Shown here: piece after piece, positions 1 through 64,000 of the stretch
Position numbering within the stretch: the first letter of the stretch is position 1
Layout of the letters: every line of letters starts with the position of its first letter
Assembly (NCBI GenBank): GCA_903873965.1
Contig: CAIQQO010000201.1
Coordinates: 18,957-82,956, forward strand
Direction of reading: 5' to 3'
Origin: an uncultured bacterium
Lineage (GTDB): Bacteria > Chloroflexota > Anaerolineae > J036 > Brachytrichaceae
Length of the DNA stretch: 64,000 nt
Notes under the pieces: model-generated
The model's database searches: none
What the model was told of the DNA's origin: nothing
Seen by the model: the letters and a program-made list of their open reading frames with translations, nothing else
Program-made: the position numbers and the translations under genes

Positions 1-1526
1 AGTTTGGTGAAGTTCTTGATCTTGGTTTCAGCCTCGGCCATGTATTCCACGCGGCCCGCTCCATAAATCTGCGTGGCGATGGTTTCGATCTTTTCCTTGA
101 TCGTGGCCTCATTGGTATACAGCATCTTGAACGACTTGGGCAACTCACAGGCAGCCGCCACGGCATCAGCCAGCTCGGCTCCACCTTCGCCGCCCAGCGC
201 CCACACCTTCGATGAGTAAGCGCCAACGGCGCCTGCTTCAATGGCCTGCTCGCGGACGAGTGCTGTCTCGGCAGGGGTGTCGGCGTCGAAGTGGTTAATC
301 GCCACGACGACCGGCACGCCAAACTTGCGCGCGTTCTGCACTTGCTTGGTCAAGTTGGCGCAACCCTTCAACAAAGCGGGTAGATTCTCACGCGTCAACT
401 CGGGTGGTAGCGGCTTGCCGGCAACGACGCTGCCTGCGCCGCCATGCATCTTCAGGGCGCGCACCGTGCACACCAGCACCACGCAATCGGGCGCGAGCCC
501 GCTGGCGCGACACTTGATGTCCATGAACTTTTCCATGCCCAGATCGGCGCCGAATCCACTCTCTGTGACGACGTAGTCAGCCAGCTTCAATGCGATTTGG
601 TCGGCCACGATCGAGTTGTTGCCGTGCGCGATGTTGGCAAACGGCCCGGCATGCACGAACACGGGCGACTGTTCCAACGTCTGCAGCAGGTTCGGCATGA
701 TGGCGTCTTTCAACAGGACTGTCATCGCGCCGGCAACGCGCAGTTGCTCAGCCGTGATGGGTGATCCGTCTTTCGCAAAGGCCACGACCATGCGGCCCAA
801 CCGAACGCGCAGGTCTTCGATGCCGTTCGAAAGTGCCAGAATGGCCATCACTTCAGAGGCGACCGTGATGTCATAGCCGGAAGTGCGCGCCACGCCGTCT
901 TCGCGTGTGCCGAGTCCCAGTGCAATCTTGCGCAAGGAGCGGTCGTTGATGTCGACGACGCGGTTGAGCATGATCGAGTAGGGATCGATGTTTAGAGGAT
1001 TGCCGTGATAAAGGCAATTGTCGACTGCTGCGGCCAACAGGTTGTGTGCTGCGCCGATGGCGTGAATGTCGCCGGTGAGGTGCAGGTTAAAGTCTTCCAT
1101 CGGAATCACCTGCGCATAACCGCCGCCGGCTGCACCACCCTTAATGCCAAAGGTCGGCCCCATACTCGGCTGGCGCAGGCAGGTGAACACGTTTCGACCG
1201 GTGTAGTGCAATGCCTGTGACAGACCGATGGTTGTCACGGTTTTGCCCTCGCCCAGCGGCGTTGGGGTGATTGCTGTCACCACGATATATTTTCCGTTGG
1301 GGCGGCCAGCCAGCCGCTCGCGCACATTCAAGTGCACTTTGGCTTTATGCTTGCCGTAAATCTCAAGATCGTCTTCGGCCAGCCCGGCATGTTTTGCCAC
1401 ATCAAGGATCGGCAGAATCGGCGCGGCTTGCGCGATTTCCAAGTCCTTGGGTACTGGGGTCAACTTGACAGGACCGTTGTACTGAGTGCTTCGGTTCGAT
1501 TGTTTACGGTTGTTTTGGTTTGGCAT
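1..1526 (-). CDS. fhs: Formate--tetrahydrofolate ligase (3' end beyond window start)
   Basis: Reverse-strand translation from ATG at 1526: MPNQNNRKQSNRSTQYNGPVKLTPVPKDLEIAQAAPILPILDVAKHAG...TPTPLGEGKTVTTIGLSQAL...RQPSMGPTFGIKGGAAGGGYAQVIPMEDFNLHLTGDIHAI, classic Fhs motifs. Not in ORF track because no stop lies in the window. Confidence 0.95.
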   Translation of the reverse strand, partial: MPNQNNRKQSNRSTQYNGPVKLTPVPKDLEIAQAAPILPILDVAKHAGLAEDDLEIYGKHKAKVHLNVRERLAGRPNGKYIVVTAITPTPLGEGKTVTTIGLSQALHYTGRNVFTCLRQPSMGPTFGIKGGAAGGGYAQVIPMEDFNLHLTGDIHAIGAAHNLLAAAVDNCLYHGNPLNIDPYSIMLNRVVDINDRSLRKIALGLGTREDGVARTSGYDITVASEVMAILALSNGIEDLRVRLGRMVVAFAKDGSPITAEQLRVAGAMTVLLKDAIMPNLLQTLEQSPVFVHAGPFANIAHGNNSIVADQIALKLADYVVTESGFGADLGMEKFMDIKCRASGLAPDCVVLVCTVRALKMHGGAGSVVAGKPLPPELTRENLPALLKGCANLTKQVQNARKFGVPVVVAINHFDADTPAETALVREQAIEAGAVGAYSSKVWALGGEGGAELADAVAAACELPKSFKMLYTNEATIKEKIETIATQIYGAGRVEYMAEAETKIKNFTK

Positions 1527-1735
1527 CCTGAATCTCCTAAATGGCTTTCCATCCCAGTGGGATGGCATTCACGTCGGGGTGAACTCGTGTATTCACCCGT
1601 TCTCTTGACTCACTAATCTCCTGTATGGCATTCATGTAGGGCGAACCCGTTCTTTTGAATCACCAATTATCGGACCTAAATGCGAGGCAGTTTCCTTTCC
1701 ATCTTGCTTTGGCTTCTTGCCTGGTCTATCTCGTT

Positions 1736-4495
1736 TCATGCCTCAAGTGTCTGTTCTCTGGCTTCTTCCTTATCAATCCGCACCGTCAAAACCTTATACT
1801 CCGGGCAGCGTGTGAGTAAGTCTGAAGATGAAGACAGGATCGAGTTCATATCCGTCTCCGGAAAGTGGAAAGTCGTAAACACGTTGCCTGGATTGACGCG
1901 TTCGCTGATGTGCGCCGTCATCGGAATACTGCCGCGTCGGCTGACCAACTTCACCCTTTGCCCGTCGCTGATGTGGTAGGTCACTGCATCATCGGGGTGA
2001 ATCTCCAGCGCATCGTGATCGACAACCTGCCCCAGCGGCGTGCGGCGAGTCATCGTGCCGGCGTTGTAATGCTGCAGTACTCTGCCTGTCACGAGAACGA
2101 GCGGGTACTGGTAATCAGGTTCTTCACCTGGCGGCAGGTATTCCACCGCGGCGAATTTTGCCCGACCTCGGGGGAATTTTTCGGTGTGCAGAATCGTGGT
2201 GCCGGGATGTTGTGCGGAGGGCACAGGCCACTGCAATTCCTGTTTCTCAAGGCGCTCATAACTGATGCCGGCCAGCGGTGGCGTCAATGCTGATATCTCA
2301 TCCATGATCTCAGAGGCGTCGCGGTACGACATCGGCACACCCATCGCGGTTGCAATGGCGCAGATGGCCTCCCAGTCCGATCGGGCGTTGCCGGGTGGCG
2401 GCACCACCTGCCGGACGCGCTGTACGCGCCGTTCACCATTCGTGAAAGTGCCGTCTTTTTCAAGTGCGCCGGCTGCCGGAAGAACGACATCCGCGAGCCG
2501 CGCCGTTTCACTCATGAAGAGCTCGGAAACGACGACGAAGTCGAGTGCCCGCATGGCATCGCGCACCAGCCGTGTATTAGGTTCGGTCTGTGCGGCGTCG
2601 TAGCCCATGATCCACATCGCCTTCATCTTGCCGGCCAGTGCCGCATCCCACATATCTGGGATTTTCAAGCCGGTGCTCTGTGGCAGCGGTCGTCCCCAGC
2701 GTGTTTCAAATTTGGTGCGCACAACCGGATCGCTGTATTTCTGATACGAGGTGAGGACGTTGGGCAACGCGCCCATGTCGCACGAGCCTTGCACGTTGTT
2801 TTGTCCTCTCAGCGGATTCACGCCCGTGCCGGGTCGTCCGATGTTGCCGGTCAGGATGGCGAGGTTGGCCAGCGCCATAACGCCATTGGAACCAGTGCGA
2901 TGCTCCGTCATGCCGAGGCCGTGGAACGCCATCGAGGCGCCGCTATTGGCATACAACCGTGCTGCCTTGCGCAGCAATTCAGCCGGCACGCCCGATATCT
3001 CTTCAACGCGCTCCGGCGTGTAGGTGGCGACGGTTTCATAGAAGGCATCGAAGTTCTCGGTGCGGTTCTCGACGAAATCGCTGTCCACCAGTTCTTCCGT
3101 GATGATGACATTGGCCAGCCCGTTAAACACCGCCACATTGGTGCCCGGTCGCAGGCGCAGATGTACGTCGGCGTAATGGGTCAGTTCGATGTTGCGCGGG
3201 TCGATGACAATCAGCTTGGTGCCATTGCGAACGGCGCGCTTGATTCTCGCCCCGGTCACTGGGTGTCCTTCCGTGGGGTTACAGCCACTCACCAGGAAGA
3301 GGTTGGCCTTCTCAATATCCTCAAGCGAATTGGTTGCGGCGCCGGTGCCGATCACTTCCTGCATACCGGCTACGGTGGGGCTATGGCATACGCGCGCGCA
3401 GTTGTCGATGTTGTTCGTACCCAGGCATGCCCGCGCGAATTTCTGCATCAGGAAATTTTCTTCATTCGTGCCGCGGCTCGACGAAATGCAACCCACGCTA
3501 TCTGCGCCATGCGTCGCCACGGCGTCGCCGAAGCGTTGCGCAATCAGCGCCATGGCTTCTTCCCACGTTGCTTCGCGCCATTCTTGTGCAGGTTGGGATG
3601 CGCCCGTCTCAGCGCCCCTCACGCGGATCAATGGCTGCGTCAGGCGGTCGCTGGCGTTAATGTAGCCGAAAGCATAACGGCCTTTGACGCACGCGTGCCC
3701 GGCGTTCACTGCCGAGTCGTCCACCGGGATCATGCGAATAATCCTGTTATCGGCGACTTCGGCATCAAACTGGCAACCGGTGCCGCAGTACGCGCAGGTC
3801 GTGCGCGTCTTGTGCGTGGCGGTGACCGCAACTCGGTCAACGGGAATGATGTCGCTGAGTGCGTCGGTGGGGCACTCGTGTACGCAGGCTCCGCACGTCA
3901 CGCAGGCTGAGTTGTCGAAATGGCCTGCGCCGGGCACGATACTGCTATGAAAACCGCGACCGTTCAGGTGCAGCACGTTCTGACCCTGAATCTGATCGCA
4001 GGTGCGCACGCAACGCGAACACAAAATGCACTTGGCGGCGTCAAAGGTAAAAAAGGGGCTGCCCGTATCGACTGCGGCGGTGCGATGCTCGTGCCTCTCA
4101 CCGCTAAACCGCTCCGGGTTGGCGCCATAGCGCTGCGCCAGTGCGTGGACTTCGCCGCGTCCGTTGCCCCCGCCGCGGGTGTATTCGCGTGAGCCTTCAG
4201 ACAGGTAAAGCTCCAACAAAGTGCGTCGGATGCGCTGAATGTCGGGTGTGTCAGTGGTCACCACCATGCCATCGCGGATAGGGGTGGTGCACGCAGCTGA
4301 AAGCGCTTTTTGCCCCTGCACTTGCACGACACACAAACGGCATGAGCCATAAGCTTTCAGGTGATCGGAATAACACACCGAAGCAATGGGCAGACCTGCG
4401 TGCCGCGCGGCTTCCATGACGGGTGTGCCGGCCTTCACCTGCATGACGTGTCCGTCAATGGTGACGGTTACATGTTCAGTTGTCTCATTTGGCAT
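1736..4495 (-). CDS. fdhA: Formate dehydrogenase alpha subunit (NuoG-like N-terminus plus molybdopterin domain; FdsA/FdhA type, Cys variant)
   Basis: [2Fe-2S] and CxxCxxC ferredoxin motifs (CILCSRCVRTC, CVTCGACVHECP), CAYCGTGCQF, and CARVCHSPTV active-site region. Confidence 0.93.
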   Translation of the reverse strand: MPNETTEHVTVTIDGHVMQVKAGTPVMEAARHAGLPIASVCYSDHLKAYGSCRLCVVQVQGQKALSAACTTPIRDGMVVTTDTPDIQRIRRTLLELYLSEGSREYTRGGGNGRGEVHALAQRYGANPERFSGERHEHRTAAVDTGSPFFTFDAAKCILCSRCVRTCDQIQGQNVLHLNGRGFHSSIVPGAGHFDNSACVTCGACVHECPTDALSDIIPVDRVAVTATHKTRTTCAYCGTGCQFDAEVADNRIIRMIPVDDSAVNAGHACVKGRYAFGYINASDRLTQPLIRVRGAETGASQPAQEWREATWEEAMALIAQRFGDAVATHGADSVGCISSSRGTNEENFLMQKFARACLGTNNIDNCARVCHSPTVAGMQEVIGTGAATNSLEDIEKANLFLVSGCNPTEGHPVTGARIKRAVRNGTKLIVIDPRNIELTHYADVHLRLRPGTNVAVFNGLANVIITEELVDSDFVENRTENFDAFYETVATYTPERVEEISGVPAELLRKAARLYANSGASMAFHGLGMTEHRTGSNGVMALANLAILTGNIGRPGTGVNPLRGQNNVQGSCDMGALPNVLTSYQKYSDPVVRTKFETRWGRPLPQSTGLKIPDMWDAALAGKMKAMWIMGYDAAQTEPNTRLVRDAMRALDFVVVSELFMSETARLADVVLPAAGALEKDGTFTNGERRVQRVRQVVPPPGNARSDWEAICAIATAMGVPMSYRDASEIMDEISALTPPLAGISYERLEKQELQWPVPSAQHPGTTILHTEKFPRGRAKFAAVEYLPPGEEPDYQYPLVLVTGRVLQHYNAGTMTRRTPLGQVVDHDALEIHPDDAVTYHISDGQRVKLVSRRGSIPMTAHISERVNPGNVFTTFHFPETDMNSILSSSSDLLTRCPEYKVLTVRIDKEEAREQTLEA

Positions 4496-6032
4496 CGTTT
4501 ACCTCACTAAACCACATAGGGAACCGCTGAATGGCCGACAACACGGGTGTCGGCGCCATCATGCCCAGTGCACACAGGCTGCTCCCGCGCATCGCAAATG
4601 CAATATCGTCGATCAATTGCACGTCATCCGGCTGCGTTTCACCTCGGCGCATCGCATCCAGAATCTCTGCGGCGCGTTGCGATCCAAGCCTGCACGGGGC
4701 GCACTTGCCACAACTTTCATGCGCTACATAGGCCATCAACCGATGTGCCAGTTGCAGCGGATTGGTGCGTTCGTCGTAGACGACCACACCGCCATGTCCC
4801 AGCATACTGCCTGCCGCGCTGAATGCGTCGAAGTCGATAGGCAGATCAAGACCGCTATCGGGCATAAGGTCGCCCAGCGGTCCGCCGACTTGCACTGCCA
4901 GCAACTGATGCCCTTCGGGTACGCCGCCGCCGTAAGTATTGATCACTTCACGCAGGGTAACGCCAAATGGCACTTCAACCAGTCCCGGCGTGCGTAAGCT
5001 CCCGGCGAGTTGCAGCGGTATCGTGCCGCGGCTGCGCCCGGCGCCAATCGACCCATACTGGTCGCCGCCATCGACGATGATCGAAGGAATGGTGGCCAGC
5101 GTGGTGACGTTGTTGATCACCGTGGGTTGGCCAAACAGCCCGCTGATTGCGGGGTAGGGCGGTTTGGGCCGCACCATGCCGCGCTTGCCTTCCAGGCTCT
5201 CCAGCAGCGCCGTTTCCTCGCCGCATACATAGGCGCCGGCGCCGCTGCGCACATCAACATCGAATGCGAATCCGCTGTCCAGAATAGAGGCGCCGAGGTA
5301 TCCGGCATCACGCGCGGATTGCACCGCTTGTTTCATCACGGCCTGCGCGCGTGGATATTCTGCTCGGATGTAGATATACCCCTGTTGCGCGCCAACAGCC
5401 CTGGCGCAGATCGTCATACCTTCCAGCAGGGCAAACGGGTCACCTTCCATCAACATGCGATCGGCGTAGGTGCCGGGGTCGCCTTCGTCGCCGTTGGCGA
5501 CAACGTATTTTTTAAGGCTGACAATGTCGGCCACCGTCTGCCACTTGATGCCGGTTGGAAATGCGGCGCCGCCGCGGCCACGTAATCCCGACCGCTTGAC
5601 CTGGTCGATGATGGCGGCAGGTCCAAGCTCTGACAGGGCGCGGCGTAATCCGGCATAACCACTTGCATTCTCATAGGCTTCAATAGAGCCGGTTTCGATG
5701 ACGCCACAGCGTTGGAACGTGATGCGTTGCTGACCCTTGAAGAAGGGATGCTCGGTCACTACGCCTATGGAAAATGGCGCAATTGCAGCGCCTTCAAGCA
5801 GCCCTTGTTCCAGCAAGGCTGCAACATCACTGGCGTTGACATTGGCATAGCCTACGCGTCCATGTGCAGTTGCCACTTCGATCAGGGGTTCAAGGAAAAA
5901 CGCGCCGCGACTGCCGGTGGTGACCACTCGGAAATCGCCTCTGCGCTCCTGTTCACTGCGTAAGGTATTTTCGACATCGCGCGCCCCAATGGAGCGGCTG
6001 GACATATCTGCGGAGATGTACACGTCAATCAT
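4485..6032 (-). CDS. NADH-binding NuoF-like formate dehydrogenase beta subunit (FdsB type)
   Basis: RGRGGAAFPTGIKW, GDEGDPGTYADR, YVCGEETALLESLEGKRGMVRPKPPYPA, ESCGKCAPCR. Start at MIDVYIS (6032) gives an ATGA-type overlap with the upstream gene; ORF track extends to 6086. Confidence 0.9.
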   Translation of the reverse strand: MIDVYISADMSSRSIGARDVENTLRSEQERRGDFRVVTTGSRGAFFLEPLIEVATAHGRVGYANVNASDVAALLEQGLLEGAAIAPFSIGVVTEHPFFKGQQRITFQRCGVIETGSIEAYENASGYAGLRRALSELGPAAIIDQVKRSGLRGRGGAAFPTGIKWQTVADIVSLKKYVVANGDEGDPGTYADRMLMEGDPFALLEGMTICARAVGAQQGYIYIRAEYPRAQAVMKQAVQSARDAGYLGASILDSGFAFDVDVRSGAGAYVCGEETALLESLEGKRGMVRPKPPYPAISGLFGQPTVINNVTTLATIPSIIVDGGDQYGSIGAGRSRGTIPLQLAGSLRTPGLVEVPFGVTLREVINTYGGGVPEGHQLLAVQVGGPLGDLMPDSGLDLPIDFDAFSAAGSMLGHGGVVVYDERTNPLQLAHRLMAYVAHESCGKCAPCRLGSQRAAEILDAMRRGETQPDDVQLIDDIAFAMRGSSLCALGMMAPTPVLSAIQRFPMWFSEVNDAK

Positions 6033-6559
6033 GCGTGTGATCCATCCCCGGGCGGATACACGGATCCGTCCTGACGAGAGTGCCATGCTGGAGATTCAGA
6101 AGCGCGTTCCAACTGTTGAACCACTGTATCTGGCCTGCATCGCCCAACCACCTGTTCATCGATGGCCATAGAAGGTGAAAGGGCGCAGTTGCCCAGACAG
6201 TAAACGTGTTCGTATGAGTATTTGCAATCAGGCGTGGTTTGATTAGGCGCGATACCCAGATGCGCTTCAACGGTTTCCGAAATGCGATCCGCACCCGTGG
6301 CCGCGCACGAATCGCCGTGGCAGACGCAGATGCGATGCTGCGCCGGCGGCGTAGTGCGTAACTCCGTATAGAAGGTGATGATGCTTTGTAACTCACCTTC
6401 TGGCACGCCCAGCGCCTTCGTGAGTGCATTCACCGCTTCGACGGCGATATATCCAGACTGGGCCTGGATTTCCTGTAGTGCGACGAGAGCCATCTCGGGA
6501 TGTCCCGCGTGGCGGGCAATAATCTCCGAAACTGGTCCTGCATGAACTTCCATGGTCAC
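6029..6559 (-). CDS. NuoE-like [2Fe-2S] formate dehydrogenase gamma subunit (FdsG type)
   Basis: Thioredoxin-like ferredoxin pattern: HPEMALVALQEIQAQSGYI, ICVCHGDSCAATGA, CLGNCALSPSMAID. Confidence 0.88.
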   Translation of the reverse strand: MTMEVHAGPVSEIIARHAGHPEMALVALQEIQAQSGYIAVEAVNALTKALGVPEGELQSIITFYTELRTTPPAQHRICVCHGDSCAATGADRISETVEAHLGIAPNQTTPDCKYSYEHVYCLGNCALSPSMAIDEQVVGRCRPDTVVQQLERASESPAWHSRQDGSVYPPGDGSHA

Positions 6560-6599
6560 CCGCGTTGCATAAGATATAGTGCTGATCTTTCATGAACCA

Positions 6600-6622
6600 C
6601 ACCGCCGCGTTTTGCGGCGGTG
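6600..6622 (-). other. Strong hairpin (9-bp GC-rich arms, 5-nt loop) between metVF-like and fdsG-like genes
   Basis: CACCGCCGC gtttt GCGGCGGTG; no U-tract on the minus strand. Confidence 0.7.
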
Positions 6623-6671
6623 CAATTAACGTGTTTTGCCGAATCTAATCCCTGATCCCTTGGTCCCTGGC

Positions 6672-8129
6672 TTACGCTACGGCGCGCACTTCTTCCGGTG
6701 CGCGTTTGAGACCAGCATCCGTGACGATTCTCGGGATGATGGATTCCCAACCCACGGTCATCAGATGGATACCGCTGGCTGCTTTCTTGGCGCGCACGTG
6801 CTCGATGATTTCGAGCGCGATCTTGATGCCTTCTTCTTCGGCGCCATCACCTGCCGCTTCCATGCGCTTGATGATACTGGCCGGCATAACGATCCCGGGA
6901 ACTTCCGCCAGTTTGTGCGCCATCTTCAGGCTCTTGATTGGCATGACGCCGATCAGGAGATAGGCTTTGTCGATGATATTGCGCTTGGCCAGTTCGTTGA
7001 ACCAGATTTCCAGCCGATCGGTGTCATAGACCACGTTCGTCTGAATAAACTGCGCGCCGGCGTTGATCTTCTTGTGTTCGCGAATGGCCTGGAAACGCGG
7101 CTCCGATGTCATGGGCGAACCTGCAGCGCCGAGGAAATACTTGGGCAGCTGCTTGATCTCGCGCCCGTCCAGGTATTTGCCTTCGTCGCGCAAGCGTCGC
7201 AGCATCCACAGAATCTGGATTGAATCGATATCGAGAATATCGAGGCGCGCCATGGGTTGCGCCCCTTCGCGCGGGCTGTCACCTGACAGGCACAGGATGT
7301 TGCGGATGCCCAGTGCGCTTGCACCCAGCACATCCGACTGCACGCTTAAGCGTGTGTGATCGCGCGCTGTCACTTGCATGACGGGTTCCGCGTGCTTTTG
7401 CAGTGCCAGCATGGCCGATGCCCAACTGGATACGCGCGGCATCGCCGAGGCGTTGTCGGTAAAGTTGACCGCAGTGACATAGTCGCGTACCGATTCCACG
7501 TTACCCAGGAACTTCGTCGTGTTCGGGCTCAGTGATGGCGCGACTTCGGCTGTGACGACGAATTCGCCGTTGCGTAGACGCCGTTCCAGTTCTGATGCGG
7601 GTTCGGTGTATTTGGGTGCGTGATACTCAGAATCGCCCGACCACCATACCGGCTGGCGCACAGGGCGGAAAATTGAATCCCATGTGCGGGCGCGTTCATT
7701 CACGTTGCGCGTTGCCAATCCTTTGACAACCTTGCGCACGCCGACCTTCTTTACTTGTCTGACAACGTCGCCCCAGGTTTCGGTGCCGACTTTGTCCCAG
7801 TCCAACGGAGGAAGCACTTCCAGCAGTTTTTCGCTGGTACCCATTTTCTCTGAGCGATCATAAATGGCGTACCAGATGCACGGGCGCTTATCGTCGACAC
7901 AACATATTTCGGTTGAGCCGCCGCATGGGCCATTGCGCACACCCTTTGGGCATTCCATGGGGCAGATGTAGGCGGTTTCTTGAAGCATGCAGTTGCCGCA
8001 CATGCGACAACCAAACAGCGGCCCCTTGATCATTTTCTCGGTCGAAGCAAGCAGCTTCTTCCCAAGTGACACTTTCTTAAAAGGATCGTATGGCGGTTGC
8101 CAACGGCGACCCGGCGTAAAAATGGGCAT
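6672..8129 (-). CDS. Fused MetV-like Cys-rich domain plus methylenetetrahydrofolate reductase (MetF)
   Basis: N-term: GCRMCGNCMLQETAYICPMECPKGVRNGPCGG...RPCIWYAIYDR (MTHFR_C/MetV-like). C-term: VTAEVAPSLSPNTTKFLGNVESVRDYVTAVNFTDNASAMPR...QVTARDHTRLSVQSDVLGASALGIRNILCLSGD (MetF TIM barrel). Confidence 0.9.
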   Translation of the reverse strand: MPIFTPGRRWQPPYDPFKKVSLGKKLLASTEKMIKGPLFGCRMCGNCMLQETAYICPMECPKGVRNGPCGGSTEICCVDDKRPCIWYAIYDRSEKMGTSEKLLEVLPPLDWDKVGTETWGDVVRQVKKVGVRKVVKGLATRNVNERARTWDSIFRPVRQPVWWSGDSEYHAPKYTEPASELERRLRNGEFVVTAEVAPSLSPNTTKFLGNVESVRDYVTAVNFTDNASAMPRVSSWASAMLALQKHAEPVMQVTARDHTRLSVQSDVLGASALGIRNILCLSGDSPREGAQPMARLDILDIDSIQILWMLRRLRDEGKYLDGREIKQLPKYFLGAAGSPMTSEPRFQAIREHKKINAGAQFIQTNVVYDTDRLEIWFNELAKRNIIDKAYLLIGVMPIKSLKMAHKLAEVPGIVMPASIIKRMEAAGDGAEEEGIKIALEIIEHVRAKKAASGIHLMTVGWESIIPRIVTDAGLKRAPEEVRAVA

Positions 8130-8198
8130 CTCTACAACCTCACAATGAACAGTTCACCAACACAATCACCGGCGGAATTCCACCGGTGATCTCGTTAA

Positions 8199-9092
8199 TC
8201 AGGCTTTTGCAGCAGCATCAGCCTGTGCGCTTGCTGCAAGTCTAGCACGATATGCCTTGATCCATCGCACCGAATACTCGTCATTACCCATCAGCAGGTC
8301 ACAGGCAAGCAAAGTGGTGCGGATTTCGGAAACCGTGGGATCGGTGATGGCGGCCGTCAACCCGCGCGCCACGGCCAACGCCAGATAAGTGACGTTGATG
8401 ATCTTGCGATCGGGCAAGCCAAAGCTGACGTTGCTGGCGCCTAGTGACAGGTTAACGCCCAGTTCCTGCCGGATCAACTGCATCGCATTCAACGTGATGC
8501 GCCCGGCGTTGGAATCGGCGCCGACTGTCAGCGCCAGAGAGTCGATGATGATGTCTTCCGCGGGAACACCGTAATATGCAGCGCGCTCAATGATCTTGCG
8601 CGCTACTGCCAGGCGTGCCTCGGGTGTCGGCGGAATGCCGCTCTCATCCGTCAAAACGCCCATCACGACAGCATGATACTTGGCTGCGAGTGGCAGCACT
8701 GTATCGAGATGCCTGTCTTCACCCGTGGTTGAGTTAATCAAGGCCTTGCCTTGATAGACTGATAGCGCTGCATCAAGGGCCTCGGGATTGGCGCTATCGA
8801 AACATAGCGGCACATCGACGGCTCCCATGATGGCTTTGGTCAATTCGCTGAGCAACTTGGGCTCATCAGCGCCGGGCACGCCGGCGTTCAGATCTAGTAC
8901 GGTGGCGCCTGCAGCTACCTGAATGCGCGCATCATCGATGGCGACACTGTAATTGCCTGCTGCAAGCGTCTCCATCAGCTTTTTGCGCCGGGTAGGATTG
9001 ATGCGTTCACCAATAATAACGAAGGGCTGGTCGGGGCCAATGATCACCTCTTGGGTGCTCGATGATAGTAGCGTTTCCATGCATTTCTCCAT
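8199..9092 (-). CDS. Methyltetrahydrofolate:corrinoid methyltransferase-like protein (AcsE/pterin-binding family)
   Basis: FVIIGERINPTRRKKL, GATVLDLNAGVPG, DVPLCFDSANPEALDAAL, LINSTTGE, SLGASNVSFGLPDR: pterin-binding methyltransferase signature. Confidence 0.88.
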   Translation of the reverse strand: MEKCMETLLSSSTQEVIIGPDQPFVIIGERINPTRRKKLMETLAAGNYSVAIDDARIQVAAGATVLDLNAGVPGADEPKLLSELTKAIMGAVDVPLCFDSANPEALDAALSVYQGKALINSTTGEDRHLDTVLPLAAKYHAVVMGVLTDESGIPPTPEARLAVARKIIERAAYYGVPAEDIIIDSLALTVGADSNAGRITLNAMQLIRQELGVNLSLGASNVSFGLPDRKIINVTYLALAVARGLTAAITDPTVSEIRTTLLACDLLMGNDEYSVRWIKAYRARLAASAQADAAAKA

Positions 9093-9230
9093 ATATGCGC
9101 GGGTTAATAAAGTGAAGGCATGATTATATCTGAATTAGGAAATCATGTGTAACTCAATCGATGCGGGATGCAGAGCCATCACTCAGAGATACAGTGCAAG
9201 ATGATGTTACAGTTTATTCAGGTGTAATGA

Positions 9231-9845
9231 GTGCCACAGTTTGATATAACGCGTTATCAGGATCAGCTAAACCTGTTGCATACCCACATCTGCCCTCGGC
9301 AGGTGCTTGGCATGCGCATGGGCGAATTGGCCGGCGACTATTTAGGTCTCGACTTGCCGGTGTTACGGCAACAGCACGACAAGCGTTTGTTTGTTTTTGT
9401 TGAGACGGATGGCTGTTTTGTCGATGGTGTGATGGTGGCGACCGGCTGCTCGCTTGGTCATCGTACCATGCGGTTGGAAGATCAGGGGAAAACGGCTGCC
9501 ACGTTCGTGGATACTAGTCGGCATGACCAGTCTGGTCTGCGCATCTGGCCGCACCCTCTAGCGCGCCAGCGTGCAATGGATATGGCGCCTGGCGCGAGTA
9601 GCCGGTGGCATGCACAACTCGATGGCTATCAACACATGGCCAATGCCGACCTGCTTTGTACGCGCGTAGTGACACTGACTGTTTCGATGCAGGCCATCAT
9701 CAGTAAACCCGGCCTGCGTCAGGAATGCGCAGTCTGCGGCGAAGAGATTATGAATGAACGCGGCATTTTACGGGGAGATGTGATTCTGTGCCGCACGTGT
9801 GCCGGCGAGTCGCGCTACTATGAAGTGACAACGCCCAGTGACTAG
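9231..9845 (+). CDS. FmdE family protein (formylmethanofuran dehydrogenase subunit E-like) with C-terminal zinc finger
   Basis: LLHTHICPRQVLGMRMGELAGDYL (FmdE H/C motif) and CAVCGEEI...CRTCAG zinc finger; GTG start. Confidence 0.8.
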   Translation: MPQFDITRYQDQLNLLHTHICPRQVLGMRMGELAGDYLGLDLPVLRQQHDKRLFVFVETDGCFVDGVMVATGCSLGHRTMRLEDQGKTAATFVDTSRHDQSGLRIWPHPLARQRAMDMAPGASSRWHAQLDGYQHMANADLLCTRVVTLTVSMQAIISKPGLRQECAVCGEEIMNERGILRGDVILCRTCAGESRYYEVTTPSD

Positions 9846-10091
9846 CACGGCGCTTTGCCACAGAATTTCATAACCATCATCACGTTACAATGTGCTGTAT
9901 AAAAGGCCGCCGTCGCATGGGCAAACAGGGCCATGCCGGCAATAGTGGTGCACATCTTTACAAGGAGTATGATGAAACCGAACTTGAAACTGGTCATGAA
10001 TCGCCTGATGGCGATCCTGAAGCCTTGTGGTCAATCACAAGAGGCCGGCGATGGTGCGTCGTCCATCCCCACTTTCCGTGAGTCTCGTGGT

Positions 10092-10547
10092 ATGTCATCC
10101 TCTAACCTGGCAACGCCTGCAAAACGACACTTGGACCGCAAGGCCGCTTTGATGGCGCTGTCGACTTTTACGCTTGCGTTGGTGGTGGCCGGATGCGCCT
10201 CGGTGGTACAACCCTATGCCGTGCGCAAAGGCACTGCGCGCGACTTTATCTTCTCGGTGGAACCCTTGAACAATGCGGCGGTGCGGGTGTGGTTGCGGTC
10301 GGATAACATGGCCGCGTACTGCGTGACGCAACCCGAATTGGCAGCGCGGTTTACTGATGCGATCGTCAATTGGAACGGCGAGGTGCTGGTGACTTATCAC
10401 TCGCTATCGCCGGTCGAGCAGAAAGCGCGTGAGTGGGTGCTGGCTGGCTGCGGCACATTCTCTGGCACCAATGCCAGTACCTTTGAACTTTACAATGTGG
10501 ACGACATGAAACTAGTGTCTGGACGACCTGACAACAGCGGGCGTTAG
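10092..10547 (+). CDS. Hypothetical lipoprotein
   Basis: Signal peptide with lipobox FTLALVVAGCAS; ORF track starts at 9933, later ATG near 10092 preferred. Confidence 0.55.
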   Translation: MSSSNLATPAKRHLDRKAALMALSTFTLALVVAGCASVVQPYAVRKGTARDFIFSVEPLNNAAVRVWLRSDNMAAYCVTQPELAARFTDAIVNWNGEVLVTYHSLSPVEQKAREWVLAGCGTFSGTNASTFELYNVDDMKLVSGRPDNSGR

Positions 10548-10615
10548 GTCGCATCGACCATCCAGCAGGGATGCATAGCCATACCATATTCTACTCAACA
10601 TCAAGTACAACGCGC

Positions 10616-11884
10616 ATGATGGGAATTCGACGCCGTTCTGACCCAGTCTTACGGGGACGCAGTGCTGTTCTGGCTTTCGCCTGCCTGCTGATGGCCTTGT
10701 CGCCATTCTCACAGAGCTGCAGAGCCATGCCATCGTATGCCCAAACGGCAGCCCAGGTGCGCGTGACGCCTGTTCCCTCCCAGGTGACTACCAGTGCGCT
10801 GACCAATGTGACCGTGCAGGTCATAGGCGCCACTGGCCTGTATGCGATCGACATCATCGTGAAGTTCGACCCCGTGCTGCTCGAGGCTGCAGGCACCAGC
10901 CCGGGACAACAATACGTGCCGGTGACACCCGGAACGTTTCTTGAGGCGGGTACGACAACAGCGAATCAGGCTGACAATAGCGCCGGGACGATTCATTTCG
11001 CGATGACGCAGATTGGGGCAAGCCCTGCTAAATCGGGTGATGGTCTCCTTTTCAGCATCAACCTGCGCGGGCGCGCCAACATCGGCCTCTCTGCTCTCAC
11101 CTTTACAAAAGTGCAATTGACTTCCCAGAATGGCACTTTGTTGCCAACCACGTTGACGTATGGTGAGATTACCGTAATTGCAGGGCCACCTGGCAGTGTT
11201 GCGCAGACGCCATTGCCCACGATCACGCCGTGGCCAACACTGAACCCCGGCGGTTCTCCCATTGATACACCTACGCCCGGCGCACCTCAGCTTCCGACTC
11301 AAACCGCCACGGCATCTCCAACACCAACGGCCACGGCATCACCCGTCGCCGAGTCGACCGTAATCCCATCGCCCCTTCCGCCGGTGTTGCCCAGCGTGAC
11401 GCACACCGCGCTTGTGCCCACGCACACCAGCACGGCAATAGCAACTGCATCCACGTCAACCCCTACACCCGTACTGACATCGTCGACAACCCCCACAACG
11501 ACAGCGGTGATCATCACCGTGACGCAGCAAGCGCCGCTGCCATCACCGGATCAAGCACTGACGTCATCCATGCAGTCTGACGGAGGTACGGAACCATCCG
11601 GCATCGCGACTTCGCCTTCACTCAGCGGCACAAACAGCATTTCGCCGTCACTCGTGGCCTTATCAGCGCCACCGTCGCGCATAACGCAGGGGCAGGCCAG
11701 AGCGCCATTAAGTGCGGATGAGAAGCGCGCCCAACTGACTCGCGCTACGATCGAAACGTTGATCTTGCTCGCCTTGTGCCTGATCGGGCTGATTGTGATG
11801 GCGGCAGGCGTGGTCGTTGTCAGGATCATGCTGCAGCCGCCAACAGGAGTTGATGGAAGTCAGGGGACAAGGGACGGGGGATAG
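10616..11884 (+). CDS. Secreted cohesin-like domain protein with Thr/Pro-rich linker and C-terminal TM anchor
   Basis: Signal peptide; cohesin-like pattern VTTSALTNVTVQVIGATGLYAIDIIVKFDPVLLEA...GTIHFAMTQIG...GDGLLFSINLRGRANIGLSALTFTKVQL; low-complexity linker; TM LILLALCLIGLIVMAAGVVVV. Confidence 0.75.
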   Translation: MMGIRRRSDPVLRGRSAVLAFACLLMALSPFSQSCRAMPSYAQTAAQVRVTPVPSQVTTSALTNVTVQVIGATGLYAIDIIVKFDPVLLEAAGTSPGQQYVPVTPGTFLEAGTTTANQADNSAGTIHFAMTQIGASPAKSGDGLLFSINLRGRANIGLSALTFTKVQLTSQNGTLLPTTLTYGEITVIAGPPGSVAQTPLPTITPWPTLNPGGSPIDTPTPGAPQLPTQTATASPTPTATASPVAESTVIPSPLPPVLPSVTHTALVPTHTSTAIATASTSTPTPVLTSSTTPTTTAVIITVTQQAPLPSPDQALTSSMQSDGGTEPSGIATSPSLSGTNSISPSLVALSAPPSRITQGQARAPLSADEKRAQLTRATIETLILLALCLIGLIVMAAGVVVVRIMLQPPTGVDGSQGTRDGG

Positions 11885-11949
11885 GTGGCAGGCATCACGC
11901 AACAAAGTAATGCGATCCCTCAATGTCGATTTCAATTAGCAGGGCGATA

Positions 11950-13752
11950 TCACAGTGTTTTCAAGGCTCGCAGCAACGAAGGCCGGCGGCGATAGTCCTC
12001 TCTTATCCGCGCCAGGTACGCATCCCATGTGTGTCCTTGGCCGAGTACGCGATAGGCCTTCTTCACAAGTATCAGCCAAGCGGCGACCGTAGGATAGTTT
12101 GAACTGCTGACGGTGTCGATCAATGCTTGGGCATGTTGTTTGCCCACCTCGACCACCCAATCAGGGCGATGCTGCATCACGCCATCGGCGATGATACTAA
12201 CGACTTGCGTGTTGATTCTTCCACGAGCGCTGTTTGCGAAAGCAATTGCCGCATCCCATTCCTGCTCGTACAGTAATATCGCAGCATACTCACTGGACAG
12301 CCACCAACGTGCCGATTGCTCAAGGAGGTGTTTTCTTATCTCGTCCCAGTTCTTGTCTGCCAGTGCCTTGATCTCCTGAAAGAGCGGCAGTAACGGATTT
12401 TCATCGAACACCGCTATCAACGCTTGCAACGCCAAATCGTCCTGTTTGTGCGATTTAGCCAAGGGGGCTAGCCATCGCCCCAACTCGGCGCGGGATTGCG
12501 CCAACTGCAAGCCATTTCCTGCAATCATGATGGCTTCTGCTACCTGACCGATCGCATGCAACTGTTGCGCCAGCGCTAACGCCTCGCTTGCCAGTTTGAA
12601 ATGTTGCGTAGCATACTGCACCGCCTCGGTTCCGCGCCTCAACTCAATTAGTTTTTGTGTGTAACGGAGATGACGCCTGGCAGAAAGCGCAATGGCCAGA
12701 TATCGCTCGTTTTCGCCGCGTCGATTCAGCACATTTAGCTGTGCATCGTTGACGTCTTCCAGGCGATAGTTACTTGTCCCCCATGTGTTCTCCGGGATAG
12801 CGGCATGTTCTTTGATGATTTCATCGTCACCAGCCTCATCAGCATCGTTATTGCCGTGTTCGCTCTTGCGATCAATTGCGGTCCAGCCATATTCCAGCGC
12901 ATCACTCGTCGCAGGATAGCCGTGATAGTCATCCCCGATTGCAATTTGGAGGTTCTGTTTCTCAGCGCTGCTTAACTCGGTGCTGAGCACAGCCTCCGCA
13001 GTGGGTATGTCCAGCTGATTCGCAAAGTTGTCCAGCTCGCTCAGTTCAAAATCTGCGTAATTCTGACTCTTGCGAATCTCATCGATTACGGCGGTAGCGA
13101 TTGCCAGCGCATTCCTGGATTGGTCTGTGTTCAAGTAGTCGACTATGACTTGCCGTATTTCGTCAAGTTCCTGGATCAGTTCGCCGTCCTCCTCTTCGTA
13201 TTCCGGGTTGTAGTTCTCACATGCGTCACGGATGAGTGCGCGGATGTGTTGGCGATATGGGGCGTCGTCCACGGTCTTGTGCTGCGGTGTGTTTTTTACC
13301 TCACCTGTGGACTTTGCTGTGGTGCTCTTGCGCGCCAGATCGGCGACCCAGCGTTCGACCGCGTTGCGCACGTCATCGTTTTTCTGAATAAGCGCCGTCA
13401 GCAGTTCCACCATCTGGTCGCGATTCAGTCCGCTCAGCAGGTACTGTGGGGCAATTTGCGGCTCGAACGACGCAGGGTCATTCAAATAAGCCAGAAGCAG
13501 CGCGACGATGTGTTTGCAATAATCGCCATTTTCATAAGCGCATGTGCACGAGGCGTTGGAGACGCCGGCGTTGTCAAATTCCACGCGCAGTTGGTAATGT
13601 GGGGCGTAACTGCCACGGCACTTGGCATTGAGAGCATTCTCGCTGATGGCTGCTTCGTAAATGGCGCCTTTGCTGTAGTAGTCACGACCACGGGCGAGTG
13701 ATTCATTCGAAGCGCCTGCGCTAATCATGGCTTCGGTCAATTTTATGAGCAT
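11950..13752 (-). CDS. SWIM zinc finger domain protein
   Basis: CSCAYENGDYCKHIVALLLAYLNDP (CxCx8CxH). Start at MLIKLTEAMISAG (13752) preceded by GGAGG; ORF track start 13890. Confidence 0.82.
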   Translation of the reverse strand: MLIKLTEAMISAGASNESLARGRDYYSKGAIYEAAISENALNAKCRGSYAPHYQLRVEFDNAGVSNASCTCAYENGDYCKHIVALLLAYLNDPASFEPQIAPQYLLSGLNRDQMVELLTALIQKNDDVRNAVERWVADLARKSTTAKSTGEVKNTPQHKTVDDAPYRQHIRALIRDACENYNPEYEEEDGELIQELDEIRQVIVDYLNTDQSRNALAIATAVIDEIRKSQNYADFELSELDNFANQLDIPTAEAVLSTELSSAEKQNLQIAIGDDYHGYPATSDALEYGWTAIDRKSEHGNNDADEAGDDEIIKEHAAIPENTWGTSNYRLEDVNDAQLNVLNRRGENERYLAIALSARRHLRYTQKLIELRRGTEAVQYATQHFKLASEALALAQQLHAIGQVAEAIMIAGNGLQLAQSRAELGRWLAPLAKSHKQDDLALQALIAVFDENPLLPLFQEIKALADKNWDEIRKHLLEQSARWWLSSEYAAILLYEQEWDAAIAFANSARGRINTQVVSIIADGVMQHRPDWVVEVGKQHAQALIDTVSSSNYPTVAAWLILVKKAYRVLGQGHTWDAYLARIREDYRRRPSLLRALKTL

Positions 13753-13930
13753 ACGCCACCTCCTGAGTATGGTCAGTTGACTATACATCAGGTACGTCGC
13801 CTGCGCGGCTCCTCTCTTCCTCTCGCTAAAAACGCGGGTTTTTCCATTTGGTGTATTATCGAATTTGAATTGTAGATTCGCAAAAATCAATTAAAACAAG
13901 CGAGTAGATACCTACTCCAAGGTTCCACCT

Positions 13931-16900
13931 TTGCATACTTTCAAAGAGGTAACAACGACGCGCCTATCCGGGCTAACGGACCGTGTTGACACCCAATCCC
14001 AGCCGCTGATTGAACCGCCGACCAACCGGGCAGAGCCGACTGTCCCCACTCATCTGGCCGAGTTGGAATTACGCATCCTACGCGGTTGGGAACAAAGACG
14101 CGGCCAGGGTGCTGCCGAAGTACTGCCGGGAGATTTCGAACAACTCTCGTTCGAACGCCGGGGGCTTCTGTACACGCTCAAGTGCTGCCACAAGACCGAT
14201 GCTGATGCTCACGAAGGCGGCAGGGAAGGCGGTTGCCCTCTCTGTGATTCCGTCCAGCGCCAGCTGCACAACCTCACCGCCGTTCAGCTGCCCTCCGGCC
14301 GCAGCTGGGAAATCTGGGTCAATAAGAGAAGCTATGCTGCGTACCATATCCTGATCATGCCCTTGACTGGTCAGGGACAGCCTGAGCATCGCTGTTGCGG
14401 CCAGGAAGCCACCCGCGACGATATCCAGGATATGCTGGCGCTGAAGACACTTCTACCCCACTTCTGCCTGTTCTTCAACGCTCATGGCGCGGGTAACAGC
14501 CAGGAACATCAGCATTTCCAGGGCTTTTACGCGGATACCGGCGCTGTGCTGCAAGTGGAGAAACAGGCCACACAGGGTTTGTGGCAGCACGGGCGTTTTT
14601 GGATGACGCAGGTGGAAGATTGGCCGGCAGAGTGCATCAGGATGCGGGGCCGGCACGATGTGCTGGCCGCGTACGCGGCCCAGGCTATTCAACTCGCTAG
14701 ACAAAAAAACCTGTCTTACAACTTGTTGTTCACAGGCAACGCGCTGTACTTTGCCAGGAGAAAGCAACTCGGATCAACCCACCTGGATAAGACCGCAGCC
14801 GGCGCGCTGGATGTGTTTGATCTGAAGCACATTGTCTCGCCGTCTGCGTTTGAGTGGGCGAAAACACACCCCCTGCAACTGCCAGACGAACTTGATTCGC
14901 TGTATGCGGATATCACCTGCAGCCGTGTCGAGACGCAGGCCTTCATGCGGGAGTGGATACAACTGGTCGGCGACGCACCGATATCCCATCTGGCTACGAA
15001 TGCTGCCGTTCAGTCGCAGGAGGCGACCGTACTGGACATACTGGTTGACTGTGCGGCAGGAGAACCGGCGTTGCGTGTGGCGGGCAGAGCGAAACTGGCG
15101 GCGTTTCTGAAAGATGAACTCTCCAATCGTAAGGAGCTGGCTGAAGCGCCATCAGCCTGTGGCACACCCGGCCATAAATGGTCGCGATTTTCCCGCTGGG
15201 CGGAGTCACGCCTACGGCCGGCAGAAGAAAGAATCAAAGACTCTGAAGAGGTTAACAAGGGGCTGGGCGTCGTGGATGCCCTGGTTGAAGCCTCGCGTTG
15301 CCTGCTGTGCCGGGAACCATTCTGCACCAAGGGCTGCCCGGTCATGATGGATATCAAGGGTGTGGTGAAGGCCTTTGTGAACGGCGACATCCAACAGGCT
15401 TATGCCATTATCAGAAAAGATAACATCCTACCGGCAATTACGAGCCGGGTTTGTCCACAGGAGACACAATGCCAGGCAACCTGCGCGCTGGCCAAAAGAG
15501 GCGATGCGTTATCGATTGGTCAACTGGAAAGGGCGGTGGTGGACCTGCACGACTTATTCTGCGCCTGCCGAGTGATCGATGCAGCGGAGATTGAGGACCA
15601 CGTTGACATCGTCATGCCTGAAAAAGACTATCCCATTGCGGTCATCGGTGCCGGCCCGGCTGGTCTTACGGTTGCATCCGAGCTGGCGCGCTGGTACACC
15701 CGCGTGGTCATCTTTGAAGCGTTGCCCGAACCGGGCGGCGGTGTGTTGAAGTATGGGATTCCCGGCTTCCGCTTGCCAAAAGACATCGTGCAAGCCGAGA
15801 TTGATTGGGTCAAAAGCCGCGGCGTTAAACTCATCTTCGATGTGGCCGTCGGTCGCACCCTGACCATCGCGGACTTGCGCCAGATGGGCTTTCGCGCGAT
15901 TGTGCTCGGCACAGGCGCCGGGTTGCCGAAGTTCATGGGCATACCCGGCGAGGAACTGAATGGCGTCGTTACCGCCAACGAGTTTCTCATGCGCTACAAC
16001 CTGATGTCAGCCGGGCAGCCCGAGTATGACACACCTCTCAAGGTGGGCAGGAAAGTGGTTATTATCGGTGGCGGCAATGTGGCCATGGATTCAGCGCGCA
16101 GCGCCATGCGCACCGGCGCACAAGAGGTCATTGTCATGTACCGTCGGGCGGAGGTAGATATGCCGGTGCGCGCTGAGGAACTGGATCGCGCCAGGGAAGA
16201 GGGCATCATCGTCATGCCACTGACAGCACTGCTGGAGTTCCTGGGCGTCGATGGCGCGCTCACGGGCGCACGCTGCCAAAAGATGGCCCTGGGCAAGCCG
16301 GATGAATCGGGGCGCCGCTCTCCTCAGCCGATTCAGGGTAGTGAATTCATCGTCGACGGCGTCAGCAGCGTCATTCTGGCCATTGGCACCGAGCCCAACA
16401 CCATGCTCATGGACCAGGAAAGATTGCCCAAGGGCAAGTGGAATACCGTCGCTCTTCAGGATGCTCAAACCGGCCAGACCCGGCAGCCGGACATTTTCGC
16501 CGCCGGTGACATTGCCGGCGGGTCGACGGTGATCGACGCGATGGGCACCGCCCGCAAAGCCGTCGTGGGAGTGCACACCTATCTGCAGTCTCTGCCCGAA
16601 GATGCGCGCCGGATTCGCACCGACCGGCGCGTGCTGCAGGCCGATGGTTACGCGATCACGCATCGAGAGGAACTGGCCAGTAATATCGTCCTGTTGAAAG
16701 TGTCAGCGCCGTTTGTGGCGGCGGCTGCGCGCGCCGGTCAGTTTGTCATGGTCATGAGTGATGCCCGTTCGGAACGAATTCCCCTCACCATTGCCGATTG
16801 GGATGCGGACAGTGGTGAAATCACTATAGTCATCCAGGCGGTCGGCTTGTCGACCATCAAGCTGTGTCGACGCCAGGTGGGCGAGCGCCTCTTCAGTGTG

Positions 16901-17482
16901 GCCGGCGCGTTGGGGCAACCCACCCATGTCGTGCATGACCCACAAAAAGACATCGTTGTCTGCGTTGCCGGCGGGGTCGGTATCGCACCGCTCTATCCGA
17001 TTGCCCGCGCCAACGTGCAGGCCGGAAACCGCGTGGTATCCATCATCGGCGTGAAATCACTCGACATGCTGTTTTGGGAAGACAGGATGCGGGCCATGTC
17101 AACCGCATTCACGCTGACGCTGGATTCGCAAGGACAGCTTGTGACCGATGGACTGGGAGCGTATCTGGAGGAGCAGCAGAGCAATGGCGGCATCCACCGG
17201 ATCGCGCGCGTCGTCGCCATAGGATCGGCTGGCATGATGCAGGCCGTGAGTAAATTGACCGCCCGTTACGGCATTCCTACGGTGGTCAGCCTGAATTCGA
17301 TCATGCTATGCGGGATCGGCATGTGCGGCTGTGATCGCGAGAACGTCAACGGTCAGCGGGTGTTTACCTGTGTGCATGGGCCTGAATTCGAGAGCCAGTC
17401 GGTTGACTGGCATGGCGTGTTTGCGCGACAGAAGCGCTATCTCCAGGAAGAGGCGCTCGCGCGCGCAGCCTCGAAGGGATAG
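13931..17482 (+). CDS. Three-module protein: GalT/HIT-superfamily domain, NfnB/GltD-like flavoprotein, NfnA-like ferredoxin:NADP reductase
   Basis: GCPLCDS plus NSQEHQHFQGFY (HxHxQ) at N-term; RPAEERIKDSEEVNKGLGVVDALVEASRCLLCREPFCTKGCPV, VIGAGPAGL, IGGGNVAMDSARSA; then AGQFVMVM...CVAGGVGIAPLYPIARA...MLCGIGMCGCDRE (FNR/2Fe-2S). Single uninterrupted frame; start TTG at 13931 uncertain. Confidence 0.88.
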   Translation: MHTFKEVTTTRLSGLTDRVDTQSQPLIEPPTNRAEPTVPTHLAELELRILRGWEQRRGQGAAEVLPGDFEQLSFERRGLLYTLKCCHKTDADAHEGGREGGCPLCDSVQRQLHNLTAVQLPSGRSWEIWVNKRSYAAYHILIMPLTGQGQPEHRCCGQEATRDDIQDMLALKTLLPHFCLFFNAHGAGNSQEHQHFQGFYADTGAVLQVEKQATQGLWQHGRFWMTQVEDWPAECIRMRGRHDVLAAYAAQAIQLARQKNLSYNLLFTGNALYFARRKQLGSTHLDKTAAGALDVFDLKHIVSPSAFEWAKTHPLQLPDELDSLYADITCSRVETQAFMREWIQLVGDAPISHLATNAAVQSQEATVLDILVDCAAGEPALRVAGRAKLAAFLKDELSNRKELAEAPSACGTPGHKWSRFSRWAESRLRPAEERIKDSEEVNKGLGVVDALVEASRCLLCREPFCTKGCPVMMDIKGVVKAFVNGDIQQAYAIIRKDNILPAITSRVCPQETQCQATCALAKRGDALSIGQLERAVVDLHDLFCACRVIDAAEIEDHVDIVMPEKDYPIAVIGAGPAGLTVASELARWYTRVVIFEALPEPGGGVLKYGIPGFRLPKDIVQAEIDWVKSRGVKLIFDVAVGRTLTIADLRQMGFRAIVLGTGAGLPKFMGIPGEELNGVVTANEFLMRYNLMSAGQPEYDTPLKVGRKVVIIGGGNVAMDSARSAMRTGAQEVIVMYRRAEVDMPVRAEELDRAREEGIIVMPLTALLEFLGVDGALTGARCQKMALGKPDESGRRSPQPIQGSEFIVDGVSSVILAIGTEPNTMLMDQERLPKGKWNTVALQDAQTGQTRQPDIFAAGDIAGGSTVIDAMGTARKAVVGVHTYLQSLPEDARRIRTDRRVLQADGYAITHREELASNIVLLKVSAPFVAAAARAGQFVMVMSDARSERIPLTIADWDADSGEITIVIQAVGLSTIKLCRRQVGERLFSVAGALGQPTHVVHDPQKDIVVCVAGGVGIAPLYPIARANVQAGNRVVSIIGVKSLDMLFWEDRMRAMSTAFTLTLDSQGQLVTDGLGAYLEEQQSNGGIHRIARVVAIGSAGMMQAVSKLTARYGIPTVVSLNSIMLCGIGMCGCDRENVNGQRVFTCVHGPEFESQSVDWHGVFARQKRYLQEEALARAASKG

Positions 17483-17498
17483 CGTCTTTCGCATGGAT

Positions 17499-17528
17499 AA
17501 AGCTCCGGGTTTTAACCCGGAGCTTTTT
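17499..17528 (+). terminator. Rho-independent terminator
   Basis: AAGCTCCGGGTTTTAACCCGGAGCTTTTTTT just after the stop of the 1183-aa ORF. Confidence 0.9.
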
Positions 17529-19649
17529 TTACGCCAGCAACCGGACCAGAATAGGGTAGTCCTTGATCAATACACCGCGGATGTGTGCGCTGCCATGGAC
17601 GAACTCCATGTCTAGCTCCTGTTCCACGCCGTTGAGCGGGTCGTAGGCGATGGCCTGACGGCAGGGACCCGGCACAACCAGATCCGCCGGCACGCCGTTG
17701 CAGGTATCGGCTGCCCGACCCGGCTGCCACAATGCCACTACGCGTTCGCCCGGCCGTTCCAGCGCGAATTGCTCCAACTCGGCCGGACCTCCCTCTACCT
17801 GGAAGTCAAACACAGCCGGCTGGAGGTTCTCGAGGGCTGTGGCAAGATTTCGCAGCACGTAATAGGCCGCTTGCGGCTGCTGTGGTGAGATCGGATCGGC
17901 CGTGAAGGTGCGCCGCATCAAAGTCAGGTCCATGGCATAGTAGCTGTTGCCCCAGGTTTCGCAGAAAAAAGAGCCACAGGCCAGGGCTGTATGCTGCACC
18001 GAAAGACGCGCCACGTATTTCGCCTTCACCATTTCCGTGCAGACATAATCGCCCCACCAGTTGGGCGGGGTCGGTTCGGGATAGCTGGCGCCGTAACTCC
18101 ACTCCGAGGCGCAGAACTCACCGCGGAATCCCTGTGAAAGACACCAATTCTGGAAGCGGCGCACATCCGCTGTGTAACTGCGCACCGTGGGTTTGTCCGG
18201 ATCTGTCTGGTAAAACGGATGCCAGCCGATGATATCCACATCTGGTGCCAGTGCGCGAATGGCCGCCAGAAGCAGCGAGTCGCGCTCCTGTTGGATCAGC
18301 TCCTCCGGCGACCAGGTGCTCATGCCTGGGAAATACCCGGCAAAAGATCCCAACATGACTTTTGCCTGCGGACATTCCCGGCGCAGGATCGGGATCGTGA
18401 CTCGCGCGATTGCCAGGTATTGTTCGAGACTTGGCTGAGCGCCCCAGTACACGCCGATGTTCCACTCGTTCCAGATCTCGAATACTTTGATGCGGTCGCG
18501 GTACTTTCGAGCCATGAAGCGCACATAGCGGGCCCAGGCCTTGAGCGCGGCAGGTGTAACCGGCGGTTGGGGGTTCTCGTAATACCATTCCCACAACTGG
18601 GGAAGTTTGCGGGCCGGATCAGGGTTGGAGTAGAGCCGATTGCCAAATCCCAGCGCTAATATGATGTCGACGCCGTGATCCACCATGTAGTCGATGGCAG
18701 CGTCGGCTTCCGCATCCACAGCCAGCTTGCCCTTTTCCTTTTCCACCCAGTGCCAGTTTACCGGGTCGTCGTGGTAGCCGATGCGGATCCATTTGATTCC
18801 CAGGTCGGTGGCTAATGGCCACAACCAATGGTGTTCTTCCCGAGTTTGTCCCAGGGAATGCTGGGTGGAACTGACGGTAACGCCCGCTCCGCGGGTTGCC
18901 AGAGCCACGTTGCGTCCGGCAGTATCCAGCACCTCGATTTCAGCAATCGAAAAAGAATACAGCCAGTTTTCCACGCGCCGCAGTCCCCGCCCGATGACCC
19001 AGATCTGTTTGGCGGGCCTTGCAGCAAACTCGCAAATCAAATCACGTTTTTCGGGGGTATCACCGCTTGGCCCGTCGAACACGGTTTCCCATGTGCGCGC
19101 ATCCCGGCTGATGCGGATGGTGAGTTCCGCGGGCATAGCCATGCCGACCTCAACCGCGCCAGTATCCAACGGCATGCTGGACATGTCTGTGGACCGGGCT
19201 GCGCCGGGGACTCGCTTGCGCAGGATGATGCGGCACAGGTCGCGTTCAACTGGCAGGTCCAGCCGGATCCAAATCGGCTCGACGTCCGGCTGCGGTAGCG
19301 ATTTACTCGACCAACAGGTGGTCGGGTCACCGTCAATTAAGTGAATGCACTCCAGGGGCAGGTAATCGTTGGCCACTGTGCGCGGCATACGCGGAGAAGT
19401 GCCGCCCAAACGGTTGAAAACGACCTCTCCGCTTGATTTCACAGGCTGTTTGATGAAAGGTCGCAGATTCCCGACCTGAAGCCGTGTCTCGTCAGCCAGA
19501 TCGGGCGCTCCGGCCAGGATATGGGTGTATCCATAGGTTCGAATCGGCACGCCTTCGCACACGGCCCGAGTTGCGGGTTCGTCAAAAGGAGAAAGGCGGT
19601 TGGTTTGGCGCTGCCGGGTTGTCTTCTTAATCTGCATTGTAATCTCCAT
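17529..19649 (-). CDS. Glycoside hydrolase-like protein (F5/8C-like region plus TIM barrel, GH39-like)
   Basis: IRLDLPVERDLCRIILRKRVPG...; TIM-barrel motifs KWIRIGYHDDPVNWHWVEKEKG, IKVFEIWNEWNIGVYWG, DIIGWHPFYQTDPDKP. Confidence 0.7.
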   Translation of the reverse strand: MEITMQIKKTTRQRQTNRLSPFDEPATRAVCEGVPIRTYGYTHILAGAPDLADETRLQVGNLRPFIKQPVKSSGEVVFNRLGGTSPRMPRTVANDYLPLECIHLIDGDPTTCWSSKSLPQPDVEPIWIRLDLPVERDLCRIILRKRVPGAARSTDMSSMPLDTGAVEVGMAMPAELTIRISRDARTWETVFDGPSGDTPEKRDLICEFAARPAKQIWVIGRGLRRVENWLYSFSIAEIEVLDTAGRNVALATRGAGVTVSSTQHSLGQTREEHHWLWPLATDLGIKWIRIGYHDDPVNWHWVEKEKGKLAVDAEADAAIDYMVDHGVDIILALGFGNRLYSNPDPARKLPQLWEWYYENPQPPVTPAALKAWARYVRFMARKYRDRIKVFEIWNEWNIGVYWGAQPSLEQYLAIARVTIPILRRECPQAKVMLGSFAGYFPGMSTWSPEELIQQERDSLLLAAIRALAPDVDIIGWHPFYQTDPDKPTVRSYTADVRRFQNWCLSQGFRGEFCASEWSYGASYPEPTPPNWWGDYVCTEMVKAKYVARLSVQHTALACGSFFCETWGNSYYAMDLTLMRRTFTADPISPQQPQAAYYVLRNLATALENLQPAVFDFQVEGGPAELEQFALERPGERVVALWQPGRAADTCNGVPADLVVPGPCRQAIAYDPLNGVEQELDMEFVHGSAHIRGVLIKDYPILVRLLA

Positions 19650-19752
19650 TGGCGGTCAGCCGAGACGCGGGCCACCGACGCCAGTGGAACGGTTTTATCA
19701 ACCCGCACCGGCATAGGGTTAAGGTCTGTTTCGGTTTCATATCGGATCACCT

Positions 19753-20691
19753 CTACGGACGCTGAAAACGTGGACGGTCGCGCAGGAACTCCAGGCCGGG
19801 GCGCAGTTGACCGCTACGAGTAAACCAGGCATGAAAGCCCTGCCCGTCAATGCCATTGCCATCGTAACGATCGCGGCGGGTGGAAATGGCCCGGCCTTCG
19901 CGCATGCCCCATCCCATCCAGCCGTAGCCTGCGTCTTCCATCATGGCGATAGTCCAGCGGGCGCAATCGGCCCGCTTCTTGTCATCGAGACAGCCGGGAA
20001 TCGTCTCATTGGACAGCATCGGCTTGTTATGTCGTTTTTGAACGGTAGCACACACAGCCAGCATCTGGCGCAGTTCCTCAGGTGTCCGGCCGTAAGGATG
20101 GCAACACAACACATCGCACAGCGGGGCAAAAATGTCCATATTGTCTCCGCTCTGGTGTGTGCCAATGGTGATTGACTGCTGTGCACCGGTTCGACGAACT
20201 GTGTCGGCAACCTGGTTGAGCCAGTGCAGCTCGCGGGCTGCCATGGGATCGTCCAGTCGGCATGTTGCCGGCTCGTTGCACAGATCCCAGGTGAGGATGC
20301 GCTGATCTGCAATCAAAGGTTCCACCAGGGTTCGCACATATTCAAGCCGCGGTTCGATATGGCGACACAAATCCTCGTTGTACGTCCCCCCATAATCGTA
20401 ATCCAAGTCATGCCAGCGATTGAACAGGCACGGTATGACCAGGAGATCGAGTTCGCCCAGGGCGGTGACCGCATCCATAAACGCGGCCTGGACGCGGTCG
20501 GGGTCAGCCATCCAGGCGGTAAACTCAATCCACAAGCGAATGCAATTGGCTTGGGCGTGTGTGGCCAGAGTCGCTTCCTCACGGAAGCGGCTGCCGTCGT
20601 AGTCCCACCATGCCTGTTCAATACGGGCGCCCCATGAGGGGATCATGTTGAATCCGCGCAGCCAGCGGTAGTCGGCGTAACGATGGATCAT
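19753..20691 (-). CDS. Cellulase-like glycoside hydrolase (GH5-type fold)
   Basis: RYADYRWLRGFNMIPSWGA, ILTWDLCNEP (acid/base NEP), SITIGTHQSG, PMLSNETIPGC. Confidence 0.72.
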   Translation of the reverse strand: MIHRYADYRWLRGFNMIPSWGARIEQAWWDYDGSRFREEATLATHAQANCIRLWIEFTAWMADPDRVQAAFMDAVTALGELDLLVIPCLFNRWHDLDYDYGGTYNEDLCRHIEPRLEYVRTLVEPLIADQRILTWDLCNEPATCRLDDPMAARELHWLNQVADTVRRTGAQQSITIGTHQSGDNMDIFAPLCDVLCCHPYGRTPEELRQMLAVCATVQKRHNKPMLSNETIPGCLDDKKRADCARWTIAMMEDAGYGWMGWGMREGRAISTRRDRYDGNGIDGQGFHAWFTRSGQLRPGLEFLRDRPRFQRP

Positions 20692-20810
20692 AAAGAACCT
20701 CCAGAGATGATTCCCCATTCTAGTAGCTATTTAACACTTCATGTCCTGCCAATTAAATTACCGGTAGACATGGAAGAGTCCTTGGGCCAACTGCCGCAAA
20801 GTCACTATGC

Positions 20811-20856
20811 CGAAAAACAAAAAAAACGGCAAAGTGACTCGTGTTCACTCTGCCGT
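20811..20856 (-). terminator. Rho-independent terminator downstream of tRNA-Lys
   Basis: Minus strand: ACGGCAGAGTGA acacgag TCACTTTGCCGT TTTTTTTGTTTTT. Confidence 0.85.
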
Positions 20857-20870
20857 AATCGGGCGTTTCA

Positions 20871-20943
20871 TGAGCCGTGAGGGATTCGAACCCCCGACAC
20901 AGGGATTAAAAGTCCCCTGCTCTACCAACTGAGCTAACGGCCC
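20871..20943 (-). tRNA. tRNA-Lys (anticodon UUU)
   Basis: Minus strand GGGCCGTTAGCTCAGTTGGTAGAGCAGGGGACTTTTAATCCCTGTGTCGGGGGTTCGAATCCCTCACGGCTCA; cloverleaf folds, anticodon loop CTTTTAA. Confidence 0.95.
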
Positions 20944-20988
20944 AACTTCTTGTATTTTACCCTGATTTGCATTGCGCGCAAGGGATAG

Positions 20989-21015
20989 GAAGTCAGAAAT
21001 CAGACTTCTGACTTC
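20989..21015. repeat. Inverted repeat, 10-bp arms
   Basis: GAAGTCAGAA atcagac TTCTGACTTC. Confidence 0.75.
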
Positions 21016-21030
21016 TTTTCCCCGCTTATG

Positions 21031-22881
21031 CTACTGAGCTGCCTTCAGACCGAGCACCATCAGTGGGAATGTCCAATGCCAGAACGCACCGTTGATGTAC
21101 GGGTTATCCTGCGTTGGCCAGTTGGTCCAGTACGTGGTGTTGTAGGCAATGCGATGCAGGAACTGATTGGTTGGAATCTCAACCATATCGGTCCACCAGA
21201 TCGTCATGGCTTTGTTGAACAGGTCAGCGATGCCGGGATCGCCCATCGGCAGCACCGCGATGCCGTCAACCAGTTTATCGTACTCGGGGTTCTTGTAGCG
21301 CCCAAACGAAGCCCCGCTTGAGGCCGTGCCCAGTGGCCGCGAGTTCTTGCTGTGATACAGGTACAAAGTCGCAAACGGATCGATGACGCTACCACCATGC
21401 CCGAACATGTACATGCCCGGTTTGCCGTCGACCATGTTCTGATAGGCATCGTTGCCGAAGTTGATGGAAGCTTCAAAGCCGCCTTTGCGCAGCATTTCCA
21501 CCAGCACGGGCACGATGTCCGTGTGGATGAACTCGAAACCGTTGATCGTCGCATTGACGCGCTTGCTGTCTTTAACCCAGAACCCGTCTGCATCCTTCGC
21601 GAAGCCGGCTTTCGTCATCTTCTCGGCCGTCTTGGCCAGGTCGAATGTGCGCACACCCAGTTTGTCAGAGATGGCCTTCGCGCCATCGGTGAGTCGCTTG
21701 AGCGCCGGATATTCAGGGAAGGGGTGGATCGTGGCAATCTTGGCGCCGAAGTACACCACCTTATCGATGGTGTCGCGGTCGATGGCGTAGTTCATCGCCC
21801 AGCGCACGTCGGGATTGCTGTACGGTTCCTGCAAGGTGTTGACATACAACGAGTTTGGCCACCAGTCCAGGTTCCCGAGTGGCTGTTCCTTGCCAGTATG
21901 CGTCGTGATCTTCGGGTTCTGCTTGACGACGTTGGCAATGGTTGCCGGCGCGGAGCCGAACATCGAATCAGTTTCGTTGTTGACGACGCGTTGCGCGGCG
22001 TTGGTCTCGTTCACCAAGGGCACATAGATGACGCGCTGAATATCAGGCATCTTCTGGAACCCGGTTGTGAAGCCCCACCAATCCTTGCGGATATCGAAAA
22101 CATACTGCTCAGCAACCTGCTTCACGTTAAACATACCGCTGTGTGGGAAGCTATCGCCGCCCTTAACACTGGTGATGTCTTCGCCATCCTTAAAAGCATG
22201 CATCGGGTAGACAGGAATGCCCGTGTCGAATTTCAAACTCAGATACTCGAATTTGAACCGAGGCTGTGGCTTATTGAAGGTGACGATCACGGTCATGTCG
22301 TCGGGCGCATCGACACTCTTAACGTTGTCGACAAATGGCCCGTGATATCCCAGCTTCTCGTTCTTGACATTGGTATCGATGGTGAATTTCGCATCGGCTG
22401 ATGTGATGGGTTTGCCATCGTTCCACATCGTTCCTTTGCGCATCTTGATCGTTAGAACGGTGTAGTCTTTGTTGTACTCACTGCTCTCGGCCAGCCAAGG
22501 TAATTCCTTTTCGGCGAAGACAGAATAGTAAAACAGTGGGTCCCACAATAGCGCCATGCCTTCCTGATGGTTCATGCCGCCTTCTGGGTTGGTCAGGCCC
22601 ATGGAAGCGAACTTGCCGGCGCCGCCGCCGAAGTTCACGATCAGGGTGCGGTTACGGGGAACATCACCATTGGCTGCCGGCGCCGTTGTTGCTGCGGCTT
22701 CGGGTGCTTTGGTGGCTTCCGGGGCAGCAGTGGCTTTGGGTGCTGTCGTCGCAGCGGGGGCGGTAGTGGCTACCGGTGCGGCAGTTGGTGTTGCGGCGGC
22801 ACCGCATGCGGCCGCTAGGGTGCCTGCACCGACGATTACCGACAATTGAAGTAACTCTCTACGCGATATCTTGCCTTTCAT
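21031..22881 (-). CDS. ABC transporter substrate-binding lipoprotein, peptide/solute-binding family 5
   Basis: SRRELLQLSVIVGAGTLAAACGA lipobox; SBP_bac_5-like YTVLTIKMRKGTMWNDGKPITSADAKFTIDT...DVRWAMNYAIDRDTI. Confidence 0.9.
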   Translation of the reverse strand: MKGKISRRELLQLSVIVGAGTLAAACGAAATPTAAPVATTAPAATTAPKATAAPEATKAPEAAATTAPAANGDVPRNRTLIVNFGGGAGKFASMGLTNPEGGMNHQEGMALLWDPLFYYSVFAEKELPWLAESSEYNKDYTVLTIKMRKGTMWNDGKPITSADAKFTIDTNVKNEKLGYHGPFVDNVKSVDAPDDMTVIVTFNKPQPRFKFEYLSLKFDTGIPVYPMHAFKDGEDITSVKGGDSFPHSGMFNVKQVAEQYVFDIRKDWWGFTTGFQKMPDIQRVIYVPLVNETNAAQRVVNNETDSMFGSAPATIANVVKQNPKITTHTGKEQPLGNLDWWPNSLYVNTLQEPYSNPDVRWAMNYAIDRDTIDKVVYFGAKIATIHPFPEYPALKRLTDGAKAISDKLGVRTFDLAKTAEKMTKAGFAKDADGFWVKDSKRVNATINGFEFIHTDIVPVLVEMLRKGGFEASINFGNDAYQNMVDGKPGMYMFGHGGSVIDPFATLYLYHSKNSRPLGTASSGASFGRYKNPEYDKLVDGIAVLPMGDPGIADLFNKAMTIWWTDMVEIPTNQFLHRIAYNTTYWTNWPTQDNPYINGAFWHWTFPLMVLGLKAAQ

Positions 22882-23169
22882 CTCTCATACTCCCACGAAA
22901 CAGTTGTAGACGGAATAGGGTTCCGGTTGAATCGCAAGGCTGTAGTGAAGCAGTAATGCCACGACTTGTAGTGACGATGCTTGAGTTGACCTCCTTAGTA
23001 TCTGGCAATAGCATCAAGGCTTATTGTCGTCAACCTCGGTGCCGGATTGGTCTCCAAGCTTTATGGCTCGCATGGAGATTTCGCAAGTCTACAACATAAT
23101 TCAAAATATGAGAATACCTGATTCAGGTGATTTTCAGAGAAAATCACACTTCTGTAGGTCGAGAACTTA

Positions 23170-23910
23170 TCATGCCTGGGACAGACCTCTTGTTCGCATT
23201 GTCAACTCGGACAAAGAAGTGCGTTGCCTGCCTCGTTCATCAAAGTTCGAGGGATGCAACCATTGCACAAAAACATCCTGTAACGCCGGCCACTCGCTGT
23301 CGATGATCGAAAACCACGCGGTGTCGCGGCTGCGGCCTTTATAGATGACGGCTTGACGGAAGGTGCCTTCGTAAACGAATCCATATCGCACTGCAGCCGA
23401 ACGAGAGGGAGCGTTGAGCGCGTCGCATTTCCACTCGCACCGGCGATATCCCAGCTCAAACGCAGCATTGATCAGCAGGTAAATGGCCTCTGTTGCAGCC
23501 GGCGTACGCTGTAGTGCGGGTGAAAAGGCAAGGTGACCAACTTCGATCACGCCGTTGGCGGGGTCTATGCGCATCAAACTGGCCACGCCAACGGCTTTCT
23601 GGTTCGCCTTATCGATGATGGCAAAAAAGAGGGGATCATCGTTTTGTGCTGAACGTGCTACCCAGCCTGTGTATTCATCCTCTGAGGTGAATGGCCCATA
23701 GAAGAGGTATGTCCACATACCCCCGGGATCAGCGCTGTTTGCGGCGTACAAGTCCGTGGCATGCCGCGCGGCGTCAAGCGGTTCCACGGCGCAGGTTCGG
23801 CCTTCAATTCGTACTCGCGCCGGGCGTGCTCGCGGCGTCCAGCCCGGCACATCCGGTCCAATGGGTTGACCGTCTGTGTTTAATCGTTGAGTCTTTGCAG
23901 GTGTTGACAT
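23170..23910 (-). CDS. GNAT family N-acetyltransferase (RimJ/RimL-like)
   Basis: AVGVASLMRIDPANGVIEVGHLAFSPALQRTPAATEAIYLLINAAFELGYRRCEWKCDALNAPSRSAAVRYGFVYEGTFRQA; start MSTPAK preferred. Confidence 0.9.
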   Translation of the reverse strand: MSTPAKTQRLNTDGQPIGPDVPGWTPRARPARVRIEGRTCAVEPLDAARHATDLYAANSADPGGMWTYLFYGPFTSEDEYTGWVARSAQNDDPLFFAIIDKANQKAVGVASLMRIDPANGVIEVGHLAFSPALQRTPAATEAIYLLINAAFELGYRRCEWKCDALNAPSRSAAVRYGFVYEGTFRQAVIYKGRSRDTAWFSIIDSEWPALQDVFVQWLHPSNFDERGRQRTSLSELTMRTRGLSQA

Positions 23911-23978
23911 GGCACGATTATCACCGAGTGTAGTCAACCTGTCTGGTGGTGTGATAATCTGCATACACAACCCGATTT

Positions 23979-25028
23979 ATGCTGAATTTACTGATCCGCC
24001 TGTTTCTTTGTCTTCTTGGCGTCGCCATCGTCGCCGGCACGCTGCTGTCTGCTGTGCGCACTTTCATCCTGCCGCGCAGCGCCAATGACCAATTGACCCG
24101 CCTCGTTTTCCTCGTTTCGCGCAAGTTATTCAACATCGCTTTACGCAGGGCCGACACCTACAATCAGCGTGACGGGATCATGGCGCTCTATGCCCCGATC
24201 ACGCTGCTCGCGCTGCCGCCTGCCTGGCTGGCCTGTGTCATGGTCGGGTACACACTGATCTATCGTGCTACTGGCATTGAGAGTTTTCACGACGCCTTCC
24301 TGATCAGCGGCGCGTCATTATTGACGTTCGGCGCTTCCTTGAGTGCAATACCCTTGGCCATCATGTCATTCACCGAAGGCACAATTGGGCTGATTCTCGT
24401 GGCTGTCTTGATTTCCTACCTGCCGACGATGTATTCAGCATTCTCGCGGCGTGAGGCTGTTGTGAACATGCTTGAAGTGCGCGCTGGGTCACCGCCATCA
24501 GCGGTTGAGATGCTGGTGCGTTTCTACCGCATCCGGGGTATCGATGCGATGCACGAAGTCTGGGAAACCTGGGAAGCGTGGTTTGCCGAAATTGAAGAGA
24601 CGCACACTTCACTCGCTGCGCTGGCGTTCTTTCGTTCCCCCAAGCCCGATCGTTCATGGATTACGGCCGCGGGCACGGTACTTGACGCGGCGGCGCTACT
24701 GGATTCCACCATCGATCGTCCGCGAGATCCAGCCAGTAACCTGTGCATTCGCGCCGGGTATCTGGCGTTACGGGCCATCGGCGACTTCTTTCGCATCGAG
24801 TATAGCCTGACGCCAAAGGTTGACGATCCCATCAGCATCACGCGCGAGGAATATGATGGCGCCTATGATCGACTGGTGACCGAAGGCCTGCCGGTGAAAC
24901 CTGACCGTGAAGCCGCATGGCTGGCCTACAAGGGCTGGCGCGTGAACTATGACACTGTCCTGCTGTCATTGTGCACGATGCTGATGGCACCTTACGCGCC
25001 GTGGTCGTCTGATCGGTCGTTGCGCTAA
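23979..25028 (+). CDS. Membrane protein, putative ion-channel-like fold
   Basis: N-terminal TM helices and pore-loop-like SFHDAFLISGASLLTFGAS followed by a TM helix and soluble C-term. Confidence 0.6.
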   Translation: MLNLLIRLFLCLLGVAIVAGTLLSAVRTFILPRSANDQLTRLVFLVSRKLFNIALRRADTYNQRDGIMALYAPITLLALPPAWLACVMVGYTLIYRATGIESFHDAFLISGASLLTFGASLSAIPLAIMSFTEGTIGLILVAVLISYLPTMYSAFSRREAVVNMLEVRAGSPPSAVEMLVRFYRIRGIDAMHEVWETWEAWFAEIEETHTSLAALAFFRSPKPDRSWITAAGTVLDAAALLDSTIDRPRDPASNLCIRAGYLALRAIGDFFRIEYSLTPKVDDPISITREEYDGAYDRLVTEGLPVKPDREAAWLAYKGWRVNYDTVLLSLCTMLMAPYAPWSSDRSLR

Positions 25029-25042
25029 ATTGGGTTGATGAG

Positions 25043-25059
25043 TTGCATGACATGCAACG
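25043..25059. promoter_or_regulatory. 17-bp palindrome in intergenic region, possible operator
   Basis: GTTGCATG A CATGCAAC. Confidence 0.5.
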
Positions 25060-25106
25060 GCGTCAAAAAATGACATAATAATTGGTGGTTGTAACTATTA
25101 CAGTAA

Positions 25107-27101
25107 ATGACTATCATGAATACGCTTAAAACGCGAACTAAGTTTTCATTTATCGTACTCGTCATGACAATCGCGGGTACTGTAGTGTGGTCTTTCCTTC
25201 TGGCGTTAGATCTCATACCCGGGTTACGTGGAACTAACGACTGGAGCTACATGTTCGAAGGGACGCGGGAGCCACTACGACTGCTGCCCTTCACAATAGG
25301 TTCTTTAGGATATCTCGGTGTTGGGGCATGGCTGATGAATCGAAAGCATCCAGCTGGGCTGCTAATCTGGTCTGTTACAGGCACAGTTGGGTTGACGCTG
25401 GCTGGCATATACATCAAAGAATCCCCGTTCTTTAAGTTGTTTGGGCTGACAGTCGCTCCTGATGGCACGGGTTGGCACATAGCAGCAGCTGCCATTGTCG
25501 ATCTGGGCAAGACATTGCGTGATTGGCCAGCCTACATGGTCTATGCTTATAAGTATTCATACCATCTGTTTATATCACCACCCGGTGCGGTTGTTTTTTA
25601 TTACGGACTCATTCAGCTACTGCAAGGATTGCCTGGAATTGCACACCTGATGTCAGAGCCATTGCGCCAGATTATGTGTCAGAATTTCACTATCGCTGAA
25701 TATTCTGATGCTCAACTTGCTGCTGCATGGGCAGGTATCTTAATGCCTCTTTGGAGCGGGTTGACAGTGCTGCCTTTATATTCGCTCGGGAAACGGCTTA
25801 TTGGCCAACGCGCTGCACGATGGAGCGTGTTATGGTGGCCACTAATCCCGAGTGTGATTATGTTTACCGGCACATTGAATACATTCTTTCCATTCCCGAC
25901 CGTTTGCCTGGTGTTGTTACTACTTGAGGGGTTAGCGCTTGGCAAGTGGTGGCTGGTTGTGCTTGCAGGAATCCTAGCATCTGTGATGACCTTCGTAAAT
26001 TTCGTTTTCTTCCCGTTGATATTTCTTGCTGGCATGCTTGTGTTACTTCATTACTTTGCCCGTACTAGCTTGTACAAGGCATCTGCAGAGGTGTTTGCTC
26101 CGAAGCGAGCTCCGTGGTTATGGCCATTCAACATTGGGATGCTCTTTGGTATAGGCCTCCTGTCAGTGTGGGTAGTCTATGACGCCTTCTTCGGCGTAAC
26201 CTTTTTCGATATTCTGCGTACATCTGCAGCATCGCACTTGGTACTAGATCGCCCATATTTCGCGTGGTTATTCCTGCATCTATACGACTATTTCATGTTT
26301 ACGGGCTGGCCATTAGTTGTCGTAGCAGCGTTGAGTGTAATTGCAGTTTTACGCACTTACTTTCGACATAAGAGACTTGATAATGCCGGTGTCCTTTTGA
26401 TATCGGTCTTCGTTACACTGATAACCCTTGATTTATCGGGTACGCTGCGCGGCGAAACTGGGCGCCTTCTCGTGTTCTTTACACCATTTTTCTTGTGCGG
26501 TGCAGGATGGATTGCTGAATCGAGCTCTCTAGAAGGTAACACGCATGCTGTATGGCTGTTGACGGTCGCGCAGGTGTTTGTAGTTGGCGTAATGCTTTCA
26601 TCATTGCATGTCATGGGGTTGGTGTGGAATACGCCATCTCCTATTGCACCGCCATTGCAAAATGCAGAGTCGCCACTGCAATCGATACCAAGTGGGGCTA
26701 CATTCGATCATGCGCTGCGCCTGATAGGGTTTTCTGGTGTTATTCAATCCGTCATGGATGCGAGGCCTATTAGTCCAACCCTCGACTTGTGGTTGGAATG
26801 GCAAGCAACGGGTCGCGTCAACTATCCGTATTGGTTATCACTTCTTCCGGTAGCGCCAGACGGCACAGTTGGCCAATCGACCCTACATCAGCCGTTTGAG
26901 AATCGGTTTCCAACGACTTGTTGGGCACCAAGTACTGGCGTGATCCGTGAGCATGTCAAGATCATCGTGCCCGCATCGTTTAAAGATGGAGCCTATTGGG
27001 TCAGTCTGGCATTAATGGATCGCTCTGGAAATCGCACAGAAGTGTTGATGCCTGATGGTTCCAGGGACGACCAGACTGGGCTAGGCCCATTTGTCAGATG
27101 A
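25107..27101 (+). CDS. Multi-TM membrane protein with C-terminal soluble domain (paralog A)
   Basis: Many TM segments; clear similarity along the length to 29700..31685. Confidence 0.75.
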   Translation: MTIMNTLKTRTKFSFIVLVMTIAGTVVWSFLLALDLIPGLRGTNDWSYMFEGTREPLRLLPFTIGSLGYLGVGAWLMNRKHPAGLLIWSVTGTVGLTLAGIYIKESPFFKLFGLTVAPDGTGWHIAAAAIVDLGKTLRDWPAYMVYAYKYSYHLFISPPGAVVFYYGLIQLLQGLPGIAHLMSEPLRQIMCQNFTIAEYSDAQLAAAWAGILMPLWSGLTVLPLYSLGKRLIGQRAARWSVLWWPLIPSVIMFTGTLNTFFPFPTVCLVLLLLEGLALGKWWLVVLAGILASVMTFVNFVFFPLIFLAGMLVLLHYFARTSLYKASAEVFAPKRAPWLWPFNIGMLFGIGLLSVWVVYDAFFGVTFFDILRTSAASHLVLDRPYFAWLFLHLYDYFMFTGWPLVVVAALSVIAVLRTYFRHKRLDNAGVLLISVFVTLITLDLSGTLRGETGRLLVFFTPFFLCGAGWIAESSSLEGNTHAVWLLTVAQVFVVGVMLSSLHVMGLVWNTPSPIAPPLQNAESPLQSIPSGATFDHALRLIGFSGVIQSVMDARPISPTLDLWLEWQATGRVNYPYWLSLLPVAPDGTVGQSTLHQPFENRFPTTCWAPSTGVIREHVKIIVPASFKDGAYWVSLALMDRSGNRTEVLMPDGSRDDQTGLGPFVR

Positions 27102-27147
27102 ATCACTCCACAGGCGTTAGTGCATTCGCGTACAATTTGCCAAACCT

Positions 27148-28041
27148 ATGAACGCCAAACCAACAATTTCACCGGCCAAGACCGCGATACGCTCCGCAAC
27201 GCTGTTGATGCACAGCCCCGACCGCATGGGGCTTGTTTCCAGCGTCACCGACTTTATTTTCAAAAATAACGGCAACATCCTATACCTTGACCAGCATGTG
27301 GATGCGCAGTCTCAGGTGTTCTTTATGCGCGTGGAATGGGACCTTGCCAATTTCTCAATCCCGGATGACAAGATTGGCGAGTACTTCCACGTCCTTGTCG
27401 CCGAGCGCCTTGCGATGACATGGACGATCCACTTCTCTGACGAGATTCCGCGCATGGCGATCTTCGTCTCCAAAATGCCGCATTGCCTGCATGATATTCT
27501 GGCGCATGTGGAGGCCGGCGAGTGGCGTGTTCAGGTGCCATTGATCATCAGCAATCACGCCACGCTGGAGCATGTGGCAAAACGGCAGGGCATTCCGTTT
27601 CATGTCATCCCTGTGGATAAGGACAACAAAGCGGCGCAGGAGCAACAGCAATTGGCTCTGTTACAGGAAAACAAAATCGACTTCATCGTGCTGGCGCGCT
27701 ACATGCAGATCGTGAGTGCGGATTTTATTGCGCACTATGCCAATCGCATCATCAATATCCATCACTCGTTCCTGCCCGCCTTCCCCGGCGCGAAGCCCTA
27801 TCATTCGGCGCACGAACGCGGTGTGAAAATCATCGGTGCGACCAGCCACTATGTCACGGCTGACCTCGATGCCGGTCCGATCATTGAACAGGATGTGGCG
27901 CGGGTAACCCACAAGGATGCAGTTGAGGATCTTCTTCGCAAGGGGCAGGACCTCGAAAAAGTGGTGTTGTCGCGCGGCATCTGGTCGCACCTGACTCGCA
28001 AAGTGCTTGTATACGGCAACCGAACCGTTATCTTTCCATAA
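27148..28041 (+). CDS. purU: Formyltetrahydrofolate deformylase
   Basis: SATLLMHSPDRMGLVSSVTDFIFKNNGNILYLDQHVD (ACT) and formyltransferase core ARYMQIVSADFIAHYANRIINIHHSFLPAFPGAKPYHSAHERGVKIIGATSHYVTADLDAGPIIEQD. Confidence 0.97.
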   Translation: MNAKPTISPAKTAIRSATLLMHSPDRMGLVSSVTDFIFKNNGNILYLDQHVDAQSQVFFMRVEWDLANFSIPDDKIGEYFHVLVAERLAMTWTIHFSDEIPRMAIFVSKMPHCLHDILAHVEAGEWRVQVPLIISNHATLEHVAKRQGIPFHVIPVDKDNKAAQEQQQLALLQENKIDFIVLARYMQIVSADFIAHYANRIINIHHSFLPAFPGAKPYHSAHERGVKIIGATSHYVTADLDAGPIIEQDVARVTHKDAVEDLLRKGQDLEKVVLSRGIWSHLTRKVLVYGNRTVIFP

Positions 28042-28738
28042 GCGCGGTTTGCGCAAAGATTGACTGCGCCATGGCTAATCCCAGGACGACCTGGGCGCCG
28101 TTTACGATCACCGTCATAGTCTGATTGAAAGTCTGTACTTCGAGAATGGTGATCGTGGCGCCGGGCATCAGGGCGCGCTGTTCGAGGAAGGACATCAGAT
28201 CGGGAGTGTCCTCAGCCAGTTCATGGATGCGCCGAATGACGCCCTGTTGACCAGCCTTCATATCAATCAGCCGAATCCACTGCGCCACGGCCATCTCATT
28301 ACCTGGCATCGGGTTGCCATGGGGACATGTGCCGGGATGATGGAGCTTTTCTTCCATGAGCATCAGCGTTTCTTCGGAGATGACATGCTCGAGCGCGTGG
28401 GCTTCTTGATGCAGTCGCGACCAGGGCACGCCCAGAATATCGCGTAACAGCCTTTCGATGATGAAATGCCGCCGGATGACACTGCGCGCTTTCTGACGTC
28501 CCTGCGCCGTCAAGCGCAACACCTTGTGTTCCTCTACGATGACCCAGCCATCTCGCACCATACGCTTGATCGTCGCGCCGGCAGTGGGTTGTGACACACC
28601 AATCTGTGTGGCCAGCAACGAGGCGTGCGCCGGTCGGCCGTCGCGTTCCCATACATATAACACGACGAGATAGTCCTCTACGGTAGCAGTAGCCGGGGGA
28701 TGATTTCTGACTGGGGCCAATTCGCCCTGGGTTACCAT
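28028..28738 (-). CDS. DtxR/MntR-family metal-dependent transcriptional regulator with FeoA/SH3-like C-terminal domain
   Basis: VEDYLVVLYVWERDGRPAHASLLATQIGVSQPTAGATIKRMVRDGWVIVEEHKVLRLTAQG; EAHALEHVISEETLMLMEEKLHHPGTCPHGNPMP. Confidence 0.92.
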   Translation of the reverse strand: MVTQGELAPVRNHPPATATVEDYLVVLYVWERDGRPAHASLLATQIGVSQPTAGATIKRMVRDGWVIVEEHKVLRLTAQGRQKARSVIRRHFIIERLLRDILGVPWSRLHQEAHALEHVISEETLMLMEEKLHHPGTCPHGNPMPGNEMAVAQWIRLIDMKAGQQGVIRRIHELAEDTPDLMSFLEQRALMPGATITILEVQTFNQTMTVIVNGAQVVLGLAMAQSIFAQTALMER

Positions 28739-28818
28739 GTGTTCACCCACATTGGTTAATATTTGCCTCAATTACCGGTTGACACTCAGCAGAAGACCGT
28801 GTACCATCCGCCATGTAG

Positions 28819-28832
28819 TTAGTATATACTAA
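28819..28832. promoter_or_regulatory. Putative DtxR/MntR-type operator
   Basis: Perfect 14-bp palindrome TTAGTATATACTAA between divergent DtxR-like and ZIP genes. Confidence 0.6.
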
Positions 28833-28874
28833 TTCCGGCAGAAAGCCTATACAACACTTGGAGACCATACTGTC

Positions 28875-29660
28875 ATGACCTTTGCACAAACGGTACTGCT
28901 TGGCGCCATTGCTGGTTTCACGATCTTTATCGGATTGCCACTCGGGCGCCTCAAAATCCTCTCAGACAAAGCGCGCACCCTCATTTCGATGATTTCTGTC
29001 GGTATTATATTATTCCTGCTTATCGATATTTTCACCCATGTCGCTGAACCGATAGAAGCAGCTCTGAAAGGCGATAATGGCGTGCCCAATTATGGCGATG
29101 CCGCCCTGTTGATCGCTGTGTTTGTGATCGGTTTTGGTGTGGGTTTATTAGGGCTTATTCTGTTTGAGCAGCGGTTCCTGTCCCATCGTGCAACCGACAA
29201 GCAGTCACTCCCGCCGGCGCGGCTGGCGTTGATGATCGCCATTGGACTTGGGTTGCACAATTTCTCCGAGGGACTAGCCATCGGGCAATCAGCAGGCCAT
29301 GGCGATATTGCCCTGGCGCTGCTGTTGATCATCGGCTTTGGATTGCACAATGCCACAGAAGGATTTGGCATCGTCGGTCCACTCGCCGGCCAGATGCCCA
29401 GCTGGGGCTTCCTCGGCATGGTCGGGCTGATCGGCGGAGGGCCGACGTTTATCGGCACCATGCTGGGCTACGGGTTCACCTCACCGGTAACTTCAGTGCT
29501 CTTTCTGGCACTGGCGATAGGTGCTCTGATCTATGTACTCGCCGAACTCATGTTTGCCAACCATCGTCCCGGCACCAAGATGCAGGGTGCCATCGGCTTG
29601 ATGCTGGGATTCATCCTCGCGTTCTTGACCGATATGATTCTCGTGATTGCCGGCGCTTAG
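28875..29660 (+). CDS. ZIP family metal transporter
   Basis: MIAIGLGLHNFSEGLAIG and GFGLHNATEGFGIVGPL (HNxxEG metal sites in two TM segments). Confidence 0.93.
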   Translation: MTFAQTVLLGAIAGFTIFIGLPLGRLKILSDKARTLISMISVGIILFLLIDIFTHVAEPIEAALKGDNGVPNYGDAALLIAVFVIGFGVGLLGLILFEQRFLSHRATDKQSLPPARLALMIAIGLGLHNFSEGLAIGQSAGHGDIALALLLIIGFGLHNATEGFGIVGPLAGQMPSWGFLGMVGLIGGGPTFIGTMLGYGFTSPVTSVLFLALAIGALIYVLAELMFANHRPGTKMQGAIGLMLGFILAFLTDMILVIAGA

Positions 29661-29699
29661 TTCACTGTCCAGCGTGTCTTCGTTGATAATTAACGCCTG

Positions 29700-31685
29700 A
29701 TGGACAATCATAAGGGGCGATCCCGTGCTGCGCTAGGCATCGCCATCATACTGATATTTTCGATTGGCTGGGTAGCGCTTCTTGCGCTCAACCTGGTGCC
29801 ACAATTGCGCGGTGATTTTGGGTGGCGTTGGCCGTATGAGCTGCCTCAGGCTGCGACGCGGGTTCTACCTCTGGGCGGGGGCGTGATCTTCTTTATGGCT
29901 GTCGGCGCATGGCTGCAAGGGCGCCAACGTGCCCGCTGGCTGTTGTTCTGGTCTATCCTCGGCACTGTGGGCATCACGATGGCGGGACTGTACGTAAGCG
30001 AGTCGCCCTTGTTCAAGCTGTACGCCGTGGCGGTGAGTCCGGGCGTTACCAGTTGGCATTACGCCGCTGCGACGATCGTGGATATCGGGAAGACTTTGCA
30101 GAACTGGCCTGCATTCATGCAGGTGGCGGTGAAGTATTCAACCCATCTGGGCATCGTTCCGCCAGGCGCTGTTCTGATCTATTATGAGTTCAACCAGTTA
30201 TTGCAGGGCGTGCCCGCTGTAGCGCATATGCTGGCTGCGCCATTGCGTCTGGCGATGTGCCAGAATTTTGAACTGGCGCAATACAGTGACGCCCAGCTAG
30301 CCAGTGCGTGGTTCGGCATACTCATGCCCTTGTGGGCTGGACTTACCGTGCTGCCCATGTATCGGCTGGCCATGCGCATGGTGGGAGAGAAGGCCGCGCG
30401 TTGGTGTGTGATCTGGTGGCCGCTGATTCCGGGAATCCTGATGTTTACTGGCTCGTGGAATACTCTTTTTCCACTGCTGGCTGTCTGTGACATACTCCTG
30501 TTGGTCGAAGGTCTATTACGCGGGCGGCGCTGGCTTGTCGTTGCCTCAGGGCTGCTGGCATCGCTGTTGACCTTTATCTCGTTCGCGTTCTTTCCTGTGC
30601 TTTTCCTCGCCGGCATGCTTGTGCTTGTTGGCTATCTTGCGCGCACCAGTCTATATACTGCGTCGGCGCAAGCCTTTGCGCCTGGTCGGTTTCCCTGGCT
30701 TTGGCCGCTCGTTGTGGGCGTTTGTTACGGCGCAGGACTGCTTGTTGTGTGGGTGTTGTACGATGTCCTTGCCGGCGTGAGTTTTTTCGACGTGTTGCGT
30801 ACCGCTTCATCGGCGCACCTGGCGATGGATCGTCCGTACTTGCCGTGGCTGTTCATGCATCTCTATGATTACTTCATCTTTACCGGCTGGCCTGTTATAT
30901 TGCCGGCTCTCATGGCCGTTGCCGCAGCCGTGCTGACGTTGAAACGACGGCAGGCGCTCAATACTGGCGCGCTATTGGCCTTGTCAGCAGGCGCCACATT
31001 GTTGCTGCTTGATCTCAGTGGCACGATGCGTGGCGAGTCGGGACGCATTTTACAGTTCATGACGCCCTTCTTTCTGGTCAGTGCTGCCGGATGGTTGACC
31101 AGCGTGGCAAAGACGCGAGCTCAGCGTGCCGGCTGGCTCATTACCCTTGCTCAGGGGCTGGTGGTCGTCGTCATGATATCCGTCCTGCGCGTCATGGGCG
31201 CAGAGTTTATTACGCCTGCGCCCGTCGCGTCGCCTGAACTGGTGCAAGCATCGCCGCGCGAGAGTTTCCCCAATGGCGCTCTTTTTGCGCAAGCGCTCAA
31301 GCTCAATACCTTTTCTGGCTATGTATCGGATGCGGTCGATGCGCAAGGCGTTAGCCGGCCCGTGTTGAATGTGTGGCTGGAATGGCAATCGAGCGGGCAG
31401 GTGGATACGCCATACTGGATGTCCCTGCTGCCCGTCGCGCCTGACGGTACACTCGGGCAAGCCGTACTGCGACAGCCATTCGACACCAGGTACCCCATCA
31501 CGTGTTGGTTGCCCCGCAGTGGCGTCATCCGCGAGCAATTCACAGTCACTTTACCCGCTACGACCAAAGAGGGTGGGTATTGGGTCAGCCTGTCGTTGCT
31601 TGATCGCACTGGCAAACCTGCGTCCGTGGTTATGCCGGATGGGTCGCTCGATACACAGACTGGTCTTGGTGCCTTTGATCGCTGA
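29700..31685 (+). CDS. Multi-TM membrane protein with C-terminal soluble domain (paralog B)
   Basis: Similar to 25107..27101, e.g. YSDAQLASAWFGILMPLWAGLTVLPMYRLAMRMVGEKAARWCVIWWPLIPGILMFTGSWNTLFP. Confidence 0.75.
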   Translation: MDNHKGRSRAALGIAIILIFSIGWVALLALNLVPQLRGDFGWRWPYELPQAATRVLPLGGGVIFFMAVGAWLQGRQRARWLLFWSILGTVGITMAGLYVSESPLFKLYAVAVSPGVTSWHYAAATIVDIGKTLQNWPAFMQVAVKYSTHLGIVPPGAVLIYYEFNQLLQGVPAVAHMLAAPLRLAMCQNFELAQYSDAQLASAWFGILMPLWAGLTVLPMYRLAMRMVGEKAARWCVIWWPLIPGILMFTGSWNTLFPLLAVCDILLLVEGLLRGRRWLVVASGLLASLLTFISFAFFPVLFLAGMLVLVGYLARTSLYTASAQAFAPGRFPWLWPLVVGVCYGAGLLVVWVLYDVLAGVSFFDVLRTASSAHLAMDRPYLPWLFMHLYDYFIFTGWPVILPALMAVAAAVLTLKRRQALNTGALLALSAGATLLLLDLSGTMRGESGRILQFMTPFFLVSAAGWLTSVAKTRAQRAGWLITLAQGLVVVVMISVLRVMGAEFITPAPVASPELVQASPRESFPNGALFAQALKLNTFSGYVSDAVDAQGVSRPVLNVWLEWQSSGQVDTPYWMSLLPVAPDGTLGQAVLRQPFDTRYPITCWLPRSGVIREQFTVTLPATTKEGGYWVSLSLLDRTGKPASVVMPDGSLDTQTGLGAFDR

Positions 31686-31794
31686 TAAGAACATTAAAAT
31701 ATGATTAAAAATCCAGGTCATACGTAGTAATACGTATTGTTGGTAAATTGGGTGCATACCATAATACCTTTGCGTCTGGGGGGCGGGGTTATTT

Positions 31795-31833
31795 GGTGTG
31801 CGAGCTGGTATATCAGCTCGTACACCCTTTTTC
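31795..31833 (+). terminator. Rho-independent terminator downstream of paralog B
   Basis: GGTGTGCGAGCTG gtatat CAGCTCGTACACC CTTTTT. Confidence 0.85.
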
Positions 31834-31859
31834 GAGAGCATCGCCTATACTCTGCCATA

Positions 31860-32576
31860 ATGAAAACCATAGGTCTGATAGGCGGTATGTCCTGGGAGTC
31901 TTCTCTGGAATACTATCGCATCATCAACGAAACTGTCCGCGATACGGTGGGTGGGTTTCACTCAGCCCGTTGCCTGATGTACTCAGTCGACTTTGCCGAT
32001 ATTGAAGTGCTGCAACATGAAGGTCGTTGGGACGAAGCGGCTGCGGTGCTTATTGACGCTGCTCAACGCCTTGAACGTGGGGGCGCCGAATTTATTGTGT
32101 TGTGCACCAACACCATGCACAAACTGGCCGACAGCATGAGCGCCGGCATGCGCATCCCGCTGCTGCATATTGCCGACGCGACAGCCGAACAGATTGTTGC
32201 GCGCGGATATCATACCATCGGCCTGCTGGGCACGCGCTTCACGATGGAAGAGGACTTTTACAAAGGTCGCCTGGCGAATCGATACGGATTGCGCGTACTC
32301 ATCCCTTCCAGCGAAGAACGCGCCCTGATCCACCGCGTTATCTACGAGGAACTCATATTGGGACAGATCAAACCGGCTTCGCGTGACGGCTATCTGAAGG
32401 TTATTCAGAACCTCATTGCACAAGGCGCCGAAGGCGTCATTCTTGGCTGCACTGAAATCGGCTTACTCGTCCATGATGGCGACAGCGCTGTTCCGCTTTT
32501 CGACACTACTCATATCCATGCATTGGCTGCGGTGAGTTATGCTCAGTCTCTCGAGGCATCTCCAATCCCCAATTGA
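31860..32576 (+). CDS. Aspartate/glutamate racemase family protein
   Basis: MKTIGLIGGMSWESSLEYYRIINE, FIVLCTNTMHK, EGVILGCTEIGLLV. Start at ATG 31860 preferred over 31737, which would span the terminator. Confidence 0.93.
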   Translation: MKTIGLIGGMSWESSLEYYRIINETVRDTVGGFHSARCLMYSVDFADIEVLQHEGRWDEAAAVLIDAAQRLERGGAEFIVLCTNTMHKLADSMSAGMRIPLLHIADATAEQIVARGYHTIGLLGTRFTMEEDFYKGRLANRYGLRVLIPSSEERALIHRVIYEELILGQIKPASRDGYLKVIQNLIAQGAEGVILGCTEIGLLVHDGDSAVPLFDTTHIHALAAVSYAQSLEASPIPN

Positions 32577-33338
32577 TTAAGGGTACAAGTAGGGATTCTC
32601 TGGTTGCTGTGCCGGTTCAATCTTGTCTGGGATAATGACCGGTACACCTTCGCCTGCAAACTGGCCGGCCTTAAACTTCCCTGTCACGTGGATCCAACTG
32701 TCATTGGTCAATGTTGATGCCGCACTGGTCTGCACCAGCAATCCCAGGGCTGATGCATCGGCGACGCAACAACTGATGGCGAAGCGCGATACCCAGATTT
32801 GATCCGCGCCATTGCGTGGATCGCGGTACACAAAGCCGATGACATCCACCACCTGGCCATTGAACGAGGCTGGATCAGGATTCTTAGTGAATTCATTGAG
32901 CCAGTCGAGGATATTCTTTGGCCCCGTGGCAGCGCGCTGTGCCGTTGTGACGCTCCCGGCGCGTTGTGGGGCGCTTAACCCAATACCGCGGCTGTTGACG
33001 GCACTGGCTCCCAGCGGACGCGCCGGAACGAACAGCCCCAGCAACATCGGGATCGCCATGATCGCTAGCGCGCCCCACGAAATGCCGTGATGGTGGTCGT
33101 GGGCATGATCGTGCTCCTCCTCATTGCCCCTTCTTCCCTGCCTCCCCTCGATCAGTCGATATACCATCGTGAGTGCGAGTGCAGACAGGATCAGGACGGC
33201 GATGAACGATAACCACGCAAAACGTTGATTGATGTAAAACGCCAACGTACCATCGCTGATTTTCGTGTAGAACATCAAGCCCAATCCGCTGAGGATCAAG
33301 GCTTTGAGGATTGTTTCCGGTCTATTCATGGTCTTCAC
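32577..33338 (-). CDS. YcgQ/DUF1980-like (TIGR03943-type) protein
   Basis: Two N-terminal TM helices plus C-term VVDVIGFVYRDPRNGADQIWVSRFAISCCVADASALGLLVQ...WIHVTGKF; adjacent to permease. Confidence 0.82.
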   Translation of the reverse strand: MKTMNRPETILKALILSGLGLMFYTKISDGTLAFYINQRFAWLSFIAVLILSALALTMVYRLIEGRQGRRGNEEEHDHAHDHHHGISWGALAIMAIPMLLGLFVPARPLGASAVNSRGIGLSAPQRAGSVTTAQRAATGPKNILDWLNEFTKNPDPASFNGQVVDVIGFVYRDPRNGADQIWVSRFAISCCVADASALGLLVQTSAASTLTNDSWIHVTGKFKAGQFAGEGVPVIIPDKIEPAQQPENPYLYP

Positions 33339-34376
33339 CTACCATCCCAGGTTCAAATTGATCACCAGCCCGATCAAAATCGCAGCGAGCAGCGGTAGAA
33401 CGAACAGGTAAGCCACTGTTTTGCGGTGGAAAACGCCGAGAAACATCAAGATGCTCTTAATGTCAACCATCGGGCCAAAAACCAAAAACGCAATAATGGA
33501 CCCGCTCGTGAACGTCCTGACAAAGTACAGCGCAATAAAGGCGTCGACGGTGCTGCATACTGAGAGAACGAATGCCAGCGCGCACAACGCAATGACGGAT
33601 GTGATGGGGCTGGTGCCAATGCTGATCAACACTTGCTGCGGGATCAGGCTTTGCATCGTTGTGGCGATCAAAGAACCAACCACCAGGTAGCGTCCCATGT
33701 CGAAAAACTCATCGGCCGCAATGCCAAATGACCGTTGTAGTCGGGTTGAAAATGACTCGATTTTGATGGATTCAATCGGTATCAGGTCGGTTGAACCGCC
33801 TATGATAGGCGCGAGCGTTGCCGGACGTACCACCTTGAGCAGGTCAGGTTGCGCCGTGAACACAAGCCCAATCCCCATAGCGATCACAAAGGTAAATCCG
33901 ATGCGCGCCCAGAAAATAGTTGACAATCCAAATGCCGCGTAGGTGCTTGCGATCACTACCGGGTTCAGAACCGGCGCGCCAAGGATAAATGCAATGCCAA
34001 CCGATGTGGGCAGACCTTTCTGATACAGGCGCCGCACGACGGGCACGACGCCGCATTCACATACGGGGAAAATCATACCGAGCAACGCCCCCATGGCCGT
34101 GGCGATGTATTTGTTGCGCGGAATGACGCGCGCCATGTCGTCGGGTGTGACGAACACCGAGATCAAACCAGCGACGATGGAGCCTAGCAGCAGGAACGGG
34201 GCTGCTTCGATGAACAGTCCTACAAATGTTGTCACATAGTTCTGCGCCATGTCAGGCAGGTTGATCGCAGGCGTCATGCCGAGTACCGGTAGCAGATTGT
34301 CCAGCAAGAAGGTGCCAAGCAGGATGACCAGTACCAGCAACACAAAAGACAACAAGCGTTTGCGAGTCATTTCCAT
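33339..34376 (-). CDS. Permease (YcgR/DUF318 family)
   Basis: FIEAAPFLLLGSIVAGLISVFV...GALLGMIFPVCECGVVPVVRRLYQKGLPTSVGIAFILGAPVLNPVVIASTYAAF; start MEMTRKR at 34376. Confidence 0.9.
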   Translation of the reverse strand: MEMTRKRLLSFVLLVLVILLGTFLLDNLLPVLGMTPAINLPDMAQNYVTTFVGLFIEAAPFLLLGSIVAGLISVFVTPDDMARVIPRNKYIATAMGALLGMIFPVCECGVVPVVRRLYQKGLPTSVGIAFILGAPVLNPVVIASTYAAFGLSTIFWARIGFTFVIAMGIGLVFTAQPDLLKVVRPATLAPIIGGSTDLIPIESIKIESFSTRLQRSFGIAADEFFDMGRYLVVGSLIATTMQSLIPQQVLISIGTSPITSVIALCALAFVLSVCSTVDAFIALYFVRTFTSGSIIAFLVFGPMVDIKSILMFLGVFHRKTVAYLFVLPLLAAILIGLVINLNLGW

Positions 34377-34383
34377 GGATGCT

Positions 34384-35730
34384 TTACGACGAAACAGCCT
34401 TAAGGTTCTGACGCATGGCAGGCAGGCTGCGCAGACCAAGCCACGCTGTCTGTAGAATCATGCCGGTGCAGAATGCCACGAGCCCGATGTAAATACCGCT
34501 GATGGTCGAAAACATCACGCCGGCAATCAGGATGCCGCCAACGACGACCAGATAGACGATGACGGATTCCGTGATACCGCGCGTGCGACGGCTGTGCAGA
34601 ATCGTTCCCTGGAACCAGCTCTGCAAGGCTGCCATGGCAGGCATGGGCAGCACCAGCCACAATCCGATTCGGGCTATATCAGCCAGATTGGGTGGTAACG
34701 CCGCGAGGCGGCTGAACCACAATTGTGACAAGGGCGTGGCTGCAATGCCGATGAGCAGCGCGGTGGTGATTACCAGAACAATGGCCATGAACGTGCGCAG
34801 CGAACGGGCAGCGCCGGGGCGATCGAGGAACGTGACGACGACCTCGTTAAGCGCAATCCCGGGGCTTTGCAGCATAAAAAGGAGTCCATGAATGACCGGC
34901 CATACAGCCAGCGAAATGATGGGATTGGGCATGCGGCTGAGCGCCGCGCTGCCCAGTGGTTCAATTAACAGGCTGATCAACGCGGTCATGACCAGCGGCA
35001 CATAGAAGGTGAAAAAGCTGCGCGCGGTGAGTGCGGGTTCAACGGCAGGCGCCGCCCTGAGCTTTTCGCGCAAGACGGGTTGCACACGCCAGCCGATGAA
35101 GATGGCTTCTGCCAGTACGCCTATTCCAACGGCTGCCGCGCCAACCGCCGCGCCGGGCATGGCAGTGGCGAAGAAGCCGATGGCCAGCGCGATAATCTCG
35201 GACCCCAGCCGAACCATGGTGCCTGCGCCAATATCGCGTGAGTGGCCAAATCGGATCAAAACGCCCTGATTAAAACGGCGATAGGCGATGGACCATGACC
35301 ACGGCAGCATGAACATCAGCCCCAGCCGGCCAGGCTCAACGATCTCAGCTGGCGCACCTAAGATGCCTTGCACGACCAGGTTGTAGACAGGCGTAAAGGC
35401 GACGACAAACTGCACTATCGTGAGGATCAAGCCCGCGATTCGCATGAACTTGCGGATTTTCACATACGAAGCCCAGTCCTTGCTCAATGTCGTCGACGCC
35501 GCCAGTAGCATGATGATGGGCGACTCCATAATCAACGCCAGCGGCAGCACAATGCCACCGTAAGCGGCGAGGTTGATTTCGGGATTGGGCAAACGCGCCA
35601 TAACGGCGCTGACAGCCGGCAATTCGATGGCCATCAGTAGCCAGCTCGCGGCTAGAGGCCACCACGTTTTGATAATGCGGCGGATCTGGGTGGCTTGTGT
35701 TTCGGATGAAGTAGTGGGGATTGCGGTCAT
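34384..35730 (-). CDS. MATE-like multi-TM transporter with internal duplication
   Basis: About 12 TM helices; two similar halves (ARLPNPEINLAAYGGIVLPLALIMESP and SRMPNPIISLAVWPVIHGLLFMLQSP); start MTAIPTT at 35730. Confidence 0.65.
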   Translation of the reverse strand: MTAIPTTSSETQATQIRRIIKTWWPLAASWLLMAIELPAVSAVMARLPNPEINLAAYGGIVLPLALIMESPIIMLLAASTTLSKDWASYVKIRKFMRIAGLILTIVQFVVAFTPVYNLVVQGILGAPAEIVEPGRLGLMFMLPWSWSIAYRRFNQGVLIRFGHSRDIGAGTMVRLGSEIIALAIGFFATAMPGAAVGAAAVGIGVLAEAIFIGWRVQPVLREKLRAAPAVEPALTARSFFTFYVPLVMTALISLLIEPLGSAALSRMPNPIISLAVWPVIHGLLFMLQSPGIALNEVVVTFLDRPGAARSLRTFMAIVLVITTALLIGIAATPLSQLWFSRLAALPPNLADIARIGLWLVLPMPAMAALQSWFQGTILHSRRTRGITESVIVYLVVVGGILIAGVMFSTISGIYIGLVAFCTGMILQTAWLGLRSLPAMRQNLKAVSS

Positions 35731-35747
35731 GTGACCGCTAGTATAGT

Positions 35748-35780
35748 GGATGTCAGACATCGTGTTGATGTCTGACATCC
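35748..35780. promoter_or_regulatory. Paired palindromic operator-like site upstream of MATE-like gene
   Basis: GGATGTCAGACAT cgtgttg ATGTCTGACATCC: perfect 13-bp inverted repeat, each arm holding ATGTCwGACAT. Confidence 0.65.
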
Positions 35781-35794
35781 GTACTGACAGGAGA

Positions 35795-36841
35795 CTATTT
35801 CACGACAGGCGCTGCTTTGGCAGCATCGTTCGGGATGGTCAAGGCCGCATAAACATACGCAGTCTTGCCGTTATAGGTAATCTGATACCAGGTGCCTGTG
35901 CCCGCAATGCCGGTCACGGGCAGAATTTGGCCCTTGGTTGCTACACCAACAATGTTGGTGTCGTTGATTTCGGGCGTGCTGCGGACGTTCAACCCGACGT
36001 TGGAGTTCGCAATCGTCTGGGCGCTGCCGGAATTGGCTGCGACAACGGGAACCACTGCACTGGAATTGCCATCAACGGCCGAGGGGACGAAGCCGGCGCC
36101 ATTGCAGATGCCAGGTCCGCTCGCTGGGAGCACTTCGAAGCACGAGTCATCCGCGTAGATGTCGTTGTGTTCCACCGGAATGTCAGCATTAGACTGGATT
36201 AGCACCAGCACGCTGCTATTGGTCGGCGTCGCGTCAACGGATATTTGCGCGTACTTATCGTAAGGTTGGGCCCAGTCAGAGCACTTCAGCGCGGGGCTGA
36301 CCATGTTACGCGGTCCGCCATCCACTTGAATGCATACGCGAACCTTGAGGTTGCCATCTTTAGTCGATCTGGCAGGCGTGAGGTTTTCATTGCTGGACCA
36401 CAATTGCACCCAGGAAGTGAAGCGCATGGGTTTGCCAACAGGCACGTTATTCACAACCTGCATGATGCCGGCAGCATGATTCAGCGCGAAGTAGTTAAAC
36501 CATCGATCAGCGCCGCCCCCAGTGTGTACGCGCTCGGGGTAAATGCTGGCAAATACGGGGCGGAATTCGGGCGTGCGGTAGTGTTGATCGCGCGCATCAA
36601 CTCCGGGAGGTGACTCTTCCCAGAATCCCACCCAGCTCCAAGTTACATTGATCTCACCGCGCCCGCCAAAATACACGCCCGGGTGCTCGTGGCTTGGATT
36701 GCTGAGCAGGTTAAGCCCAGGTCCCCACGGCTCTTGAACTGTCGTCTTGGCCAGTACCGGCGTCGCATTCATTGCTAGTGCGAGCGCACTGGCAGCAATG
36801 GCGGAAGCGGCTCCGCTACGGATTATCTTCTCGAACTTCAT
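35795..36841 (-). CDS. Secreted protein with C-terminal SH3-like domain
   Basis: Signal peptide GAASAIAASALALAMNATPVLA; SH3 pattern NVGLNVRSTPEINDTNIVGVATKGQILPVTGIAGTGTWYQITYNGKTAYVYAAL. Confidence 0.8.
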   Translation of the reverse strand: MKFEKIIRSGAASAIAASALALAMNATPVLAKTTVQEPWGPGLNLLSNPSHEHPGVYFGGRGEINVTWSWVGFWEESPPGVDARDQHYRTPEFRPVFASIYPERVHTGGGADRWFNYFALNHAAGIMQVVNNVPVGKPMRFTSWVQLWSSNENLTPARSTKDGNLKVRVCIQVDGGPRNMVSPALKCSDWAQPYDKYAQISVDATPTNSSVLVLIQSNADIPVEHNDIYADDSCFEVLPASGPGICNGAGFVPSAVDGNSSAVVPVVAANSGSAQTIANSNVGLNVRSTPEINDTNIVGVATKGQILPVTGIAGTGTWYQITYNGKTAYVYAALTIPNDAAKAAPVVK

Positions 36842-36972
36842 ATATATTAGCCTTCTCCTCATGAAAGTAACGGAATCTACAAGGTGGTAGTTATACCATA
36901 GTCAATTGTCTAAATGCCTACTCTACGGCTACGATATATAAACGCGGATACAGCATTTGAGTAGTGACCGAT

Positions 36973-37011
36973 AACAAAACAGCCCCGCATGCAGTGAGCA
37001 TACAGGGCTGT
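36973..37011 (-). terminator. Terminator downstream of groEL
   Basis: Minus strand ACAGCCCTGTATGCTCACTGCATGCGGGGCTGTTTTGTTATC. Confidence 0.8.
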
Positions 37012-37035
37012 TGTTGTTTGAATGAGAACGGTGAC

Positions 37036-38685
<1,650 letters not shown>

Positions 38686-38712
38686 CTACTCTCCTAAGAG
38701 TGAACGGAATTA

Positions 38713-39027
38713 CTATTCCACGACCGCCAGAATATCGCTCTCTTTCAGGATGAGCAGTTTGCGGCCATCAACCTTGACTTCGGTGCCGGCGTACTTCGCG
38801 TACAGCACCTGATCGCCGACTTTGACGTCCATTGGCAAACGCTTGCCATCGTCATCAGAGCGGCCGGGGCCAGTCGCCAGGATCAAACCCTTTTGGGGCT
38901 TCTCTTTGGCTGTCTCGGGGAGCACCAGTTTGCCACCGGCAAAGGTCTGCTCGTCTTCATCGACAGACTCGATCACTACGCGGTCCGCTAATGGGCGTAG
39001 GTTCAACTTTCCTTCAGTTTTCGCCAT
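38713..39027 (-). CDS. groES: Co-chaperonin GroES (10 kDa)
   Basis: [48 protein letters not shown]; start MAKTEGK at 39027. Confidence 0.98.
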
Positions 39028-39096
39028 CTTAAAATCCTCCGAATTGATTGATGGTGGCTTCTTAGCACCATCATTTTTCAACTGAGTGTCTTGCAT

Positions 39097-39122
39097 TTAG
39101 CACTCATTGTTCTGAGTGCTAA
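39097..39122. promoter_or_regulatory. CIRCE element 1 (8-nt spacer)
   Basis: TTAGCACTC attgttct GAGTGCTAA. Confidence 0.92.
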
Positions 39123-39133
39123 CAACGGGTCAG

Positions 39134-39162
39134 ATCATAGCATCCGGACTAACGGTTGTCAA
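39134..39162 (-). promoter_or_regulatory. Sigma-70-like promoter of groESL
   Basis: Minus strand TTGACA-N17-TATGAT. Confidence 0.85.
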
Positions 39163-39169
39163 GGGGTTT

Positions 39170-39196
39170 TTAGCAATCTAGTTAATAGAGTGCTAA
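39170..39196. promoter_or_regulatory. CIRCE element 2 (9-nt spacer, one mismatch to consensus)
   Basis: TTAGCAATC tagttaata GAGTGCTAA. Confidence 0.85.
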
Positions 39197-39197
39197 A

Positions 39198-39273
39198 GAG
39201 AAGGCAGAAGTCAGAGATCAGAGACTAGATATTAGAAATCAGAAGCAAGAGACAAGAGATAAGAAGCAAGAGG
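39198..39273. repeat. Degenerate purine-rich short repeats
   Basis: gaaggcagaagtcagagatcagagactagatattagaaatcagaagcaagagacaagagataagaagcaagagg. Confidence 0.6.
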
Positions 39274-39379
39274 AACACTCTGATGACAAATGGTCACTTC
39301 GAGCAAGCTGGTTTCCCCCGACAAGACCTATGTCACGTCCAACACCACTAACCGTCCCAACGACTCTCTTCATTACGTT

Positions 39380-39895
39380 TCACGTTTCATGCCCCAGATC
39401 CTCAATCATGCCCCAATATGCCATCATCGTCCAGATATCGGGTAGCTGGGTGAACCATACCACGGGAAAGCTAAGCTCCACGATGGCAGTAGAGAAGTGC
39501 AGGTCGGCCACATCAGGTGGAATAAGGTCATACTTCCATGCTGCATTTGCCTGATACAGGAAGAAGCGACCGCTATCGGCCTCAATCTGCCAATATTCAA
39601 GCATGTGCGCACGTGCGTAGAGTGCCTGCAGTTTCTTGCGGACAGGCTGCGGTGTTTGCCGGTGAATGATATCAATTGCCAGAAGTGGCGCGCTGGCAGT
39701 GTCATCAGGCATGGCAGGATTGCCGGCGACGAACATGACATCAGGCGCGAGTATATTGTCGCCGCCAGCCTGAATCAGCGCACCTTTTCCAATGACCGTC
39801 CCAAGCTTGTAGGCGTCTACCGGTATGGCAAGCAGGTTGACGCACCATGACTGCATTCTTGCCTGCTGCGTGGCGGTACTGGGTGTAAATTCCAT
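39380..39895 (-). CDS. Uma2-like (DUF820, PD-(D/E)xK-type) protein
   Basis: NILAPDVMFVAG...APLLAIDIIHRQTPQPVRKKLQALYARAHMLEYWQIEAD; start MEFTPST. Confidence 0.65.
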   Translation of the reverse strand: MEFTPSTATQQARMQSWCVNLLAIPVDAYKLGTVIGKGALIQAGGDNILAPDVMFVAGNPAMPDDTASAPLLAIDIIHRQTPQPVRKKLQALYARAHMLEYWQIEADSGRFFLYQANAAWKYDLIPPDVADLHFSTAIVELSFPVVWFTQLPDIWTMMAYWGMIEDLGHET

Positions 39896-39903
39896 AGGAA
39901 ATT

Positions 39904-40497
39904 CTACTTTGTCATCAACGCGAACGCTTTGTGCCAATCGGTGGCAATCATGATCTGCGCCTCTTTGAGTGTCATTTCGCCGGAACAGACCTGATCATGC
40001 AAAAAGTTCTCCACCTTGTCTTTTTCCCGAAATCCCGGTTTTGGAGCAGCTAATTCCGGCCACAGGTTGGAGATATCGTTTGAACCGCCCAGTTCAAGGC
40101 TGACAAGGTGATCCACTTCGTACTCGCCTGCTGTGCGGCTTTTGATGCCATAAGAAGCGTAGACTGCATTCTTGAGGCTTTCCGGCACATTACGAACCGA
40201 TTTTGAGTAGCCCGGGACGCATATCATGGCTTTGGTAGCATCCGGGAAAATATCACCCGGGGTGCAGCCGTGATCCTGCACGCCGCCAGACGCCTTGCAG
40301 CCACTGGTCTTCGTTTGTACGCCCCATTTGTACGACGTGGCGGGCACGGCAGTTTTCTTTACCGTGCCCGTTTGTGGGACGGAGGTGCCGCTATCGGTTG
40401 ATGTGTCGGCAGGAAGATCATTGGGTACGACAATCGTGCATCCAGTTGCACTGACCAGCATCACAACGCAGGCAAGAAGCAGGAACCATCTTCGCAT
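39904..40497 (-). CDS. Lipoprotein with HNH-like motif
   Basis: Lipobox LVSATGCTIV; YEVDHLVSLELGGSNDISNLWPE. Confidence 0.7.
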   Translation of the reverse strand: MRRWFLLLACVVMLVSATGCTIVVPNDLPADTSTDSGTSVPQTGTVKKTAVPATSYKWGVQTKTSGCKASGGVQDHGCTPGDIFPDATKAMICVPGYSKSVRNVPESLKNAVYASYGIKSRTAGEYEVDHLVSLELGGSNDISNLWPELAAPKPGFREKDKVENFLHDQVCSGEMTLKEAQIMIATDWHKAFALMTK

Positions 40498-40506
40498 ATC
40501 AAAACC

Positions 40507-41361
40507 TCATTCAGACTGTAGAACCACCCACACATTATCGAAATGGCGCAGTGCCAGATCGTTGCGCTTAATCCAGAAATAGATCATACCGGTGTTGGCC
40601 CACCGCATTCCGGATAGGTCATCGGAATCCACCTGCAACAACAATAGCCAGTCATTTGCATCGGCTAGCAGTGCAGCGGCTTCAGGATCATCTGAACTGG
40701 TCACACCGTTGGCGACCAATTGGCACTGCCCGCGCATATCGTCCTGAATAGTGTCGGGATGCCCAAGCAAGCGATGCTTGGCATCTGGGCTTGCCTTATG
40801 GCTGGGAAATGCCGCATACACCGCTTCGTAGCGAACCTGTTCTTCCAGCGACCACATGAGCGAAGGCAGATCGGTGCCCGGGTTGACTGGCAGTGTTGGC
40901 TCCGCATTAAAGGCAACGCTGCATGCCTTGAACTGTGCTTCTGGCGCGAGGCCATCAGGCGCTGGCCGGCGCTGGAGTTGACCTTCACTCAGATCGTTGA
41001 CAAAAATGACCTGTCTGCCCGCGCGATCTCCAGGGTCTGAGCCATATGACTCCTGCGCAGCGTCGTAGAAAAACCACAACATGCCGGAAGTGGGCAGGAT
41101 CGACGCGCCATCCAACTGATTAAGCTCGTCCAGGCGAATCTGGGCAACAAATGACATCGGCGCACCATTGAGTTCAGGCCACTCAAAGGCGTCGGGTAGA
41201 TCGGGCAGTCCGCCCAGTTTTGACGCACCGATCGTAATCTCGTTTTCCTCGGCCAACGTCGCCGATAAGCGTATTGATGGCAACACCAGCTTGTCCACCG
41301 CGTGTACCATTTGTGTTAATCCAACCGCTGCAAATGTCGAAGCGATGGTATTTGTGTCCAT
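40507..41361 (-). CDS. YwqG/DUF1963 family protein
   Basis: SKLGGLPDLPDAFEWPELNGAPMSFVAQIRLDELN...GMLWFFYDA...HRLLGHPDTIQ. Confidence 0.88.
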   Translation of the reverse strand: MDTNTIASTFAAVGLTQMVHAVDKLVLPSIRLSATLAEENEITIGASKLGGLPDLPDAFEWPELNGAPMSFVAQIRLDELNQLDGASILPTSGMLWFFYDAAQESYGSDPGDRAGRQVIFVNDLSEGQLQRRPAPDGLAPEAQFKACSVAFNAEPTLPVNPGTDLPSLMWSLEEQVRYEAVYAAFPSHKASPDAKHRLLGHPDTIQDDMRGQCQLVANGVTSSDDPEAAALLADANDWLLLLQVDSDDLSGMRWANTGMIYFWIKRNDLALRHFDNVWVVLQSE

Positions 41362-41436
41362 AATCTTGTTCGTACCCCTCCCTGATGGAAGTTGAAGAAA
41401 TCAATGCTGGAATCATCTCACAAAGCGGCGGGTTTG

Positions 41437-42396
41437 TCAGCGTAGGGATCGCGCCTGTGAACGAAATCGGGCGCGATAGTCGCGCGGTGTGATGCCGAGT
41501 GCGGTGCGGAAGGCGCGCGAGAGCTGGGCAGAATCACCGAAGCCGGACTGTTGGGCGATCTCGGTGATGGATAAGGCGGTTGTGCGCAGGAGCGTCTGGG
41601 CATGGGCAAGGCGCAGGCCGCGCAGATAGGTGGCTGGTGGCTGACCCACCTCGCGCGTGAAGATTTCAGAAAAATGGCTGGGCGACAGGAAGGCCAGTGC
41701 TGCCAGTTGAGAAACGGTGAGGTCTTCGGCAAAGCGTGATTCGCAGATCCGTAAAATATCGGTCAGCGACAACCCGCCGGCGGCGTGATGACTATTGATG
41801 CTGGTTTCGGCAGTGATGGAAGTCGTTGGTCCTTCGCTGCGCACGCGCGCCAGATAAATCAGTAGCCTGAACATCAAGCTGCGCACAATGATGGTGGCCA
41901 CGGCTTCCGACCTATTCATCTCAGCAACAATGTCTTCGACGATGTGTTCTACGGCGAGATCATGCGGTGGCGTCAGGTGCAACTGGTAGTCGTTGATGGA
42001 CTCTGCCTTCCGGTCTTTGACAGGAATGATGATGTTGTGGAAACCTACTTGCGTGCTGAGAGCATCGAGTTCAGCGTCGCTGAACAGTTGCGCCTGAAAG
42101 CAGAACGCTTCGGCGCGCAAGGCGCGATAGTCACGATAACCCACAATGGATCCGGGCGGTGTGATATAGACATCCCCGGCGCGAATAGGGTAGGGATGAT
42201 CGTTGATGACGTGCAGGCCGCGCCCGCCGCGAATGACGTATAACGCATAAAAATCCACGTGTTGATACAACCCGGTATGGTTACCTTCGTCATAGCGTTG
42301 ATGCAGCACAGCCAGAGGCAAACCAGCGCGCCAGCAACGTTCGCGGTATGAGCTGAAAAACTCCTGCGTTACCCGAGTGGGTTGTTGTAATGACAT
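41437..42396 (-). CDS. AraC family transcriptional regulator
   Basis: Cupin-like N-term; HTH ICESRFAEDLTVSQLAALAFLSPSHFSEIFTREVGQPPATYLRGLRLAHAQTLLRTTALSITEIAQQSGFGDSAQLSRAFRTALGITPRDYR. Confidence 0.95.
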   Translation of the reverse strand: MSLQQPTRVTQEFFSSYRERCWRAGLPLAVLHQRYDEGNHTGLYQHVDFYALYVIRGGRGLHVINDHPYPIRAGDVYITPPGSIVGYRDYRALRAEAFCFQAQLFSDAELDALSTQVGFHNIIIPVKDRKAESINDYQLHLTPPHDLAVEHIVEDIVAEMNRSEAVATIIVRSLMFRLLIYLARVRSEGPTTSITAETSINSHHAAGGLSLTDILRICESRFAEDLTVSQLAALAFLSPSHFSEIFTREVGQPPATYLRGLRLAHAQTLLRTTALSITEIAQQSGFGDSAQLSRAFRTALGITPRDYRARFRSQARSLR

Positions 42397-42569
42397 GGTG
42401 TCGTGGTTTGCCGAGAAATCGTCAAATCATCCGGTGAGATTGACAAGTTCATATACCCACTTGCCGATATGATACCCGCAGTGGTCACAGTTCATGTAGG
42501 ATGAGTCGTGATAGCAATGTAATGTCGTTTCTGATTTGCATGTGAATAGTGGATGCTTTGGAGGATTTG

Positions 42570-43349
42570 ATGTTATCGGAAAAGCAAGTGACTGATTTTA
42601 AGGCCAATGGATTTGTCAAAGGTGGGCGTGTTCTGAGCGATGCACAGGTTGAAGAACTCCGTGATCAACTGGCTTTGGTGATTGACGGCAAGGCTGCGCG
42701 CAAGCCGGTGCGTATCGCTAACTTAAGCGGTAAAGACATTGCGCCTGTCTGGCAGATCGTTAACATCTGGGAAGCCAGCGACGCATTCAGCGCTTTGGTG
42801 CACAATCGCCAGATTGTTGAGGAAGTAGCCCAATTGACGAATGCTACGGAGTTGAGATTGTGGCATGACCAGATTCAGTACAAGCCCAAGGCCATTGGCG
42901 GTGTCAATATGTGGCACCAGGACTCGCCTTATTGGCCGAACATCGGTCCCCTGACGGCGCAAGTGACGGCGTGGGTGGCTCTTGATGATGCCGATGCTGA
43001 GAATGGCTGCATGAGCATGGTGCCTGGCACGTACCATTGGGGCGACAACATCGATTTCCTGCACACACTCAGCACCTTTGACAGCATGCCGGCGACGTTC
43101 GACGGCCACGAACTCAAAGTGCAGTTGTGCCCTGTAGAGAAAGGAGCGGTGCACTTTCACCATGCATTGACGTGGCATGGTTCTGCTGCCAACACCAGTG
43201 GTCGCCCCCGTCGCGCCATTGCCTTGCACTACATGACCCAGGATACGGTGTACATCGCATCGGGCAATCACATCATGAAGCCCTTTGTGACAGTACCTGA
43301 CCGCGCCAAGCTCGAAGGCGAACACTTCCCGCAGGTGTGGCCTCAGTAG
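42570..43349 (+). CDS. Phytanoyl-CoA dioxygenase (PhyH) family protein
   Basis: WHDQIQYKPKAIGGVNMWHQDSPYWPNIGP (HxD), VHFHHALTWHGSAANTSGRPRRAIALHY; start ATG 42570 after GGAGG. Confidence 0.9.
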   Translation: MLSEKQVTDFKANGFVKGGRVLSDAQVEELRDQLALVIDGKAARKPVRIANLSGKDIAPVWQIVNIWEASDAFSALVHNRQIVEEVAQLTNATELRLWHDQIQYKPKAIGGVNMWHQDSPYWPNIGPLTAQVTAWVALDDADAENGCMSMVPGTYHWGDNIDFLHTLSTFDSMPATFDGHELKVQLCPVEKGAVHFHHALTWHGSAANTSGRPRRAIALHYMTQDTVYIASGNHIMKPFVTVPDRAKLEGEHFPQVWPQ

Positions 43350-43359
43350 CACCCCCAAG

Positions 43360-43411
43360 CCTTGCGAAGGTTACCAACGAAATCACATCCGTCACGGGAG
43401 CCTTCGCAAGG
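43360..43411. repeat. Inverted repeat, 11-bp perfect arms
   Basis: CCTTGCGAAGG ... CCTTCGCAAGG. Confidence 0.7.
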
Positions 43412-43485
43412 TTGCATGCACGAAACCCCATCCTTCCTCGCAAGGGAAACGCTTGCCAGTTTGCTCGCGTTATACTCGGACACGC

Positions 43486-44571
43486 ATGTCCAAACTGACC
43501 AACACATCCTCTCTGCTTACACCTGATCTGCCCGATCTGCTTGCCGCGCTATCGCCTGACCAACGTGCCAGGTTTAACCGCATCTTTAATGTCGAACTGG
43601 TCACTGGTGAGTTGCGCGTACCTGAGCCGATGCATGAATGGGTTGTCGGTCGATTTGGGTCGCTGGATGAGGTTGAGAACCAAAAGATTGTGCGTGTTAC
43701 TAATATCGTGACCTGGGAAGGCGCCATCTTCAATCCCTTGCGCGCGCGCCGCCCGCAACGCTTTCGCGAAGAGCAACATCAACACATGTCTGACCATGAC
43801 GACCTCTTCGCTGATCCGATGCGAATGACGACTGAGGACGTCTATGGTCGCGTGCATGGTCAGTATTGCGTCACGACAAGCAATATTGCGCGCTGGGATG
43901 CGCAGTGCAGCGTTCTGATCTTCAAGGAACCTGATCCACTGGCGTTCACCCGTGATCATCTGCGAGACTACTTTCGTACCAGCCTCAAGTGGGCTGATGC
44001 GGCGCATCGCGTCGACCCAGAAGCGCGCTTCCTGGCATGGATGTGGAACGGTGGCAGTGCGGGTGGCGCCTCAATCCCTCATGCCCATGCGCAGATGGGA
44101 TTGGGTAAGGTGACGCCATATGCGATGGTCGAAGGGCTGCGGCGTGCAGCAGTATCCTATCGAGAGCGCTACGGCGCCGATTATTTCGTTGATCTCGCCA
44201 ACGCGCATAACGATGTTGGGCTGGGATTTAAGGTTGGCGTACTGGATGCTTTCGTCGCTCTTACACCGGCGCGCATGAAAGACACCTGGATTCTCGGTTC
44301 AGCGCTTGATGACACTCTCGCAGATGCAGTACACGATGTTTTGCGCACGCTGATCGACGTCGGAAGTGTACGCGGATTCGACGTGGGTGTGGTGATGCCG
44401 CCCTTGTATGCGCAACCGGGTGATGCATGGGAAGGATTTCCCGTTATTGCGCGCATCCTTGATCGCGGGCGACCTGATGCGCTTTCATCCGATATCGGTG
44501 CCATGGATTTCTTTGGCGCGCGCATCATCGCCGATGATCCGTATCTCACGCGCGCCCTGTTCGCATGGTAG
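43486..44571 (+). CDS. GalT-like/HIT-superfamily nucleotidyltransferase
   Basis: GASIPHAHAQMGLG motif; FNPLRARRPQRF; start MSKLTN at 43486. Confidence 0.72.
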   Translation: MSKLTNTSSLLTPDLPDLLAALSPDQRARFNRIFNVELVTGELRVPEPMHEWVVGRFGSLDEVENQKIVRVTNIVTWEGAIFNPLRARRPQRFREEQHQHMSDHDDLFADPMRMTTEDVYGRVHGQYCVTTSNIARWDAQCSVLIFKEPDPLAFTRDHLRDYFRTSLKWADAAHRVDPEARFLAWMWNGGSAGGASIPHAHAQMGLGKVTPYAMVEGLRRAAVSYRERYGADYFVDLANAHNDVGLGFKVGVLDAFVALTPARMKDTWILGSALDDTLADAVHDVLRTLIDVGSVRGFDVGVVMPPLYAQPGDAWEGFPVIARILDRGRPDALSSDIGAMDFFGARIIADDPYLTRALFAW

Positions 44572-44616
44572 GCTACGACGTTCTGCGAAATCTACCGCAA
44601 AGGCTACAATACCCAT

Positions 44617-45576
44617 ATGACTACGGGCACAGTTATCGCTGTCGATCTCGGCGGCACCAACATTCGCGCAGCATTGTGTAATCGTGACGGCCAGATTCTG
44701 AGGCGTATCAAGCAACCCACCATCGCGCAGGAAGGGCCTCAGGCGGTGATAGGACGCATGATTGAGGCGATCCGTGGTGTTCTGCCTGATTCGACTGAAC
44801 CACCAGTCTGGGCAGCAGCCGTGGCATCACCTGGGCCACTTGATCCGTACAAAGGTGTTGTGAACTATGCGCCTAATCTTCCCGGCTGGAGCGATGTCCC
44901 TTTGCGCGATATTTTGCGCAGCGAGCTGGGCATCCCGGTTGAAATTGGCAATGACGCCAACCTGGCTGCGCTTGGAGAGCAACGCTATGGCGCGGCTAGA
45001 GGCGTGGCCGACATGGCATACATCACACTCAGCACAGGCATTGGCATGGGTGTGATTCTGAATAACCAACTGGTGCTCGGGATGCGCGGCCTGGCAACCG
45101 AGATGGGTCACGTTGTGATGGACGTAAATGCGACATGGACGCACGCTGGCGTCCCCGGAAGCTTCGAAGGCATGGCCTCCGGCACTGCTATTGCGCGCCA
45201 GGCGCAGGAACGGTTGCGCCATGGAGAGAAATCGCTGATGCTTGAGATGGCAGGTGGCGATATTGCTGCAGTTACATCGAAGGAAGTCGGCGAGGCAGCA
45301 CTACAGGGCGATCCGGTCGCGATGGCCATCGTCTCACAGGTCTCCAGAATCATCGGGTTGGGTTTTGTCAGCCTGTTCCATCTTTTCGACCCCGCCATGA
45401 TTGTTGTCGGCGGTAGCGTGTCGTTGATGGGTGATTTGTTGTTTGAGCCCATACGGAAAACCGTCAACCAGTATGTCATGCCGCCGTATCGCGGCAGGCC
45501 CGTCTTGCCCGCTGCGCTTGGTGATGATTGCGGTCTGCTTGGCGCAGCCGCGTTGGCATTTGATATTAAGGCGTAA
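44617..45576 (+). CDS. ROK family sugar kinase (glucokinase-like)
   Basis: VIAVDLGGTNIRAALCNRDGQIL, IGNDANLAALGEQRYGAARG, AYITLSTGIGMGVILN. Confidence 0.93.
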   Translation: MTTGTVIAVDLGGTNIRAALCNRDGQILRRIKQPTIAQEGPQAVIGRMIEAIRGVLPDSTEPPVWAAAVASPGPLDPYKGVVNYAPNLPGWSDVPLRDILRSELGIPVEIGNDANLAALGEQRYGAARGVADMAYITLSTGIGMGVILNNQLVLGMRGLATEMGHVVMDVNATWTHAGVPGSFEGMASGTAIARQAQERLRHGEKSLMLEMAGGDIAAVTSKEVGEAALQGDPVAMAIVSQVSRIIGLGFVSLFHLFDPAMIVVGGSVSLMGDLLFEPIRKTVNQYVMPPYRGRPVLPAALGDDCGLLGAAALAFDIKA

Positions 45577-45635
45577 TACGGTGTATGCCTTCGCATGGGG
45601 GCATCCCGTCTGTTTAAATTGTCAGAGGACACATC

Positions 45636-46394
45636 ATGAAGAAATATCCAGTTTCAGTACAGTTGTATTCGGTTCGTGAAGAAGCAAAGAGCGATTTCGC
45701 AGGCGTACTCAAGAAGATCGCCGCGATGGGTTATGTGGGTGTTGAGCCGGCTGGTCTGCAGGGCATGGCGCCCAAAGACTTTCGCATACTCCTTGATGAC
45801 CTTGGAATGAAAGTCAGCTCAATTCATGGCTCCTTGCCGACACCAGAAAACGCCAACGAGATTGTCGATCTAGCTGGCATTCTGGGTTATTCGATGCACA
45901 TAGCCGGCTTTGGTCCGGATCAGATGGCAACAGAAGCCGGTGTGCTCAAAGCAGCAGAGCAGTTCCAGCGCGGCGCGGAAGTGCTCAAACCACATGGCAT
46001 TCGGTTCGGCTTCCACAACCATTGGTGGGAGTTTGATAAGAAGTTCGGTGGGAAGACACCCTACGAGATTCTGCTGGCCAACGCTCCTGATGCTTTCTCT
46101 GAACTCGATACATATTGGTGCGCAGTGGGTGGTGATAACCCGACCAAGGTGGTTACAACATATGGTGAGCGGATGCCCGTGTTGCACATCAAGGACGGCT
46201 CACTGGATCGGAACGATAACATGACTGCCGTGGGCGAGGGCAAAATGGACTGGGCGAGTGTCATTGGCGCTGCTGATGAAGCGACATTGGAATGGTTGAT
46301 CGTTGAACTCGACCGCTGTTCGACCGACATGATCGAGGCCGTCAGCAAGAGCGTCAAGTACCTGACTAGCGCCGGATTCGGCATCAGCCGCTAA
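45636..46394 (+). CDS. Sugar phosphate isomerase/epimerase (xylose isomerase-like TIM barrel)
   Basis: VSVQLYSVREEAKSDFAGVLKKIAAMGYVGVEPAG, RFGFHNHWWEF, LHIKDGS. Confidence 0.92.
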   Translation: MKKYPVSVQLYSVREEAKSDFAGVLKKIAAMGYVGVEPAGLQGMAPKDFRILLDDLGMKVSSIHGSLPTPENANEIVDLAGILGYSMHIAGFGPDQMATEAGVLKAAEQFQRGAEVLKPHGIRFGFHNHWWEFDKKFGGKTPYEILLANAPDAFSELDTYWCAVGGDNPTKVVTTYGERMPVLHIKDGSLDRNDNMTAVGEGKMDWASVIGAADEATLEWLIVELDRCSTDMIEAVSKSVKYLTSAGFGISR

Positions 46395-46407
46395 GGGAAC
46401 AGACAAG

Positions 46408-46481
46408 AGGAGCAGAAGCGAAGAGGAGAAAAGGAACGATGGCGATGCCATTGCCCTAATCTCCTTCACTCTTTTGCTCCT
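46408..46481. terminator. Probable bidirectional terminator/hairpin between convergent genes
   Basis: Long imperfect inverted repeat AGGAGCAGAAGCGAAGAGGAGA / TCTCCTTCACTCTTTTGCTCCT. Confidence 0.55.
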
Positions 46482-46488
46482 TTTCTAT

Positions 46489-47382
46489 TTACTTGACCAG
46501 ACCGAAGTAGTGATCAAAGAAACGCTGTGGCTGAACCCCTAGGGCTACTTCGTGCGACGCCGGAGTAGATGCTGTCAATGCAGCTTGAAACACAGTCTTT
46601 CCGGCACTGCTAGGTTCGCCAAGATCGACTGTGACGGTGCCGCGCTCAAACGTGCAGATCGTATCATCGAAGATCGTCGTTGCTGCAAGCGGATCATGGA
46701 ACGTAATGCGGTCAGTTTCCTGAAACCAAACCTCGGCAAAATCGAGCACCGGACGCAACACCTTGGCCTGGAAACGGCGCTTGACGTTGTTGACATCCAT
46801 CGTGACTTTTGTTGTGACGTCCAGACCGATGGAGCGGTGGCGGGGTGGGTGGGCGCGATAAACCATCGCCGTTGCATCAGGATCGAGCATGGCGTTCCAT
46901 TCGAGCGGTCCGTAGCAATCGACACAGTCACCAAAGACCCCGCACATCAGAACGATTTCCTTCAGCAGATCAGCGCATTCCGGCGCCGTCTTGAACAACA
47001 TCGCGATGTTCGTCAGCGGGCCGATCGTGAGTAAGGTGATTTCGCCGGGGTACTTGCGAATGGTATCGCGCAGGAATTTCACGGCCTGTCCCTGTGGAAA
47101 ATCGGTTTTGTGCGGCCATTTGGGCAAAGCTGTTGCCTGACGTGCGATCGGCTGCAACTGCTTGATGAATAGCGGCATATCGGCGCCGGGATAAATCGGG
47201 ATGTCAGGTTTACCGGCTACTGTGCACATGGCGCTGGCCATCATGGCGCGCTTCTCGACCTCTCCGGTCACTGTTGTTATACCTAGTAGATCACACTCCG
47301 GTTGAGACAGAAGATACGCCAGGCACACGGCGTCATCAATATCCGAACCGATGTCAGTGTCAAGAATGATTTTTTTAGTCAT
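46489..47382 (-). CDS. Nucleoside hydrolase (inosine-uridine preferring family)
   Basis: IILDTDIGSDIDDAVCLAYLLS, ITLLTIGPLTNIAMLFK, EWNAMLDPDATAMVYRA. Confidence 0.95.
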   Translation of the reverse strand: MTKKIILDTDIGSDIDDAVCLAYLLSQPECDLLGITTVTGEVEKRAMMASAMCTVAGKPDIPIYPGADMPLFIKQLQPIARQATALPKWPHKTDFPQGQAVKFLRDTIRKYPGEITLLTIGPLTNIAMLFKTAPECADLLKEIVLMCGVFGDCVDCYGPLEWNAMLDPDATAMVYRAHPPRHRSIGLDVTTKVTMDVNNVKRRFQAKVLRPVLDFAEVWFQETDRITFHDPLAATTIFDDTICTFERGTVTVDLGEPSSAGKTVFQAALTASTPASHEVALGVQPQRFFDHYFGLVK

Positions 47383-47436
47383 GCAAGTTATTACTCCCTG
47401 TCAAAGCACTCGTATTGTGCATCATAATTGACGGAT

Positions 47437-48324
47437 ATGTTTAGTACACAACCTCTCTCACAGCGTGACCCGCGCTGGTCTGATTGGCCGCTGGGTTTTG
47501 GTGATGCATCGACCACCATTGGCAGTGATGGATGTACGTTGACATGCTTGACGATGGCGGCGAACGGTTTTGGCTTTACGGAAACGCCCCAGTCACTCAA
47601 TGACAAGCTCAAGGCGCTTGGCCAGAATATGGGATTTTCCGGCCCATTGATCGTCTTTTCAGGGTTACCGTCGGCGTTGGCTGGTATTTCACTCCAGAGC
47701 GTTGTTTTTTGCAGAAATACACCCGCGCCAATGGCCGATATCGACGCGGCACTGGATACCGGTTTCCCTGTCATTGTGGAACTCGATCATTCGACGGCGC
47801 CAGGTCTGCAGAATCACTGGGTGATGATCGTCGGCCGCAGCCAGGGCGATTATCTGATTAATGACCCATGGCCGGTTCCTGCAGAACCCCCGGTATCACT
47901 GACAGGTCGATTTGGATTTGCAGGCACGCCTGCGCAGATCATCACGATTGCCGTGTTCTACCAGGGACCATTGACGCAAGCAGTTCAACCACTTACGTTG
48001 TCTGTAGTTGACACGCAGGAAATCGCCAACTTCGGCGGTCTGGCATTGCGTTTTGCGCCTATGGTGGGACGCGTGATCAAACGGCTCCCGGCTGGGACAC
48101 GTTTATCGGTGAACGAAGCTGCCGATCAGGCCATGCAGAAGGTCGGTCAGTGGGGTGAATGGATTGCAGTCACCACGCTAGATGGCATGAGTGGTTATGT
48201 GGCAGCCTGGCTGGTTCAGGCGAATCACAACCCGATGCTTCTATCACTGGCGCCTCATATCCATTCATTACCCAAGGTGGCCGACCCGGCGTTGATTGGC
48301 GTCGTTCAACCACCTTTGCGCTAG
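47437..48324 (+). CDS. C39-like peptidase domain protein with C-terminal SH3-like region
   Basis: LSQRDPRWSDWPLG...IGSDGCTLTCLTMAANGFG...VIVELDHSTAPGLQNHWVMIVGRSQGDYLINDPW. Confidence 0.78.
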   Translation: MFSTQPLSQRDPRWSDWPLGFGDASTTIGSDGCTLTCLTMAANGFGFTETPQSLNDKLKALGQNMGFSGPLIVFSGLPSALAGISLQSVVFCRNTPAPMADIDAALDTGFPVIVELDHSTAPGLQNHWVMIVGRSQGDYLINDPWPVPAEPPVSLTGRFGFAGTPAQIITIAVFYQGPLTQAVQPLTLSVVDTQEIANFGGLALRFAPMVGRVIKRLPAGTRLSVNEAADQAMQKVGQWGEWIAVTTLDGMSGYVAAWLVQANHNPMLLSLAPHIHSLPKVADPALIGVVQPPLR

Positions 48325-48359
48325 TCCATACTTATCCTCTTTGTATTCACTGCCAACCT

Positions 48360-51300
48360 TCAGGTCGTTCTGCGTTTCATCGCGTTGATGTGCGCGTTGA
48401 GGATCAGCGCAGGCTCAGCGGCAGACATCATCGCCGATACCTCGTTGCCGTTCAGAACGGTGAATCGTTCGTTGTCACCTGCCTCGGTGACAGCCAGTGC
48501 AATCTGGGGTGCAATATCCACGTTGCGGCCGGGACGACCCAGCGCAATGACGATCCCACAAGGATGCTGTGCCATGCCGACGTCCATAGCGCCATCGAGT
48601 TTATCCATGGCATCTGTAAGGTTCTTCACACTGCGTTTCAATGCCTCATTGTCAGCCAGGAACAGCAGTGCAATCGGCCTGTTTAGCTTTGAAGCTCTTG
48701 TTGCCTTTGTGGCATAAATGCGCACGGCATCCACGTCGATTCCCGCCATCAACTCAAGGTCCAGCGATGCTGCGAATGATGAACCCAGTTGCGCCACGTG
48801 CTTGCGGTTGGTCCAGACCGCGCCTTCGCGCAGCATAGCGGTGGTCATGGCGCGCCACGCACTAGCCCAGCGTCTCATTTGGACGCGTCCCGCCGCATGC
48901 AGACGTTGACCCTCCATGCGCACTGCCTGGCCGCCGGCATGTTTCTGCTCATATCGTTGTATGGCGTATTGGCGGAAGGGGCCGGGGATGGACGGTACGT
49001 CTTCTGGCGTAACGTCGCCATATGCAAACAACTGTCTTTGAATTGTCTTCTCCCACCTTGGCCAATGGGCATCAAGTTTCGTCTTGTTTGCCGTATTCAT
49101 GCTGCGCCACGGTTTGAACAGTGCAATGGCGAGGGGAACACCAAATGACCGGCTTAATCGCAACCGACTTGCAGCCACCAGGGCAGCTAGCAGCATAAAC
49201 AAAGCTACCATGACTGACCACCATAGAGGCGTCAATGCATTCAAGGTGCGGACCTGCTGCCATGACCATATCCTTAACAGCATCCACACCAGGGGGACAC
49301 GGTTTGCAGTGATTCCCGGTTCGGACTGCGTTATCTCTGCGCCCCATGCAGCAATCATCTGGCTGCGGCCGTCGGGCAGAATGCGAATTGCACCGCTTAT
49401 GGCACTCACGCCGGGGAGTGTTCGCGCCATGATTTCACCACCGCCATGCAAAGCCCAGATGATGTCACCGCTAGGAAGGCGGCCGGCAACACCGTACGTA
49501 TTGATCGGCAGGAACAAGTCGAGCACGTTGCCGATGTTTGCCGGGCGTTCCTGCCACGCAGCGGAGCCGTTACTCACAACGTATTGCATCGGCGTAAACA
49601 CGGCTTTGGTTTTGTTATAAGATGCGTCTAGTGGAATCACAGTGATATGGTCGGTTCTCAGGTTTAGTCCCGGCGTTGCATTATCACCGTTGGAGGTTAA
49701 CCCGCGTACCGTGAGTTCACCCAATCCCACATTGGCAGCGCGCCATGTTTGCCCTGCATCATCTGATTGAAAAATACCCCGATCTGTTGCGGCAGCGCTG
49801 AGTAATCCACTGGCGTCTTCGATGGCAATATCCAGGAATTCGATATCGGTAAGGCCATTGGATACAGGTTTCCATGTCACGCCTGAATCGGTAGATCGAT
49901 ATGCGCCGCCCGCCATGGTGCCTGCATACAGCGCGCCCGCCACGCGATCATAGACTACAGACAGGATGCTGTTGTGGTACATTCCCCCGATGGCTTGACT
50001 CCAGTACTGATCGGCATTGCCCATGCGGAACAGCCCCGATTTCACGGCCGCAAACACACCACCATATCTCTCATCAACAGCTAGCGCGATGATGTTGCCA
50101 GGCAGGTTCTTGGCCATTTGCTCCCAACCGCCGTTGACCATGCGATACACACCGCCGCTGAGTGTTCCAGCATAGACGGTGCCATCACGTTCATCGACTG
50201 CGAGCGTTTCAACGTTATTGTCAGGTAGTCTACCGCCATGGCTGCTCCAGGTGAAGCCAAAGTCATTCGACACTAGCACACCACCTTTATAGGCGCCAGC
50301 ATATACCGCTGAATCATGGCTACTGACAGCCACTGTGCGCGCGAACACGGTCTGCAGAGGTTGAACGATGGTCCATGAGGCGCCATCACTTGTGGATCGC
50401 AACACGTCGCCATTAGCTGTAACCGCGTACGCGTTGCCATGACGATCATCGACAGCTATGGTCTGGATGTCTTGTCCGATTGCTTTTGGTGTGGCCAAGG
50501 TCCAGTTGATTTTGTCTAGTGCAGTGCGATATAAACCACTGCGTGTCCCGGCATAGAGCGTGTTCGTACCATGATCGATGCCAAGCGATTGAACAACGGC
50601 GTTTGGCAAACCAGTATTGATGGGTGTCCAGTTCGCGCCGTTTTCTGTTGAGTGAAAAACGCCGCCGCCCAGGAGTCCCGCATAAAGAGCGCCATCCTGC
50701 GGATTGACCAGCAATGTTTGCACATGCCGTGCATTGGGATTCTGTTCTGCGGATTGCCAGTGAGCGCCGCCGTCAGATGTCATGAAGATGCCGCTGCTGG
50801 TAGCAGCCAGCAAGCCCGTGCCATCTGGTTTTAGCAACAGGGAATGCACCAGCGTGCTGCTTAAGCCTTGATCTATGCGCACCCATGTAGCAGCGCCATC
50901 GCGCGATTTCATAATGCCGTCCAGTGTTGCCGCATAAATCACACCATCGGATCGGTCTTGCACCAATGCCTGGACGTTGCCATCGGTCAATCCAGTCAAA
51001 TTAACTGTAAAACCGCTGCCCTGTTTCGCTATCTGCAGAATGCCGTGATCAGTGCCTGCCAGGATGATGCCGGTATTGACATCTCTCAATAGCGAAATCA
51101 CGCTGACAACGGAGGTGTTACTGGTCAACAAGTCCCATGTCTCTGTGACATTGGTGCTGTGCCAAAGTCCGCTGTCGGTGGCGACATATACCTCGCCGGG
51201 TTCATCGCCAAGGAGAAACTGGTGAACGTAGGTGTTGCTGACGCCGGGGCCGATGGTCTGCCATGTGGCACCCTGGTCGATTGAGGTATACATGCCGTAG

Positions 51301-51839
51301 CCTAGCATTCCTGCGTACATGACAGGCACACGCGGGTCGACCGCGATAGTCAGCAGCTTGTCGCCACGCATGCCGCCGCCTAACTGTTGCCAGGATTCGC
51401 CATGGTTGGAACTGCGGAAAAGCCCGCCGCCAAACACGACGGTGTACATGACATCGTGGTCTTTGTCGTATAGCAGATCCTGAATATCGATGCCCGATAG
51501 ACCATGACTTGCAGGCTGCCACGTGACCCCGCCGTCAATGGATTTGAACACGCCGCCATTCGAACCGGCATACAGATCGCCCGTTTTGGTATCCATCTCA
51601 AGCGCGCGCACAACTGAGAGCGCTGCCGGTCCAGACGCCACATGGGTAAGTTCGATAGCGGGGGTAAGTGCGTTATCGGCTATGGTTAATGCTGTAGTGA
51701 ACAGTATGATGACCATCGCTACTGCAATGATGGTCTTTATCGGCCTGAGAACACGCGTCGGCCTGAATGGCCATGTGCGTGTTGTTGTTAATGAACTTAC
51801 CACTGACTTAAGTTTCTGCATATGTACCTTGCATCTCAC
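48360..51839 (-). CDS. Membrane-anchored YCF48/BNR-repeat beta-propeller protein with cytoplasmic C-terminal domain
   Basis: About 15 copies of a pattern like LYAGTxxGGVYRSTDGGxTW; N-terminal TM and second TM WSVMVALFMLLAALVAASRL near aa 880. Confidence 0.85.
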   Translation of the reverse strand: MRCKVHMQKLKSVVSSLTTTRTWPFRPTRVLRPIKTIIAVAMVIILFTTALTIADNALTPAIELTHVASGPAALSVVRALEMDTKTGDLYAGSNGGVFKSIDGGVTWQPASHGLSGIDIQDLLYDKDHDVMYTVVFGGGLFRSSNHGESWQQLGGGMRGDKLLTIAVDPRVPVMYAGMLGYGMYTSIDQGATWQTIGPGVSNTYVHQFLLGDEPGEVYVATDSGLWHSTNVTETWDLLTSNTSVVSVISLLRDVNTGIILAGTDHGILQIAKQGSGFTVNLTGLTDGNVQALVQDRSDGVIYAATLDGIMKSRDGAATWVRIDQGLSSTLVHSLLLKPDGTGLLAATSSGIFMTSDGGAHWQSAEQNPNARHVQTLLVNPQDGALYAGLLGGGVFHSTENGANWTPINTGLPNAVVQSLGIDHGTNTLYAGTRSGLYRTALDKINWTLATPKAIGQDIQTIAVDDRHGNAYAVTANGDVLRSTSDGASWTIVQPLQTVFARTVAVSSHDSAVYAGAYKGGVLVSNDFGFTWSSHGGRLPDNNVETLAVDERDGTVYAGTLSGGVYRMVNGGWEQMAKNLPGNIIALAVDERYGGVFAAVKSGLFRMGNADQYWSQAIGGMYHNSILSVVYDRVAGALYAGTMAGGAYRSTDSGVTWKPVSNGLTDIEFLDIAIEDASGLLSAAATDRGIFQSDDAGQTWRAANVGLGELTVRGLTSNGDNATPGLNLRTDHITVIPLDASYNKTKAVFTPMQYVVSNGSAAWQERPANIGNVLDLFLPINTYGVAGRLPSGDIIWALHGGGEIMARTLPGVSAISGAIRILPDGRSQMIAAWGAEITQSEPGITANRVPLVWMLLRIWSWQQVRTLNALTPLWWSVMVALFMLLAALVAASRLRLSRSFGVPLAIALFKPWRSMNTANKTKLDAHWPRWEKTIQRQLFAYGDVTPEDVPSIPGPFRQYAIQRYEQKHAGGQAVRMEGQRLHAAGRVQMRRWASAWRAMTTAMLREGAVWTNRKHVAQLGSSFAASLDLELMAGIDVDAVRIYATKATRASKLNRPIALLFLADNEALKRSVKNLTDAMDKLDGAMDVGMAQHPCGIVIALGRPGRNVDIAPQIALAVTEAGDNERFTVLNGNEVSAMMSAAEPALILNAHINAMKRRTT

Positions 51840-52163
51840 CTGACGTGTGTGCAGTGCTGCTATGATCTGTACTCACCCGTGGAGGGGACGACTCACATGT
51901 AGTCCCGTCGCACTATCGAGGTGGCTTCCTATGTGTTGCCTCACCGTGTGTTGTTCCGCATGAGGCAGAATCAACTACAGTGAAACGCTATGAAGCGTTG
52001 TATCACAAATCCAGAAATAGTTCGTAACCGAAGTGCTTCTATCCCATATGCCCCACCGGGGAGTAAAACCGCGTTGAGGCGCAGGCATTCGCTGCAGTGT
52101 ATTGGATGAAACAGGCGAAAAGGTTGAGGATCGCGAGAGTGGGCAAAGATGCGGCAGGCGAAC

Positions 52164-52264
52164 AGAGATGTCATGGGCTGACAACGTGTCGGATGGATCG
52201 GCACACGGGTCCGCATTCGCGCCTGCAGCCATACAGCCAGCAAGCGCATGTACATGACATCTCT
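52164..52264. repeat. 12-bp inverted repeat flanking 77 bp, intergenic
   Basis: AGAGATGTCATG (52164-52175) and CATGACATCTCT (52253-52264). Confidence 0.55.
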
Positions 52265-52277
52265 GCCAGCCCGTTCG

Positions 52278-52460
52278 CTACTTTAGTTTCAGTTGCTTGA
52301 CCAGGTCGATGAATTCTTCGTACTCGTCCTCAGTCAGGTGGACGGTGACCATTCCCAACTCAAGGTCGAAATACAGTCCGTCAGTCTCGCGTACTTCGAT
52401 GACTGCAAAGCTTTCGGTTTCGGCAAGGTATTTCTCGTTGTCTGCTGAATCTGCTGGCAT
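52278..52460 (-). CDS. Small acidic conserved-looking protein, unknown function
   Basis: 60 aa ORF, ATG start with upstream AGGAG, acidic composition; no overlapping alternative gene. Confidence 0.55.
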   Translation of the reverse strand: MPADSADNEKYLAETESFAVIEVRETDGLYFDLELGMVTVHLTEDEYEEFIDLVKQLKLK

Positions 52461-52550
52461 AGTTGCTCCTCTTGTATTAACTTAGTTCGCTATTGTCTCA
52501 GGGACAGACGCAAGGCTACTTGCGCCCGGCGTGCCCCTACCTTTGTCATT

Positions 52551-53561
52551 TTACCTCGCGATTCCATTGGGATTCAGAGTTATCTGAATGTCGACGCCCG
52601 TAGGTGATGCATCGAGTACCCAATAGCGCGCAGATAATCCCGCATTTTGATAGGCAGTGCGCATGGCTTGACCGATGCCTTCATGATTTTCACGGGCGAA
52701 TGCCAGCATGCCCGGCCCTGCGCCGCTTAAACATACGGCTACGGCGCCATGATCCAGCGCAGCCTTTTGACAAGCTGCGGCGCCCGGTATCAATGGAATG
52801 CGATAGGGTTCGTGAATGCGGTCTGCCATCGCCCGCGTGAGTAGTGTGTCATCGCCGTTGCGCAAGGCTTCGGCTACCAGCATCGCGCGCCCGATATTGA
52901 GTACGGCATCTGATCGGTTCAATGTTTTGGGTACGGCTGCACGCGCCTCAATTGTCAAGAAGTTGTATGCCGGTACGCAGATGACGACTTTCCAGGGTGG
53001 TAGTTGCACCCGTTCAGCCACCACGGTCAATCCATTGTAGGAAATCAGGATAAGCCCACCGTACAAAGCCGGCGCGACGTTGTCGCCATGACCTTCAAGC
53101 GCAGTGGCGCGTTCCAAAATGGCTTCCAGATTGACTTGCTTGTAAGCCAGTGCATTGGCGAAGATCAAGCCGGCCAGCACCGCAGTTGAACTGGAACCCA
53201 TACCACTGGCGCATGGGATGTTATTGCGGGCGACGATACGATATCCCTGGGTTTTATATATCTCAGGGCCGATCAGACCCGGCTGGGCAAAATTGATGCG
53301 GTACAACTCACCGCGCATGGTCTGCGCGATCAGGTTGTTCCCGCCGTTTGGCAAAATGTCGGCGCCTTCTCCGTGAGATTCGACCGAGATGACTGGTTCG
53401 CCAGGCACAAGGTGCAGCTCAAACGTATTCCACAGCGTCACCGCCATTCCCATGCAGTCAAAACCAGGGCCGAGGTTGGCACTGGTGGCAGGAACCCGTA
53501 CACTGACTGACGTAGGGGATGACTCGCGTTTCTCCCCGTCTGGCTTAGTGTCTGATATCAC
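52551..53561 (-). CDS. thrB: Homoserine kinase
   Basis: VRVPATSANLGPGFDCMGMAVTLWN, NNIPCASGMGSSSTAVLAGLIFAN, CLSGAGPGMLAF. Confidence 0.95.
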   Translation of the reverse strand: MISDTKPDGEKRESSPTSVSVRVPATSANLGPGFDCMGMAVTLWNTFELHLVPGEPVISVESHGEGADILPNGGNNLIAQTMRGELYRINFAQPGLIGPEIYKTQGYRIVARNNIPCASGMGSSSTAVLAGLIFANALAYKQVNLEAILERATALEGHGDNVAPALYGGLILISYNGLTVVAERVQLPPWKVVICVPAYNFLTIEARAAVPKTLNRSDAVLNIGRAMLVAEALRNGDDTLLTRAMADRIHEPYRIPLIPGAAACQKAALDHGAVAVCLSGAGPGMLAFARENHEGIGQAMRTAYQNAGLSARYWVLDASPTGVDIQITLNPNGIAR

Positions 53562-54643
53562 AGGTCAAGCCTCGCTAGCAGGGCTTCGATCTTCGGCTCG
53601 ATGATCTGCGGTGTTGCTGAAAGGCGAATAGCCGTATCAGGGTCTTTCAAACCATGCCCGGTGAGTACTGCGACGACGCGCTTTCCGTGCAGGTTGATCT
53701 TGCCTTCGCGCAAAGCTTTGGCCAGACCAGCCAGTCCTGCAGCGGACGAGGGTTCACAGAACACGCCTTCGTGGCGCGCGACAAGCTGGTATGCGTGCAG
53801 GATTTCATCGTCACTCACAGCGTAAATCTGGCCGTCGGATTCTTCCAGAGCTGTCGCGGCTTCGTGCCAGCGTGCCGGATTGCCGATGCGAATAGCGGTA
53901 GCAATGGTTTCGGGATGCTCTACAACATGACCGAGGACGATGGGCGCCGATCCTGCTGCTTGTGCCCCCAGCAACTGTGGGCGATTTGACACTACATGAT
54001 CGTTGAAATACTCTTGGAAACCAAGCCAGTAGGCGGTGATATTTCCCGCATTGCCCACAGGCAGGCATAGCCAGTCGGGCGCATCCCCAAGGACATCGCA
54101 TACCTCAAAGGCAGCCGTTTTCTGTCCCTGTAACCTGGCTGGATTGATCGAGTTCACCAGTGCTATGGGCGCGCGCTGTGTTGCTTCCCGCACCATGCGC
54201 AGCCCGTCGTCGAATGACCCGTTGATTGAGATGACTTGCGCTCCGTAGCTCAAGGCGCCGGCGAGTTTTCCAGCGGCAATCTTGCCATCCGGCACCAGCA
54301 CCACGCACTTCAAGCCTGCGCGCGCGGCATAGGCCGCGGCAGACGCAGCCGTGTTGCCTGTGCTGGCACAGATGACGGCGCGTGCGCCATCCGCAACAGC
54401 CTGTGTCATGGCGGCGGTCATGCCGCGATCCTTAAAGGAGCCAGTTGGATTGAGTCCCTCATATTTCAGATACAGCTCGAAACCGCCACCCAGAATGGCG
54501 GCCAACGCAGGCGCTGGTATCAGCGGCGTGTTGCCTTCAAGCAAGGTGACGGGAGGCACCGATGAGGTCAGTGTTATGCGCTCGCGATAGTGTGCGATGA
54601 CGCCACGCCAGGGCGCAGATATACGGCTGGGTTGTAGTGACAT
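53558..54643 (-). CDS. thrC: Threonine synthase
   Basis: TLLEGNTPLIPAPAL, YLKYEGLNPTGSFKDRGMTAAMTQA, CASTGNTAASAAAYAARAGLKCVVLVP; overlaps thrB by 4 bp. Confidence 0.95.
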   Translation of the reverse strand: MSLQPSRISAPWRGVIAHYRERITLTSSVPPVTLLEGNTPLIPAPALAAILGGGFELYLKYEGLNPTGSFKDRGMTAAMTQAVADGARAVICASTGNTAASAAAYAARAGLKCVVLVPDGKIAAGKLAGALSYGAQVISINGSFDDGLRMVREATQRAPIALVNSINPARLQGQKTAAFEVCDVLGDAPDWLCLPVGNAGNITAYWLGFQEYFNDHVVSNRPQLLGAQAAGSAPIVLGHVVEHPETIATAIRIGNPARWHEAATALEESDGQIYAVSDDEILHAYQLVARHEGVFCEPSSAAGLAGLAKALREGKINLHGKRVVAVLTGHGLKDPDTAIRLSATPQIIEPKIEALLARLDL

Positions 54644-54703
54644 AGAGGCGGATTGTACACGGAGAAAACCATAGGCAATGCTGCGACACTCGTCCGCATG
54701 GGT

Positions 54704-55051
54704 TTACAGGATGGGCAGCGATGCCTGGGTGAACGCTTCGCGGATGATGCGGTAGCCGTCGTGGAACACCTGCCAGTAATGCGTGTTGCTACAGTAAATA
54801 GACAGCGTGATCACAGTGCCGCCCGGGCCTAATGACGTGATTAGCAGCACGACATTCAAAAGCAAGTTTAATGATGATCGCGCATAACGTATGATTGTAG
54901 GATCGATCCGGCGCGCGAGCAGGCCTTTGCCGGTCAGCGCTACGGCATAGTGAATAAGAAGTCGCGCCATAATCCAGATGACGATAGCAATAACGATGTG
55001 GGTAGCGCTCTGGATAAGAAACGCAGCGATGTCGGCGGGGTTAATGGACAT
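54704..55051 (-). CDS. Internally deleted MscS-like protein (possible pseudogene or minimal variant)
   Basis: N-part resembles MscS TM region up to LLNVVLLITSLGPGG; C-part VITLSIYCSNTHYWQVFHDGYRIIREAFTQASLPI resembles MscS carboxyl end; beta domain absent. Confidence 0.6.
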   Translation of the reverse strand: MSINPADIAAFLIQSATHIVIAIVIWIMARLLIHYAVALTGKGLLARRIDPTIIRYARSSLNLLLNVVLLITSLGPGGTVITLSIYCSNTHYWQVFHDGYRIIREAFTQASLPIL

Positions 55052-55141
55052 GTTTCACCTACAACAATATAGTGTACACCGCGCAGGTCAGCCCGTTCCG
55101 GTGGCGACTCTGGGTGATCCACCTAATACCACCGCGATTGT

Positions 55142-58100
55142 ATGGCGGAAACATTCATCTATATGCAGGCCCGGATGGCGTGTGATGTAATCGTGGCAGG
55201 CAGCGCTACAATCGAGCTGCAAATGGAACTGAACACACCGATAGACTATGGCGTGGGCGAATGGAATGCTAATGAACTGGGCAATCACCGGGTAGTGTTG
55301 CGCGTTAGCGATGCGACGGATGCCGTTCGCATTCGCATCCCGTGGCGGCGCAGAGATCAATCGCCCGAGGCAAAAGCCATCATCATCGTGGACGCTGCTA
55401 CGAACGAACCAGTGACTCATATCGCGAGGTTCGAAATCGGGCGTGAGTCTGGCGATATCGGTTTTCAGCCCGTAAGTGGCCCAGGCTTGTACTACGTGTA
55501 CTACTTGCCTTTCATCAACACGGGGCGTGTGAACTATCCTACGATTACCTATCCGCAAGCACCGCCCGCAACGGATTCGGCGTGGCTGGATCGCGTAACG
55601 GCGGAGCGCGACACTTTGCCGATGGCTGCAATCGTCGCGTTTGAAGCTGCTGATGAATTCAACCGATTTACTGAGATGGAAGTGATCGCGACTGAAGCCG
55701 AGGTGGATGTCTTATTAGCAACGTACCCGCACGCCAACTACTTCGTCTTTCCTGAAGATCGCGCGCACGTCATTCGAATGACCGACGATCTGCCGCAACG
55801 CTGGATTACAGCAAAGCCGGGTCAAACTTTACGTGGTGAAGCCTTGCGTGGTGAGTTCTACACTTTCCAACTGGGCGTTTTTGCGGCGCGCCAGGCAGCG
55901 ATGAATGTCCACCTTGTATTCAGTGATCTTCATGCCGAAGATGGTTTCACAGCGATACCGGCTGCGGCTCTGCGCTGCTTCAACCTGGCAGGTGTGTCGT
56001 GGGACGGGCGCGACTTTCAAAAAGTGTTGACCATACCGATGGGTAAGGTGCAGACACTGTGGTGTGGACTGGATGTTCCGGAAGATATAGCAGTGGGAGA
56101 GTATCGTGGGACGATCACAATTTCGGCGCAGAATGCATCCTCTACGACCATTGCCATTCATGTGACCGTTTTGCCCGATCAGATCGTAGATCATGGCGAC
56201 AACGAGATGAATCGGCTCTCGCGGTTGCGCTGGCTTGATTCGCGCATCGCACTCGATGATGAGGTCGTTGCCCCATTCACGCCTATGATCGTGCAGGGCA
56301 ACACGGTAGGCATTCTTGGGCGCGAGGTCAAGATTGGCCCCAATGGTTTACCACAGCAGATTACCAGTCGCTTTGCGCCGGAAATTACCCACTTGATCGA
56401 TGCAGGACGCGATGTACTGAGCGCGCCGCTTGCATTGCTGATTGAGTCGCCGAATGGCGCCGCTTTGCCTTGGACTCATGCGGGTGTGGTATTCACCTCA
56501 CAGACGCCGGGGCGCGTCACCTGGGAGGCGACAAGCGTTGCCGGTGTGATTGACGCACATGTACGTGCTGTCATGGAGTGCGATGGAAATATCGAATACA
56601 CTATGGCATTACGCGCCGGCGAGTCATGCGAACTAAACGATGTGCGCCTGGAGATACCAGTCGCGGGTGACGTGGCAAAGTACTCGATGGGACTGGGACT
56701 GAAGGGCGGCATTATCCCGGGTGAATATATATGGCAATGGGATGTGTCTAAAAATCAGGACGGTGCCTGGATTGGCGATGTCAACGCCGGCCTCCAGTTT
56801 ACGCTGAAAGACGAGTGCTACGAGCGGCCGCTGAATACGAATTTCTACCAGCTCAAGCCACTTGTGATGCCGTCATCTTGGTATAACGATGGGCGCGGAA
56901 GTATCAACATGCACGCGCAGGATGCACAAACATATATCGTGAAGTGCAGCAGTGGTCAGCGTACCTTCAAGGCGGGAGAAACGTTATATTACAACGTGCG
57001 ATTGCTCATCACGCCCTTCAAGCCTATTGATACCAACGCGCAGTGGTCAACGCGGTTCTATCATCGTTACAGTCCTCTCGATACTGTAGCTTCTGCGGGC
57101 GCTAACACCATCAATGTGCATCACGCTACGCCCGTGAATCCATATATCAACTACCCGTTCTTTCGCAACGACGATCTGAAAGCCTATGTCGATGCCGCAC
57201 ATGCGCGTGACATGAAGATGAAGTTGTACTACACCGTGCGCGAGTTGACGAACCGCGCGCCAGAATTGTTCGCCTTGCGCAGCCTCGGTGATGAAGTACT
57301 CACGCGCGGGCCGGGTGGCGGCTGGGCATGGCTGCAGGAGCACCTGGGTGAAGACTACATCGCGGGCTGGTTTGTGCCGGAACTGCAGGATGCGGCGGTG
57401 ATCAACAGCGGTATGTCGCGCTGGCTGAACTTTTATCTCGAAGGACTGGACTGGCTGGCGCGCCACATCGGCATTGATGGGTTGTATATCGATGACGTCG
57501 CCTATGACCGCACGATCATGAAGCGCGTCCGCAAGATACTGGATCGACACCGCTCAGGCGCAGTCATCGACCTGCACTCAGCCAATCAATACAATCCGCG
57601 CGATGGTTTTGCGAACAGCGCCGGTATATACATGGAACACTTCCCGTACCTCAATCGGTTGTGGTTCGGTGAGTATTTCGACTACAACGCCGCGCCTGAT
57701 TTCTGGCTGATCGAGATATCGGGGATACCGTTTGGCCTGATGGGCGAAATGCTGCAGGACGGTGGCAATCCCTGGCGCGGGATGATCTACGGTATGACCA
57801 GTCGCGCGCCGTGGGCAGGCAATCCACAGGCATTGTGGCAAGCCTGGGACGCGTTTGGTATGGCAGATAGCCGCATGATCGGATATTGGGTCGCGGGATG
57901 CCCTGTTCGAACCAGTCATCCAGAGGTACTTGCAACGGTCTATGTTGCTGAAGGGCGCGCGCTGATTGCCATTGCAAGCTGGGCCAAGGAGTCAGTTGTC
58001 GTTACGTTGAGTATCAATTGGACGGCACTGGGTATCGATCCGTCGCATGCCACATTGCGCGCGCCGGCGATGGCTGATTTTCAGGAGGCTGCGTGTTTCG

Positions 58101-58186
58101 AGTTTAATAGTTCGGCCGGGATGCAGAAGCAGAGCAGTGATATTCCGGTCGAGCCCGGGCGTGGCTGGCTGCTCGTGGTTGGGTAA
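55142..58186 (+). CDS. Glycoside hydrolase-like protein (DUF6067-type)
   Basis: 1014 aa; TIM-barrel-like KMKLYYTVRELTNRAPELFALRSLGDEVL, IGIDGLYIDDVAYDRTIMKRVRKIL, VIDLHSANQYNPRDGFANSAGIYMEHFPYLNRLWFGEYFDY. Confidence 0.75.
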   Translation: MAETFIYMQARMACDVIVAGSATIELQMELNTPIDYGVGEWNANELGNHRVVLRVSDATDAVRIRIPWRRRDQSPEAKAIIIVDAATNEPVTHIARFEIGRESGDIGFQPVSGPGLYYVYYLPFINTGRVNYPTITYPQAPPATDSAWLDRVTAERDTLPMAAIVAFEAADEFNRFTEMEVIATEAEVDVLLATYPHANYFVFPEDRAHVIRMTDDLPQRWITAKPGQTLRGEALRGEFYTFQLGVFAARQAAMNVHLVFSDLHAEDGFTAIPAAALRCFNLAGVSWDGRDFQKVLTIPMGKVQTLWCGLDVPEDIAVGEYRGTITISAQNASSTTIAIHVTVLPDQIVDHGDNEMNRLSRLRWLDSRIALDDEVVAPFTPMIVQGNTVGILGREVKIGPNGLPQQITSRFAPEITHLIDAGRDVLSAPLALLIESPNGAALPWTHAGVVFTSQTPGRVTWEATSVAGVIDAHVRAVMECDGNIEYTMALRAGESCELNDVRLEIPVAGDVAKYSMGLGLKGGIIPGEYIWQWDVSKNQDGAWIGDVNAGLQFTLKDECYERPLNTNFYQLKPLVMPSSWYNDGRGSINMHAQDAQTYIVKCSSGQRTFKAGETLYYNVRLLITPFKPIDTNAQWSTRFYHRYSPLDTVASAGANTINVHHATPVNPYINYPFFRNDDLKAYVDAAHARDMKMKLYYTVRELTNRAPELFALRSLGDEVLTRGPGGGWAWLQEHLGEDYIAGWFVPELQDAAVINSGMSRWLNFYLEGLDWLARHIGIDGLYIDDVAYDRTIMKRVRKILDRHRSGAVIDLHSANQYNPRDGFANSAGIYMEHFPYLNRLWFGEYFDYNAAPDFWLIEISGIPFGLMGEMLQDGGNPWRGMIYGMTSRAPWAGNPQALWQAWDAFGMADSRMIGYWVAGCPVRTSHPEVLATVYVAEGRALIAIASWAKESVVVTLSINWTALGIDPSHATLRAPAMADFQEAACFEFNSSAGMQKQSSDIPVEPGRGWLLVVG

Positions 58187-58205
58187 ATATCAGTCTGGGA
58201 TTGTC

Positions 58206-58237
58206 TCGGCTTGTTCCGCATCTGCGGAACAAGCCGA
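58206..58237. repeat. Perfect 15-bp inverted repeat (strong hairpin)
   Basis: TCGGCTTGTTCCGCA tc TGCGGAACAAGCCGA, 20 bp after the DUF6067-like gene. Confidence 0.85.
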
Positions 58238-58332
58238 TCATGTTGAAAAGGACTGCCCTCTCTTTCCCCAAGGTCTGCATGGCTATTCGCGTTGCAGCCA
58301 CAGCGCTTGGGTGTAATCAGGGCAACGCGACG

Positions 58333-59448
58333 TTATGCGCCTTTAATAAAATCCTCGACTTTCGTGTGCGCTACATCGTCGATGTACTGTTCCGGTGGCG
58401 ATTTCATAAAGTACGAAGACGGCGCAAACAGCGCGCCTTTCATCCCGCGATCCAAACCGATCTTGGCGCATCTGACGGCGTCGATGACAACACCGGCGCT
58501 ATTCGGGCTGTCCCATACTTCCAGCTTCAACTCGGCTAGTAATGGCACATCGCCAAAAGTCGTACCTTCCATGCGGATGTAACAGAACTTTCGATCCGTC
58601 AACCATGGCACGTAATCACTCGGTCCGACGTGGACATTGTCTGGGTCCATTTCGTATGGAATCTGTGATGTGACGGCATTGGTCTTACTGATCTTCTTTG
58701 ATTCCAGGCGCTCGCGCTCCAGCATATTCATGAAGTCCGTATTGCCGCCAAAGTTCAATTGATAAGTGCGGTCGATGCGGACGCCACGGTCGACAAACAG
58801 GTGCGCCAGCATGCGGTGCGTGATGGTCGCGCCGACCTGGCTTTTGATGTCATCGCCAATGACCACCGAACCGGCTTCTTCAAAGCGACGCTGCCAATAA
58901 TGCTCGCGCGCAATAAAGACCGGAATACAGTTCACCAGACCACAACCTGCCTGCAACACTTGTTCGACATACCATTTGGTGGCCTGTTCGCTGCCGACAG
59001 GGAGATAGTTGATGACGACATCGGTCTGTGTATCTTTGAGAATCTTGACGATATCGGCGGTCTCGCCTGGTGCTTTCTTGATGATCCGCGATAGGTACTT
59101 ACCCAGGCCATCGTGTGTCATGCCGCGATGAACGCAGCAACCCATATAGGGAACGTCTGCAAATTTGATGGTGTTATTCGGCTTGGTGTAGATGGCTTCA
59201 CTCAGGTCCTTGCCAACCTTGTTCGAATCGATGTCAAAGGCAGCCGTGAACTCGATATCGCTGATGTGGTAGCCGCCAAGTCGCACGTGCATCAGCCCGG
59301 GTACTCGGTCGGTGTCCTTGGCATTGCGATAGTAGTGCACGCCCTGTATAAGTGAACTGGCGCAGTTGCCGACGCCGATGATGGCGACACGCACCTTTTT
59401 GCTGTTCTTTGGTCTAGCCTGTTGCACTGAATTATCCAATTGATCCAT
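58333..59448 (-). CDS. Inositol-3-phosphate synthase
   Basis: [105 protein letters not shown]. Confidence 0.95.
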
Positions 59449-59470
59449 AGTAATCTCCTATTGCCAATGA

Positions 59471-60004
59471 TTAGATCATACTCCCGGATTTAATGTGATC
59501 CAGCCAGTCGATGATGGCCGACATTTCACATTGCCGAAACTCAAGCACGAGTTTGTAGTACGAATCTTGTGTCTCCTGACGTGCTTGCTTCAAAGATAGC
59601 ACTCGTTCGCTGAACAGGGCTGTTTGAGCGGCGATCAGGTGATCCAGCCCCGGTAATTGCAGCCGACGAAAGAGATACAGTCTGGCCGGAAACTCCAGGC
59701 GAAAGTGTCTGCCATGCTGGGTAGGTTGGTGCAGCCAATCCAGGAAGATCGTTTGCCCCGCAGCGGTGATGGCATATACATTGCGCGCCGGTCGGTTGCT
59801 TTGGGTTTCAGTCTGAACGACCAGCAATTCCTTTCTGGTCAGTTGTTTCATGTGAGCATAAAGATGGCTCTGCCCGATATGCCAGACTTTACCTAACTCC
59901 CGGTTGATTTCCTGGTAGAGATTGTATGGATGGCGTGGTTTCAGCATCATAAATCCTAATAACACGGGTTCTGGTGAAATGGGGGCTTCAACCTGTTTGG
60001 TCAT
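59471..60004 (-). CDS. PadR family transcriptional regulator
   Basis: LGFMMLKPRHPYNLYQEINRELGKVWHIGQSHLYAHMKQLTRKELLVVQTETQSNRPARNVYAITAAGQTIFLDWL. Confidence 0.92.
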   Translation of the reverse strand: MTKQVEAPISPEPVLLGFMMLKPRHPYNLYQEINRELGKVWHIGQSHLYAHMKQLTRKELLVVQTETQSNRPARNVYAITAAGQTIFLDWLHQPTQHGRHFRLEFPARLYLFRRLQLPGLDHLIAAQTALFSERVLSLKQARQETQDSYYKLVLEFRQCEMSAIIDWLDHIKSGSMI

Positions 60005-60062
60005 TCTGGCACCTATGATGCGCTTCGTGAGACTAGTGATGGCTGCATGCTTTCGTATGAAA

Positions 60063-60081
60063 TACTCACACTATGAGTATC
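60063..60081. promoter_or_regulatory. Putative PadR operator
   Basis: ATACTCA cacta TGAGTAT between divergent padR-like and mop-like genes. Confidence 0.55.
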
Positions 60082-60199
60082 ACAAACAATATAAGGAATT
60101 TCGCTAGTTTTGTCAAATGCGTGATTTTTACTCTTTGACCTATTGAAAAGCTTCGAGGACTATGATAAATATCTTACATACACCACAAGGAGAGATGCA

Positions 60200-62935
60200 A
60201 TGCAAAAGATTAATCTCAACATTAACGGTATGTCCAAGACGATGATCGTCGACCCCGAGGCCAGTCTGGCCGATGTACTTCGTAAACAAGCGTTACTGAC
60301 AGGCGTCAAGGTTTCATGCAATGATGGCCATTGCGGAGCATGCTCTGTCATTCTCGATGGCAAACTCACACTGGCTTGTGTCATTAAGATGAAGCGAGTG
60401 CCGGATGGCGCTAAGGTAGTTACGGTGGAAGGGATCGGCCAACCCGGTAATCTCCATCCGATTCAAATGGCGCTCATTGCGCACGGCGCCGCACAATGCG
60501 GCTTTTGCATGCCAGGCTTTGTCGTATCGACAAAAGCTTTGCTGGACCAGAATCCCAGTCCGACGCGCGAGCAGGTGCGCACATGGTTTACGCAGCACCA
60601 CAATGCATGCCGCTGCAACGGTTACAAACCCACGGTTGACGCTGTCATGGACGCAGCCGCTGTTCTGCGCGGTGAAATGAAACGCGAAGAACTCGAGTTC
60701 AAAATGCCCGCTGACGGCAGAATCTGGGGCAGCAAATACCCCCGGCCTACTGCTGCCGCGAAGGTGACTGGTACATTGGACTATGGCCAGGACTTAGGTA
60801 TGAAGCTTCCGCCCAATACCCTCCAACTGGCCCTGGTACAGGCCAAGGTATCGCACGCTAACATCCTGTCGATTGACACCTCGAAAGCCGAGAAGATGGA
60901 CGGCGTTCACAGCGTCATCACTCACAAGGATGTGAAAGGTAAGAACCGCATTACGGGACTGATTACTTTCCCGACAAATAAGGGCGATGGCTGGGATCGA
61001 CCGATTCTATGCGACACGAAAGTCTTTCAGTATGGCGATGCTATTGCCATCGTGTGTGCTGACACCATTGAGCAGGCGAAAGCGGCTGCCGATACGGTGA
61101 AGGTTGAACTGGAACAATTGCCTGCCTACATGAGCGCGCCTGCTGCGATGGCGCCGGATGCAATCGAAATACACCCCGGCACACCTAATGTGTACTACGA
61201 GCAGAAAATCGCCAAGGGGCCGGCAACAGCACCGATTATGGAGTCTGCGCCCTACGTCGTCGAAGGTAGCTTCTATCTGCAGCGCCAGCCTCATTTGACG
61301 ATTGAGAGTGATATGGGCTTTGCCTACTTTGACGAGAAGGAAAACCTGACCATCCACTCCAAGTCCATCGGTTTGTATCTGCACCTTTATATGATCGCGC
61401 CTGGCATCGGCATCGACGCGAGCAAGTTGCGCATGGTTCAGAACCCGGCTGGTGGCACGTTTGGCTACAAGTTCAGCCCGACAATGGAAGCCCTGCTGGG
61501 TGTGGCGTGTTTGGCGACCCATCGTCCGGTGTATCTTGAATACGATTATCAGCAGTACATGCAGTACACCGGCAAGCGCTCACCCTTCTTCATCGACATG
61601 AAGATGGCTGCTGACAAAGATGGCAAGATTGTTGCTATGGAAACGGACTGGACGGTTGACCATGGCCCGTATTCCGAATTTGGCGATTTATTGACTCTGC
61701 GTGGCGCACAATACATGGGTGCGGGTTATAACATCCCAAGCATTCGTGGAAATGGCCGCACAGTGGCGACCAATCATGTCTGGGGCGCTGCTTTCCGTGC
61801 CTACGGTTCTCCGCAAGCATTTCTGGCGTCCGAAAGCCTGGTGGATGAACTCGCTGAGAAGATTGGCATGGACCCGCTGGAGTTGCGCTATTTGAATGTG
61901 TATCGAGCTGGTTCAACCACGCCGACCGGTCAAGACCCTGAGGTCTATTCGCTGCCCGAAATGCTCGATGCGCTTCGCCCGCTGTATAAAGAAGCCAGGG
62001 AAAAGGCCAGCCTAAGCTCCACAGCAGAGAACAAAAAGGGTGTTGGCATCTCCATTGGTATCTACGGTTGCGGCTTAGACGGTGTTGATGGCGCTGAAGC
62101 GAAGATTGAGTTGACCAAAGATGGTGTCACCGTTTATGCCACTTGGCAGGATCACGGCCAGGGCGCTGATATGGGTGTGCTGGGTACTGCCCACGAAGCT
62201 CTGCGGCCATTAGGTCTGCGACCCGATCAGATTCGCTTGACCTTGAACGACACTGGAACAGCTCCCAACGGTGGGCCTTCCGGCGGCAGTCGCAGTCAGC
62301 TGGTCATTGGTAACGCCATCAAGAACGGCTGCGAACAACTGATTGGCGCGCTGACCAAGGCCGACGGCACGTTCCGAACCTTTGACCAGATGGTTGCCGA
62401 TGGCTTGCCATTGACCTTCAACGGTAAATGGGCTGCCTCGATGAACAGCAACTGCGATGAGAATGCGCAGGGAAAGCCATTTGCAGTTTACATGTATGGC
62501 GCGTTCATGGCGGAAGTGAATGTCAATACCAAGACGGGGAAGACTACCGTCGAGGGTATGACTGTCATGGCCGACATTGGCAAGATCAATAACAAGCTGG
62601 TCGTCGATGGACAGATTTATGGCGGCGTCGCTCAAGGTATCGGTCTGGCATTATCTGAAGACTTCGAAGATATAGAGAAGCACAGCACGATGTTGGGCGC
62701 TGGTATTCCTTACGCCAGGGATATCCCCGATAAGTTTGACATCCGCTATTTCGAGAATGCGCGCGACAACGGCCCGTTCGGTGCAGCCGGCGTCGGGGAA
62801 CTGCCGCTGACATCACCGCATGTCGCCATTATTAACGCTATCAACAATGCAACAGGTGTCCGTATCCGTAACCTGCCAGCGCGCCCGGACAAGGTGCTGA
62901 GCGGCCTTAAGCAGCTTGAAGCTCAACCTGCATAA
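60200..62935 (+). CDS. Molybdenum-containing aldehyde oxidoreductase/xanthine dehydrogenase family (Mop-type single polypeptide)
   Basis: CNDGHCGACSVILDGK, GAAQCGFCMPGF, NACRCNGY; molybdopterin region GGTFGYKF, AFRAYGSPQAFLASESLVDELAEKIGMDP, GAAGVGELPLTSP. ATG at 60200 preceded by AAGGAG. Confidence 0.93.
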   Translation: MQKINLNINGMSKTMIVDPEASLADVLRKQALLTGVKVSCNDGHCGACSVILDGKLTLACVIKMKRVPDGAKVVTVEGIGQPGNLHPIQMALIAHGAAQCGFCMPGFVVSTKALLDQNPSPTREQVRTWFTQHHNACRCNGYKPTVDAVMDAAAVLRGEMKREELEFKMPADGRIWGSKYPRPTAAAKVTGTLDYGQDLGMKLPPNTLQLALVQAKVSHANILSIDTSKAEKMDGVHSVITHKDVKGKNRITGLITFPTNKGDGWDRPILCDTKVFQYGDAIAIVCADTIEQAKAAADTVKVELEQLPAYMSAPAAMAPDAIEIHPGTPNVYYEQKIAKGPATAPIMESAPYVVEGSFYLQRQPHLTIESDMGFAYFDEKENLTIHSKSIGLYLHLYMIAPGIGIDASKLRMVQNPAGGTFGYKFSPTMEALLGVACLATHRPVYLEYDYQQYMQYTGKRSPFFIDMKMAADKDGKIVAMETDWTVDHGPYSEFGDLLTLRGAQYMGAGYNIPSIRGNGRTVATNHVWGAAFRAYGSPQAFLASESLVDELAEKIGMDPLELRYLNVYRAGSTTPTGQDPEVYSLPEMLDALRPLYKEAREKASLSSTAENKKGVGISIGIYGCGLDGVDGAEAKIELTKDGVTVYATWQDHGQGADMGVLGTAHEALRPLGLRPDQIRLTLNDTGTAPNGGPSGGSRSQLVIGNAIKNGCEQLIGALTKADGTFRTFDQMVADGLPLTFNGKWAASMNSNCDENAQGKPFAVYMYGAFMAEVNVNTKTGKTTVEGMTVMADIGKINNKLVVDGQIYGGVAQGIGLALSEDFEDIEKHSTMLGAGIPYARDIPDKFDIRYFENARDNGPFGAAGVGELPLTSPHVAIINAINNATGVRIRNLPARPDKVLSGLKQLEAQPA

Positions 62936-63021
62936 GCAGGTCCTTGATCTCCAACTTACTAATGGGCGTGAATGGCGAGACTTAAGTTCGTCATTCACGC
63001 CGGTTCAATACGCAACTGGGC

Positions 63022-64000
63022 ATGGATCAAAAAGAACTTCGCGATCTGGAAGCGAAATGCATTCAGGAATGCTCGCCGGCGTGCACCGCAGCGTGTCCCG
63101 TTCATGTCGATGTTAAGGCGATGCTGCTGGAGGCGGCGCGTGGCGACTTCACCGCGGCTTTAAAGCAGTACAAGAAGACGGTACCATTTCCAGGCATCCT
63201 CAGCCGAATTTGTGACCAGCCATGCCAGGATGTGTGCAAACGCACTGAAGCTGGCGACGCGATTGCCATCCGTGGGTTGGAGCGCGCCGCTGTCGAAATC
63301 GGTGAGTTATCTGTTGAGAAAGTGCGCCCTCTGCCAAAACGAAGCGGGCGCGTGGTCGTTCTCGGCGGCGGCGTCAGCGGCTTAACGGCGGCCTTTGATC
63401 TGGCTCGCAAAGGTTATGCAGTGACCATCATCGAGGCAGGCAGCAGGCTGGGTGGTAGTCTCTGGAAGGTGGATCGTGACTTTTTACCCGAAAAAGTCAT
63501 AGAAGATGACCTTAATACCATGCTCAAGCTGAGCGTGGTTGTCCGGTTGAACACGTCGATCAAGCAGGAACTGCATGATCTGCGAAATGAATTCGACGCT
63601 GTGTATGTTGCCATCGGCGCTCATACGCCTGAAAGATACGATCTAGACCTCGATGAATTTGGTTATATCAAAGTTGATGAAGTGACGTTTGCCACCAGTA
63701 TGGAAGGCGTATTTGCCGGTGGAGGGTTGCGCTGGGGCCCTGAAATGCACTCTTCGGTGACGTCCATCTCGGAGGGTAGGCGCGCTGCCATTTCTATCGA
63801 TCGCTATCTTCAAAAAGTGTCGCTGACAGCATCGCGCGCCAATGAAGGATCGTATCAGTCGTGCCTGTATACCACTATGCATGCGGTTGAACCGTGCCTG
63901 ATGATTGAACCGACTGATCAAGTGCAGGGCTACGAACGGATTGAAGCCATTCAGGAGGCCAAGCGCTGCGTGCAATGCGAGTGCATGGAGTGCGTCAAGA
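63022..64000 (+). CDS. GltD/YgfK-like FAD- and Fe-S-containing oxidoreductase, partial (continues past window end)
   Basis: MDQKELRDLEAKCIQECSPACTAACPVHVDVKAMLLEAARGDFTAALKQYKKTVPFPGILSRICDQPCQDVCKR...VVVLGGGVSGLTAAFDLARKGYAVTIIEAGSRLGGSL. Not in ORF track because no in-frame stop lies in the window. Confidence 0.9.
   Translation, partial: MDQKELRDLEAKCIQECSPACTAACPVHVDVKAMLLEAARGDFTAALKQYKKTVPFPGILSRICDQPCQDVCKRTEAGDAIAIRGLERAAVEIGELSVEKVRPLPKRSGRVVVLGGGVSGLTAAFDLARKGYAVTIIEAGSRLGGSLWKVDRDFLPEKVIEDDLNTMLKLSVVVRLNTSIKQELHDLRNEFDAVYVAIGAHTPERYDLDLDEFGYIKVDEVTFATSMEGVFAGGGLRWGPEMHSSVTSISEGRRAAISIDRYLQKVSLTASRANEGSYQSCLYTTMHAVEPCLMIEPTDQVQGYERIEAIQEAKRCVQCECMECVK

Follow-up and report, generated by a model that had tools for sequence, protein, structure and literature searches.

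A GalT/Apa-branch domain joined to NfnB- and NfnA-like modules in one reading frame of an uncultured Anaerolineae bacterium

The fusion gene and its surroundings

Analysis of a 64,000-nucleotide stretch of genomic DNA (the window) revealed one unbroken 1183-codon frame, starting with TTG and encoding a 1183-amino-acid protein, in which an N-terminal domain of the GalT/Apa branch of the HIT superfamily, an NfnB-like module, and an NfnA-like module follow one another. The coordinates, length, and frame of this gene, and its division into three modules, were all as given in a preliminary description of the locus (Table 1). Judging from the orientation of both neighbours, the gene forms its own transcription unit. 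The SWIM-domain gene, which lies 40 bp upstream, showed 70% identity to its counterpart in one congener (G004), and a terminator-like hairpin with a T-run was read by eye after the stop codon, being absent from the list of the mechanical scan. Composition and codon usage of the fusion gene were host-like, and the codon-usage score stayed above zero in the fusion frame across residues 1–1140, including the linker. Wood-Ljungdahl genes a few kb away, arranged in a conserved cluster, were 73–87% identical to those of congeners. The source is a draft genome (75% complete, 497 contigs); misassembly of the fusion gene is nevertheless unlikely, because its neighbours are native to the genus and the coding signal is unbroken.

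Positions 3–9092 of the window (minus strand) hold the methyl-branch Wood-Ljungdahl cluster conserved in congeners, with genes for formate-THF ligase (formyl-THF ligase), a molybdopterin formate dehydrogenase, NuoF- and NuoE-like subunits, a fused MetV-MetF (DUF5981 plus MTHFR), and a pterin-binding AcsE-like protein. It had been proposed that the fusion might serve this formate dehydrogenase; we rejected that role as unsupported, as a distance of about 4.8 kb and a change of strand separate the cluster from the fusion gene, which congeners lack although they have the cluster. A fusion of an FmdE domain with a DksA/TraR zinc finger (9231–9845, plus strand) adjoins the formate dehydrogenase cluster. 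Towards the other end of the window, a single-chain molybdenum hydroxylase of 930 amino acids with 2Fe-2S and MoCo domains (60143–62935, plus strand) precedes a Fer4_20/Pyr_redox protein truncated at the end of the window (63022–64000, plus strand), and the two possibly form a molybdenum hydroxylase and NAD(P)H flavoprotein pair.

Table 1. Features of the fusion gene and its immediate neighbours (positions within the window)
Feature	Position	Strand	Basis or remark
SWIM-domain gene	11950–13890		divergent from the fusion gene
Whole fusion gene	13931–17482	+	1183-codon frame, three modules
GalT/Apa-branch (HIT superfamily) nucleotide phosphorylase/nucleotidyltransferase-like domain	14102–14860	+	residues ~58–310; HMM, Foldseek
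CPLC (C102, C105), candidate metal ligands	14234–14245	+	place of the CxxC in E. coli GalT and DUF4922 proteins
HQHFQ (H193, H195, Q197), HxHxQ catalytic motif	14507–14521	+	H195 is the expected nucleophile
YNLLF, Apa-type second-lobe motif (YN-L ... R)	14717–14731	+	residues 263–267; kept in alignments A4 and A5; aligned to Apa2 YNVLLTKKWICVVPR
Linker, mostly helical	14861–15217	+	residues ~311–429; model secondary structure, low confidence
NfnB-like module: two [4Fe-4S] motifs, FAD and NADPH sites	15218–16594	+	residues 430–888
NfnA-like module: FAD, NAD, [2Fe-2S]	16643–17464	+	residues 905–1178
Altered [2Fe-2S] ligand motif CGIGMCGCDR...C	17309–17371	+	residues 1127–1147; replaces DGTGMCGxCR...C
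Terminator-like hairpin GCTCCGGGTTTTAACCCGGAGC and T-run	17502–17530	+	after the stop codon; by-eye reading
Neighbour gene	17529–19649		convergent with the fusion gene

The N-terminal domain and its relatives

A profile built from 21 relatives, with the query left out, matched the N-terminal domain at residues 122–289 with 54.8 bits (E = 1.7e-15), whereas the best of 2000 shuffled copies of the query reached 7.0 bits. Selection accounts for a few of the 54.8 bits, since the relatives were picked by a motif shared with the query; this motif spans 12 residues and the aligned stretch about 170. Scores against the Pfam families DUF4922 (PF16269; 13.5 bits) and Ap4A_phos_N (PF19327; 12.1 bits) fell under the gathering cut-offs of 23.6 and 23.1, respectively. 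Foldseek searches with two moderately confident AlphaFold models (mean pLDDT 57 and 67) placed yeast Apa2 first for both models and throughout the top matches (E 3e-5, probability 1.0), and the family profile also found the Apa2 sequence (E = 1.5e-7) and aligned weakly to a further stretch of it at the YN-L...R second-lobe motif. Given the profile match, the fold and sequence matches to Apa2, and the invariant motif residues, the domain belongs, as judged from its sequence and predicted structure, to the GalT/Apa branch as a diverged member whose putative catalytic residues are in place. The branch and the GalT/Apa-like fold proposed in the preliminary description were thus upheld by HMM and structure match alike; the domain is nearer to Ap4A phosphorylase and DUF4922, although its scores for both are below the Pfam cut-offs, than to GalT itself.

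The CPLC motif (residues 102–105) and the HQHFQ motif (residues 193–197) lie exactly where they had been described. Alignment of the query with 47 relatives (48 sequences) revealed that N131, K132, H139, H193, H195, Q197, and the preceding GAG-S are invariant; for the HxHxQ residues this invariance is partly due to selection, because the search pattern contained part of the motif. CPLC aligned with CYLC in standalone DUF4922 relatives and had no CxxC counterpart in the aligned Thiobacillus-type relatives. The nucleotidylated residue of E. coli GalT is the second His of HPH, and the zinc ligands are C52, C55, H115, and H164 (PMC5081055); Apa/GalT chemistry runs via the HxHxQ histidine (PMC5081055, PMC7705103). 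By analogy, H195 is the candidate counterpart of the GalT nucleophile, and C102, C105, H139, and H193, which stand at places comparable to the GalT zinc ligands, are putative metal ligands at a site that some family members lack. The catalytic motif makes a dinucleotide or nucleotide-sugar a plausible substrate.

The closest sequence relatives among the matches listed, at about 25–30% identity, were DUF4922 and Thiobacillus-Sedimenticola-type proteins, all of them standalone (about 350–450 amino acids) and none joined to Nfn. The latter came from a search with the degenerate DNA pattern GAGxSxxHxHFQ, which may miss rarer fused relatives; among the matches listed, it gave a standalone family of about 350 amino acids in proteobacteria, Thiobacillus and Sedimenticola among them; most of these proteins lacked an above-threshold Pfam match. 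A GalT/Apa-branch family with the motif YNSxGAGASVNHLHFQ occurred at loci L119–L235 (e.g. L130:1829-2917, L147:437-1471, and L162:807-1943), and five of the six proteins tested had no Pfam family above threshold, making this an unnamed family. One genus within the class of the source bacterium has standalone DUF4922 proteins that aligned to the N-terminal domain via the GAG-S...H-x-H block and the CxxC that both have in common; two of these proteins (L036 and L038) exceeded the Pfam gathering score of 23.6. In this genus, a DUF4922 gene is found shortly downstream of one for a thioredoxin-reductase-like flavoprotein (L036:1213-2376 and L037:883-2289), which connects this domain type with an NAD(P)H flavoprotein for a second time, here by gene neighbourhood.

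Ap4A phosphorylase (Apa1/Apa2; PF19327 and PF09830), the best fold match, has the HxHxQ, NK...H, and YNxL...R second-lobe motifs in common with the domain, which differs in falling under the Pfam threshold, in its fusion to a flavoprotein, and in the CxxC ahead of the first lobe. No relatives of the domain were found by an exact 8-mer scan of genome contigs, by tblastn against plasmids, or by two hand-made motif alignments against viral contigs using mutated query copies with the motif columns kept. No recognised relative of the linker was found, and comparison with the N-terminus of PRK12779 gave no match except LRPAEERIKDSEEVNKG at the linker end.

The NfnB- and NfnA-like modules

Pfam and NCBIfam searches identified Fer4_20 and Pyr_redox_2 at residues 434–868 and a sulfide/dihydroorotate-dehydrogenase-like FAD/NAD module at residues 907–1178. 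The best matches among PDB sequences were T. maritima NfnB for the NfnB-like part (E = 3.5e-112) and P. furiosus NfnI beta for the NfnA-like part (E = 5e-60), which also scored 281 bits against NF004862, above its cut-off of 220. R614, in GFRLPK, aligned with IPEFRLPK of T. maritima NfnB and is presumably the arginine at N5 of the bifurcating FAD. The two [4Fe-4S] motifs of NfnB, like the Asp-containing [2Fe-2S] motif of NfnA (DGTGMCGxCRx10CV), have been described previously (PMC6405883). The first, RCx2Cx4Cx3CPV, is present as RC457LLC460REPFC465TKGC469PV, and the second, GRVCPQExQCx3C, as SRVC508PQETQC514QATC518, with Gly replaced by Ser.

The [2Fe-2S] motif of the NfnA-like part is altered. 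It took the D...C form in 32 of the 33 distinct motifs of the compared loci and the C...D form in the fusion only, and the DDGSxG loop common in NfnA is missing. A [2Fe-2S] cluster could possibly be held by C1127, C1132, and C1147 together with C1134 or D1135, although its potential, and perhaps the use of NADH, should differ from those of NfnA on the strength of these ligands. Because both the ligands and the loop are altered, the NADH arm may fail to function as it does in Nfn, and the Nfn label needs care for the same reason. The homology of both modules to NfnB and NfnA, as earlier suggested, was borne out by Pfam, NCBIfam, and PDB matches.

Comparison with NfnAB (T. maritima 4YLF, P. furiosus 5JCA) showed that both subunits are recognisable end to end in the fusion, with the NfnB Fe-S, FAD, and NADPH motifs and the N5 arginine in common. 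The fusion differs in being one chain in B–A order, in its added N-terminal domain, in CGIGMCGCDR for DGTGMCGxCR, and in the lack of the DDGSxG loop; in relatives of the same class, nfnA lies upstream of nfnB. PRK12779 (NF009415), which probably corresponds to the fused Nfn named 'pattern C' by Liang et al. 2019 (PMC6405883), is likewise a single chain with NfnB before NfnA; its alignment with the query covers query residues 428–1174, of which about 38% are identical. It retains the Asp ligand (DATGMCGAC) that the fusion lacks, and its N-terminus of about 170 amino acids is not GalT/Apa-like; an origin of this N-terminus as a GalT/Apa remnant was rejected, the two N-termini being unrelated. 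The fusion scored 567 bits against NF009415 over profile positions 211–937 only, under the cut-off of 1519 set for the whole protein. Three long actinobacterial frames considered as candidates for the same architecture were rejected as A–B fusions; one of these (L272; 982 amino acids) carries a rubrerythrin-like C-terminal domain, a feature of the PRK12775 type.

In a tree of 56 NfnB sequences, the fusion stood on a very long, deep branch (1.12 substitutions per site), forming a weak group with PRK12779-type fusions and a single actinobacterial sequence. This grouping (88%) involves long branches and possibly reflects long-branch attraction. The long branch is compatible with changed or relaxed function.

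Distribution and interpretation

Searches of 60 relatives, among them five congeners, of 298 and 396 genomes of the class with the N-terminal domain as query (overlapping samples), of 398 genomes of the phylum (a sample overlapping those of the class), of 298 Actinomycetota genomes with two candidates scored per genome, of 13 further genomes, and of plasmids revealed no further copy of the fusion. The congeners lack the gene, whereas several keep the SWIM gene and the formate dehydrogenase cluster; with its neighbours thus conserved, the fusion gene is a lineage-specific acquisition or survivor. None of the relatives sampled splits the frame into separate HIT and Nfn genes, which the preliminary description had considered as a sign against a fusion, because none of them has the gene. 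The fusion is a domain architecture unseen in the collections searched and built of known parts.

We favour, with a probability of roughly 55%, a real single-gene fusion in which a tether connects a competent-looking Apa/GalT enzyme with a single-chain NfnB-NfnA flavoprotein; the protein would probably be a nucleotide phosphorylase or nucleotidyltransferase tied to an NAD(P)H-linked Fe-S flavoprotein, and its enzymatic activity, substrate, coupling, and bifurcation are predicted properties. Against this reading stand the single draft genome, the altered NfnA ligands and loop, the long NfnB branch, and the moderate models of the N-terminal domain. In the predicted chemistry, H195 would take NMP from a dinucleoside polyphosphate or nucleotide-sugar, forming a nucleotidyl-His intermediate, and hand it to phosphate or another acceptor, and the NfnB-NfnA part would move electrons among NADPH, low-potential Fe-S or ferredoxin, and, with less certainty, NADH. 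The tether would most likely serve to tie stress- or sugar-nucleotide turnover to the NADPH/ferredoxin state, by regulation or local supply. GalT-related HxHxQ Ap4A phosphorylases occur in yeast and many protists, cyanobacteria also possess Ap4A phosphorylases, and oxidative stress raises Ap4A (PMC7705103, PMC10148737), which lends plausibility to a link of this kind.

The N-terminal domain might instead be a nucleotide-binding sensor of Ap4A, an NDP-sugar, or a pyridine nucleotide that alters Nfn activity and is not itself an enzyme. A regulatory domain fits fusion to a complete redox enzyme, and the long helical linker and the divergence of the domain below the threshold of all named phosphorylase families point the same way; yet the domain retains HxHxQ together with every invariant residue around it, which a pure sensor would not need, and we regard this reading as unlikely. 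Somewhat less probable is a diverging, partly decayed lineage-specific gene whose Nfn part no longer bifurcates, an accident kept for the N-terminal domain or for nothing. Occurrence in one genome, the long NfnB branch, the [2Fe-2S] ligand exchange, and the loop loss are consistent with decay, but a stop-free frame of 3.5 kb with host-like codon usage throughout and intact cofactor motifs of NfnB argue against it, as does the nature of the ligand change, in which D and C trade places (D to C, C to D) instead of being lost at random.

A chimeric assembly or a foreign contig in the bin appears highly improbable: 497 contigs and a join carried by no relative would suit it, but the genus-like SWIM gene immediately upstream and the nearby conserved Wood-Ljungdahl cluster argue for a native locus, and frame and codon usage continue through the join.

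A more speculative proposal, to which we give a lower chance than to decay, is a redox-gated nucleotide enzyme, in which the Nfn part with its exchanged ligands would report on or deliver NADPH/ferredoxin electrons and thereby control Ap4A or nucleotide-sugar phosphorolysis in cis. If true, this would constitute a direct enzymatic link between the turnover of dinucleotide alarmones or nucleotide-sugars and low-potential electron flow, which to our knowledge has been recognised for neither family. Nfn enzymes serve as models of electron bifurcation, and dinucleotides of the Ap4A type act as stress signals; no paper treating electron bifurcation and Ap4A together was found in the literature searched. 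The biology may be narrow, because the gene is known from one genome only; the joined protein offers a concrete, expressible test of coupling between Nfn and Ap4A-type dinucleotides. The Asp of the [2Fe-2S] motif is thought to set the unusual potential of that cluster, and the D-to-C and C-to-D exchange provides a natural variant of this residue in NfnA (PMC6405883).
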